Source of the DNA: Novosphingobium sp.
GTDB taxonomy: Bacteria; Pseudomonadota; Alphaproteobacteria; Sphingomonadales; Sphingomonadaceae
DNA: 41,108 bases
Reading direction: 5' to 3'
Assembly (NCBI GenBank): GCA_019510335.1
Contig: JAEKKO010000107.1
Location: forward strand, 1 to 41,108
Below, piece by piece: positions 1 to 41,108 of the stretch. The position numbers and the translations under genes were made by a program. Each line of letters starts with the position of its first letter. Position 1 is the first letter of the stretch. Under the pieces are notes generated by a model that was given only the letters and a program-made list of their open reading frames with translations, made no database searches and was not told the origin of the DNA.

Positions 1-77
1 GACGCCCCGACGCGAGAGCCACAGGCCTGCGTCGATCCGTGACTGCAAGGGCAGTCCACCAAGGAGGAATTATATAC

Positions 78-2597
78 ATGCGCTTGCCCCGCCATCTCGC
101 TTACGCGAGCGTGAGCCTGCTTACCCTTGCCGCTCCGGCATTCGCGCAAGAGGCGCCGCCGGCCCAGGCCACTCCGGGCGACCAGCCGCCGACCGATGCG
201 GTCGAAGCCGCCAAGGAAAGCAATGAGATCATCGTCAGCGCCCGCCGCCGGGACGAGCGGCTGCAGGACGTGCCGCAGACCGTGAACGTCGTCACCTCGA
301 CCGAGATTGACAAGCTCAACTTGCGCAACCTGCAGGACGTGCAGGCGCTGGTGCCCGGTTTGACGATGACCTCCAACGGCAGCTTCTCGAGCTCGGCAAC
401 GGTGCGCGGCGTCGAGTTCCGGCCCGAGGCGAGCGGCAACAACCCGACCGTCGAGTTCTACCTCAACGACGCGGTGATCTCGTCGAACTTCCTGTTCCAG
501 TCGATCTTCGACATCGGCCAGTTCGAGCTGCTGCGTGGTCCCGTCGGCACGCTGCGCGGCCGCGCCGCGCCGTCGGGTGCGATCACGGTTACGACGCGCC
601 GGCCGGACCTCCATGAAGCCGGCTTCGTGATGAACGTCAGCCAGTCCGACCGACACGCCCGCAAGGTCGATGCCGCGCTCAATTACCCGATCATCCCCGA
701 CGTCCTGGCGATCCGCCTCGCTGGCGTGATCGACAACAACCGCGGCAACGACGTGTTCACGGTCAAGGAAGCGAGCGATCCGACTCACAACCCGAGCCCG
801 TTCCGCTACACTCGGGCGGGGCGCGCCAGCGTCCGGTTCAAGCCGACTGACTGGATCGAAGGCAACTTCATGTACCAGAAGCTGCATGCCACGCAGCGGC
901 AGTACGGGGCGGTCGAATCGGCCTCGCTGGTCGATGGGTCGGCGCCGGCTGGCCAGCTCATCGGACCCTTCGATCGGCTGTCGATCGACGATATCGGCAA
1001 CCCGACGCGCCAGGCGTTCAACGCCTACATCGGCAACCTCGACGTGCGCTTCGCCGGCCAGAAGCTCAGCTACGTCGGCTCGTGGAACACCCAGGACTTC
1101 GACACTATCGGCGGCAGCGATGCGGGCGACTACTTCGCACCGCCGCTGTTTCCGATCGCCGATCGCCAGTTCGCTGACCCGGTGGGCTTCGAAGCAGTCT
1201 GCGGCGGCGGCGCCGTGCGCACCGGTGTGAACATCAACAACCAGAATTATTTCCAGTGCACGCACAGCCTGGCTCGCCGGCGGTCGCATGAACTTCGACT
1301 GTCGTCCGAGGAGCGGATCGCGGGAGTCTTCGATTACACGATCGGCGCCTTTTACGATCACAACCAGAATGATAACAATCTGACGTCGGAGACGCCGATC
1401 CTGATTTCGCCGTCGCGCCTTGCGACGATTAGCCTGACGCCGATCGTCACCTCAGGTCATTCGACGGAGAAGTCGGCGTTCGCCAACGTCACGGCGCACC
1501 TCGGCACTGCAATCGAGCTTTCCGGCGGGCTGCGCTACATCGACTACAAGGATTTCAACTCGATCACGATCAGCGGCGTCGCCCCGACGCCCAATACCAG
1601 CGACCACTTCCACGCGACGATCTACAACGCCTCGGCCAAGTATCGCTTCAGCGAAGACCTGATGGTCTACGCCACCGTCGGCAGCTCGTGGCGCCCGGGA
1701 ACCCACGTCATTGGGGACTTCAGCACCGCACGCTCGGCCCGCGAGACGCAGTTCCTCGACTTGCCGCCTGAGAAGTCGACCTCGTTCGAGATCGGCCTCA
1801 AGTCCTCGTTCCTCGACAAGCGCGGCCGCCTGAACATCGACTTCTACCACCAGAAGTTCAGCAACTACGTCTTCCGTGGCCCGTCGGTCTATTTCATCAG
1901 CACGTCGGCCACGGGCCCAGCGCCGAGCACCTTCAACTTCGTCGCGGGCGTGCCCGCCGTGGTCGATGGCGTCGAGGCCGAAGCGTCGTTCCAGATACTG
2001 CCGAACTGGAGCATCAACGGCAACTTCAGCTACGCCAACGGCCGGATCAAGAACGGCACGATTGCCTGTACCGACTTGGACCGCAACGGCGTACCGGACA
2101 CCAACGTCTCGGCGCCGACGCTGGCGCAGCTCCAGGCCGCGGTTGGACCGGGACAGACCGTCTCGCAATGCGCATTCAGCGGGCGGGCGGTGTTCGTGCC
2201 GAAGTGGAGCGCGAACATCCAGAGCGAGGCGAAGTTCCCGATCGCAGACAGAACCGAGGCGTTCATCCGCGGTCTGGCAACGATCTACCCGTCGAACACC
2301 CAGGACCCGAACAACACGTTCGACGACGTGCCGTCCTACGCGCTGGTCAACCTTTATGGCGGCGTGCGCGATCCGCATGGCCGCTGGGAGTTGCAGGTGT
2401 TCGCCAAGAACGTGTTCAATCGCGAGGTGATCCTCAATCGCGGCAGCGCGCCGCTCTCGACAACGCTGCGCACGCTGCAGCCGCCGACGTTCCGGTCAGT
2501 GGCGACTTCCACCTTCACCGCGCCGTATTATTCGATCACCACGACACCGCCGCGGGAAGTGGGCGTAAGCTTCCACCTCGCGCTTGGATCACGCTGA
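78..2597 (+). CDS. TonB-dependent outer-membrane receptor
   Basis: This encodes an 839-residue TonB-dependent receptor that would import a ligand across the outer membrane using energy from TonB-ExbBD. The ORF track opens at a GTG at 39, but the ATG at 78 follows AAGGAGG and begins a clear signal peptide (about residues 1-23, ending AFA before QEAPP). A TonB-box-like segment (NEIIVSARR) leads into the plug domain (LQDVPQTVNVV, then GPVGTLRGRAAPSGAI). The rest reads as alternating beta strands of the 22-strand barrel. Two Cys pairs (around AVCGGG/FQCTHS and IACTD/QCAFSG) may be extracellular-loop disulfides. It is less like the two receptors at 17.6-23.4 kb than they are like each other. The ligand is unknown; the adjacent TetR and CoA-ester genes suggest an organic growth substrate, not iron (inference). 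Confidence 0.93.
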   Translation: MRLPRHLAYASVSLLTLAAPAFAQEAPPAQATPGDQPPTDAVEAAKESNEIIVSARRRDERLQDVPQTVNVVTSTEIDKLNLRNLQDVQALVPGLTMTSNGSFSSSATVRGVEFRPEASGNNPTVEFYLNDAVISSNFLFQSIFDIGQFELLRGPVGTLRGRAAPSGAITVTTRRPDLHEAGFVMNVSQSDRHARKVDAALNYPIIPDVLAIRLAGVIDNNRGNDVFTVKEASDPTHNPSPFRYTRAGRASVRFKPTDWIEGNFMYQKLHATQRQYGAVESASLVDGSAPAGQLIGPFDRLSIDDIGNPTRQAFNAYIGNLDVRFAGQKLSYVGSWNTQDFDTIGGSDAGDYFAPPLFPIADRQFADPVGFEAVCGGGAVRTGVNINNQNYFQCTHSLARRRSHELRLSSEERIAGVFDYTIGAFYDHNQNDNNLTSETPILISPSRLATISLTPIVTSGHSTEKSAFANVTAHLGTAIELSGGLRYIDYKDFNSITISGVAPTPNTSDHFHATIYNASAKYRFSEDLMVYATVGSSWRPGTHVIGDFSTARSARETQFLDLPPEKSTSFEIGLKSSFLDKRGRLNIDFYHQKFSNYVFRGPSVYFISTSATGPAPSTFNFVAGVPAVVDGVEAEASFQILPNWSINGNFSYANGRIKNGTIACTDLDRNGVPDTNVSAPTLAQLQAAVGPGQTVSQCAFSGRAVFVPKWSANIQSEAKFPIADRTEAFIRGLATIYPSNTQDPNNTFDDVPSYALVNLYGGVRDPHGRWELQVFAKNVFNREVILNRGSAPLSTTLRTLQPPTFRSVATSTFTAPYYSITTTPPREVGVSFHLALGSR

Positions 2598-2621
2598 GCA
2601 CAAGCTCAGGCGCTACAACTG

Positions 2622-2650
2622 CGGCCGGCGGGAAACTGCCGGCCGTTTTT
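2622..2650 (+). terminator. Rho-independent terminator after the first receptor gene
   Basis: A perfect 8-bp stem (CGGCCGGC / GCCGGCCG) with an 8-nt loop is followed directly by TTTTT. It lies 25 bp after the receptor stop codon and before the TetR gene, so the two are probably separate transcripts. Confidence 0.8.
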
Positions 2651-2713
2651 CTTTGCCGCGGATCAACGCTGGCCCTTGGCATTAGCCAACATTGCTGATT
2701 AGTTGTGGGAACG

Positions 2714-3457
2714 ATGGCCGCCACCGCAATGATCAGTAGCCCGGCGACGACCGGCGCCACGGCCGGCGCCGCCGTGAAGGACCGCCGCCGCTCGCGCGAT
2801 CCGGGGGCGACGCGGGAGGTGATCCTCGACGCTGCGCTCACGTTGCTCGCCAAAAGCGGCCCCGATGCGCTGAGCCTGTCGGAGGTCGCGCACCTTGCCG
2901 GGGTCAACCGCGGCACCGCCTATCAGCACTTCGAAACGCGTGAAAAGTTGATTCAGGCGACTGTCGCTTGCGTCTCGGACAAGCTCTACCGCGCCGCCTT
3001 CGGCGACCCCGCGACGGCGGCCGAGAGACGGCTCGAGGACATCGATCCCGCGGTCCAAGCGGAGCACATTGCCGGGTTCGCCATCGAGAACCCTGAGCTG
3101 TGCCGCATCTGGCTGCTCCAGCTGCTCGATTCCGATGATCCGAAAGCCGACCCGTTCTGCCGCGAGTACATGAAATGGTTGGCCCAGTGGGCGAGCACCG
3201 ATCTCGCCGAGCCGAACATCGACGTCGAAGTCCACGCGATCACGATGCTTGCCGGCACCTTCCTGTGGCCGGTCTGGGCCCGCGCGCACGATCACGACGC
3301 GGCTGGTCGGGCGGCGCTCGCCCGCCGCTTCGCGCGCGAGAACTTGCGCCTGTCGATGTACGGCACCATGCGCAGCGCGTGCTACCCAGAGATCGCCGCG
3401 AGGGTGACGCAACCGATAGATTCCGCCGATTGCCAGTCCCGCCTGGCTGGCGAATAG
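2714..3457 (+). CDS. TetR/AcrR family transcriptional regulator
   Basis: This is a 247-residue TetR-type repressor. The N-terminal helix-turn-helix is clear: ATREVILDAALTLLAKSG, then LSLSEVAHLAGVNRGTAYQHF, which includes the recognition helix and the conserved Y-x-H/YF segment. The remainder is a helical ligand-binding domain with no recognisable effector motif. The tracked start is a GTG at 2705; the ATG at 2714 is more likely, with GTGGGA just upstream, although a further in-frame ATG at 2729 cannot be excluded. The first ~30 residues are low-complexity Ala/Thr/Arg. The gene sits between a receptor and an acyl-CoA operon, and a 16-bp palindrome lies between it and acuI, so it may control that operon (inference). 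Confidence 0.9.
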   Translation: MAATAMISSPATTGATAGAAVKDRRRSRDPGATREVILDAALTLLAKSGPDALSLSEVAHLAGVNRGTAYQHFETREKLIQATVACVSDKLYRAAFGDPATAAERRLEDIDPAVQAEHIAGFAIENPELCRIWLLQLLDSDDPKADPFCREYMKWLAQWASTDLAEPNIDVEVHAITMLAGTFLWPVWARAHDHDAAGRAALARRFARENLRLSMYGTMRSACYPEIAARVTQPIDSADCQSRLAGE

Positions 3458-3535
3458 ACCCGCATCGCTGCCGCGATGGATCACTTGGGGAATTGCGCCG
3501 CTGTGCTCAATCCCGCTTGAACGCCGACACGTTCC

Positions 3536-3551
3536 GGGCCGATTTCGGCCC
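3536..3551. promoter_or_regulatory. 16-bp palindrome upstream of acuI, candidate operator
   Basis: GGGCCGA-TT-TCGGCCC is a perfect inverted repeat (7-bp arms, 2-nt centre) ending about 20 bp before the acuI start. TetR-family repressors bind palindromes of this size, and a tetR gene is directly upstream. It could instead fold as an RNA hairpin in the acuI leader. Confidence 0.35.
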
Positions 3552-3571
3552 CGCCAGCTTGGGGAGTAGCC

Positions 3572-4558
3572 ATGTTTTCCGCGATCCTGATCGAGAAGAA
3601 CGACGAAGGTAAGACCGTCTCGTCGCTGAAGCAGCTCGACGAGAGCCAGCTCCCCGAAGGCGACGTGATGATCGACGTCGCCTACTCGACGATCAACTAC
3701 AAGGACGGCCTGGCGATGACCGGCGAGGGGCCGGTGGTGCGCCGCTGGCCGATGGTCCCGGGGATCGATCTGGTCGGCACGGTCAGCGAGTCCAGCAACT
3801 CCGATTTCAAGCCCGGCGATGTCGTCCTGCTCAACGGCTGGGGCGTCGGCGAGGTCCACTGGGGCGGCCTGGCCCAGAAGGCGCGGCTCAAGGGCGACTG
3901 GCTGATCCCGCTCCCCAAAGGGTTCACGCCGGCCCAGGCCGTGACGATCGGCACTGCCGGCTACACCGCGTCGTTGAGCGTCGATGCGCTGGTCAAGTTC
4001 GGCGTGAAGCCCGAGGACGGCGAGATTCTCGTTACCGGAACCCCGGGCGGCGTCGGCTCGGTCGCCGTCGCGCTGCTCAAGAAGGCGGGCTACACCGTCG
4101 TCGCTTCGATCGGCGATGATTCAGAGATCGATTACCTCAAGACGCTCGGCGCGACCGACTTCGTCAAGCGTGAGGATTACGCCGGCCCGGGCAAGCCGCT
4201 GCAGAAGGAGCGCTGGGGCGGTGTGGTCGATTCGGTCGGCAGCCACACGCTAGTCAATGCCATTGCCCAAACGAAGTACCGCGGCGCTGTCACAGCCTGC
4301 GGGCTGGCGCAAGGCGCGGACCTCCCGGGAACCGTGATGCCGTTCATCTTGCGCGGGATCACCCTGCTCGGTATCGATAGCGTGATGTGCCCGAAGGGGC
4401 CGCGGCTCGCCGCGTGGGACCGATTGGCGCGGGATCTCGATCCGGCCCTGCTCAATGTCATTGGCGCCGAAGTGGGATTGTCGCAGGCGATGCAGGCGGG
4501 ACGCGATATCATCGACGGCAAGATCCGCGGCCGGGTGATCGTCGACGTGAACCGCTGA
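3572..4558 (+). CDS. acuI: AcuI-type NADPH-dependent acryloyl-CoA reductase / quinone oxidoreductase (MDR family)
   Basis: This is a 328-residue zinc-independent medium-chain reductase of the YhdH/AcuI group, full length for the family. The N-terminal GroES-like domain has the typical YSTINYKDGLA and VPGIDLVGTV segments. The Rossmann domain has the nucleotide-binding motif TGTPGGVGSVAVALL, and the C-terminus carries GIDSVMCP, typical of AcuI relatives. Such enzymes reduce acryloyl-CoA to propionyl-CoA or related 2-enoyl-CoA esters with NADPH. The ATG follows GGGGAG at a good distance. It leads an operon with a hot-dog dehydratase and an acyl-CoA synthetase, so its real substrate may be a larger enoyl-CoA. 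The family is sure; the symbol is a family-level assignment. Confidence 0.85.
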   Translation: MFSAILIEKNDEGKTVSSLKQLDESQLPEGDVMIDVAYSTINYKDGLAMTGEGPVVRRWPMVPGIDLVGTVSESSNSDFKPGDVVLLNGWGVGEVHWGGLAQKARLKGDWLIPLPKGFTPAQAVTIGTAGYTASLSVDALVKFGVKPEDGEILVTGTPGGVGSVAVALLKKAGYTVVASIGDDSEIDYLKTLGATDFVKREDYAGPGKPLQKERWGGVVDSVGSHTLVNAIAQTKYRGAVTACGLAQGADLPGTVMPFILRGITLLGIDSVMCPKGPRLAAWDRLARDLDPALLNVIGAEVGLSQAMQAGRDIIDGKIRGRVIVDVNR

Positions 4559-4589
4559 TCCTCAACCATCAGAGCGGGAGAGATACGAT

Positions 4590-5783
4590 ATGGCAGATTA
4601 TTCGGGTAACGAAGGACCGCAGATGGACCTCAGTGACGTCGAGCCGCGGCTTGGCAAGCTGGTCGGCGGAGGACAGCTAATCGAGCCGTGCGCGAAGAGC
4701 GACATCCGCCGCTGGGTGATGGCGATGGACTACGTCAACCCGCTGCACTGGGACCAGCAGTTCGCCCAGAACACGAAGTTCGGCGACATCATCGCGCCGC
4801 AATCGATCGCGGTTGCGCTCGACTACGGCCACGGCTGCCAGCCCGCCTGCGTCGGGCACATTCCCGGCTCGCACCTGATCTTCGGGGGCGAAGAGTGGTG
4901 GTGGTACGGCACTCTCGTCCGTCCCGGCGACAAGCTGTTCCAGCAGCGCCGGTTCTACGACTACAAGGTCACCGACACCAAGTTCGCCGGCCCGACGATG
5001 TTCTCGCGCGGTGACACCACCCACCGCAATCAGCACGGTGACCTCGTCGCCAAAGCGCGCTCAACGGGGATCCGCTACCTTGCCGCCGAGGCCGAGAAGC
5101 GCAAGATGTACGAGACCACGGCCGGCACGCTGAAGCGCTGGACTCGCGACGAGATCAAGGAAATCGACAAGATCCGCCACGCGTGGCTGATGTCGAACCG
5201 CGAGGGCAAGTCGCCGCACTGGGAGGAAGTCCAGATCGGCGACAAACTGCCGAGGCGGGTGCTCGGCCCGCACACCATCGCCAGCTTCACCACCGAGTAC
5301 CGCGCCTTCGTGTTCAACATCTGGGGCACGTCCGAGTGGGTCGCGCCCGAAGGCGTGGAGGACCCGTGGGTCAACCAAGATCCGGGCTGGGTCGAAGGCT
5401 TCGGCTTCGACGAGCAGCTCGCCGAGTTCGACCCGCGGGCGCGGGACGGGCTCTACGTCGGCCCATCGCGCGGCCACATCGATGACAGCTACGCCAGCGA
5501 AGTCGGGATGGCCCGCGCTTACGGCTACGGCGCGACTATGGCCGCCTGGAACACCGATTACCTGGCGTTCTGGGCCGGTCACGACGGCATGGTCCGCCAC
5601 GCCAAGTCCGATTTCCGCGGGCCGGCGTTCGAGGGGGACGTGACCTATTTCGACGGCGAAGTCGTCGACAAGATCGAGAACTCGCAGTGGGGCTTCCCTG
5701 TCGTCCAGGTGAAGGTCAAGCTGACCAACCAGGACGGCGCCACCGTGGTTTCGTCGCTGAACGAAGTCGAGCTGCCGTACTGA
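4590..5783 (+). CDS. MaoC-like hot-dog fold acyl dehydratase (double hot-dog)
   Basis: This 397-residue protein resembles the MaoC/FAS1-type dehydratases with a specialised N-terminal hot-dog domain. The first half has the hydratase-like signature (DYVNPLHWDQQFA, then FGDIIAPQSIAVAL, then GGEEWWWYGTLVRPGD). The second half has a second hot-dog pattern (HIDDSYASEVGMARAYGYGATMAAW, then GPAFEGDVTYFDGEV, quoted in part). Members hydrate enoyl-CoA or dehydrate hydroxyacyl-CoA esters. It lies 31 bp after acuI with its own SD (GGGAG). An acyl-CoA synthetase follows 4 bp later, which supports a role on a CoA thioester made by that enzyme. It is longer than bacterial MaoC (~150 aa) because two hot-dog units are fused. 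Hydratase activity is inferred from the family. Confidence 0.82.
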   Translation: MADYSGNEGPQMDLSDVEPRLGKLVGGGQLIEPCAKSDIRRWVMAMDYVNPLHWDQQFAQNTKFGDIIAPQSIAVALDYGHGCQPACVGHIPGSHLIFGGEEWWWYGTLVRPGDKLFQQRRFYDYKVTDTKFAGPTMFSRGDTTHRNQHGDLVAKARSTGIRYLAAEAEKRKMYETTAGTLKRWTRDEIKEIDKIRHAWLMSNREGKSPHWEEVQIGDKLPRRVLGPHTIASFTTEYRAFVFNIWGTSEWVAPEGVEDPWVNQDPGWVEGFGFDEQLAEFDPRARDGLYVGPSRGHIDDSYASEVGMARAYGYGATMAAWNTDYLAFWAGHDGMVRHAKSDFRGPAFEGDVTYFDGEVVDKIENSQWGFPVVQVKVKLTNQDGATVVSSLNEVELPY

Positions 5784-5787
5784 CGCC

Positions 5788-7497
5788 GTGGACACCGCGA
5801 CAATGCTCAAGACTGGCGAGGCCGCGGACGATCTGTCGATCATCCGCGGCATTCCGCTGGCCGAGGAAAAGGGCATCGGCGGGCTGACGCTGGCCGGCTA
5901 TGTTCGCGAGATCACCGAACGCTACGGCCCCCGCGAGGCCGCGGTCATTTACCTCGACGGCGAGGTCCGGCGCTGGACCTACACGGACTTGTGGGAACGA
6001 TCGTTCGAGGTGGCGCGGGCGCTGCTCGCCTGCGGCACCGGCAAGGGCACGCGCGTCGGCATTCTCGCGACTAATCGGCTCGAGTTCCTTTCTTGCGTTT
6101 TCGGTACCGGGCTCGCCGGCTGCGTGCCGGTTACGATCAGCACATTCTTCACCGCAGCGGAGATCGACACCGTCCTCAAGATGGCCGGCTGCTCGGTGTT
6201 GCTGCTGGAGCGCCAGGTCCTCAAGAAGGATTTTGCCGAAATCCTTGCCGAGCTCGAGCCGCAAGTCGCGACCGCCGAGGGTGGCAACCTCGCGTCCAGC
6301 CGGTTCCCGTTCCTTCGCCATCTCGCCATGGTCGATACAGACGAGAGCTTTGGCGCGATCGAGGGCTGGAGCACGTTCCTGGCGCGCGGACGGACGGTGG
6401 CGCCCGAGCTGGTTGAAGCGGCCGCCGCGGCAGTGACGCCAGCAGATCCCGGAATCCTCAAGTTCTCTTCAGGTTCGACCGGGAAGGCCAAGGGCATTCT
6501 CTCGGCCAATCGCGCGGTGTGCCTGCAGCTGTGGCGCTGGCCGCAGTGGTACGCGATCCAGGAGCCACCGCGGACCTGGTCGGCGAATGGCTTCTTCTGG
6601 TCGGGCAACTTCGCCATGGCGCTCGGTGGGACGCTTTCGGCCGGAGGGTCGCTGGTGCTCCAGCGCTGGTTCGACGCCGAGGAAGCGTTGCAGCTGATGG
6701 AGACCGAGAAGGTCACGATGCTGCTCGCCTGGCCGCACCAGTGGGCGCAGCTGATCGCTGCTCCGAACTATGAGAACGCGGACCTGTCGAATCTCTATTA
6801 TATCGACTGCACGACGCCCGTGGCTCGGCACCGGACCGTGCATACCCAATGGCGCGAGCCGGCGCAGGCATACGGCAATACCGAGTCGTTCACGCTGATT
6901 TCGGTATTCGCCTCCGGCACTCCGGAGGACATAGCTGGAAAGACCCACGGGGCTCCCACTGCCGGTTCGACCATCAAGGTCGTCGACCCCCTCACCGGAG
7001 TGACGGTGCCGCGTGGGGAGCGGGGCGAGATCGCCTTCAAGGGCCCCACCCTGATGCTCGGCTACGTCGGCATCCCGCTCGACGAGTCGCTCGACGATGA
7101 GGGCTTCTTCCGCACCAACGACGGCGGCTATGTCGACGACCGCGGCCGCCTCGTCTGGGAAGGCCGCCTTAACGACATCGTCAAGACCGGCGGCGCCAAC
7201 GTATCGCCGCTCGAGGTCGACGAGATCATCCGCGCGTGCCCCGGCGTGAAGCTCGTCCAGACCGTCGGGGTGCCCGACGAGCTCCTCGGCGAACTGGTCG
7301 TCAGCTGCATAGTCCCGCACCACGGCGCGACCCTCGACGAGCCGACGATCCGCGACTTTGCCCGCGAGAAGCTGGCCAGCTTCAAGGTCCCGCGGCGGGT
7401 GCTGTTTTTCGCCGAGGACGAGCTCAAGACCACCGGCAGCGCCAAGATTAAGACCGCCGAACTGCGCAAGCTCGCCGCGGAGCGGCTGGCGGGCTGA
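5788..7497 (+). CDS. Acyl-CoA synthetase (AMP-forming, ANL superfamily)
   Basis: This is a 569-residue adenylate-forming ligase that would activate a carboxylic acid to its CoA ester via an acyl-AMP. Core motifs are present in order: P-loop SSGSTGKAKG (~residue 228), the A5-like AYGNTES, GEIAFKGPTLMLGY, the adenylate-binding TNDGGYVDDRGRL, and the hinge GRLNDIVKTGGANVSP. The C-terminal catalytic Lys region reads TGSAKIKTAEL. The start is either GTG 5788, 4 bp after the dehydratase stop, or ATG 5803; neither has a strong SD, consistent with translational coupling. It is probably cotranscribed with acuI and the dehydratase. The substrate (fatty, aryl or cyclic acid) cannot be read from sequence. 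Confidence 0.9.
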   Translation: MDTATMLKTGEAADDLSIIRGIPLAEEKGIGGLTLAGYVREITERYGPREAAVIYLDGEVRRWTYTDLWERSFEVARALLACGTGKGTRVGILATNRLEFLSCVFGTGLAGCVPVTISTFFTAAEIDTVLKMAGCSVLLLERQVLKKDFAEILAELEPQVATAEGGNLASSRFPFLRHLAMVDTDESFGAIEGWSTFLARGRTVAPELVEAAAAAVTPADPGILKFSSGSTGKAKGILSANRAVCLQLWRWPQWYAIQEPPRTWSANGFFWSGNFAMALGGTLSAGGSLVLQRWFDAEEALQLMETEKVTMLLAWPHQWAQLIAAPNYENADLSNLYYIDCTTPVARHRTVHTQWREPAQAYGNTESFTLISVFASGTPEDIAGKTHGAPTAGSTIKVVDPLTGVTVPRGERGEIAFKGPTLMLGYVGIPLDESLDDEGFFRTNDGGYVDDRGRLVWEGRLNDIVKTGGANVSPLEVDEIIRACPGVKLVQTVGVPDELLGELVVSCIVPHHGATLDEPTIRDFAREKLASFKVPRRVLFFAEDELKTTGSAKIKTAELRKLAAERLAG

Positions 7498-7520
7498 ACA
7501 GCCGGGCCGTCGTTCAGCCC
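7491..7520. terminator. Hairpin spanning two convergent stop codons, possible bidirectional terminator
   Basis: GGGCTGAAC and GTTCAGCCC form a perfect 9-bp stem with a 12-nt GC-rich loop. The left arm contains the TGA of the acyl-CoA synthetase and the right arm the TGA of the opposing cupin gene. There is no U-tract on either side, so intrinsic termination is uncertain. Confidence 0.4.
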
Positions 7521-8041
7521 ACCGACATCCCCGAAGGCGGCTGCTCATGCCACCAGCGCGAGCGGGCTTCGTTCACCGTGCCCAGCGCTTTGGCCCAGTA
7601 AGCCGGGTTGTTCGCCAGCATCTTGATGTCGAACTTGTCCGCCGTGCGGATCTCGAGCACTTCGACGCCCCGCTCGCCCGGGGTGTAGGTGTAGGGGACG
7701 TCGCGCCCGACGAAGAAGCCGTCGCCGGGACCCAGCTCCTCGGCGCCGACGCGCAGCGACCCGGCGATGATGAAGTACGCGCAGTCGGCGTCGTGGCTGT
7801 GCCGGGGCAGGGGATAGCCGCTCTTAAACCACACATATGTCAGCGACAGCCCCGGACGGGCGAACAGCAGCTTGACCTGGCTGCCCTCGAGCATCCCGGC
7901 TTCGACCAGCTCGGCGGAGGCTTTGGCGGCGGCTTCGCTGAGCGGCGCCCCTTCCATTACGCCGGCCTCCGCGTAATCGATCGCGTTACGTGCGCGGAAG
8001 ACGGTGAAGGGCAGGCCGATGCTGTCACGGAGGGAGGGCAT
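7514..8041 (-). CDS. Cupin-domain protein
   Basis: This is a 175-residue single-cupin protein. The cupin core is at residues ~75-135: PLPRHSHDADCAYFIIAGSLRVG (motif 1, quoted in part as HSHDADCAYF) and GPGDGFFVGRDVPYTY (motif 2). The first motif keeps the H-x-H pair, but the usual following Glu is not at its standard place and the motif-2 His is replaced by Tyr (PYTYTPG). Metal binding may therefore be altered, or the protein may act as a sensor or small-molecule binder. The C-terminus (NPAYWAKALGTVNEARSRWW) is not part of a standard cupin. The track begins at a TTG (8059); ATG 8041 is preferred because a strong promoter ends 7 nt before it. The function is unknown; it is encoded between the synthetase and the divergent marR-emrAB genes. 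Confidence 0.75.
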   Translation of the reverse strand: MPSLRDSIGLPFTVFRARNAIDYAEAGVMEGAPLSEAAAKASAELVEAGMLEGSQVKLLFARPGLSLTYVWFKSGYPLPRHSHDADCAYFIIAGSLRVGAEELGPGDGFFVGRDVPYTYTPGERGVEVLEIRTADKFDIKMLANNPAYWAKALGTVNEARSRWWHEQPPSGMSVG

Positions 8042-8048
8042 GCCCGGG

Positions 8049-8077
8049 ATTATCCGCAATTTTGCTCACCCTGTCAA
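8049..8077 (-). promoter_or_regulatory. Sigma-70 promoter giving a leaderless cupin transcript
   Basis: On the minus strand TTGACA (8077-8072) is followed by a 17-bp spacer and GATAAT (8054-8049). Only 7 nt separate the -10 hexamer from the ATG at 8041, so the transcript would start at or next to the A of the start codon. It is the best sigma-70 match I found in the window. Confidence 0.7.
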
Positions 8078-8120
8078 AATTAGGCTGGAATATAGTCAGC
8101 ACTGCTATTATTGCGTGGGT

Positions 8121-8567
8121 ATGGAAGACAACATCGGCACCATGCTCGGCCAGGTCGCCCGGCTGCTGCGCCGCAGCTTCGACGAGCGCGCGCGGATCAT
8201 CGGCGTCACCCGACCGCAGTGGCAGGTGCTGACGCTTCTCTCCCGTAATCTCGGGATCAATCAGGGGCGCCTCGCCGAGCTGCTCGAGGTCGAGCCTATC
8301 ACGCTCGGGCGGATGATCGATCGCCTGCAGGACGGCGATCTGGTTGAACGGCGCGCGGACCCGGCGGACCGCCGGGCGTGGCGGCTGTTCCTCACCGACA
8401 AGGGTAACGCCCTGATCGAGCAGCTGATGCCCTTCGCCGACGAGACTCTCGCCGAGGCGCTGGACGGCATCGACCCGCCAGCGCAGCAGCGGCTGATGGC
8501 GATGCTCGACCGTATCCGTTCGAATCTTTCCCGGCGGCCTCTCGTCGAGGTGGCGGTCAATGGCTGA
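8121..8567 (+). CDS. MarR family transcriptional regulator
   Basis: This is a 148-residue MarR repressor. The winged HTH is clear: RPQWQVLTLLSRNLGINQGRLAELLEVEP, followed by the recognition helix (TLGRMIDRLQ) and the wing with the family D-x-R-x-x-R motif (DPADRRAWRLFLT). The ATG at 8121 is chosen over the ORF-track start at 8004 because the MEDNIGTML N-terminus matches family length. The gene overlaps the next one by 8 bp, so it is in one operon with an EmrA/EmrB-type pump. This is the usual layout for a MarR that represses its own efflux operon until a phenolic or other hydrophobic ligand binds. It is divergent from the cupin gene and the shared 79-bp intergenic region could carry its operator. 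Confidence 0.92.
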   Translation: MEDNIGTMLGQVARLLRRSFDERARIIGVTRPQWQVLTLLSRNLGINQGRLAELLEVEPITLGRMIDRLQDGDLVERRADPADRRAWRLFLTDKGNALIEQLMPFADETLAEALDGIDPPAQQRLMAMLDRIRSNLSRRPLVEVAVNG

Positions 8568-9630
8568 GAGCGATCCCGTCTTTGACGCGCCGCTGCGGCA
8601 GGCAACCGCGATCCACGTGCCGCCTTCCGGGCGTGGCAAGGCCTTGCGCCGCGTGGCGCTGCTGGCTTGCATCCCGCTGCTGCTGATCGGCGGCGCCGTC
8701 TTCTATTATCTGCAGGGACTGCATACCGTCTCAACCGACAACGCGTACGTCCGCCAAGACAAGATCGCGGTCGCCCCACTGGTCAACGGGCGCATCGTTG
8801 GCGTCGCGGTCAAAGAGAACCAGACGGTTCGACCGGGCGACCTGCTCTTCCGCATCGATCCCGAGCCATACCGGATCGCAATAGCCCAGGCCGATGCGCA
8901 GATCGCTGCGGCCCAGGCGCATATCGTCGGGCTGCAGACCGATCTCTCGACGACGAACGTCGACATCGAAGGTGGCCGCCGCGACGTCGCGTTCTACGAA
9001 AAGGAATACCAGCGGCAGTCCGAGTTGATGGGGCGCGGCTTCAACACGCGTTCGCATCTTGATCAGGCGCAGCACGACCTCGACGATGCGCGCAACAAGC
9101 TCGCCAGTGCCGAAGCGACCGAATCCAAGGCGCGGGCGGCGCTTGCCACCGGATCGATCGCGCCGGGGGTCAATCCCGCGCTGCTCGAAGCCCAAGTGCA
9201 GAAGCGCAAGGCCGAGCTCGACTTGTCGCACACCGTGGTCCGCGCTCCGATCTCCGGCAAGGTCAGCCAGGCGAGCAAGCTGTTGCCGGGCCAGCTCGCC
9301 TTGACCGGCATGTCGACGCTGACGATCGTGCGCAGCGAGCAGAGCTGGGTCGAGGCCAACTTCAAGGAAACCGACCTCGCCGAGATGCATGTCGGACAGC
9401 CGGCGATCCTGACGTTCGACGCCTACCCGGAGCTCAAGCTGCACGGCCACGTCGCCAGCCTTGGGGCCGGGACCGGCTCGGAGTTTTCGATTCTGCCGGC
9501 GCAAAATGCCAACGGCAACTGGGTCAAGGTCACCCAGCGGGTGCCGGTGCGGATCGCGATCGACGACAGCTCGCCGCGGCCGCTCATCGCCGGCCTCTCG
9601 GCCAAAGTCACCATCGACACGCACCGCTAG
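8560..9630 (+). CDS. emrA: HlyD/EmrA family membrane-fusion (periplasmic adaptor) subunit
   Basis: This 356-residue adaptor joins an inner-membrane pump to an outer-membrane channel. It has a cytoplasmic N-terminus, one membrane segment at about residues 27-49 (VALLACIPLLLIGGAVFYYL), the first lipoyl half (VSTDNAYVRQDKIAVAPLV...IVGVAVKENQTVRPGDLLF, quoted in part), a coiled-coil hairpin (~90-210, rich in Ala/Gln/Lys/Glu), the second lipoyl half (LSHTVVRAPISGKVS) and a beta-barrel domain (VEANFKETDLAEMHVGQPA). The TDNAYV element is typical of EmrA relatives. It overlaps marR at the start and is followed 4 bp later by the DHA2 transporter. The symbol is a family-level assignment. Confidence 0.9.
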   Translation: MAESDPVFDAPLRQATAIHVPPSGRGKALRRVALLACIPLLLIGGAVFYYLQGLHTVSTDNAYVRQDKIAVAPLVNGRIVGVAVKENQTVRPGDLLFRIDPEPYRIAIAQADAQIAAAQAHIVGLQTDLSTTNVDIEGGRRDVAFYEKEYQRQSELMGRGFNTRSHLDQAQHDLDDARNKLASAEATESKARAALATGSIAPGVNPALLEAQVQKRKAELDLSHTVVRAPISGKVSQASKLLPGQLALTGMSTLTIVRSEQSWVEANFKETDLAEMHVGQPAILTFDAYPELKLHGHVASLGAGTGSEFSILPAQNANGNWVKVTQRVPVRIAIDDSSPRPLIAGLSAKVTIDTHR

Positions 9631-9634
9631 TCCG

Positions 9635-11209
9635 ATGGCCGCTGCCATTCCCGTCCCGCCCGAGGGCTTCGCGCCCCAGGACGACCGCGCGACCCTGCCG
9701 GTCAAGCACCGCATGACCCTGATGTGGGCGATCATGTTCGTGTCGATCTGCCAGTTCCTCGACCTCACCATCGCCAACGTCGCGCTGCCGCACATGCGCA
9801 CCAGCCTCGGCGCCTCGTTCGACACGATCAGCTGGGTCCTGACGAGCTTCATCATGGCCGGCGCGATCGTCACTCCGATCACCGGGTGGCTGTCCGACCG
9901 GATCGGCTCGCGCCGGCTGTTCCTGATTGCGACCGCGACCTTCCTCGGTTCCTCCGCCTTGTGCGGGGCCGCCCACTCGCTGACCGAGATGGTGGTCTTC
10001 CGGGCGCTCCAGGGGGCGGCTTCGGCGCTGATGGGGCCGCTCTCGCAAACCGTGATGTTCGACATCAACCCGCCGAGCAAGCAACCAGGGGCGATCACGT
10101 TGTGGGGCACGGTGTCGATGGTCGCGCCGATCAGCGGGCCGTTTCTCGGCGGCTTCCTGACAGAATACCTCAATTGGCGCTGGGTCTATTACGTCAACCT
10201 GCCGCTCGGCATCCCGGCGCTGATCATCATGTGGATGCTGCTGCCGTCGCGGCCATTGTCGTTGCGGCCGCTCGACCGCTTCGGCTTCGGCACGATCGCA
10301 CTGGGGCTTGGCTCCCTCCAGCTCCTACTGGATCGCGGTCAGTCGCAGGATTGGCTGAACAGCTGGGAGATCATCATCGAGCTGGTCGTCGCGATCTCGT
10401 GCTTATGGATGTTCGTGGTGCAGACCACTAGCTCGAAGAAGCCGCTGTTCAACCCGGCGCTTTACAAGAACACGAACTTCCTCATCGGCATGGTCTTCAT
10501 GATCATGATGGGGCTGACCAACATCGCACTCTCGGCGACGCTGCCGACGATGTACCAGACGGTCTATGGGTATTCGGTGATCACCACCGGCATGCTGATG
10601 GCCCCGCGCGGGATTGGCCTGACGGTGACGATGTGGATGACCAACTATCTGGCCAAGCGCGTCGATTTCCGCTGGCTCGTCGGCGTCGGCTTCTCGATCC
10701 TGGCCTATGCGATGTGGACGATGTCGCAGTGGGCGCTGGAAATGGGGCGCGACTACATCGTCTATTCCGGTCTCCTTCAGGGGGCGGGGCTGGGGATGAT
10801 ATTCACGCCGATCAATCTCGTCGCGTTCCGTTCGCTGTCGCCTGAGCTGCGTACCGATGGCGCTGCCGTGCTGTCGCTCGCCCGCAGCCTCGGCGGCTCG
10901 TTCGGGATCTCCTACATCGTGACGATGATCGCGCGGGTCGGCCAGACCAGCCACGCCGACATCGCCGCCAGCGTCACCGGCGGGACGACCCCAATCGTAG
11001 ATTTGTCGACGCTGGTCGGGCTGGGCGGCGACACCGGGGCCGCCGTTCTCGCGATGATCAATGGCGAGGTCGACCGCCAGGCGGCAATGATCGCCTATCT
11101 CGACAACTTCCATTTGTTCACGATCGTACTGCTCGCATTCATCCCGATGACGCTGCTGTTGCGCAAGGCGCCGCCCTCGGTGTTCACGGAAATGCCGGTC
11201 GAGCACTGA
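9635..11209 (+). CDS. emrB: DHA2 family MFS multidrug transporter (EmrB-like)
   Basis: This is a 524-residue drug:proton antiporter expected to have 14 membrane segments. The ORF track begins at 9461 inside emrA; the ATG at 9635, 4 bp after the emrA stop, begins a normal N-terminus (MAAAIPVPPEGF). Family signatures are DLTIANVALPHM in TM1, the loop motif GWLSDRIGSRRLF, and motif C-like GPFLGGFLTEYLNWRWVYYVNLPLG (quoted in part). With EmrA and an outer-membrane channel encoded elsewhere it would export hydrophobic compounds to the exterior. Its position inside a catabolic region suggests export of toxic substrate or intermediates, controlled by the MarR protein (inference). Confidence 0.92.
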   Translation: MAAAIPVPPEGFAPQDDRATLPVKHRMTLMWAIMFVSICQFLDLTIANVALPHMRTSLGASFDTISWVLTSFIMAGAIVTPITGWLSDRIGSRRLFLIATATFLGSSALCGAAHSLTEMVVFRALQGAASALMGPLSQTVMFDINPPSKQPGAITLWGTVSMVAPISGPFLGGFLTEYLNWRWVYYVNLPLGIPALIIMWMLLPSRPLSLRPLDRFGFGTIALGLGSLQLLLDRGQSQDWLNSWEIIIELVVAISCLWMFVVQTTSSKKPLFNPALYKNTNFLIGMVFMIMMGLTNIALSATLPTMYQTVYGYSVITTGMLMAPRGIGLTVTMWMTNYLAKRVDFRWLVGVGFSILAYAMWTMSQWALEMGRDYIVYSGLLQGAGLGMIFTPINLVAFRSLSPELRTDGAAVLSLARSLGGSFGISYIVTMIARVGQTSHADIAASVTGGTTPIVDLSTLVGLGGDTGAAVLAMINGEVDRQAAMIAYLDNFHLFTIVLLAFIPMTLLLRKAPPSVFTEMPVEH

Positions 11210-11269
11210 CGCGCCTTCAGCTACTCGGCGCGCTCGTAGAGGCGACATCCGGGTAAGCTCGGCGGAGTA

Positions 11270-11283
11270 ATCGCGCGCGCGAT
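11270..11283. promoter_or_regulatory. 14-bp alternating GC palindrome upstream of the SDR operon
   Basis: ATCGCGCGCGCGAT is a perfect palindrome in the 146-bp gap between emrB and the SDR gene, about 73 bp before the GTG start. It could be an operator for the TetR encoded at the end of this operon, but such a GC-alternating sequence can arise by chance in a high-GC genome. No clear -35/-10 pair was seen in this gap. Confidence 0.25.
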
Positions 11284-11355
11284 GCGGTGCCCCCTTGTCC
11301 CTTGGCAGCGTTGCTGTGAACCCCGGCGCCTGCAAACGGGACGTCGGGAGAAAGC

Positions 11356-12093
11356 GTGGCCAAGACGATCGTCATTACCGGCGCCGGCGATGGACTGGGG
11401 CGGGCGCTCGCCCGTCGCTTCGCCCGCGATGGCGAAACCGTCATTCTGCTCGGCCGGACATTGGCTAAAGTTGAGGCGGTGGCGGAGGAGTTGGGCACGC
11501 CCGCGCTCGCGATCCAATGTGACGTGACGTCGCCGGAGTCGGTGCGCGCCGCGTTCGACCGGATCGCCGAACATCATCCGCGGATCGACGTGCTCATCAA
11601 CAACGCGGGCATGTTCGAGCCGTTCGCGCTCCATGAAGCCTCGGATGACAAGATCCTCGGGCTGGTGCTGACCAACCTTGCCGGCCCGATCTTTTGCGCC
11701 CGCGAAGCGCTGCGGTTGCTTGGTCGCGGTGGCCACCTCGTCAACGTCACCAGCGAGTCGGTGCGGGTGAAGTTCCCGATGCTGTGGATGTACGAGGGTA
11801 CCAAGGTTGCGCTCGAGCACATTTCGGAAGCGGTCGGCCGCGAGCTGGAAGGCGAGGGCATTCGGGTCAGCGTGGTTCGCGCCGGGCCGATGATGGACGA
11901 GACCAAGACCGCCTCGACGTGGCCGGTCGACGTGGCCATGCGGTTCCACCAAGCCTCGGCCGCGGTGGGGCTCGACCTCCGTACGCGGCCCGTATCCCAC
12001 TACGATTCCGTCACCGACGCCTTTCGCGCGGTGATCGACATGCCGCCCGACGTCAATTTGCCGCTCGTCGCGATCGGTGCCTGGAAGGCCTGA
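11356..12093 (+). CDS. Short-chain dehydrogenase/reductase
   Basis: This is a 245-residue classical SDR. The cofactor motif is TGAGDGLG (residues ~8-15), the structural motif is NNAG, the catalytic Ser lies in VNVTSES and the catalytic Tyr-Lys pair in MYEGTK. The start is GTG 11356, following GGGAGAAAG. It would interconvert an alcohol and a ketone or aldehyde with NAD(P)(H). It is 31 bp upstream of an aldehyde dehydrogenase gene, so an alcohol-to-aldehyde-to-acid sequence is plausible. The C-terminal region lacks the usual DGG motif (it ends VNLPLVAIGAWKA), so the substrate pocket differs from FabG-like enzymes. The substrate is unknown. Confidence 0.88.
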   Translation: MAKTIVITGAGDGLGRALARRFARDGETVILLGRTLAKVEAVAEELGTPALAIQCDVTSPESVRAAFDRIAEHHPRIDVLINNAGMFEPFALHEASDDKILGLVLTNLAGPIFCAREALRLLGRGGHLVNVTSESVRVKFPMLWMYEGTKVALEHISEAVGRELEGEGIRVSVVRAGPMMDETKTASTWPVDVAMRFHQASAAVGLDLRTRPVSHYDSVTDAFRAVIDMPPDVNLPLVAIGAWKA

Positions 12094-12124
12094 CCCGCTT
12101 CCGCTCAATAGGAAAGTTAAGAAC

Positions 12125-13591
12125 ATGCCTAATCTTCCCGATGCCAAGCTGTTCATCGACGGCGAGCTGCGCGATGCCGCCAGCGGCAAAACTTACGACA
12201 TCATCGGGCCGTGGACCGGTCAGCCGGTCGGCAAGGCCGCCGATGCGGGCGCGGTGGACGTCGAGGCCGCGATCGTCGCCGCGCGCCGCGCCTTCGACGA
12301 GACCGACTGGTCGACCGCCCACGACAAGCGCCTTGAGCTGGTCAAGAAGTATCGCGAGCTGTTCGAGCGCCACAAGGACCGGCTCGTCCAGCTCGCCGTG
12401 CAGGAAGCTGGCGCCGCGCAAGGCGCCGTCCAGCGCGCGCATGTGCACATGGCGCTCGATGGGTGGGACGACTACATTCGCGTCTTCCCGCAAGTGAAGT
12501 GGGAGCATGAGTATCCTAAGCGCGAGGCGTTCGGCTCGATGCACAGGCGGTTCGCCGTCTATGAGCCGGTCGGGGTGGTCGGGGCGATCACGCCATGGAA
12601 CGTGCCGCTGTACGTCAACATCGGCAAAGTCGTCGCGGCGCTGCTCGCCGGCTGTACGGTCATTCTCAAGCCGGCGCCGAACACGCCGGGGATGGGCGCG
12701 ATCTTCGGTGAGCTGGCGAACGAAGCAGGCTTCCCCAAGGGCGTGATAAACGTCGTGTTCGGCCAGGATCCGGTGCTCGCCGGCGAGATGCTGGTGACCG
12801 ATCCCCGCGTCGACCTGATCTCGTTCACCGGCTCGACCGGCGTCGGCAAGCGGATCATGGAGCAGGGCGCCAAGACCCTAAAGCGCGTGTTCCTCGAGCT
12901 CGGCGGCAAGTCGGCCAAGATCGTGCTCGAGGACGCTCCGAACTTCGCCCAGGAAGTCGCGCAGACGATGCTGGTGTTCCACGCCGGGCAGGGCTGCGCC
13001 GTGCAGTCGCGGCTGCTCGTCCCGCGCAGCCGGTATGAGGAAGCCAAGCAGATCCTCAAGCACGCTTACCAGTCTTACGGCGACAGCTGGGGCGACCAGA
13101 ATGATCCGCAGCACATCATGGGTCCCGTCATCTCGCAGCGCCAGATGGAGCGGGTGATGAGCTACATCGAGCTCGGCAGCCAGGAAGGAGCGACCCTGCT
13201 CCACGGCGGCCAGGCGCGCCCCGACAAAGGCGGCGGCTACTTCATCGAGCCGACGGTTTTCGTCGACGTCACCAATGACATGCGGATTGCGCAGGAGGAG
13301 ATCTTCGGTCCGGTGCTGGTCGTGATCCCGTTCGAGGACGACGAAGACGCAATCCGCATCGCCAATGAGAGCGCCTATGGCCTCTCGGGCGGGGTCAGCT
13401 CCGGCGATCAGGAACGGGCGATGCGTGTGGCGCGACGCATCCGCACCGGGTCGGTGAGCGTCAATGGCGGCATGTGCATTGCCGGCGACATTCCCTTCGG
13501 CGGCTACAAGGCGAGCGGCATCGGCCGTGAGTGGGGCTTGGAAGGGATCGAGGAGTTTCTGGAGACCAAGATCATCGCCGTCGCGGCGTAG
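12125..13591 (+). CDS. NAD(P)-dependent aldehyde dehydrogenase
   Basis: This is a 488-residue ALDH superfamily enzyme, normal in length. It has the core PWNVPLYVNIGKVVAAL segment, the cofactor loop FTGSTGVGKRI, the general-base Glu in LELGGKSAKIV, and the nucleophilic Cys in HAGQGCAVQSR. The C-terminal EEIFGPVLVVIPF and PFGGYKASGIGREWG elements are typical. The ATG at 12125 follows AGGAAA; the ORF-track start at 12077 lies within the SDR gene. It would oxidise an aldehyde to a carboxylate that the upstream acyl-CoA synthetase could activate (inference). It sits in an operon with the SDR and a TetR regulator. Confidence 0.93.
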   Translation: MPNLPDAKLFIDGELRDAASGKTYDIIGPWTGQPVGKAADAGAVDVEAAIVAARRAFDETDWSTAHDKRLELVKKYRELFERHKDRLVQLAVQEAGAAQGAVQRAHVHMALDGWDDYIRVFPQVKWEHEYPKREAFGSMHRRFAVYEPVGVVGAITPWNVPLYVNIGKVVAALLAGCTVILKPAPNTPGMGAIFGELANEAGFPKGVINVVFGQDPVLAGEMLVTDPRVDLISFTGSTGVGKRIMEQGAKTLKRVFLELGGKSAKIVLEDAPNFAQEVAQTMLVFHAGQGCAVQSRLLVPRSRYEEAKQILKHAYQSYGDSWGDQNDPQHIMGPVISQRQMERVMSYIELGSQEGATLLHGGQARPDKGGGYFIEPTVFVDVTNDMRIAQEEIFGPVLVVIPFEDDEDAIRIANESAYGLSGGVSSGDQERAMRVARRIRTGSVSVNGGMCIAGDIPFGGYKASGIGREWGLEGIEEFLETKIIAVAA

Positions 13592-13607
13592 CGGTCTGGA
13601 GGAGCAC

Positions 13608-14345
13608 GTGGCTGAGCCCAAACCGGGCACGGGGGCGCGGCGCGAGGACAACGCGCCCGCTTCCCGTGGGCGCGCCAGCCAGGATGCGCTCAGCCATAAC
13701 CTCAGTGGCCAGCGTCTCGGCCGCAAGGGCCGGGACACTCGCGAGCGCATTCTCAGCGCTGCGGTCGAGCTGCTTTACAAATCGCCGACCGATACGCCGA
13801 TCTCGATGAGTGCGGTCGCCCGCTTCGCCTCGCTCGGGATGACCTCGCTCTACAACTACTTTGCAGACCTCACCGAGCTGCTGCTGGCGGTGCTCGAGCC
13901 GGTCATGGCTACGGCCGAGCAAGCTTACCTCGCGCCGTTGCGCACGCGCTGGAGCGATGACGAGCTTGGGGAGCGGTGCACCGCCTTCGTCGCGGCGTAC
14001 TTTGCATTCTGGCACCGCCACGCCCGCCTGCTGCACTTGCGCAACCAGATTTCCGACCGGGGCGATCATCGGATGACCATGGACCGCATCCGCGCCACCC
14101 AGGCGATCATCCGCCTCGTTGTCGTGCAGATGGACGGTGATCCGGGCACGCCGCGTTCCTGTGAATTCGCCATGGCAACGATGCTGATGATCGCGATCGA
14201 ACGCTCCGTGACGCTCTCGACGACCTTCGAGCTGCCCGCCCTGGTTGCGCAAAACATCCAGCACGACGACGAGCACTTCCTGCGCCCCGGTGCGCGCCTG
14301 CTCGAGCTGGCGATCCGCGATATGCGGAGGGGGAAGGGCGCGTAG
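13608..14345 (+). CDS. TetR/AcrR family transcriptional regulator
   Basis: This is a 245-residue TetR regulator starting at GTG 13608, with a strong SD (CTGGAGGAG) 5 nt upstream; the tracked ORF runs into the ALDH gene. A charged N-terminal extension of about 45 residues precedes the HTH: DTRERILSAAVELLYKSP, then ISMSAVARFASLGMTSLYNYF. The C-terminal ligand domain has no recognised signature. It is the last gene of the SDR-ALDH operon and convergent with the enoyl-CoA hydratase gene, 32 bp away. It probably regulates its own operon or the adjacent acyl-CoA dehydrogenase operon (inference). Confidence 0.88.
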   Translation: MAEPKPGTGARREDNAPASRGRASQDALSHNLSGQRLGRKGRDTRERILSAAVELLYKSPTDTPISMSAVARFASLGMTSLYNYFADLTELLLAVLEPVMATAEQAYLAPLRTRWSDDELGERCTAFVAAYFAFWHRHARLLHLRNQISDRGDHRMTMDRIRATQAIIRLVVVQMDGDPGTPRSCEFAMATMLMIAIERSVTLSTTFELPALVAQNIQHDDEHFLRPGARLLELAIRDMRRGKGA

Positions 14346-14377
14346 TTCGCGCTATTGGGCGAGAGGAGTCCGCCCGC

Positions 14378-15196
14378 TCACCCCTTGCCCTTGCCGCCGA
14401 CGCCTTTGAGGTACTTTTCCATTCCGGTGAGATAGTCGGGGTTCAGCATCAGCGCGCTGTTGGCCATGCGCTCGACGTGGCGGCCCATCTCCGGGCCGAC
14501 TTCGGCGGCGAGCTCGATCGCGATCTTGGCCGCGCCCATCTGCTCGCCGTTCTGCTTGGCCAGGTGGCGGCAGAAGGCCATGACCTCGTCCGCGAAGCTC
14601 TCGTTCGGGAACACCTGGTGGACGAGCCCCATCGTGTACGCCATTTCCGCCGGGGCAGGCTTGTTCGCCATGATCAGCCAGCGCGCCCAGTGGGGCCCGC
14701 ACATCCGTGACAGGCGGCTGACGCCGTTGGAGGCCGGCAGCACTCCGAACAGCCCTTCGGGAAAGGCATAGCCGGCGCTTGTCGCCGCGAGACGGAAGTC
14801 GCACGACAGGCTCAGCTCGAGCCCGCCGCCGACGCACATCGCGTGATGAGCGACCACGAACGGTTTTTCGATGTGCTCCATCTCGTCCCACAACTGCTGC
14901 ATGTTGTTGAGATTGAGGCGGTGGTTCTCGCGGATGCCGCGGGCGGTGTTCCCGGTCGGCGAGATCTGCTTCTGGTTGCCGGACTTGAGGTCGGCCCCGG
15001 CGCAGAAATAGCGCCCGGTGGCGCGGATCAGCATGACCTTGAGATCGTCGGTGTCCCGGAAGTGGATCACCGCGTCGCTCAGCAGGTCCATCATTTCGCG
15101 GGTGATGGCGTTGAGCTTGTCCGGGCGGTTGAGCGTGCAGACGATGATCCCCTCTTCGGGGGTGTCGACCAGCAGGTGGGGGGCTTCGTCAGGCAT
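14378..15196 (-). CDS. Enoyl-CoA hydratase/isomerase (crotonase family)
   Basis: This is a 272-residue crotonase-fold protein. The track starts at a TTG (15211) that overlaps the upstream gene's stop; ATG 15196 with GAGGAA upstream is preferred. The two oxyanion-hole regions are visible (LNRPDKLNAIT and FCAGADLKSG), and both typical acidic positions are kept: Glu in GGGLELSLSCD and Glu in FPEGLFGVLP. That makes hydratase or hydratase-like activity plausible. The pattern is closest to generic EchA proteins, whose substrates are not predictable. It is 11 bp downstream of the acyl-CoA dehydrogenase gene on the same strand, giving consecutive beta-oxidation steps of dehydrogenation then hydration. 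The C-terminus ends in a Gly/Lys-rich tail (GVGGKGKG). Confidence 0.9.
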   Translation of the reverse strand: MPDEAPHLLVDTPEEGIIVCTLNRPDKLNAITREMMDLLSDAVIHFRDTDDLKVMLIRATGRYFCAGADLKSGNQKQISPTGNTARGIRENHRLNLNNMQQLWDEMEHIEKPFVVAHHAMCVGGGLELSLSCDFRLAATSAGYAFPEGLFGVLPASNGVSRLSRMCGPHWARWLIMANKPAPAEMAYTMGLVHQVFPNESFADEVMAFCRHLAKQNGEQMGAAKIAIELAAEVGPEMGRHVERMANSALMLNPDYLTGMEKYLKGVGGKGKG

Positions 15197-15207
15197 TTCC
15201 GGGTTCC

Positions 15208-17418
15208 TCAAGCGCGCGTGCGGGGCAAGCCGAGGCCTTTCTCGGCGATCATCGAGCGGTGGACCTCACTGGTTCCGCCGTAAATCGTCGTTCCCTGGGC
15301 GTGGCGGTAGCACTGGTTGACCAATGCCGCGGCGCCTTCGCGCTTGGACAGCGACAGCGGCGCGGTGAGGTCGAGCAGGTCACGGGAATCGCTGAGGAAT
15401 TTCTCGGACGAGTACATCTTGCTCATCGGCCCGTAGGCGAAGTTCGGCTTCTTCTCGACGCTCGCCCACTGGGAGCGGTAAGTCAGCATTTCGGAGATCC
15501 ACAAGTGCGCGGTTGAGCGGGCGAGACGCACTTGCGCTTGCAGGTCCTCGATCAGCGGGCGGCCCTGCCACTGGATCTCGCGGGACAGTTCCTCGGCCGC
15601 TTCGATCATCTTGCGCATGACTTTCCCGAAGCCGCCGCCGTGCTCGAGCTCAAGGCTCGCGCTCATCGTGCGGACGCCCTCGTCGACGCCGCCAAGGCGC
15701 CAGCTGTCGGGGATGCGGACACCGTCGTAAAAGGTGATGTTGGTCCGCTCGTCCTGGAAGGTGTAGACCGGCTGGATCGTCACCCCTTCTGCCTTGAGCG
15801 GGACGATGAACATGGTCAGGCCCTTGTGCTTCGGCACCTCGGTGTTGGTGCGTGTCAGCATCAGGACGTAATCGGCGAGGTTGGCGCCGCTGGTGAACAT
15901 CTTGGTGCCGTCGATCCGCCAGCCGTTGCCATCCGGCGTGGCGCGGCACTGAGCCGCGAACACGTCCGAGCCCGAGCCCGGCTCCGAATAGCCGAGGCTG
16001 CACAGCGCATCCCCGTTGAGCACCCGCGGCAGGACCTCGCGCTTCAGCTCGTCGCTGCCGAAGCGGTGCATGATCATCGCGACCATCGCCGCGACGTTCG
16101 CGGCCGGGGTGTTGTAGCCGTTGTGCTCGAACGCCCCCATCGCCGCGATCTTGGCATAGGGCGTGATGTTGCGCCCGGACAGCTCCTGCGGCAGGCCGAG
16201 GAACAGCAACTTGGCTTCGGCCAGCGCCTTGTGAACCTCGGGCACATAGCCTTCCCACGAATAGTGGAACTTGGCGCGCATCTCGTCGGTGACTTTGGTC
16301 CGGAAGAACTCGTTGATCTCCTCGACCATCGCCCGCGCCTCGTCGCCAAGGTCGAAGTCGATCGGCACCTCGCCCGCGTCCGGCAACTGCGCCGCCTCGC
16401 CAGAGTAGATTCGGCGGGCCGCTTCCTCGAGGCAGCGTTGCGGGTCTCCGAACACCAGCGGCCACGCTTTGGCGCGCAAGGTGAAGAGGTGAATGTCGTA
16501 CTCGGTTGTCAGGCCGTAGCCGCCAAAAGTGTGAAGCGCCTGGGCGACGCTGCGGCCGGCGGCCTGGCTGGAATACCAGAACGCGAGGCTGATCGCGGCG
16601 CCGGCCTCGTCCGAGCGGTCGGCGATGTCGCGGATCGCCTTCCACACCAGGAACTTGCCGCCATCGACTTCGCAGATGAGGTCGGCAAGCGGGTGCGAGA
16701 TGCCCTGGAAAGTGCCGATCAGCTGGCCGAATTGCTTGCGCTCGTTGGCATAAGCCGAGGCGAGCCGCAGGGATTCGCGGCCGATGCCGGAGAGGCCCGC
16801 GGCGATCAGCAGTTTCCATTCCTCGATCGCGGCGTCGAACGCGGCAACCGCAGCGCTGCCGCTAGCGAGGGTCGTCGACTTCAGCGCCCCGAGGTCGATC
16901 TCCGCGAGCGGGGTCGAGGAGAGGTTGTCCTCGGCTTTGCGCGCGCTCGCCGTCACCTCGACCAGCACGACCGCGTCGCCACGGCGAGCGACGACCGTTT
17001 CAGCAACCGCGCCTCCGCCGATCCATTGCTTGGGCTGCTCTCTCAAATCGTGCAACGCGATACTCGCTACCGCCTCGCCTGCGACAACTCGGCCAAGCAG
17101 GTCGCCATGGCTCTCGCCGCCGAGCTGACCGAGCAGCCGCGCCGCAACCAGCACTTCGGCGAGCGGGCCGGAGACGAGCGTGCGCCCAGCCTCCTCCATC
17201 AGCAGCGTCGCGTCGAACAGCCCCAGGCCCATCCCGCCGGCGGCTTCAGGGACGCGCATTCCGAACGCGCCCAGCTCGGCCAGCCCGCGCCACATCTCGG
17301 CGTCGAACCCGCCGGTCTCGTTCGCGGCGCGGACGCGGACCATCGAGCTGGTGTCGTCGAGGAACCGCGCGAAGCTGTCGCGCATCATCTGCTGTTCGTC
17401 GGTGAGGTCGAAATTCAT
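15208..17418 (-). CDS. Double-length acyl-CoA dehydrogenase (two fused ACAD domains)
   Basis: This is a 736-residue protein, about twice a normal acyl-CoA dehydrogenase (~380-400 aa). The first ACAD-like half (residues 1 to ~345) runs from MNFDLTDEQQMMRDSFARFL to HTFGGYGLTTEYDIHLF. The second half (~350-736) has the FAD/substrate signature YSEPGSGSDVFAAQ and GTKMFTSGANLADY, and ends IYGGTSEVHRSMIAEK. In the second half the MCAD-type catalytic position reads YGGT (no Glu), while a Glu near residue 592 (LELEHGGG) lies where isovaleryl-type enzymes keep the base (inference from pattern). Fused two-domain ACADs of the FadE34 type act in actinobacterial sterol side-chain catabolism. ATG 17418 is chosen because it begins the canonical N-terminus; the track start at 17526 is an upstream extension. 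It is cotranscribed with the hydratase. Confidence 0.87.
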   Translation of the reverse strand: MNFDLTDEQQMMRDSFARFLDDTSSMVRVRAANETGGFDAEMWRGLAELGAFGMRVPEAAGGMGLGLFDATLLMEEAGRTLVSGPLAEVLVAARLLGQLGGESHGDLLGRVVAGEAVASIALHDLREQPKQWIGGGAVAETVVARRGDAVVLVEVTASARKAEDNLSSTPLAEIDLGALKSTTLASGSAAVAAFDAAIEEWKLLIAAGLSGIGRESLRLASAYANERKQFGQLIGTFQGISHPLADLICEVDGGKFLVWKAIRDIADRSDEAGAAISLAFWYSSQAAGRSVAQALHTFGGYGLTTEYDIHLFTLRAKAWPLVFGDPQRCLEEAARRIYSGEAAQLPDAGEVPIDFDLGDEARAMVEEINEFFRTKVTDEMRAKFHYSWEGYVPEVHKALAEAKLLFLGLPQELSGRNITPYAKIAAMGAFEHNGYNTPAANVAAMVAMIMHRFGSDELKREVLPRVLNGDALCSLGYSEPGSGSDVFAAQCRATPDGNGWRIDGTKMFTSGANLADYVLMLTRTNTEVPKHKGLTMFIVPLKAEGVTIQPVYTFQDERTNITFYDGVRIPDSWRLGGVDEGVRTMSASLELEHGGGFGKVMRKMIEAAEELSREIQWQGRPLIEDLQAQVRLARSTAHLWISEMLTYRSQWASVEKKPNFAYGPMSKMYSSEKFLSDSRDLLDLTAPLSLSKREGAAALVNQCYRHAQGTTIYGGTSEVHRSMIAEKGLGLPRTRA

Positions 17419-17523
17419 GGCCCGGCAGGTCCCCGCTTGGCAAAAAAGCGGAAACCTCGGCGGGCCCGCTGCGCGGCCTGCCTGATCACGAAACCTCGAG
17501 CGGTCGCAATTGCTTTCGAGAAC

Positions 17524-17548
17524 CAATCGCCGGTGCGATCAGCGATTG
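17524..17548. promoter_or_regulatory. Inverted repeat upstream of the acyl-CoA dehydrogenase operon
   Basis: CAATCGC-N11-GCGATTG is a perfect 7-bp inverted repeat about 105-130 bp upstream of the dehydrogenase start. It lies just beyond the terminator of the receptor gene, so it is in the likely promoter region. It could be an operator for one of the TetR proteins. No confident -35/-10 pair was found with it. Confidence 0.3.
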
Positions 17549-17562
17549 CGAATGGCGCGTCG

Positions 17563-17597
17563 AAAGAAAGGGCGGGCCGCCCGAAGGAAGCCCGCCC
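17563..17597 (-). terminator. Rho-independent terminator after receptor gene 17621-20281
   Basis: Read on the minus strand, GGGCGGGC and GCCCGCCC form a perfect 8-bp stem with a 12-nt loop, followed by TTTCTTT. It is 23 bp past the receptor stop codon and separates it from the acyl-CoA dehydrogenase operon. Confidence 0.75.
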
Positions 17598-17620
17598 CGG
17601 TTGCTCGGTGGCTGCCGGCC

Positions 17621-20281
17621 CTAGCGGCCGAACTTGTAGCGCAAGCGCGCTCCCCACATCCGCGGCTCGCCGATGATGTTGGAGACGAAGCCCGACGCCG
17701 CCTGGACGTTCGAGTGCAGGTAGACGTGCGCATTGGTGACGTTGGTCACGAACACGCCGAGGTCGACCGGCATTCCGCCAACATTATCCCACGTCGCATT
17801 CAGGTTGAGCAACTTGCTGCTCGGCAGCACGCCGAACTCGCTGGCGAAGGAGTAAGGCTGGACCGCCACGAAGTTCGAACCCTGCTGGACGCCGACGAAC
17901 GGGTCCGACACGGCCCTGTACCGCGACGTGTAAACCCACGTAGCACCCACCGTGACCTTGCCGACGCTCGGCGGCAGCGGGAACGTGTAGTTGCCGCTGA
18001 GAACCAGCTTGTGCGGGATGGAGTTCGGGATGACCGATCCGACCGGCAGCGGCCGGATATCGGTGAACGGCAGCCCGCGCGCGGTGACCAGGCCTTGCAG
18101 ATCGACGATGCTCAGGATCTTGGTGTTCAGGTAGGCGTAGGATGCCTCGAGCCGGAGTCCCTCGAAGGGGGTGATCCCGGCCTCGACCTCGACGCCCCAC
18201 AGCCGCGACTTCGCGGCATTGATGATCGCCGTGGTCTGGGCACACAGCGACACCGGCAGACAGCTCAACCCGATCTGCAGCTGCTGGTTTCGGAAGTCGT
18301 TGTAGAAAGCCGAGACGTTGAAATAGCCGGGCATCATCCCGCGCCAGCTGGTCTTCGCGCCCACTTCGTAAGTGTCGACCTTCTCCGGCCCGTAGTCCTG
18401 CAGGGTATCGGCGGCGAACGAGGCGACCGCTCCTTGACGGTAACCGCGGGACCACTTGGCGTACAGTAGGACGTCCTGCATCGGCTTGAAGTCGACGTCG
18501 AGCAGCCACGTCGGAGCATGGCTCTTTACGTTGTGGTGCTCGGTGCACGCGCCGAAGCGCTGGTCCAGCGGGCGGTACTGATTGGTGGCCGAGCCGGGCC
18601 TGCCAAAGGTCACGTCGTTGAGGCAGTAGAAGTAGGTCCCTGCCGGAAAGGTGATCGGCGTCCCGTTGAGGACCGAGGCGACTGGAGCCGAGTAGATGCG
18701 CTCGGCGGTGATCCGGTAGATGCTGTCGACCTCGTCCCAGGTGTAGCGGATGCCGCCAGTCAGCTTGAGCTTGTCGGTGACGTCGTAGCTGGTCTGGAAG
18801 TAGATCGCCTTGTCGCGGAACTTGGTCAGCGTGTCCTGATAAGCGAGACGGCCGAGCGAGCTGCCGTTCTGACCCGGGACGCAGTTGAAGGTGGCAAGGT
18901 CAATGCACGGTGTCTGTGTCGTCGACTGGATGCCCGATACGCCGAGCGGATCGCTGTTCTCCAGGTAGAAGCCGCCCTGCCAGATCCACCGGCCACCATC
19001 GGAACGGCCCTGGAACTGCAGCTCTTCGACGAACGAGGATTCGCGGTTGCTGTAGCCGTTGGGGATCGAATGGGTGACGTTGAACGGCTGGACGTTGTTC
19101 GGGCTGGTCTCGGTCCCGCGCACGGGAACTACGGCGCTGCCGAGGTTCGGCACGATCTTGTAGGCGCCGAACAGGTCAAGGTCGGTGATGCCGCGCAGCT
19201 CGCCGTAGCTGAGGATGTTCTTCACCGTGAGGTTGTCGCTGGCGCGCCAAGTGGTGTTGTTGATGACCTGCCACGTCTCGAGATCGGATTGCTCGTCGGG
19301 CAGTGGGTTGGACACCGACCAGAACCCGAGCGTCGCTTCGCGCGCCATCTGGTCGCAGGCCTGCTGGCCGGTGGCGACCGTCGAAGCGGAGAACGCCGCG
19401 TATCCGGGAGGCGCCGCGGTGAAGCAGCGGGTGATCTTCGGGATCAGGCCAGTGCTCTTCGACTTCGACCAGTTGGCGACCGTGTAGTTCTCGATGTCGG
19501 GCGTGAAGTCGGCGACGACGCTGACCCGGGCCGCCCAATAGTCGACGCTACCGCCGGCGTTGCCGTTCGGACCGAAGCCGATCGTGCCGGCGTTCTTGAG
19601 GTAGCCGTCGCGCTTGTTGCGATCGAGGCCGAAGCGCACTTTGAAGGTGTCGTTGATCGGGACGTTGAGCACCGCCTGCACCCGACGCAGATTGTAATCG
19701 CCAAGCTGGCCTTCAACGTAGCCCTCGAGCCGGTCGGTCGGCTTCTTCGGCACGATCAGCACCGCGCCACCGGTCGAGTTGCGGCCGAACAGCGTGCCCT
19801 GGGGACCTTTGAGGACCTGCACGTTCTGCAGGTCGAACAGATAGCCCGGGCCGGCGCCTTCGCCGCCCTGGGTCGCGCCCGAGGCGCGCGGCATCACGAC
19901 GTCGGCGAAGAACGTACCAACGGTCGCCGTGGTGCGCTGCTCCTGGGTGAAGCCCCGGATGGTCCACGTGGTGTTGTCGGCGCCGTAGCGGTTGTTGGTC
20001 GACAGGCCCGGGGTGTAAGTTGCGATATCGCGGGCCGACTGGATGTTGTTGTTGGTCAACTTGGTCTCGTCGAACACCGTGATCGAGATCGGCACGTCCT
20101 GCAGGCGCTGTTCGACCCGCTGGGCAGTGACGATGATGTCGTTGGCGTTGGCCGGATTGCTCGCCTGGTCGGTCTCCCCGGTCGACTGCGGCGCGGTCTG
20201 CGCCAGGGCCGGAGCGGCCATGGCGGCGGTCAGCGCGGATGCCGCCAGCAACGCGATTTTCCACTGTTGATTAAACTGCAT
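17621..20281 (-). CDS. TonB-dependent outer-membrane receptor (paralogue A)
   Basis: This is an 886-residue TonB-dependent receptor. The signal peptide is at about 1-27 (LLAASALTAAMAAPALA). It is followed by a TonB-box-like DIIVTAQR and a plug with LQDVPISITVFDETKL and GPQGTLFGRNSTGGAVLI. The long beta-barrel ends EPRMWGARLRYKFGR. The start ATG follows GAGGGACGGAA. It is a close paralogue of the receptor at 20629-23358: the leader, plug and C-terminal strands align almost word for word, while the loops differ. This layout is typical of sphingomonad receptors for organic substrates rather than siderophores, and it sits among acyl-CoA genes. The ligand is unknown. It has its own terminator and a 347-bp upstream gap, so it is probably transcribed on its own. 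Confidence 0.94.
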   Translation of the reverse strand: MQFNQQWKIALLAASALTAAMAAPALAQTAPQSTGETDQASNPANANDIIVTAQRVEQRLQDVPISITVFDETKLTNNNIQSARDIATYTPGLSTNNRYGADNTTWTIRGFTQEQRTTATVGTFFADVVMPRASGATQGGEGAGPGYLFDLQNVQVLKGPQGTLFGRNSTGGAVLIVPKKPTDRLEGYVEGQLGDYNLRRVQAVLNVPINDTFKVRFGLDRNKRDGYLKNAGTIGFGPNGNAGGSVDYWAARVSVVADFTPDIENYTVANWSKSKSTGLIPKITRCFTAAPPGYAAFSASTVATGQQACDQMAREATLGFWSVSNPLPDEQSDLETWQVINNTTWRASDNLTVKNILSYGELRGITDLDLFGAYKIVPNLGSAVVPVRGTETSPNNVQPFNVTHSIPNGYSNRESSFVEELQFQGRSDGGRWIWQGGFYLENSDPLGVSGIQSTTQTPCIDLATFNCVPGQNGSSLGRLAYQDTLTKFRDKAIYFQTSYDVTDKLKLTGGIRYTWDEVDSIYRITAERIYSAPVASVLNGTPITFPAGTYFYCLNDVTFGRPGSATNQYRPLDQRFGACTEHHNVKSHAPTWLLDVDFKPMQDVLLYAKWSRGYRQGAVASFAADTLQDYGPEKVDTYEVGAKTSWRGMMPGYFNVSAFYNDFRNQQLQIGLSCLPVSLCAQTTAIINAAKSRLWGVEVEAGITPFEGLRLEASYAYLNTKILSIVDLQGLVTARGLPFTDIRPLPVGSVIPNSIPHKLVLSGNYTFPLPPSVGKVTVGATWVYTSRYRAVSDPFVGVQQGSNFVAVQPYSFASEFGVLPSSKLLNLNATWDNVGGMPVDLGVFVTNVTNAHVYLHSNVQAASGFVSNIIGEPRMWGARLRYKFGR

Positions 20282-20370
20282 TTCCGTCCCTCATGTTCAA
20301 AAAAAGACCGCGAGCGGGACGCTCAACCGGCCGGATGGAATCCTGAATTCTGAATAAGCCCCAAATCCAG

Positions 20371-20400
20371 CCACCAATTCGCACGAATCCGCACCAATCC
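20371..20400. repeat. Three 10-bp tandem repeats upstream of receptor paralogue A
   Basis: On the minus (coding) strand the units read GGATTGGTGC, GGATTCGTGC and GAATTGGTGG. The 10-bp period places them on one face of the helix. They lie 90-119 bp upstream of the receptor start codon, where an activator could bind. Confidence 0.5.
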
Positions 20401-20515
20401 CAAGGTGGATCGGTTAAAGCAGGTCTCTATTTACCCGAATTTCGCTGCTCGTGATAAAATCGCAACAGAGCGAGGATCGGCCATTCGGGGGGCGGCGATG
20501 CGGCCAATTCTGCGG

Positions 20516-20532
20516 ATTGCACAAAGTGCAAT
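20516..20532. promoter_or_regulatory. 17-bp palindrome, candidate operator
   Basis: ATTGCAC-AAA-GTGCAAT is a perfect inverted repeat, well suited to a dimeric regulator. It lies about 235 bp upstream of the receptor A start and about 42 bp past the terminator of receptor B. Confidence 0.4.
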
Positions 20533-20573
20533 AACCTAGCTCGGCTCACCTTGGGTGGCCGTGCGCCAAATGC

Positions 20574-20605
20574 GAAAGGGCGGACGTCCCGGAGGACGCC
20601 CGCCC
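20574..20605 (-). terminator. Rho-independent terminator after receptor gene 20629-23358
   Basis: On the minus strand GGGCGGGCGTCC pairs with GGACGTCCGCCC (12 bp, one G-U) across a 4-nt loop, followed by TTT. It is 23 bp after the stop codon and similar in placement to the terminator of the paralogue. Confidence 0.75.
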
Positions 20606-20628
20606 TCTTTAGTCGCGCAGGCAGTCGG

Positions 20629-23358
20629 TTAGCCGCCGAACCGGTAGCGCAGGCGAAAGCCCCACATCCGCGGCTCGCCGATAGTCGACGAGATGAAGCC
20701 GCGCTGCTGGTTGTCGTTGATCTGCAGGATCACGTGCTCGTTCGTCACGTTGGTCATGAAGAACGACAGGTCGACGGGCAGCTGGGCGACGTTCTCCCAG
20801 GTGGCGTTGAGGTTCAGCACCGTCGAGGCCGGAGCAATACCTCCGCCTGAGGTGGTCACGAGGCCGTCCGCCGCCGTCTGCGCCAGCGCGAGTATCTTTC
20901 CATCGCTGTTGCGAATGACGACACCATCCGAAACGATTCGGCGACGCGACTGGTAAACCAAGGTTCCACCGACGGTGAACTTTCCGACCGTTGCGGGAAG
21001 CGGGAACGTATAGTTGGCGGAAGCCACCACCTGATGCGGCGGGCCCGAATTGGCAATCGTGTTGCACTGTTCGCCGGCGCATAGTTTGCCGCCGGAGTTT
21101 ACCAGCGGTGCGGTGAAAGCGTTGTACGGCGGGAGCACGGTTGGCACGTTGACTGCCAGCAGGCGCGCGTTGATGTAACCATAGGCGAGATCGAGGCGGA
21201 GGCCTTCGAAGGGCGAGACGTTGAAGTCTGCCTCGATACCCCAGATACGCGACTTGCCCGCGTTGATGATCGTGGCGTTGCCGCCGCAGATCACGGTGAA
21301 ATTGGGCAACGCCGGATTGCAGGCGACACCCAGCTGCAGCTGCTGGTTGCGCAAGTTGTTGTAGTAGCCGGATAGGTTGAAGCTTCCCGGCATGGCGCCG
21401 CGCCAGCTGGTCTTCGTACCCACCTCGAACGTGTCCACCGTCTCCTTGTCGTAGGGCTGGAGCGGATCGGGACCGAAGATCGCCAGGCCGCCCTGGCGAT
21501 AGCCGCGCGACCACTTGCCATAGACCATGACGTTATCAACTGGCTTGTAGTCGGCCTGGAGCAACCAGGTCGGCGCCTGTGTGTTCTTCTCCAGATTCTG
21601 GGCGCAGTGGTTAAGGCGGTCGGCGTAAGTGAAGTAGGTCGCAAAGGCCGCGGCCGTCGCCGCGGGCGGTCCATTGTAGCCAGGGGCCGTCGGATTGCTG
21701 CACGCGAACCGGACGTTGCTGGGGGTCGTGGAGAATACTGACGTCTCATTGATCAGAAACGTGTGCATCTTATCCCAGGTGTAGCGAATGCCCCCGGTCA
21801 GCGTTAGCTGATCGGTCAGCTTGTAGCTGGCCTGCGCATACAGCGCGTAGTCGCGGAACTTGGTCTTCTGGAGTGAGTACGAGCCCGTGCCGCCTGAGAT
21901 ACCCCCTGCGCCATTCACTCCAAATGTAAAGGAAGGGCCGCCAAGCCCCGACGAGGGAAGGCAGGCGAACGTGAGGATGTCCGTGCAGGCCGTGAACGAG
22001 GCGGTCTGGACGCCGGAAATGCCCAGCGGGTCACTGATTTCGGCATAGGCACCTGCCTGCCAGGTAAAACGGCCGCCCGCCGGATGGCCCTGGAACTGCA
22101 GTTCCCCGACCATCGATCTCTCGGCATTGGTATAGCCGGTATCGCCATTGTTATGCGTGAAGGCGAAGCCGCGAACCTGGCTGGTCGTCTCGGTGCCGGC
22201 GACAACTCCCGGAAGCAGCGAGTAGTTGCCGAACAGGTCGAGGTTGGTCTTGCCCTTGAACTCGCCGTAGGAGAGGATGTTCTTGACCGTCAGGCTGTCG
22301 CTCGCCCGCCAGGTCAGCGTGTTGATCACCTGCCACTGGTCGCTGATCGCTTCGGAATCGGGCAGTCGATTTGACACCGTCCAGAATCCGTAGGGCGCCT
22401 CACGCGCCATCTGCGCGACCGACTCGTTGCCGAAGAATGCCTGATTGGAGCTGGCCGGGCATGGCGGCGTGACGCCAAAGGCGCAAGGAAATGCCGTGGT
22501 TACCTTAGGGATGACGCCATTACTTTGAGAATGCGTGTACGTGGCTATCGTGTAGTTTTCGAGGTCAGGTGAAATGTCGAGCACCGCACTCACGCGCCCG
22601 GCCCAGTAATTCACATCGCCCAAACCGCGGTTGCCGAAGTGGCCGTCACCGAAATTACCAATGTTCTTGAGATAGCCGTGCCGGTCCATGTGATCGAAGC
22701 CGGCCCGCAGCTTGAAGCTGTCGGATACCGGGATGTTCACAACGCCCTGCAGGCGCCACATGTTGTAATTGCCAGCGCTGCCTTCGACATAGCCCTCGAG
22801 CTTGTCGGTCGGCTTCTTCGGCACAAGCAGCACCGCGCCACCGGTCACGTTGCGGCCGAACAGGGTGCCCTGCGGGCCCTTCAGGACCTGGACGTTCTGG
22901 AGGTCGAACAGCGCACCCGGCCCGGCGCCGTCGCCGCCGAAGGTCGCGCCGCTGCCGCGCGGGGCGACGACGTCGGCGAAGAATACGCCGACTGTCGCGA
23001 AGCTGCGCTGCTCCTGATAGAACCCGCGGATGGTGAAGGTCGTGTTGTCCGCACCGTAGCGGTTGTTGACCGCGAGGCCGGGCGTGTAGTTGGCAAGCTC
23101 CCGGACGCTGCTGACGTTTGCGCTGTCCAGCTTGGCCTGATCGAATACCGTGATCGAGATCGGCACGTCCTGGAGCCGCTGCTCGACGCGCTGGGCAGTG
23201 ACGATGATGTCGTTGGTGTTCTCTGCCGGCGGCTGGTCGGCCGACTGGTCGGTGGTCTGGGGTGGCGCGGCGGTCTGGGCAAATGCCGGTGCGGCGCAGG
23301 CGACGGTGAGTGCCGATGCCCCAAGCAGAGCACTCTTTACGGTTTGGTGAAGTTGCAT
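20629..23358 (-). CDS. TonB-dependent outer-membrane receptor (paralogue B)
   Basis: This is a 909-residue TonB-dependent receptor. The track extends to 23556, but ATG 23358 follows GGGGGAAAG and begins a signal peptide (about 1-27, ending CAAPAFA). The TonB-box-like DIIVTAQR, the plug (LQDVPISITVFDQAKL, GPQGTLFGRNVTGGAVLL) and the terminal strand (EPRMWGFRLRYRFGG) match paralogue A closely. The barrel loops diverge and include Gly/Ser-rich and Cys-containing insertions (ACTDILTFACLPSS). The two genes look like an old tandem duplication with divergence in the ligand-contacting loops (inference). Parts of this gene look lower in GC than paralogue A by eye. The ligand is unknown. Confidence 0.93.
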   Translation of the reverse strand: MQLHQTVKSALLGASALTVACAAPAFAQTAAPPQTTDQSADQPPAENTNDIIVTAQRVEQRLQDVPISITVFDQAKLDSANVSSVRELANYTPGLAVNNRYGADNTTFTIRGFYQEQRSFATVGVFFADVVAPRGSGATFGGDGAGPGALFDLQNVQVLKGPQGTLFGRNVTGGAVLLVPKKPTDKLEGYVEGSAGNYNMWRLQGVVNIPVSDSFKLRAGFDHMDRHGYLKNIGNFGDGHFGNRGLGDVNYWAGRVSAVLDISPDLENYTIATYTHSQSNGVIPKVTTAFPCAFGVTPPCPASSNQAFFGNESVAQMAREAPYGFWTVSNRLPDSEAISDQWQVINTLTWRASDSLTVKNILSYGEFKGKTNLDLFGNYSLLPGVVAGTETTSQVRGFAFTHNNGDTGYTNAERSMVGELQFQGHPAGGRFTWQAGAYAEISDPLGISGVQTASFTACTDILTFACLPSSGLGGPSFTFGVNGAGGISGGTGSYSLQKTKFRDYALYAQASYKLTDQLTLTGGIRYTWDKMHTFLINETSVFSTTPSNVRFACSNPTAPGYNGPPAATAAAFATYFTYADRLNHCAQNLEKNTQAPTWLLQADYKPVDNVMVYGKWSRGYRQGGLAIFGPDPLQPYDKETVDTFEVGTKTSWRGAMPGSFNLSGYYNNLRNQQLQLGVACNPALPNFTVICGGNATIINAGKSRIWGIEADFNVSPFEGLRLDLAYGYINARLLAVNVPTVLPPYNAFTAPLVNSGGKLCAGEQCNTIANSGPPHQVVASANYTFPLPATVGKFTVGGTLVYQSRRRIVSDGVVIRNSDGKILALAQTAADGLVTTSGGGIAPASTVLNLNATWENVAQLPVDLSFFMTNVTNEHVILQINDNQQRGFISSTIGEPRMWGFRLRYRFGG

Positions 23359-23480
23359 CTTTCCCCCTGTGCTGGCTCGGACGCGTCGTCGCGTGCGTCC
23401 CTGACCGATTGTTCCGGCGGCCGAATCAAGGCTAACGGCCCCGTTCCCGGTCCTCATCGCAACATTATTATGCAAATCAA

Positions 23481-23497
23481 AGCCTGGGGGGTGCCAA
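23481..23497 (-). promoter_or_regulatory. Possible sigma-54-type promoter upstream of receptor paralogue B
   Basis: On the minus strand TTGGCAC-CCCCC-AGGCT gives a full TGGCAC -24 element and a GC doublet at the right spacing, but the -12 element reads AGGCT rather than TTGCT. The start would fall near 23470, leaving a leader of about 110 nt. No sigma-54 activator gene is in the window, so this is weak. Confidence 0.2.
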
Positions 23498-23596
23498 ACT
23501 TTGCCCTGGCAGGAAATAATTCCCAATGATGTCAAATCGGCAACAGGTGCATCCACGCGGTCGGATGGACGCGGGCGGCGACAATTTAGTGCCCTT

Positions 23597-24424
23597 TTAG
23601 GCCTTTGCGCGCGACATCATCCGGCTGAGGTCAACTTGCCCGGTTGTGACTCCGCCCATGAACCCGCCGTCGACCGGCAGGACCACGCCGTTGACGATCG
23701 TCGCCATCGCGCTGTTGAGGAACACCAGCGGTGCGGCCTGCTCGTACGGAGTGGAGTAGCGGCCGAGCGGCTCGGCGGCAGCGTCGACGATTTCCTTGCC
23801 CGCAGTGGCGTGGAACGCCGCCATCATCGGGGTTTGCGTCGGCGACGGCAGGGTGCAATTGATGCGGATGCCGCGCTTGATCAGGCTGGCGCCCATGAAC
23901 TGGGTCCAGACGATCACCGCTTCCTTGGAGAAAGCGTAGCCTTCCGCGACGGTGTCCGCGTTGGCCGCGCACCAGTCGACGGCCGCCTGAAATCCTTGGG
24001 TGGCGATCAGCTCCATGTTCGTCGGCACGCGCTGGCTCCAGCCGAGGCCGCCGGTCGAGGCGATCGATGCGATCGCGCCGCCTTCGCCCATCCGCTCGAG
24101 CACCTTCTCGGTCACGTGGCGGGTGCCGATGAAGTTGACCTTCATCGTTTCGATCGGCGGGAAGGCGCCGCCTCCGGGCAGCCCGGCGCAGTTGAACAGC
24201 GCGTCGACATTGCCGCCGACCGCGGCGACGCCGGCCTCGATCGAGGCGGGATCGCGCAAGTCGACCTTGTTGAAGCTGGCGAGCGGAAGGGCGACGTCCT
24301 TGTAGTCAAATCCGTGCACTTCGGCGCCGAGGTCCAGCAGGAGCCTGGCAGCCGCCTCGCCCATCCCCGAAAAGCAGCCGGAAACAATAACGCGCTTGCC
24401 CTTGTAGCCGAGAACGTCCGCCAT
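23597..24424 (-). CDS. Short-chain dehydrogenase, coniferyl-alcohol / 3-alpha-hydroxysteroid dehydrogenase-like
   Basis: This is a 275-residue SDR. ATG 24424, after GGAAGGAA, is used rather than the track start at 24790. The cofactor motif is SGCFSGMG (residues ~14-21), with NCAG, the catalytic Ser in SIASTGG, the Tyr-Lys pair in YAFSKEA, and the C-terminal PVDGGFMGG. The variant glycine motif with Cys, the short first half and the long insertion before the Tyr resemble the coniferyl-alcohol dehydrogenase and Comamonas 3-alpha-HSD group, which oxidise bulky aromatic or steroid alcohols. It is upstream of receptor B on the same strand with a 238-bp gap. The exact substrate is not deducible. 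Confidence 0.82.
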   Translation of the reverse strand: MADVLGYKGKRVIVSGCFSGMGEAAARLLLDLGAEVHGFDYKDVALPLASFNKVDLRDPASIEAGVAAVGGNVDALFNCAGLPGGGAFPPIETMKVNFIGTRHVTEKVLERMGEGGAIASIASTGGLGWSQRVPTNMELIATQGFQAAVDWCAANADTVAEGYAFSKEAVIVWTQFMGASLIKRGIRINCTLPSPTQTPMMAAFHATAGKEIVDAAAEPLGRYSTPYEQAAPLVFLNSAMATIVNGVVLPVDGGFMGGVTTGQVDLSRMMSRAKA

Positions 24425-24589
24425 GATCCTGGTTCCTTCCGTGGCCGCCAATGGCCGCAAATCGCGACCGCATAAGCTGGAAGGCTGGGCCACAATCAAT
24501 TGCGGCAAGGTCAAATCGCCGCGGCGATGGCCGCGGAGCCGGTAAGGCGCTCCTTTTTCCGATGCTTGCAAATCGCGCGGCTGCGAGAC

Positions 24590-24614
24590 CTTGCGCCAAC
24601 CGCCACTTGCGCCA
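24590..24614. promoter_or_regulatory. Direct repeats upstream of the DUF2889-amidohydrolase genes
   Basis: CTTGCGCCA occurs twice, 16 bp apart start to start (24590-24598 and 24606-24614). The repeats lie in the divergent gap between the SDR and the DUF2889 gene, 41 bp before the short ORF at 24655. They are a candidate site for the nearby IclR protein (inference). Confidence 0.3.
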
Positions 24615-24654
24615 TGATCGGGAGTGCGACGGAATCGCGCCGGGAGAAACTTCG

Positions 24655-24693
24655 ATGGCCGATCTGGATCGTCACTTGCTGGGGCGCGCCTGA
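24655..24693 (+). CDS. Short upstream ORF, possible leader peptide or frameshifted N-terminus
   Basis: ATG 24655 follows CGGGAGAAA at good spacing and encodes 12 residues (MADLDRHLLGRA) before TGA. The stop is only 2 nt before the GTG start of the DUF2889 gene. It may couple translation into that gene, or it may be the true N-terminus separated by a one-base change near the GGGG run at 24681. It is too short for the ORF track. Confidence 0.35.
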   Translation: MADLDRHLLGRA

Positions 24694-24695
24694 AC

Positions 24696-25451
24696 GTGGC
24701 CACGGCAGCCGCCAACCAACCGGAGCGCACCGCGCCGCGCCCGGGGTTTCGCCGCCGGATCGCCATCCGACCGCAATCAGGGTCGGTCACAGCTGCGCTC
24801 GAGGATGATTACCATCGGATGACGGTCGACCTCTACCACGACGGGCGGACGATAACGTCCGTCGAGCCTGCGATGGAGCGCTGGCCATGGACGACGTGTC
24901 CGGGCGCGGAAGCCGTGCTCCGCGAAACCTTCACCGGAGTTGAGCTTTGGGCAGCGGCGCGACGTGGGGGCAAGACCGCTAACTGCACGCACTTGTACGA
25001 CCTCGCTGTTTTCGCGGCGGCGCATGCGTCCGACACGGCATCGACGATCTACGACATGGCAGTGTCCGATCCCGTCGACGGGGAAATCATTGCCGAGCTT
25101 TCCCGCAACGGCAAACCGATGCTGCGCTGGGTTCTGCGCGACGATCGCCTGCAAGAGCCGCCGTTCCTTGCCGGCAAGCACTTGCGGGAGTTGCGCGAGT
25201 GGATTGCGACGCTGCCGGCGGACGAGCGCGAGGCTGCGCGGATCTTGCAATGGGGTGGCATCCTCGCCCATGGCCGGGCGATGGCGCTCGACTTCCTGTC
25301 CGATCCTGCGGGCCGCCCGCCGAGCTGCTATACCTATCAGCCGGAGAACGCCGCGGGGACGGTCCGCATCGGCGAGATCATCGACTTCAGCCGGGCGGCG
25401 CGCCAGCCGCTTGCCGATCCCGGCGAGGCGCAGCATAGCAAGCGGGTGTGA
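24696..25451 (+). CDS. DUF2889 family protein
   Basis: This protein of about 251 residues matches the DUF2889 pattern: FRRRIAIRP near the N-terminus, LEDDYHRMTVDLYHDG, WTTCPGAEAVL, then NCTHLYDLAVFAAAHA. The conserved Cys and His residues (TTCPGA, CTHLYD) are suggestive of a metal or catalytic site, but I know of no established activity to assign. GTG 24696 is chosen because it precedes the conserved region and is coupled to a short upstream ORF with a good SD; no ATG is suitably placed. The gene ends 43 bp before the amidohydrolase on the same strand, so the two probably form one operon. No signal peptide or membrane segment is visible. Confidence 0.75.
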   Translation: MATAAANQPERTAPRPGFRRRIAIRPQSGSVTAALEDDYHRMTVDLYHDGRTITSVEPAMERWPWTTCPGAEAVLRETFTGVELWAAARRGGKTANCTHLYDLAVFAAAHASDTASTIYDMAVSDPVDGEIIAELSRNGKPMLRWVLRDDRLQEPPFLAGKHLRELREWIATLPADEREAARILQWGGILAHGRAMALDFLSDPAGRPPSCYTYQPENAAGTVRIGEIIDFSRAARQPLADPGEAQHSKRV

Positions 25452-25494
25452 GCGCGAGCTTAGCGCGCACCTGCGATACATTGGGAGAAAGATC

Positions 25495-26820
25495 ATGGAG
25501 ATGAACGACTTGGTGATCGTCAGCGTTGATGATCACATCAGCGAGCCACCCGACCTGTTCGACAAGCACGTGTCCGGGGCAGACCTCGAAACCGCGCCGA
25601 AGCTCATCACCGACGTCACCGGCGGGGAGATGTGGGTCTACCAGGGAATGCAATTCCCGTGCGTGGGGCTCAACGCAGTCGTCGGCCGTCCGTTCGAGGA
25701 ATACGGAATGGAGCCGACCTCGCTCGAGCAGATGCGCAAGGGCGTTTATGACGTCCACGCCCGCATCGGCGACATGGACGTCAACGGAATCGCCGCGTCG
25801 CTGAACTTCGGCAGCGTGTTCGATTTCGCCGGCGGCAGGCTTGCGCGCGCGCCTGACAAGAAGCTCGCCGTCCGCCACCTCGCCGCCTACAACGATTGGC
25901 ACATCGACGAGTGGTGCGGGGCTTACCCGGGGCGGTTCATTCCGTGCGCGATCCTCCCGACGTGGGACATGGATGCGACCATCGCCGAGATCAAACGCGT
26001 GTCCGACAAGGGCTGCCACACCGTCTCGATCAACGAGAACCCGACGGTGATCGGGCTGCCGAGCATCCACAACGACTACTGGGATCCGTTCTTCAAGGCG
26101 ATCAACGACTACGACGTCACGATCTGCCTGCACATCGGCGGGGGCAACCCGGCGCCGCATGCTTCGATGGAGACGCCGATCGAGGCGTGGATCTCGACGA
26201 TGCCGCTGACCATCGCGGTCGGCGCGGCGGACTGGCTGCAACTGGAGGAGTTGCAGCAGTATCCCAACCTGCGGATCGCCTTGTCCGAGGGCAGCATTGG
26301 CTGGGTGCCCTACTTCCTCGAGCGGGCGGACTTCTCGAATTCGCGGCACAAGGCGTGGACCAACTCGCGCTTTCCCGGGGACAAGAAGCCGAGCGACACC
26401 TTCAAGCAGCACTTCCTCAACTGCTTCATCGACGACGCGTTCGGGCTGCAGAACATCCAGTACATCGGCGAGGACATGATCGCCTATGAGTGCGACTACC
26501 CGCACTCCGACACCTTGTGGCCGGAGGTTCCCGAACGGCTGTGGCCGACGATCAACCACCTCACCGACGAGCAGATCGACAAGATCACTCACCGCAACGC
26601 CATGCGGTTCTTCCGCTTCCCACTCTTCGATCACTTCAAGCGCGAGGAAATCACAGTGGGGGCGCTGCGCGAGCGGGCAAGGGCGGCGGGCGTCGACACG
26701 ACCCCGAAGTCGTCGGGCGGCGAGCGCCCGCTGGCCGAAGGTGAAACCCGGCCGGTGACCTCGGGCGACATCATGAAGATGTTCGCGCGCCACGAAGACG
26801 AGCGCAAACAGGCGGCCTGA
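25495..26820 (+). CDS. Metal-dependent amidohydrolase (ACMSD-related, Amidohydro_2)
   Basis: This is a 441-residue TIM-barrel hydrolase or decarboxylase. ATG 25495 follows GGGAG; the ORF-track start at 24940 lies inside DUF2889 in another frame. The N-terminal metal site reads VSVDDHISEPPDLF, the mid-barrel His lies in ICLHIGGG, and the late Asp lies in ECDYPHSDTLWP. This DDH-type N-terminus is common in amidohydrolase-2 proteins of sphingomonads and mycobacteria. Relatives include ACMSD-type decarboxylases and ring-cleavage-product hydrolases, so it may act on a ring-derived carboxylate or beta-diketone. It is cotranscribed with DUF2889 and convergent with an IclR gene. The reaction is not established. 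Confidence 0.88.
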   Translation: MEMNDLVIVSVDDHISEPPDLFDKHVSGADLETAPKLITDVTGGEMWVYQGMQFPCVGLNAVVGRPFEEYGMEPTSLEQMRKGVYDVHARIGDMDVNGIAASLNFGSVFDFAGGRLARAPDKKLAVRHLAAYNDWHIDEWCGAYPGRFIPCAILPTWDMDATIAEIKRVSDKGCHTVSINENPTVIGLPSIHNDYWDPFFKAINDYDVTICLHIGGGNPAPHASMETPIEAWISTMPLTIAVGAADWLQLEELQQYPNLRIALSEGSIGWVPYFLERADFSNSRHKAWTNSRFPGDKKPSDTFKQHFLNCFIDDAFGLQNIQYIGEDMIAYECDYPHSDTLWPEVPERLWPTINHLTDEQIDKITHRNAMRFFRFPLFDHFKREEITVGALRERARAAGVDTTPKSSGGERPLAEGETRPVTSGDIMKMFARHEDERKQAA

Positions 26821-26824
26821 ATGA

Positions 26825-26858
26825 GAACGGCCGCGCGGGGGACACCGCGCGGCCGTTC
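26825..26858. terminator. Strong hairpin between convergent amidohydrolase and IclR genes
   Basis: GAACGGCCGCGCGG and CCGCGCGGCCGTTC form a perfect 14-bp stem with a 6-nt loop, 4 bp after the amidohydrolase stop. The flanks are only weakly U-rich. It probably terminates both convergent transcripts. Confidence 0.65.
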
Positions 26859-26878
26859 ATTGCGTCCCTAATGGCGAC

Positions 26879-27700
26879 TCAGGCGGCGTTGGGCAGTTGC
26901 TCGACGCGGCTGCCATCGACCGTCTCGGTCAACAGGCAGTGGCGGACGCCGTCCTCGAGGCAGGCGCGCAACGCCTCGCTCTGGACGCGCGCGTCGGGCG
27001 CGTAAACGAAGCCGACGGCGAGGGGGTGGCCCGGCTCGGTGCCCGGCAGCAGCATCGCGAGGGCATCGGCGCCCGAGCCGAAGCCCATGCGTCCCTCGAG
27101 CCACTCGGCGTCGCGGCAGTGCTGGAGCCGCGCATTCATTTCACCGAACGAGAACTTGCGCTCTTCGGGCGCCTCGGAAATCAGCCGGCGAACGACGCCG
27201 TCGCAGCGCGGCTGTGCAATCGTCGAGAGCAACAGGCACCCGGGCGCCGAATAAGCGAGCGGCTCCTGCAGACCGCCGTAGAGGCCACGCGTGGCGCTGC
27301 CTCCGTTGCGGGCGCTGGCGCGCCAGGTGACGATCTGGGCATTGAGCCCGACCATGCCGAACATCGCGACCGCGAGTCCCGTCTGGGCGGCGAGCCGGTC
27401 GACCAGGCGGACCAGGCGGCCATCGCGCACGAGCCCGGTCTGCCCGGCGGCGCCGAGCAGCGCAGCGCGCGGCGTCAGGCTATAGGAGCGCGCGTACGGA
27501 TCCTTGTACAGGAGCCCGAGGTCGACCAGGCTCGAGAGCAGTTCCGAGGTGCTCGACTGGGGACGATTGTAGCGTCGGACGATGTCCATCACCGTGGCTT
27601 CGCGGTGGGCATCGTCGAAATACTCGAGCACTTCGACCACCCGCCGGGCAATCTTGGCCTTGTTGGAAGATTGCTTCGCGGGCCCAGCTGAAGACGGCAT
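26879..27700 (-). CDS. IclR family transcriptional regulator
   Basis: This is a 273-residue IclR-type regulator. ATG 27700 follows GGGAG and is preferred to the track start at 27763. The N-terminal winged HTH spans about residues 15-75 (VVEVLEYFDDAHREATVMDIV, then SSTSELLSSLVDLGLL, quoted in part). It is followed by the GAF-like effector domain with SYSLTPRAALLG, LAYSAPGCLLLS and EWLEGRMGFGSGADALAML. IclR proteins commonly control aromatic and acyl catabolism. This one is convergent with the DUF2889-amidohydrolase operon and is a likely regulator of it. Its own promoter region (27701-27757) contains CCCGGG repeats and the palindrome GTTG-T-CAAC. Confidence 0.85.
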   Translation of the reverse strand: MPSSAGPAKQSSNKAKIARRVVEVLEYFDDAHREATVMDIVRRYNRPQSSTSELLSSLVDLGLLYKDPYARSYSLTPRAALLGAAGQTGLVRDGRLVRLVDRLAAQTGLAVAMFGMVGLNAQIVTWRASARNGGSATRGLYGGLQEPLAYSAPGCLLLSTIAQPRCDGVVRRLISEAPEERKFSFGEMNARLQHCRDAEWLEGRMGFGSGADALAMLLPGTEPGHPLAVGFVYAPDARVQSEALRACLEDGVRHCLLTETVDGSRVEQLPNAA

Positions 27701-27762
27701 GATTCGTTCTCCCAAACGCGATTTTCCCGGGACAGTTGATTCCTGCCCCCGGGTTGTCAACA

Positions 27763-27785
27763 AAAAACGAGACGCTCTCGTTTTT
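27763..27785 (-). terminator. Terminator of the MAPEG gene
   Basis: AAAAACGAGA-CGC-TCTCGTTTTT is a perfect 23-bp inverted repeat. Read on the minus strand it forms a stem with a 3-nt loop and ends in a T run, 73 bp after the MAPEG stop. It could also work in the other direction or serve as an operator for the adjacent iclR gene. Confidence 0.6.
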
Positions 27786-27857
27786 GGTCCGCAACCGCGC
27801 GCGGAGTCGTGTCGCGCTCGCGGCGAAGGGCGGCCGCGACGAGTCGGACAGAGGTAC

Positions 27858-28247
27858 CTAGACTACCTGTATGGCGATCAGCACGGCAGCGATCGCCATG
27901 CCGACTTCGATGAGCATCGTCGCCATCGTCCCGGCCGCTCGTCCCCACTTCAGCGCTCCGTCCATGCCGATGCCGTGGGCGATCCGTGCAAGGATGAACA
28001 GGGCCCCTACCAGCGGCAGCCACGCGCCGCCTTTCCCGGCAAGCTCGATTGCCCCAATCAGGATCAGGACCAGCGGTACGTTCTCGGCGAAGTTGAGTTG
28101 AGCCCGAATCCGGCGCGCCAATAGTTCGTTCCCGCCGTCGCCGATCGAGATCTTCTCGGCATGGCGGATCCGTCCTATGCGGTTGGCGAGCCAGACGTTG
28201 ACCAGCGCCGCCGCGGCCGCGATCGACAGAGTCGTTCCCAATAGCAT
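27858..28247 (-). CDS. MAPEG family inner-membrane protein
   Basis: This is a 129-residue integral membrane protein with about four hydrophobic segments. The family signature is visible: ELLARRIRAQLNFAENVPLVLI has the conserved R-x-x-x-A-x-x-N-x-x-E-x-x-P pattern of MAPEG proteins (membrane-associated eicosanoid/glutathione metabolism). ATG 28247 follows GGGGGGA. Bacterial MAPEG proteins are mostly uncharacterised; some have glutathione transferase or peroxidase activity. It is divergent from rpmF, and no functional link is evident. Confidence 0.8.
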   Translation of the reverse strand: MLLGTTLSIAAAAALVNVWLANRIGRIRHAEKISIGDGGNELLARRIRAQLNFAENVPLVLILIGAIELAGKGGAWLPLVGALFILARIAHGIGMDGALKWGRAAGTMATMLIEVGMAIAAVLIAIQVV

Positions 28248-28293
28248 ATCGTCCCCCCGTGCATGGCGGCCGTTCCGGGCCACCCGGCGGCGC

Positions 28294-28321
28294 TTGCAAC
28301 CGCCATGAAATTCGCTATAGG
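28294..28321 (+). promoter_or_regulatory. Likely promoter of the rpmF-plsX-fabH operon
   Basis: TTGCAA (28294-28299), a 16-bp spacer and TATAGG (28316-28321) lie about 80 bp upstream of the rpmF start. A similar TTGC...TATAGG pattern precedes cobS. Confidence 0.45.
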
Positions 28322-28401
28322 CCCGCCTTCATCGCCGCCGCCCCGGGGCCTTACGCGCGGCCATCCTTAGTCGAACAGAATTTGCAGGAACAGGTGCCGT
28401 C

Positions 28402-28581
28402 ATGGCTGTCCCCAAGAGAAAAACCTCGCCCTCACGCCGCGGTATGCGCCGCAGCCACGATGCGCTGAAGGCGGAAGCATTCCACGAATGCTCAAACTGT
28501 GGCGAGCTCAAGCGGCCGCACATGCTGTGCACCGCTTGCGGCCACTACAACGGGCGCGAGATCGTCGCGGTCGGCCTCTGA
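28402..28581 (+). CDS. rpmF: 50S ribosomal protein L32
   Basis: This is a 59-residue protein too short for the ORF track. The sequence begins [20 protein letters not shown], the standard L32 N-terminus. Four Cys in the pattern CSNCG...CTACG (residues 30, 33, 43, 46) form the zinc ribbon, so this is the zinc-binding form. It is followed 26 bp later by plsX, the widely conserved rpmF-plsX order that links ribosome and phospholipid synthesis. SD is GCAGGAA about 12 nt upstream. Confidence 0.96.
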
Positions 28582-28607
28582 GCCGTCGCTGAGCTCAGGA
28601 TAGCGCA

Positions 28608-29669
28608 ATGACCCTGCCGCGTATCGCCGTCGATGCGATGGGCGGCGATGAAGGCGTGCGCGCGATGGTCGCCGGTGCGGCGCTCGCCCGCCGCCGCCAT
28701 GACCGGTTCAAGTTCCTCCTGGTCGGCGACGAAGCGCGTATCAAGCGCGCGCTCGACAACCATCCGAACCTGCGCGGCGCGTCCGAGGTGCTGCACAGCC
28801 CCGACGTGATCAGCGGCGAGGAAAAGCCGAGCCAGGCGCTACGCCGGGCCCGCACCACCTCAATGGGCATGGCGATCGAGGCGGTGAAAAAGGGCGACGC
28901 GGGCGCGGCGGTCAGCGCTGGCAACACTGGCGCGCTGATGGCGATCGCCAAAGTCGCGCTGCGGACGATGCCGGGGATCGATCGGCCCGCGCTCGCCGCG
29001 CTGCTGCCGACGCTCGGCGCCAACGATCTAGTGATGCTCGACCTGGGCGCTAACACCGATTGCGACGCGCGCAACCTCGTTCAGTTTGCGATCATGGGCG
29101 CGGCTTATTCTCGGATCGTCACCGGTCTTGCCGAACCGCGCGTGCGCTTGCTCAATATCGGCACCGAAGAGATCAAGGGCACGGACGTGCTCAAGGAAGC
29201 CGCCAACCAGCTCAAGGCTGCCACCGGAGAGCTCGCGCTCTCGTTCGACGGATTCACCGAGGCCGACAAGCTCAGCCGCGGCGACATCGACGTGGTCGTC
29301 ACCGACGGCTTTTCGGGCAACATTGCGCTGAAGGCGCTGGAAGGGACGGCGCGGTTCGTCGCCGACCTTTTGCGCCGTAGTTTCGCCAGTTCGTTGCGCT
29401 CGAAAGTCGGATTCCTGATCTCGCGCCCGGCAACCGAACTGCTGCGCCATCACCTCGACCCCAACAACCATAATGGGGCGGTGTTCCTCGGGCTCAACGG
29501 CGTCGTGGTGAAAAGCCACGGCAGCGCGACCGCGCTCGGTATCGCTAATGCCGTCGCGGTCACGGCGCGGCTGCTCGAGGAAAACCTCACGGAGCGGATC
29601 ACCGCCGATCTCGCCCGCCTCGGCGAGGACAATCTCAAGAAGCGCGTTCGCGCCGCAGAGAAGGCGTAA
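28608..29669 (+). CDS. plsX: Phosphate acyltransferase PlsX
   Basis: This 353-residue soluble enzyme converts acyl-ACP to acyl-phosphate, the first step of bacterial phosphatidic acid synthesis with PlsY and PlsC. The N-terminal [11 protein letters not shown], the middle [12 protein letters not shown] and [13 protein letters not shown], and the [18 protein letters not shown] motif are all family signatures. The length is normal. The stop codon overlaps the ATG of fabH (TAATG), indicating coupled translation. The start ATG follows GAGCTCAGGA. Confidence 0.97.
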
Positions 29670-30637
29670 TGCGGCGCTCCGTTCTCCTCGGCACCGGCTC
29701 GGCACTGCCCGAGCGTGCGGTCAGCAACCTCGAGCTTGCCGAGCAAGTCGACACCAGCGACGAGTGGATCGTCGAGCGCACCGGCATTCGCAACCGCCAC
29801 ATCGCAGGCGAGGGCGAGACGACCGGCAGCCTCGCCGTCGCTGCCGCACGCCAGGCGCTTGCAGCGGCGGGCATCGAAGCGAAGGCGATCGACCTGATCA
29901 TCGTTGCTACCGCGACACCGGATCAGACCTTCCCCGCCACCGCGACCAGCGTCCAGCACATGCTCGGCTGCAATGGCGGGATCGCGTTCGACGTGGCAGC
30001 GGTCTGCTCCGGGTTCCTTTATGCGCTGGGCGTTGCCGATTCGATGCTGCGCACCGGCATGGCCACGCGCGCGCTGGTGATCGGCGCGGAGACTTTCAGC
30101 CGGATCCTCGACTGGGAAGACCGCGCGACGTGCGTCCTGTTCGGCGACGGCGCCGGCGCGATTGTGCTGGAAGCGCGCAACAGCGACGATGCCGATGCGC
30201 CCGGCGTGCTCGTCACCAAGCTCCATGCCGATGGCGCCTACAACGAGCTGCTCTACGTCGACGGGGGCCCGGCGACCACCGGCACGGTCGGCAAGCTGCG
30301 GATGAAGGGCCGGGAGGTCTTCCGCCATGCGGTCACCAACTTGTCCGACGTGCTACGCGAAACGCTCGACGAGGCGGGGATCGAAGTGTCCGATCTCGAC
30401 TGGCTCGTGCCGCACCAGGCGAACGGCCGCATCCTCGATGCGACCGCGCGCAAGCTCAGGATGGCGCCGGAAAAGGTGGTGGTCACGGTCGACCGCCACG
30501 CCAACACGTCGGCCGCATCGGTCCCCCTGGCGCTCGACGCCGCAGTTCGCGATGGGCGGATCAAACCGGGTCAGCTGATCATGCTGGAAGCGATGGGCGG
30601 GGGCTTCACTTGGGGCGCCAGCCTGATCAGGGTCTGA
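29669..30637 (+). CDS. fabH: 3-oxoacyl-ACP synthase III (KAS III)
   Basis: This 322-residue enzyme condenses acetyl-CoA with malonyl-ACP to start fatty-acid synthesis. The catalytic triad is visible: Cys in [14 protein letters not shown] (~residue 113), His in [11 protein letters not shown] (~248) and Asn in [10 protein letters not shown] (~278). The C-terminus [13 protein letters not shown] is standard. It overlaps plsX by one base. The conserved order with rpmF and plsX makes the symbol secure. Confidence 0.97.
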
Positions 30638-30686
30638 CCCCTGAGGCTTAACCGCTGAAAAAAATCTTTCGTTTGCATTCGGATGG

Positions 30687-30714
30687 TTGCGTTATTCCTG
30701 CTTTAATCTATGTT
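30687..30714 (+). promoter_or_regulatory. Possible promoter of ihfA-merR
   Basis: TTGCGT, a 16-bp spacer and TATGTT lie in an AT-rich stretch between fabH and ihfA, ending 31 bp before the ihfA start. The match is partial; read-through from fabH is also possible. Confidence 0.35.
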
Positions 30715-30745
30715 AATCCCCGGGGATGGGCGAGGGGGCCGGTAG

Positions 30746-31048
30746 ATGGGAATGATGCGCTGTATGAGTACGCTGACTCGAGCCGATCTGGCTGAAGCCC
30801 TGAACAACCGTATCGGCTTGTCGCGGGCTGAATCGCTGTCGATGGTCGAATCGATTTTGAGGCACATGTGCGATGCCCTCAGCAACGGCGAGAACGTCAA
30901 GATCTCCGGTTTCGGCACGTTCCTGCTGCGCGACAAGTCGGAGCGGATCGGGCGCAATCCGAAGACCGGCGTGGAAGTGCCGATCACGCCGCGCCGGGTG
31001 ATGACCTTCCGCGCCAGCCAAATGCTCAAGGAGCGCGTCGCCGAGTGA
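30746..31048 (+). CDS. ihfA: Integration host factor subunit alpha
   Basis: This is a 100-residue histone-like DNA-bending protein that pairs with Ihf[12 protein letters not shown] starts the helical dimer part; the DNA-contacting arm contains [20 protein letters not shown], with the conserved Pro at the tip. ATG 30746 is used because GAGGGGG precedes it; an in-frame ATG at 30764 would give 94 residues and matches common annotations. The stop overlaps the GTG of the following merR by GTGA. The alpha assignment follows both sequence and the conserved fabH-ihfA-merR order of alphaproteobacteria. Confidence 0.93.
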
Positions 31049-31449
31049 GCAGCGACACCGCCCTCGGGCTCTTCGACGACGGCAAGGCGCCGGAAGCGTT
31101 CCGCACGATCGGCGAAGTGGCGCGGGCGCTCGGCATTCGCCAGCACGTATTGCGCTACTGGGAAGAGCAGTTCCCGATGCTGCGCCCGGTCAAGCGCAGC
31201 GGCGGGCGGCGCTACTACCGCCCGGAAGACGTACGCCTGATCGAGACGATCGACCGGCTGGTCCACCGCGAGGGCTATACGCTGCGCGGAGCGCGACAGT
31301 CGCTCGAGGGCGGCGCGAAGCCGACCGCGCGCGTTGCGACGCCACCGGCCGCTGCACGTCCAGGCGCCGCCGAAAAGGCGCCAGGCGCGAGCATCGTTCC
31401 CGAGTTGCGGGCAATCTGCAAGCTGCTTGCAGACGCCCTCCAGGCCTGA
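31045..31449 (+). CDS. MerR family transcriptional regulator
   Basis: This is a 134-residue regulator with an N-terminal MerR winged HTH (residues ~18-87): [22 protein letters not shown], then [20 protein letters not shown] (quoted in part). The Ala/Pro-rich linker and short C-terminus have no Cys cluster, so it is not a metal sensor. The GTG start at 31045 overlaps the ihfA stop and is shorter than the tracked ORF, which runs inside ihfA. This MerR gene is commonly found directly after ihfA in alphaproteobacteria; its targets are unknown. Confidence 0.9.
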
Positions 31450-31494
31450 GCCAGGGCCCTTCGCCAGCAAGACAGTGGTTCACCGGGAGCCGGC

Positions 31495-31977
31495 TCAGCC
31501 GCCGCGCAGCGCCCGCCACCTTGCGGCGCCGCTTTCCCCATAGATGCGGGGGACGTCGCGTCCGGAATAGAACTGTCCGAAGCGCTCGGCACCCTCGGGG
31601 ATGACCACCCACGGCTGCTTGCTTTCGGTGAAGATATGGACTTCGGGCGGGCAATCGTCGGGATCGTCGAGGGTGCCGACCCGGATGAAGCTCGCCGCCT
31701 CGCCTGCGCCGCCGTAGTGGCTCCACACCGCGACCTTGCACGTCGGGCAGCGCAGGATCGCCTGGCCGCGGCCACTTTGCGATGGCGTGTCGATTCGCTC
31801 CGGCGCGCCTCCGAGCAGCTCGACTTTGGCGGACTCAATGACCGCGTTTAGCGCGAAGGCCGTGCCGGTCTCGCGCTGGCACCAACGGCAGTGGCAGCAA
31901 TGGACGACGATCGGCGCGTCGTGCAGCCGGTAGCGGACTTGCCTGCAGTCGCAGCCCCCTTCGGCGCTGATTCTCAT
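31495..31977 (-). CDS. GFA/CENP-V family zinc protein
   Basis: This is a 160-residue protein of the glutathione-dependent formaldehyde-activating (GFA) fold. Zinc-ligand Cys groups are in place: GGCDCRQVRY (Cys 9, 11), HCCHCRWCQRETGTAF (Cys 27-33) and RCPTCK. ATG 31977 overlaps the stop of the upstream SRPBCC gene (ATGA); the track start at 32337 is too far upstream. Family members may bind glutathione adducts, but most have no proven reaction. It is the last gene of the twelve-gene minus-strand run. Confidence 0.88.
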   Translation of the reverse strand: MRISAEGGCDCRQVRYRLHDAPIVVHCCHCRWCQRETGTAFALNAVIESAKVELLGGAPERIDTPSQSGRGQAILRCPTCKVAVWSHYGGAGEAASFIRVGTLDDPDDCPPEVHIFTESKQPWVVIPEGAERFGQFYSGRDVPRIYGESGAARWRALRGG

Positions 31978-32429
31978 GCGTTGGCTTCGCACAGAGCCTT
32001 GAGCTGGTCGGCGACGACGCCCCAGCCGTCCTCGAAGCCCATCGCCTTGTGCTGCTCGACCGCTGCGTCGGTCCAGTGCCGGGCGGACGCGGTGTAGCGG
32101 GTGCCTGTGCCCTCCGGGGCGATCTCGAAGATGCCAATCATGAACGGCCCTTGCGGCTGGAGGTCGGCGGTCATGGCGTCGGTGAAGGCGAAACGGCGGC
32201 CTTCGTCCCACGCCACGAACATACCCTCTTGGGGATGTTCCTCGCCGTCCGGTCCCTTCATTACCATTGCCGAGCGTCCCCCGGGGCGCCGCTCCCAAGC
32301 GGTGATCTCGGCCCGCCACGGCTTCGGACACCACCACTCGGCAGTGCGCTCGGTCAGCACCTCCCAGACTTTCTCGGGCGGCGCGGCGATGGTGCGGCTG
32401 ACGGACAGTTCACGGGTGGACTGGGTCAT
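31974..32429 (-). CDS. SRPBCC / AHSA1-type START-like protein
   Basis: This is a 151-residue helix-grip protein. ELSVSRTIAAPPEKVWEVLTE opens the family, followed by PGGRSAMVMKGPDGEE and the long C-terminal helix (KAMGFEDGWGVVADQLKALCE, quoted in part). Such proteins bind hydrophobic ligands; AHSA1-type members have no defined enzymatic role. ATGA overlaps join it to both neighbours, so it is translationally coupled within the operon. Confidence 0.87.
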   Translation of the reverse strand: MTQSTRELSVSRTIAAPPEKVWEVLTERTAEWWCPKPWRAEITAWERRPGGRSAMVMKGPDGEEHPQEGMFVAWDEGRRFAFTDAMTADLQPQGPFMIGIFEIAPEGTGTRYTASARHWTDAAVEQHKAMGFEDGWGVVADQLKALCEANA

Positions 32430-32812
32430 CGCTTGGGCACTCCATACTGGGTAGTGATCATTTCGAGGAAGTGGCCGTCGGGATCCTCGAAATAAACGCC
32501 ACGGCCGCCGTCGTTGTGGTTGATCTCACGTTCGCGCTGGCGGGCGGGATCGGCCCAGTACCGCAAGCCGAGATCGGCGATCCGCTGCATCCCGCGATCA
32601 AACCCGGCGTCATCGACCAGGAAGGCATAATGCTGGCGAGCGATCGCGCCTTCCCTGGTCATGAAGTCGAGCGACACGCCATTGTCGAGCTCCACGACCA
32701 TGAAGTGATGGAACCGCTTGGGAGGCGGGCGCCCGAGCATGTCCGCGAGGAACTGCGCCGAGCGCTCGTTGTCGCGGCACCAGACGATCGTGTGGTTGAG
32801 CTCGGCGGACAT
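32426..32812 (-). CDS. VOC family protein (glyoxalase/dioxygenase fold)
   Basis: This is a 128-residue VOC protein. It has LNHTIVWCRDNERSAQFLADML at the N-terminus and GVYFEDPDGHFLEMIT at the C-terminus, the usual paired beta-alpha-beta-beta-beta modules. Metal ligands would include His in NHTIV, a mid-chain His (RQHYAF) and Glu in FLEMIT. ATG 32812 is chosen with GAGGGAGAG upstream; the 38312 VOC gene has almost the same leader, suggesting related ribosome-binding regions. It overlaps the SRPBCC gene by ATGA. Confidence 0.88.
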   Translation of the reverse strand: MSAELNHTIVWCRDNERSAQFLADMLGRPPPKRFHHFMVVELDNGVSLDFMTREGAIARQHYAFLVDDAGFDRGMQRIADLGLRYWADPARQREREINHNDGGRGVYFEDPDGHFLEMITTQYGVPKR

Positions 32813-32823
32813 GGCGCTCTCCC

Positions 32824-33477
32824 TCAGTCCCGGTCGGGCGCGCCCGGCGGGAAGAAATGGCGGTACGGCCGCGCCGCCTCGACGCAGCGCTTGACCGGCG
32901 GCAGGGCCAGCAGGTGCTTGCGCCAAGCGGCGAGGCGGGGGCAGTCCGCGCCAATCGGTTCGACCCAGTCGGCGTAGAACAACGCGGGCGCGGCGGCACA
33001 TTCGACGAGCGTGATCTGATCGCCCGCCGGATAGTACGCGAGCCAGCCTTCGAGCCACGCATAGCTGCGCCGCAGCCGCTGCTTGGCGGGGCCGGTGCGG
33101 GCCAGGTCAGGCGCGTCCGAACTCGCGATGTATTCCTCGACGATCGCTTGCATCGGGCTCATCACATAGTTGTCGAACACCCGATCGAGCATGCGCGCGC
33201 CGATTGCCGCATCGCGGTCGCCGGGGATGAGCGGGTGCTCACCGGCGAAGTGCGCATCGAGATATTCGATGATCGACGTCGATTCGAAAATTACGGACTC
33301 ACCGTCCTCGAGCACTGGGAACTTTGCGAGCGGCCCTCCCTGCGTGGCGACGAACTCGCCGTTCTCCGGATGATCATCGTCGACGACCCGAAACTCGAAC
33401 GGCTTGTCATTGGCGTAAAGCGCGATCAGCGCCTTCCAGGTGTAGGACGAGAAGGGGTGACCGTAGAGCGCAAGCAT
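32824..33477 (-). CDS. Glutathione S-transferase
   Basis: This is a 217-residue cytosolic GST. The thioredoxin-like N-domain has LYGHPFSSYTWKALIALYAN, the cis-Pro segment GGPLAKFPVLEDG and the glutathione-binding ESTSIIEYLDAHF (Glu-Ser). The helical C-domain follows. Ser in the SSYTWK segment could be the catalytic residue. It would conjugate glutathione to electrophiles or have peroxidase or isomerase activity. It lies 11 bp upstream of the VOC gene in the same operon. Confidence 0.9.
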   Translation of the reverse strand: MLALYGHPFSSYTWKALIALYANDKPFEFRVVDDDHPENGEFVATQGGPLAKFPVLEDGESVIFESTSIIEYLDAHFAGEHPLIPGDRDAAIGARMLDRVFDNYVMSPMQAIVEEYIASSDAPDLARTGPAKQRLRRSYAWLEGWLAYYPAGDQITLVECAAAPALFYADWVEPIGADCPRLAAWRKHLLALPPVKRCVEAARPYRHFFPPGAPDRD

Positions 33478-33496
33478 CCGAGAAAACTCCTTCGCG

Positions 33497-34228
33497 TCAG
33501 TAGTTTACCTTGGGGAAGAAGTCCATCCCGCGCCCTTCCGGAGTAGTGTCGAGCAGGCCCCAGACAGGATCGATGAAGTCGAGCCCGCGGTGGTTCTGCC
33601 CGGGGTCTTCCGGGGCGAAGACAAGCTCGCTGCCCCAGAAGTGGCGGATCGTCTCGCCGTCACGCACGAACACGTTGAGCATCGGCTCATCCGACACTTT
33701 GCTTTCGGGATACCCGCGCTCGGCGCGCATCGCCGGAGTCAACGCGGCGGTGTCGCCGTAGTAACGTGCGTCGTAGTCGTTGCCGGCGGTCGACAGCAGC
33801 TGGAGGTGCTGCCAGCCGCGGGCTTGGGCCCAAGCGGCGAGGCGGGCGATCGGCGACTTGGCGACGGCATAAAGCGCCGCCTTCTGCGGCACGTGCCGCG
33901 CCGCGCCGTCGACACAGTCGAGCAAGTGCGTGCAGCCGGGGCAGGGCGAGTCGCGTTCCGGGCCGAACATGTAGCTGTAGAGGAGCAGCGTGGAGTGCTC
34001 GCCGAATAGTTCCGACAGCTTCACCCGCTCCGGCCGGAAATTCGCGCCGATCCGCTCGAACACCAAGTCCTCGGGCAGTTCGCCGCCGGGCGGCAACGCC
34101 CTGCGCATGGCGGCGACTGCTTCGGTCTGTCGGCGCAGCGCGACCTCGGCATCGAGCAGCGCGTTGCGCGCCTTGCGATAATCGGGGCTTTCGTTCGGGA
34201 AAGCCATTCGGGCGAATTCTTCGGCCAT
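33497..34228 (-). CDS. DUF899 family thioredoxin-like protein
   Basis: This is a 243-residue protein of the DUF899 group. It has SPDYRKARNALLDAEVALRRQ at the start, then LLYSYMFGPERDSPCPGCTH, with the Cys-x-x-Cys in PCPGC, typical of this thioredoxin-like family, and the late SVWG-type FIDPVWGLLDTTPEGRG. The function is unknown; the fold and Cys pair suggest thiol redox chemistry. The gene belongs to the minus-strand run, with 19 and 38 bp gaps to its neighbours. Confidence 0.87.
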   Translation of the reverse strand: MAEEFARMAFPNESPDYRKARNALLDAEVALRRQTEAVAAMRRALPPGGELPEDLVFERIGANFRPERVKLSELFGEHSTLLLYSYMFGPERDSPCPGCTHLLDCVDGAARHVPQKAALYAVAKSPIARLAAWAQARGWQHLQLLSTAGNDYDARYYGDTAALTPAMRAERGYPESKVSDEPMLNVFVRDGETIRHFWGSELVFAPEDPGQNHRGLDFIDPVWGLLDTTPEGRGMDFFPKVNY

Positions 34229-34266
34229 GGCTCAGGTTTCCGCGTGTTTTCCCGGGAGCGCGAGCA

Positions 34267-34929
34267 TCACCAGGTTCCCGCTGCGATCTTGCGGCGCCGC
34301 TCGAGTTCCCGGTCGCTCGGCTCGTCCGCGCCGAACGATCCGGTTTGCACCTGCCCGGCGGGCTCGTAGCTGGCGATCACGACGCCTTTGGCGGTTACCG
34401 CGTGCTCGACCAGCCGCAGCGCGCGAGGAGGCGTGCCGTCGCCGAAGAGGCGCTTGCCGGAGCCGAGCAGGAGCGGACCGATCATCAGGGTCAGCCGGTC
34501 GATCAGGCCGCGGGCGAGGAGCTGCGGATAGAGCGTGGAGCTTCCCTGAATGAGCAGGTCGGGACCGTCGCCATTCTTGAGCGCAGCAACGGCGTCAAGA
34601 TTGGCGAGCCGATGACTCCCGCCCCATTCAAGCGGCGCGTCCGAATTCGTCAGCACGTACTTGTCGGTGCGGTTGAACGCCTCCGCGATCGGATTGTCCG
34701 AGGGCATGAAAGGCCAATAGGCGGCGAAGATGTCGTAAGTGCGCCTCCCAAGGAGCAGGGCGAACGGCTTTTCAAACCACGATCCGATCATGCCGTCGGA
34801 TTGCTCGTCGTGCTGCGGGACCCACCAGCCGCCATGGTCAAAGCCATCCCGCGTATCCTCCTGTGTGCCGCCGGGCGCCTGCATCACGCCGTCGAGCGAG
34901 ACGAACGCCGCTCCGAGAATCTTACGCAT
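34267..34929 (-). CDS. Dihydrofolate reductase-like protein (RibD C-terminal fold)
   Basis: This is a 220-residue protein of the RibD-C/DHFR-like family, common in actinobacteria and proteobacteria. The N-terminus KILGAAFVSLDGVMQAPGG and the segment LLLGRRTYDIFAAYWP are diagnostic, with LLIQGSSTLYPQLL and PLLLGSGKRLFGDG further on. True folate reduction is not expected; the group acts as unspecified NADPH reductases. It overlaps the upstream VOC gene's stop by 8 bp. It is part of the detoxification-like operon. Confidence 0.88.
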   Translation of the reverse strand: MRKILGAAFVSLDGVMQAPGGTQEDTRDGFDHGGWWVPQHDEQSDGMIGSWFEKPFALLLGRRTYDIFAAYWPFMPSDNPIAEAFNRTDKYVLTNSDAPLEWGGSHRLANLDAVAALKNGDGPDLLIQGSSTLYPQLLARGLIDRLTLMIGPLLLGSGKRLFGDGTPPRALRLVEHAVTAKGVVIASYEPAGQVQTGSFGADEPSDRELERRRKIAAGTW

Positions 34930-35416
34930 CGGCTGATGTGCCTGCCACCGCCGCCTCGATAGCGGCGACGTCGATCTTCTTCATCGTCATCATCGCCTCG
35001 AACGCGCGCTTGCGTGCTGGCTCGTCGGGGCTGCTGATTGCCGCGCTCAGAACGCGCGGGGTGATCTGCCATGACACGCCCCACTTGTCCTTGCACCAGC
35101 CGCACTGGCTCTCCTGGCCGCCGTTCCCCACGATCGCGTTCCACAAGCGATCGGTCTCTGCCTGGTCATCGGTGGCAACCTGGAATGAAAAGGCTTCGGT
35201 TTGTGGGAACGCGGGCCCCCCATTGAGGCCGATGCACGGGATACCCATGATGGTGAACTCGACAGTAAGGACATTGCCTTGCTTGCCGTCCGGGTAGTCG
35301 CCCGGGGCACGGTGGACTCCCGTGACCTCGGTGTCGGCGAACGTCGCGGCGTAGAACCGCGCCGCCTCCTCCGCAGTGCCGTCGAACCACAGGCAGACGA
35401 GAGCTTTGCCGGTCAT
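34922..35416 (-). CDS. VOC / PhnB-like protein
   Basis: This is a 164-residue protein of the PhnB / 3-demethylubiquinone-methyltransferase-like VOC group. Family features are LVCLWFDGTAEEAARFYAA, TVEFTIMGIPCIGLNGGP and the CGWCKDKWGVSWQITPRVL block. It is probably a homodimeric metal-site protein with unknown substrate. It overlaps the GST gene by ATGA and the DHFR-like gene by 8 bp, so all three are translationally linked. Confidence 0.88.
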   Translation of the reverse strand: MTGKALVCLWFDGTAEEAARFYAATFADTEVTGVHRAPGDYPDGKQGNVLTVEFTIMGIPCIGLNGGPAFPQTEAFSFQVATDDQAETDRLWNAIVGNGGQESQCGWCKDKWGVSWQITPRVLSAAISSPDEPARKRAFEAMMTMKKIDVAAIEAAVAGTSADA

Positions 35417-36039
35417 TTGCGCCTCTCCGCGATCAGGGCATTATCGACCGCTTTGGCTGCCTTGTAGGCGTCGCGCTGCTGGAGACGCTCGGCATAAGCG
35501 GCGAAGGCGCGGTTGGGCGGCATCGTGCCGAAGGTGAGTCCCCAGTCGACCTGACTGCCGACATAGACATCGGCCATGGTGAAGCGCTCCCCGCACACCC
35601 ATTCGCGGTCGGACATCCAGCTTTCGAGTGCACCGAGCGCCCGTTCGACGCTGCCGAAACCGACCATTGGCTCCTGCTCGGGCGTGGGCTCTATCTTGAG
35701 CGCCTTGCAGGTGGTCATCTGCTCAATCGGCCCGGCCGCGAAGAACATCCAGCGGTAGTAGTCGGCCCGCTCGGTTTCGCGTGGCGCCAGTTCGGCGAGC
35801 GGGTGCTCGTCGGCGAGGTAGGCGCAGATCGCCGCCGCTTCGGAAATCACCCGGTCGCCGCTGAGGGCGTGATGGATCACCGTTGGCACTTTGCCCATCG
35901 GGTTGGCGGCAAGGAAGTCGGCCGGCTTGTTGCCCCAGTCGACCAGCACCTGATCGTACTCGGCGCCGGCCTCGTGGAGCGCCCACCGCGCGATCTGGCC
36001 GCGCGACATCGGATTGGTGAAGAACGTGTACTCGGCCAT
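35413..36039 (-). CDS. Glutathione S-transferase
   Basis: This is a 208-residue GST of a different subgroup from the other copies. The N-domain begins EYTFFTNPMSRGQIARWALHE, resembling beta-type or GstB-like proteins with Ser/Arg near the active site. It continues with ANPMGKVPTVI and ISEAAAICAYLADEHP (glutathione-binding Glu). The C-domain includes ERFTMADVYVGSQVDW, with the N-capping ADVY motif. It lies 3 bp downstream of the double VOC gene and overlaps the PhnB-like gene. Confidence 0.9.
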   Translation of the reverse strand: MAEYTFFTNPMSRGQIARWALHEAGAEYDQVLVDWGNKPADFLAANPMGKVPTVIHHALSGDRVISEAAAICAYLADEHPLAELAPRETERADYYRWMFFAAGPIEQMTTCKALKIEPTPEQEPMVGFGSVERALGALESWMSDREWVCGERFTMADVYVGSQVDWGLTFGTMPPNRAFAAYAERLQQRDAYKAAKAVDNALIAERRK

Positions 36040-36042
36040 CGC

Positions 36043-36825
36043 TCAACCCTTCCGCGCGCCGACAAGGCAGAAGAACGCGCCTTGCGGATCCGCGCCCTGG
36101 ATGATCCAGTCGCCGGTCGGGACCTGCATCGGCCCGGTCATCACACGGCCGCGGCCCGATTCGACCGCACTCTGTGCGCGGTCGATGTCGTCGACGCGGA
36201 AGTAGTAGTTCCAGAGCGAGGGCCGCCCGCCCTGGGCAGTCGTCACTGCGCCCAGCCGCGCCCCGTCGTGGTCGATGAAGCAGTAGTCGCCCATCTCCCC
36301 CATCGGCATCTTGTCGGTCGAGCTCATCCCGAAATGGCGCGCATAGAACCGCAGGGCGCCCGCCTGGTCGGTGGTGACCAGCTCGTTCCAACCGCAATGG
36401 CCGACGCTGTCCGGAGAGAATGCCCGGCTCTGCGCGTCGGGCTGGTCCGGTGGCGGGATCGGAGTCATCACGTAAAACGGTGCCCCTTGCGGATCGGTGA
36501 CCATCGCCATCCGCCCGACGTTGGCCATGTCCATCGCCGGCATCCGCACCTGCCCGCCTTCGGCAGTGATCGAGGCGACGGTCGCATCGACATCGCCGAC
36601 GTGGAGGTAGCCGAGCCAGACGGGGCGGGCGCCGTGCTGCTCCATCTCATGCGTGAGCTGCATCATGCCGCCGACGAAATCTCCGTCCGGGGCTTTGAGG
36701 TGGTAATAGCCCTCGTTGCCGGGCCCCCCGATCGACCAGCCGACGACCTCTTCATAGAAGGCCTTCGCTGCTTCCGCGTCGGCTGTCAGAAGCTCGTACC
36801 AGATGAAGCGTCCGTGGTTCGTCAT
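36043..36825 (-). CDS. Double-domain VOC family protein
   Basis: This is a 260-residue protein with two glyoxalase-like VOC modules in tandem. Domain 1 begins GRFIWYELLTADAEAAKAFY; domain 2 begins near residue 145 with CGWNELVTTDQAGALRFYA and ends NYYFRVDDIDRAQ...DPQGAFFCLVG. Such proteins (for example CFP32-like) are monomers mimicking the VOC dimer. ATG 36825 follows GGGAGAG. It lies 2 bp after the DUF1428 stop in the operon. Substrate unknown. Confidence 0.88.
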   Translation of the reverse strand: MTNHGRFIWYELLTADAEAAKAFYEEVVGWSIGGPGNEGYYHLKAPDGDFVGGMMQLTHEMEQHGARPVWLGYLHVGDVDATVASITAEGGQVRMPAMDMANVGRMAMVTDPQGAPFYVMTPIPPPDQPDAQSRAFSPDSVGHCGWNELVTTDQAGALRFYARHFGMSSTDKMPMGEMGDYCFIDHDGARLGAVTTAQGGRPSLWNYYFRVDDIDRAQSAVESGRGRVMTGPMQVPTGDWIIQGADPQGAFFCLVGARKG

Positions 36826-36827
36826 GG

Positions 36828-37199
36828 TCACTCTCCCAAGGTCACGATCGGCACGAAGCCGCCGAAGATCATCCGCTTGCCGTCGAACGGCATCGGGGTC
36901 TGCTGGGGATCGAAGCGCGGATCGGTCTTCATCATCTCCTCCATCTTCTGATGGACGGCATTGCGGGTTTCCTTGTCCGGCCACTCGACCCAGCTGAAGG
37001 CGATCGTCTCATCCTCCTTCGCCTCTACGGCGCGCCGGAAGTCGGTGACTTTTCCGTCAGGCACGTCGTCGCCCCAGCATTCGAGGATGCGGCGTGCGCC
37101 GTGGTCGATCAGCAGGGAGTCGAAGATTTTGGCATGCTCGACGAATTGGTCTCGATTCGCGGTCGGCACCGGAATGACGAAGCCGTCTACGTAGCTCAT
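36828..37199 (-). CDS. DUF1428 family protein (YbaA-like)
   Basis: This is a 123-residue member of DUF1428, a ferredoxin-like fold related to dimeric alpha-beta barrel proteins. It begins YVDGFVIPVPTANRDQFVEHA and contains ILECWGDDVPDGKVTDF and FSWVEWPDKETRNAVHQKMM-type helix sequence, ending MPFDGKRMIFGGF. The function is unknown. It overlaps the GST gene by ATGA and precedes the double VOC gene by 2 bp. Confidence 0.88.
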   Translation of the reverse strand: MSYVDGFVIPVPTANRDQFVEHAKIFDSLLIDHGARRILECWGDDVPDGKVTDFRRAVEAKEDETIAFSWVEWPDKETRNAVHQKMEEMMKTDPRFDPQQTPMPFDGKRMIFGGFVPIVTLGE

Positions 37200-37864
37200 G
37201 CGGGTTCTCCTTGCTTGAGGCCGGCGATCTGATCGGCGAGCGCCTGGCTAAATGCGGGGCGCGCTTCGCCGCGCGCCTGGTAAGCCGCGACGGCGGGGAA
37301 GCCCGCAACGATCTCCGTGTGGCGCAAGTTGCGCAGCACCGTGACCATGGCGATGTCGGCGATGGTGAAGCGGCCGGCTAGCCAGTCCTTGTCGCCGAGC
37401 GCATCGGCGAGGCGGGCGAGGCGCTGCTCGGCAAGGGCAACGGCGCTCGGCCGCGCGTCCGCCGCCCACGGCTTGCCGACGTAGAAAATGTCGAGCGTGA
37501 CGATCTGCATCAGCATCGGCTCGACGCTGTTGAGCGCCGCAATCAGCCAGGCTGTCGTATCCCAACGCCGCTGCCCGGCAGCCGGCAGCAGCCGCTCGTC
37601 CTGCTCGCCCAGATAGAGCAGGATTGCCCCGCTCTCGAACAGCCGGACCTTGCCGTCGGCGAATGCCGGTACTTGCCCGAACGGCTGCCACTGCAGATAT
37701 TCGTCGGCGCGTGGCTTCATCGCATCGTACAACTCGGTCCGGTATGGCCGCCCGATCTCCTCAAGCGCCCAGCGGATGCGGATGTCGCGGACGATGCCGT
37801 GGGCGAACTCGGGGGTGTTGCGGAAGCCGGTGACGACGGTTTCGGCGGCGGGGTCGAGCGGCAT
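37196..37864 (-). CDS. Glutathione S-transferase
   Basis: This is a 222-residue GST. The N-domain has RDIRIRWALEEIGRPYRTEL, then QPFGQVPAFADGKVRLFESGAILLYL (quoted in part), with the cis-Pro and glutathione-binding Glu-Ser (ESGAI). The C-domain has DWLAGRFTIADIAMVTVLRN. The first ~20 residues (MPLDPAAETVVTGFRNTPEF) are atypical and lack an obvious catalytic Ser/Cys/Tyr at the usual place. It is second in the operon, 16 bp after the leading VOC gene. Confidence 0.88.
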   Translation of the reverse strand: MPLDPAAETVVTGFRNTPEFAHGIVRDIRIRWALEEIGRPYRTELYDAMKPRADEYLQWQPFGQVPAFADGKVRLFESGAILLYLGEQDERLLPAAGQRRWDTTAWLIAALNSVEPMLMQIVTLDIFYVGKPWAADARPSAVALAEQRLARLADALGDKDWLAGRFTIADIAMVTVLRNLRHTEIVAGFPAVAAYQARGEARPAFSQALADQIAGLKQGEPA

Positions 37865-37880
37865 TGGTCAGCCTTCCAGC

Positions 37881-38312
37881 TTAAGCAGTGGCTTCGGAAA
37901 CGTGCGCCTCACCTTCGGCGACTGCCGGGTCCATCCACATCGGCTCCCACACGTGCCCGTCCGGGTCGGCGAAGCTTCGGCTCATCATGAAGCCGTGGTC
38001 CTGGGCCGGGTTGATTTCGGCCGTGCCGCCGTTCGCGCCGGCGGCGTCGGCCATCCGGTTGACCTCGTCACGGCTGTCGCAGGCGATGCACAGCATGACC
38101 TCGCTCGCGCCGACTGCCGGGATCGGCCGCTCGGTAAAGCTGCGCCACTTGGGATGGGTCAGCAGCATCACGAAGATGGCTTCCGACCAGACCATGCAGG
38201 CCGCAGTTTCGTCAGAGAAGCGCGGTTCGTTGGTGAAGCCGATCGCTTCGTAGAAGGCCCTGGCGCGGGGCAGGTCGGCGACCGGCAAGTTGACGAAAAT
38301 CATCTTCGGCAT
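37881..38312 (-). CDS. VOC family protein
   Basis: This is a 143-residue VOC protein, first gene of the twelve-gene minus-strand run. It opens MIFVNLPVADLPRARAFYEA and ends with SRSFADPDGHVWEPMWMDP, the typical metal-site Glu segment. It resembles the bleomycin-resistance/fosfomycin-resistance branch in pattern, but no resistance activity is implied. The SD is GAGGGAGA. It is divergent from the HxlR regulator across a 68-bp gap with operator-like repeats. Confidence 0.9.
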   Translation of the reverse strand: MPKMIFVNLPVADLPRARAFYEAIGFTNEPRFSDETAACMVWSEAIFVMLLTHPKWRSFTERPIPAVGASEVMLCIACDSRDEVNRMADAAGANGGTAEINPAQDHGFMMSRSFADPDGHVWEPMWMDPAVAEGEAHVSEATA

Positions 38313-38340
38313 GGCGTCTCTCCCTCGCCTGGCGAATCAC

Positions 38341-38401
38341 TGTTGCATTTTGCTGCCATTCTGAGTTACAAAAAGCAACTGTGGAGTCACGAAAAGAAAC
38401 T
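38341..38401. promoter_or_regulatory. HxlR operator cluster between the detoxification operon and hxlR-type gene
   Basis: Two 17-bp repeats, AGTTACAAAAAGCAACT (38364-38380) and AGTCACGAAAAGAAACT (38385-38401), match at 14 of 17 positions and start 21 bp apart, two helical turns. The first is itself an inverted repeat with an A-rich centre. A weaker inverted copy (TGTTGCATTTTGCTGCC) lies at 38341-38357. The second site covers the HxlR start codon region, as expected for autoregulation. Confidence 0.6.
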
Positions 38402-39070
38402 GAAACGCCCCGCAGGCACGGTAAGTGGTATAACGATGCCTGCGGCACCGCATTTGCGCTCGAATTGATCGGGGAGCGCTGGTCGCTGCTGATCGTGCGT
38501 GAGCTGATGTTCGGTGGGCGGCGCTTTTCGGACTTGCGGGCGGCGCTCCCCGGCATCAGCGCCAAAGTGCTGGCCGAGCGTCTCGACGGCCTCGAGCAGG
38601 CCGGCATCGTCCAGCGCCGCCGGCTGCCGCCGCCCGCCGCCTCGCAAATCTATGAGCTGACCCCGTGGGGCTACGATGCGGAGGAGGCGATTCAGGCGCT
38701 CGGCCGCTGGGCTGCCGCCTCGGCAGACCACGATCCGACACTGCCGCTCTCGGCGGCGTCGCTGATGGTGAGCTTTCGGACGATGTTCGACCCTAAGCGG
38801 GCGAAGGCGCTCGCCTGCACGGCGACGATTTGGGTCGGCGAAGAGAGCTTCCGTCTGAGGGTTGCCAAGGGGCACCTGAGCATCCGCCGCGGTGAGGCCA
38901 AGGCTCCCGACTTCACCATCGCCGCGCCGGTCGCCGCGCCGATCGCGGCGCTGGTCTACGTCAAGGTGCCGGCCGCCGAACTTGCGGCAGCCGGGCTCTC
39001 GCTCGATGGCGACCTCGCGGTCGCGGCGCGGTTCGTCGACTTGTTTCATCTCCCCGCCAGAGCCGCCTAG
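38381..39070 (+). CDS. HxlR family transcriptional regulator with C-terminal SCP2-like domain
   Basis: This is a 229-residue regulator. The winged HTH at residues ~15-105 is typical of HxlR: CGTAFALELIGERWSLLIVREL (quoted in part), FSDLRAALPGISAKVLAERLDGLE, then the wing YELTPWGYDAEEAIQALGRW. The C-terminal ~100 residues resemble a small SCP2/sterol-carrier-like domain (TIWVGEESFRLRVAKGHLS...DFTIAAPVAAPIAALVYVK), which is common in this subgroup. GTG 38381 is the only plausible start; no SD is visible, so it may be leaderless or coupled to its operator. A Cys near the N-terminus (NDACGT) matches the redox-sensing Cys position of HxlR-type sensors such as YodB/HypR, making an electrophile or disulfide sensor plausible (inference). 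Confidence 0.87.
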   Translation: MESRKETETPRRHGKWYNDACGTAFALELIGERWSLLIVRELMFGGRRFSDLRAALPGISAKVLAERLDGLEQAGIVQRRRLPPPAASQIYELTPWGYDAEEAIQALGRWAAASADHDPTLPLSAASLMVSFRTMFDPKRAKALACTATIWVGEESFRLRVAKGHLSIRRGEAKAPDFTIAAPVAAPIAALVYVKVPAAELAAAGLSLDGDLAVAARFVDLFHLPARAA

Positions 39071-39714
39071 GCCGGCGCGAAGCGGGCGGCCTGCTGGTCC
39101 TCAATCGCCGCGACCTCGCGCCATGCTGGGCGCGCGGCGACGCGCTCGTACCAGGCGGCGGTCGCCGGCCGTTTCGCCGGGTCTGGGCCCCAGCCGACGT
39201 AGAGCAGCGTGCGCAGCATCGTCGCCATCGCGATGTCGGCGATCGAGAAGCAGCCGTCGACGAGCCAGCCTTGCGCCGGCGCCTGGGTTTCCAGCCAATC
39301 GAGCAACGGCGGCAGCGCCGCCTCGCCTTTGGCAGCCGCCTCTTCGTCACCGGGCCGGCCGAGCACCTTCGGCGCGACGAAGCGGTTGAAGACGATGCTT
39401 GCCCCGGCCGGGCCGATTAGCGTGTCGGCGACTTCCTCGAACCACACCGCCTTTCCGCGTTGCCGCGGCTCCGCCGGATAGAGCGGCGGCTCGGGATGCT
39501 TGGCGTCGAGGTAGGCGGCGATCGCGGTCGAATCGGCGAGGGTGAAGTCGCCGTCGCGGATCGCGGGAATCTTGCGGAACGGGCTCGCCTCGAGGAACCC
39601 GGGCGAGGGCTGGCCCGGGGTGAACGGCGCCGGTTCGACCGCCACGCCCTTTTCGGCGGCGACGAGGTAAACCTTGCGGACGAAAGGCGAAAGCGGACTG
39701 CCGTAAACCTGCAT
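39067..39714 (-). CDS. Glutathione S-transferase
   Basis: This is a 215-residue GST, fourth in the region. MQVYGSPLSPFVRKVYLVAAE has Ser/Cys-region features of theta- or zeta-like GSTs. ASPFRKIPAIRDGDF and LADSTAIAAYLDAKHP carry the cis-Pro and glutathione-binding Asp-Ser. GCFSIADIAMATMLRTLLY is the C-domain N-cap. Its stop codon shares the tetranucleotide CTAG with the stop of the convergent HxlR gene. It is transcribed separately from the twelve-gene run, unless read-through occurs across the regulator. Confidence 0.9.
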   Translation of the reverse strand: MQVYGSPLSPFVRKVYLVAAEKGVAVEPAPFTPGQPSPGFLEASPFRKIPAIRDGDFTLADSTAIAAYLDAKHPEPPLYPAEPRQRGKAVWFEEVADTLIGPAGASIVFNRFVAPKVLGRPGDEEAAAKGEAALPPLLDWLETQAPAQGWLVDGCFSIADIAMATMLRTLLYVGWGPDPAKRPATAAWYERVAARPAWREVAAIEDQQAARFAPA

Positions 39715-39755
39715 GAGCGACTCCTCTCTTGCGTGACTCGACGGCGCAAACCTTA

Positions 39756-39782
39756 TTGCAGGCCTTGGCCGCCGGGTATAGG
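39756..39782 (+). promoter_or_regulatory. Possible promoter of cobS
   Basis: TTGCAG (39756-39761), a 15-bp spacer and TATAGG (39777-39782) end 9 bp before the cobS ATG, so the transcript would be nearly leaderless. The match to consensus is partial. Confidence 0.35.
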
Positions 39783-39791
39783 CGCGGCTCG

Positions 39792-40784
39792 ATGAGCGAC
39801 ATTCCGAATATCCAGCCCGACAGCCGCGACGACACGATCCTCGCCGCCCCGGACCGCGAGCTCAGCGTGCGCGACGTCTTCGGCATCGACACTGATATGA
39901 AAGTGCCGGCGTTTTCCGAAGCCGACGAGCGTGTACCCGACGTCGATGATACCTATGTGTTCGATCCGGACACGACGCTGGCGATCATCGCCGGCTTCGC
40001 CTTCAATCGCCGGGTGATGATCCAGGGCTATCACGGCACCGGCAAGTCGACTCACATCGAGCAGGTCGCCGCCCGGCTCAAATGGCCATGCATCCGCATC
40101 AATCTCGATGCCCACATCAGCCGCATCGACCTCATCGGCCGCGACGCGATCGTGCTGCGCGACGGCTTGCAGGTCACCGAATTCCGCGAGGGCCTGCTGC
40201 CGTGGGCGCTGCAGACGCCGACCGCGCTGGTGTTCGACGAGTACGACGCCGGCCGCCCCGACGTGATGTTCGTGATCCAGCGCGTGCTCGAGGCCGAGGG
40301 TAAGCTGACCCTGCTCGACCAGAACCGGGTGATCCGCCCGAACCGCTGGTTCCGCCTGTTCTCGACCGCCAACACGGTCGGCCTCGGCGACACCAGCGGG
40401 CTCTACCACGGCACCCAGGCGATCAATCAGGGCCAGATGGACCGCTGGAACATCGTTGTCGCGCTCAACTACCTCGAGGCCCAGGTCGAGAGCGAGATCG
40501 TGCTCAAGAAGGTTCCGGAAATTCCGCAGAAGACCGTCGCCGAGATGGTCAAGGTGGCCGAGCTGACCCGCCAGGGCTTCATCAACGGCGACATCTCGAC
40601 CGTGATGAGCCCGCGCACGGTGATCACCTGGGCTCAAAATACCGCTATCTTCAAAGACACCGGCTTCGCCTTTCGCCTGTCGTTCCTCAACAAGTGCGAC
40701 GAGACCGAGCGGATGCTGGTGGCCGAATACTACCAGCGGGTGTTCGGGACCGATCTGCCCGAGAGCGTGGTGGGGAAGGCCTAA
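39792..40784 (+). CDS. cobS: Cobaltochelatase subunit CobS (AAA+ ATPase)
   Basis: This 330-residue AAA+ subunit works with CobN and CobT to insert cobalt into hydrogenobyrinic acid a,c-diamide in aerobic B12 synthesis. Walker A is GYHGTGKST (~residue 83), Walker B is [10 protein letters not shown], and sensor/arginine-finger regions include [11 protein letters not shown]. The ORF-track start at 39729 (TTG) is replaced by ATG 39792 ([14 protein letters not shown]), which matches known CobS N-termini. cobT is not adjacent downstream; an inverted repeat and truA on the other strand follow. Confidence 0.95.
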
Positions 40785-40809
40785 GAGGAGTCCTCGGCGT
40801 CACGCACGG

Positions 40810-40879
40810 CCTTCGACAGGCTCAGGACGAGCGGCGTTTGTGCAATTCTGAAGTCCGCTCGTGCTGAGCTTGTCGAAGC
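40810..40879. repeat. Sphingomonad-type intergenic inverted repeat (REP-like)
   Basis: Two 25-bp arms, CCTTCGACAGGCTCAGGACGAGCGG and its complement with CTTGTCGAAGC, match at 22 of 25 positions around a 20-nt loop (arms quoted in part). The core CTTCGACAAGCTCAG is a repeat found scattered through sphingomonad and related genomes. It lies between cobS and truA and could fold into a hairpin that ends both convergent transcripts. Confidence 0.75.
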
Positions 40880-40897
40880 ACGCGCGCTGCGGTTGCC

Positions 40898-41108
40898 TCA
40901 ATACCGCGCCCTCACGAAATACAGCCCCTCGGCCGGCGCGTTGAGGCCCAGCGCCTGCCGGTCACGCGTCGCCAGCGCGTCGCGGATCCGCTGCTCGGGC
41001 CAGCGGCCGAGGCCGACCAGCGCAAGGCAGCCGACCATTGAGCGCACCTGGTGGTGGAGGAAGCTGCGCGCCGCGGCCTCGATCAGCACCGACTCGCCCT
41101 CGCGTCCG
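40898..41108 (-). CDS. truA: tRNA pseudouridine synthase A, C-terminal part (runs off window)
   Basis: The visible 70 residues are the C-terminus of TruA, which makes pseudouridine at positions 38-40 of tRNA anticodon stems. [21 protein letters not shown] is the conserved C-terminal core, followed by [16 protein letters not shown]-type ending ([17 protein letters not shown]). The reading frame stays open to the window edge, so the start is outside. The tracked GTG start at 41089 is internal. Confidence 0.93.

Follow-up and report, generated by a model that had tools for sequence, protein, structure and literature searches.

What does a single polypeptide carrying two acyl-CoA dehydrogenase (ACAD) domains do in an alphaproteobacterium, where does its active site lie, and on which class of acyl-CoA does it act? 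These questions are raised by a 736-residue open reading frame of Novosphingobium sp., found in a 41,108-nucleotide stretch of DNA (the window, meaning the whole stretch that was analysed). A previous sequence-only reading had described it as a fused double ACAD of a kind familiar from actinobacterial sterol degradation.

Two unequal halves and the active site

The features of the fused gene are as follows.

15208 to 17418, minus strand: single-chain double ACAD, 736 aa, with its ATG at 17418 and its stop codon at 15208-15210
16399 to 17418, minus strand: N-half (residues 1-340), ChsE5/Tcur3481-like and without a catalytic base, with the FAD adenine/pyrophosphate motifs R227xxF230G231...Q238 and F298GGYG302
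15211 to 16365, minus strand: C-half (residues 352-736), the ChsE4/Tcur3483-like putative catalytic module, with the flavin-side motif YSEPGSGSD...MFTS
15643 to 15645, minus strand: codon of Glu592, the proposed catalytic base, aligned with ChsE4 E247
15277 to 15279, minus strand: codon of Gly714 (in YGGT), in sequence alignments the site of the catalytic Glu of ordinary ACADs

Pfam recognizes two stretches each of Acyl-CoA_dh_N and Acyl-CoA_dh_1 and only one middle domain (residues 475-552), located in the second half. The module order is beta-like, then alpha-like. Full-length orthologues with 66 to 78% identity are present in many genomes, which places the fused feature far beyond chance. 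The NCBIfam equivalog matches of the protein (PigA, AcrC, and others) were all far under their cut-offs and were not used.

The closest solved sequences of the C-half are Tcur3483 (6wy8/6wy9) and Mycobacterium tuberculosis ChsE4 (4x28_A). In the alignment with the latter, E592 falls on ChsE4 E247, the catalytic base of that enzyme. All 22 aligned fused proteins have E592, whereas the neighboring E590 varies, and none of them has Glu at the YxGT site, which reads Y713-G714-G715-T716 here in place of the YEGT of canonical medium-chain enzymes. A second alignment of related loci gave the same partition: ordinary ACADs have Glu in YEGT and none at the alternative site, while split alpha subunits and fused proteins have Glu at the alternative site and none in YxGT. 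In each heteromeric pair, the conserved catalytic Glu occurs in only one subunit (PMC8399759). When the C-half was modeled with AlphaFold (pLDDT 84), the model retrieved ChsE4 and Tcur3483 chains from the PDB at Foldseek ranks 1 to 4, followed at rank 5 by Fic32-33, a two-chain ACAD-like complex of a Streptomyces biosynthetic system. We are therefore fairly confident that the C-half is the catalytic module and that Glu592 is its predicted base.

Among solved structures, the N-half is matched best, along its whole length, by Tcur3481, which pairs with Tcur3483. The N-half keeps the R227xxFG...Q238 and FGGYG motifs, which in ACADs bind the adenine/pyrophosphate portion of FAD, and it lacks the SEPGSGSD...TS flavin motif; conversely, the C-half keeps the flavin motif and lacks RxxFG. 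With the FAD motifs divided in this way, a single composite FAD site is expected per chain, in which the N-half would be a catalytically dead cofactor module. Although both halves are ACAD homologues, it is most improbable that each works as an enzyme in its own right with a separate FAD and base: besides the missing flavin motif, Pfam detects no middle domain in the N-half, where Phe323 and Trp201 take the place of Glu at the two base positions in alignments with solved relatives, and the C-half has no RxxFG motif. The full-length AlphaFold model, built from six alignment rows, was too poor (pLDDT 47) and was discarded, so that the composite site is proposed from these motifs and from the analogy with CasC described below.

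Altogether, the sequence-only reading is borne out on the fusion of two ACAD domains in 736 residues, on YGGT replacing YEGT in the second half with loss of the canonical base, and on a glutamate near residue 592, exactly E592, as the probable base instead. The kinship it saw with heteromeric steroid ACADs extends to both halves by sequence and, for the C-half, by fold. Its expectation of FAD in each half must be given up, since the motifs point to one composite site per chain.

The arrangement found here, one alpha-like module with Glu at the E247 position and none in YxGT joined to one noncatalytic beta-like module, is that of the alpha2beta2-type steroid ACADs, and we consider it likely, from these sequence features, that the protein is a single-chain version of them in architecture and mechanism. 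The C-half resembles ChsE4 and the N-half ChsE5 of the M. tuberculosis pair ChsE4-ChsE5 (FadE26/FadE27, 4x28), which is the best fold match and differs in being actinobacterial, in consisting of two separate chains, and in acting on the cholesterol C8 side chain. M. tuberculosis FadE34 and CasC of Rhodococcus jostii RHA1 are fused steroid-24-oyl-CoA dehydrogenases. CasC has two fused ACAD domains in an order that, by its published description, matches ours; only its C-terminal domain bears the base, its N-terminal domain is needed for FAD, and it is active on bile-acid CoA esters (PMC8399759). Since this architecture has been published for CasC, the mechanism is not new. The pair Tcur3481-Tcur3483 of Thermomonospora curvata, the best sequence match of each half (fold rank 2-3), is again made of two chains, and it takes bile-acid-type substrates with C3 side chains preferred over C5 (PMC8399759). 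The proteobacterial bile-acid ACADs Scd1AB and Scd4AB, likened to our protein by description, follow the same reaction logic but are encoded by two separate genes.

A proteobacterial clade of fused enzymes

Full-length relatives with 71 to 74% identity occur in a Novosphingobium MAG, in Sphingomonas sp. OK281, on Sphingobium plasmids, and in the gammaproteobacterial Nevskiales (Sinimarinibacterium, Solimonas, and Stenotrophobium, with the lineage checked for Sinimarinibacterium). Within the genus, about a third of the genomes sampled (42 of 120) carry the fused ACAD, in versions of 40 to 78% identity. In the separate trees of the two halves, 18 fused proteins from proteobacteria group as a single clade (support 100/100 for the C-half and 100/99 for the N-half), and the actinobacterial fused proteins and the split proteins fall outside it in both, the N-half tree being weak at depth. 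The actinobacterial fused proteins compared (Rhodococcus, Nonomuraea, and M. avium) share 27 to 28% identity with the protein studied here, and their base is followed by Arg (ER), versus His or Gln (EH/EQ) in the proteobacterial clade; mechanistic details may thus differ from those of the actinobacterial relatives. As these three proteins lie outside the clade, we do not claim orthology with CasC or FadE34. The fused steroid-type design is already known from steroid degraders, but the actinobacterial framing of the earlier reading was too narrow, as the protein belongs to a proteobacterial clade of its own. Within this clade, the Nevskiales proteins nest among the sphingomonad ones in the half-trees, which suggests horizontal transfer.

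Other fused frames were encountered. On the M. branderi plasmid pJCM12687, a 1213-aa frame (L039:2534-6175), only the last third of which is annotated as a gene in PLSDB, encodes a fused ACAD with the catalytic half first and the cofactor half second; this reversed order points to more than one origin of the fusion. The Novosphingobium genome studied here contains a second fused ACAD (contig C49:9-1874, L059), 63% identical, cut by the contig end, and without the downstream hydratase. Distant matches of the genome scan (L013 to L019) were set aside as FadE-like long ACADs on the basis of length, identity, and match position only.

The linked hydratase and the conserved gene cluster

The neighbors of the fused gene in the window are the following.

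3572 to 4558, plus strand: AcuI-type acrylyl-CoA reductase, scoring over its NCBIfam cut-off and retained across the wider cluster
4590 to 5783, plus strand: MaoC-like (FAS1_DH) hydratase
5788 to 7497, plus strand: AMP-forming acyl-CoA ligase, likewise retained across the wider cluster
11356 to 12093, plus strand: short-chain dehydrogenase (SDR), conserved neighbor
12125 to 13591, plus strand: aldehyde dehydrogenase, conserved neighbor, with 71 to 80% identity across sphingomonad clusters
13464 to 14345, plus strand: TetR-like regulator, conserved neighbor, named from its sequence appearance only (no Pfam match at 1e-5)
14378 to 15211, minus strand: enoyl-CoA hydratase, directly downstream of the fused ACAD, with a likely ATG at 15196
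17621 to 20281, minus strand: TonB-dependent receptor, possibly for uptake
20629 to 23556, minus strand: second, tandem TonB-dependent receptor
23597 to 24790, minus strand: PRK12428-family SDR, above the NCBIfam cut-off, its true start probably internal
25495 to 26820, plus strand: amidohydrolase-superfamily protein close to DitZ, conserved neighbor, with the D-x-H, HIG, E, and DYPH motifs kept
26879 to 27763, minus strand: IclR regulator, conserved neighbor

The hydratase is linked to the fused ACAD. Its start lies about a dozen bases beyond the ACAD stop, so that the two are probably co-translated, and both crotonase-type Glu residues seem, as judged by eye, to be present. Among the 120 genomes of the genus, it is found in 40 of the 42 carriers of the fused ACAD and in none of the 78 noncarriers (p = 7.5e-30). 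The PRK12428-type SDR, whose family is named coniferyl-alcohol dehydrogenase by NCBIfam, adjoins the fused ACAD in Sphingobium RAC03, Sphingomonas OK281, the Novosphingobium MAG, and genomes G013 and G018; in the window, the two related tandem TonB-dependent receptors sit between them. The conserved AcuI-type reductase lies near the fused ACAD in Sinimarinibacterium as well; its presence hints that the pathway generates acrylyl-CoA or a similar enoyl-CoA.

In RAC03 and OK281, the genes adjoining the fused ACAD also encode a CYP101-like P450, a protein with a DUF35/OB-fold, and one with a thiolase fold. The last of these is closest to Ltp2 (6ok1); it lacks the thiolase Cys, keeps the Tyr, and carries the motif YDGF, versus YDHF in Ltp2 and YDCY in Sal. 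Such Cys-less YDGF proteins (e.g., L036:15806-16975 and L058:3346-4512) may form a new aldolase subgroup. Orthologues of the Ltp2-like and OB-fold proteins are present in the genome studied here, a fragmented MAG, on contig C17, apart from the fused ACAD. A second catabolic cluster of the same genome, on contig C104 (L060, L061), contains a split heteromeric ACAD pair, an Ltp2-like protein, a P450, a CoA transferase, and an amidohydrolase, as well as a TonB receptor akin to the two near the fused ACAD.

Substrate class and proposed pathway

The cluster probably serves to break down bulky natural compounds, and our best guess for the substrate of the fused ACAD, from the enzyme type and the neighboring genes, is a bulky, probably polycyclic acyl-CoA. 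On this point, the bulky polycyclic substrate hinted at by the sequence-only reading stands as the best inference from the neighbors; a sterol-type substrate is not supported, as 21 of the 42 carriers lack the KshA_C Rieske oxygenase. Three readings of the substrate were weighed.

The first, which we put slightly ahead while considering it tentative, is the CoA thioester of a polycyclic, diterpenoid-like terpenoid, processed in part by a dinuclear oxygenase. The amidohydrolase, encoded by a separate gene neighboring the ACAD, matches DitZ (8uyr, E = 5e-103) and PtmU3 (2e-24). It keeps the metal-ligand motifs of the PtmU3/DitZ/AibH2 dinuclear oxygenases, to which it is likened by sequence only, and is a candidate oxygenase. 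PtmU3 itself, a dinuclear-iron enzyme, serves as a beta-hydroxylase in the biosynthesis of diterpenoids and can act on substrates ligated to CoA (PMC7782822; see also PMC10811679). Moreover, the P450 of RAC03 is closest to CYP101 enzymes, e.g., CYP101J2 and the camphor hydroxylase. However, this P450 is missing from several clusters, the cluster of the window yielded no ring-hydroxylating oxygenase of whatever type, and the name DitZ weighs little, since our literature search turned up no paper describing it.

It is somewhat less probable that the substrate is not polycyclic at all (a branched, aryl-propanoid, or medium-sized acyl-CoA) and that the two-module design reflects mere ancestry. The coniferyl-alcohol dehydrogenase name of the neighboring SDR family, the conservation of the AcuI-type reductase, and the place of Fic32-33 as the next-best fold match would fit this possibility, but the enzymes of such arrangement characterized in the literature consulted act on steroid CoA esters (PMC8399759), and several neighbors resemble enzymes of bulky substrates.

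A steroid side chain (bile-acid or sterol), the substrate type of CasC and FadE34, appears unlikely, although the nearest solved relatives are steroid ACADs and a KshA_C Rieske oxygenase is present in this genome. In the genus sample, KshA_C is only weakly associated with the fused ACAD (21 of 42 carriers versus 24 of 78 noncarriers, p = 0.05); at E <= 1e-20, it is absent from the other 21 carriers, 18 of which are at least 99% complete. Half of the carriers thus lack KshA_C, which argues that the fused ACAD is independent of steroid-ring genes, and the assignment of the cluster to a steroid-ring pathway was rejected as weak; KshA_C being a single marker, the argument is not final. No steroid-nucleus genes were recognized within the window. 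Novosphingobium steroid degraders reportedly lack most of the known cholate side-chain genes (PMC4810484), so that an alternative would be needed; nevertheless, Sphingobium Chol11, a related sphingomonad, handles bile salts with the two-gene Scd4AB, without fusion, and Caenibius has Scd4AB too (PMC8399759, PMC12882949). A steroid as the specific substrate is therefore not supported. Apart from the cluster considered here, paralogous fused ACADs lie a few kilobases from KshA_C-type Rieske oxygenases in three instances (G012:C4, G016:C13, and G085:C6).

Returning to the single-chain version of the alpha-beta steroid-type ACADs, we propose the following model. The N-half would act as the beta module supplying the adenine/pyrophosphate side of the FAD site, and the C-half as the alpha module holding the flavin and the substrate and bearing the base Glu592. 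Two chains would probably associate, forming a pseudo-tetramer that contains two FADs and a pair of active sites. We infer that Glu592 takes the alpha-proton of the acyl-CoA while FAD takes the beta-hydride, yielding a 2-enoyl-CoA to which the linked enoyl-CoA hydratase would then add water. After hydration, the thiolase-fold protein and its DUF35 partner could carry out a retro-aldol cleavage, and the aldehyde dehydrogenase would oxidize the resulting aldehyde; the substrate is probably a side chain attached to a bulky polycyclic skeleton, either terpenoid or steroid. This order follows the Scd1AB-Shy-Sal-Sad scheme for the C5 side chains of bile acids, in which Scd1AB acts ahead of a hydratase, an aldolase, and an aldehyde dehydrogenase (PMC8399759, PMC12329534). 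Against the retro-aldol step, the Ltp2-like protein is devoid of the His or Cys of the known aldolase motifs. We give the pathway order and the substrate class roughly even chances.

With fold, base, and fused design already known, the enzyme itself is unsurprising. A more speculative and rather doubtful extension of our model is an undescribed pathway, spread horizontally among sphingomonads and Nevskiales, in which a CoA-tethered polycyclic terpenoid would be dehydrogenated, hydroxylated by the DitZ/PtmU3-like protein, and cleaved by a new type of thiolase-fold aldolase with the YDGF motif. The fused ACAD can serve to trace, in this genus and in Nevskiales, a gene cluster that is conserved but uncharacterised. 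If the substrate is indeed a polycyclic terpenoid or a steroid, this cluster would reveal a way of removing side chains without the known Scd1AB, Shy, and Sal genes.
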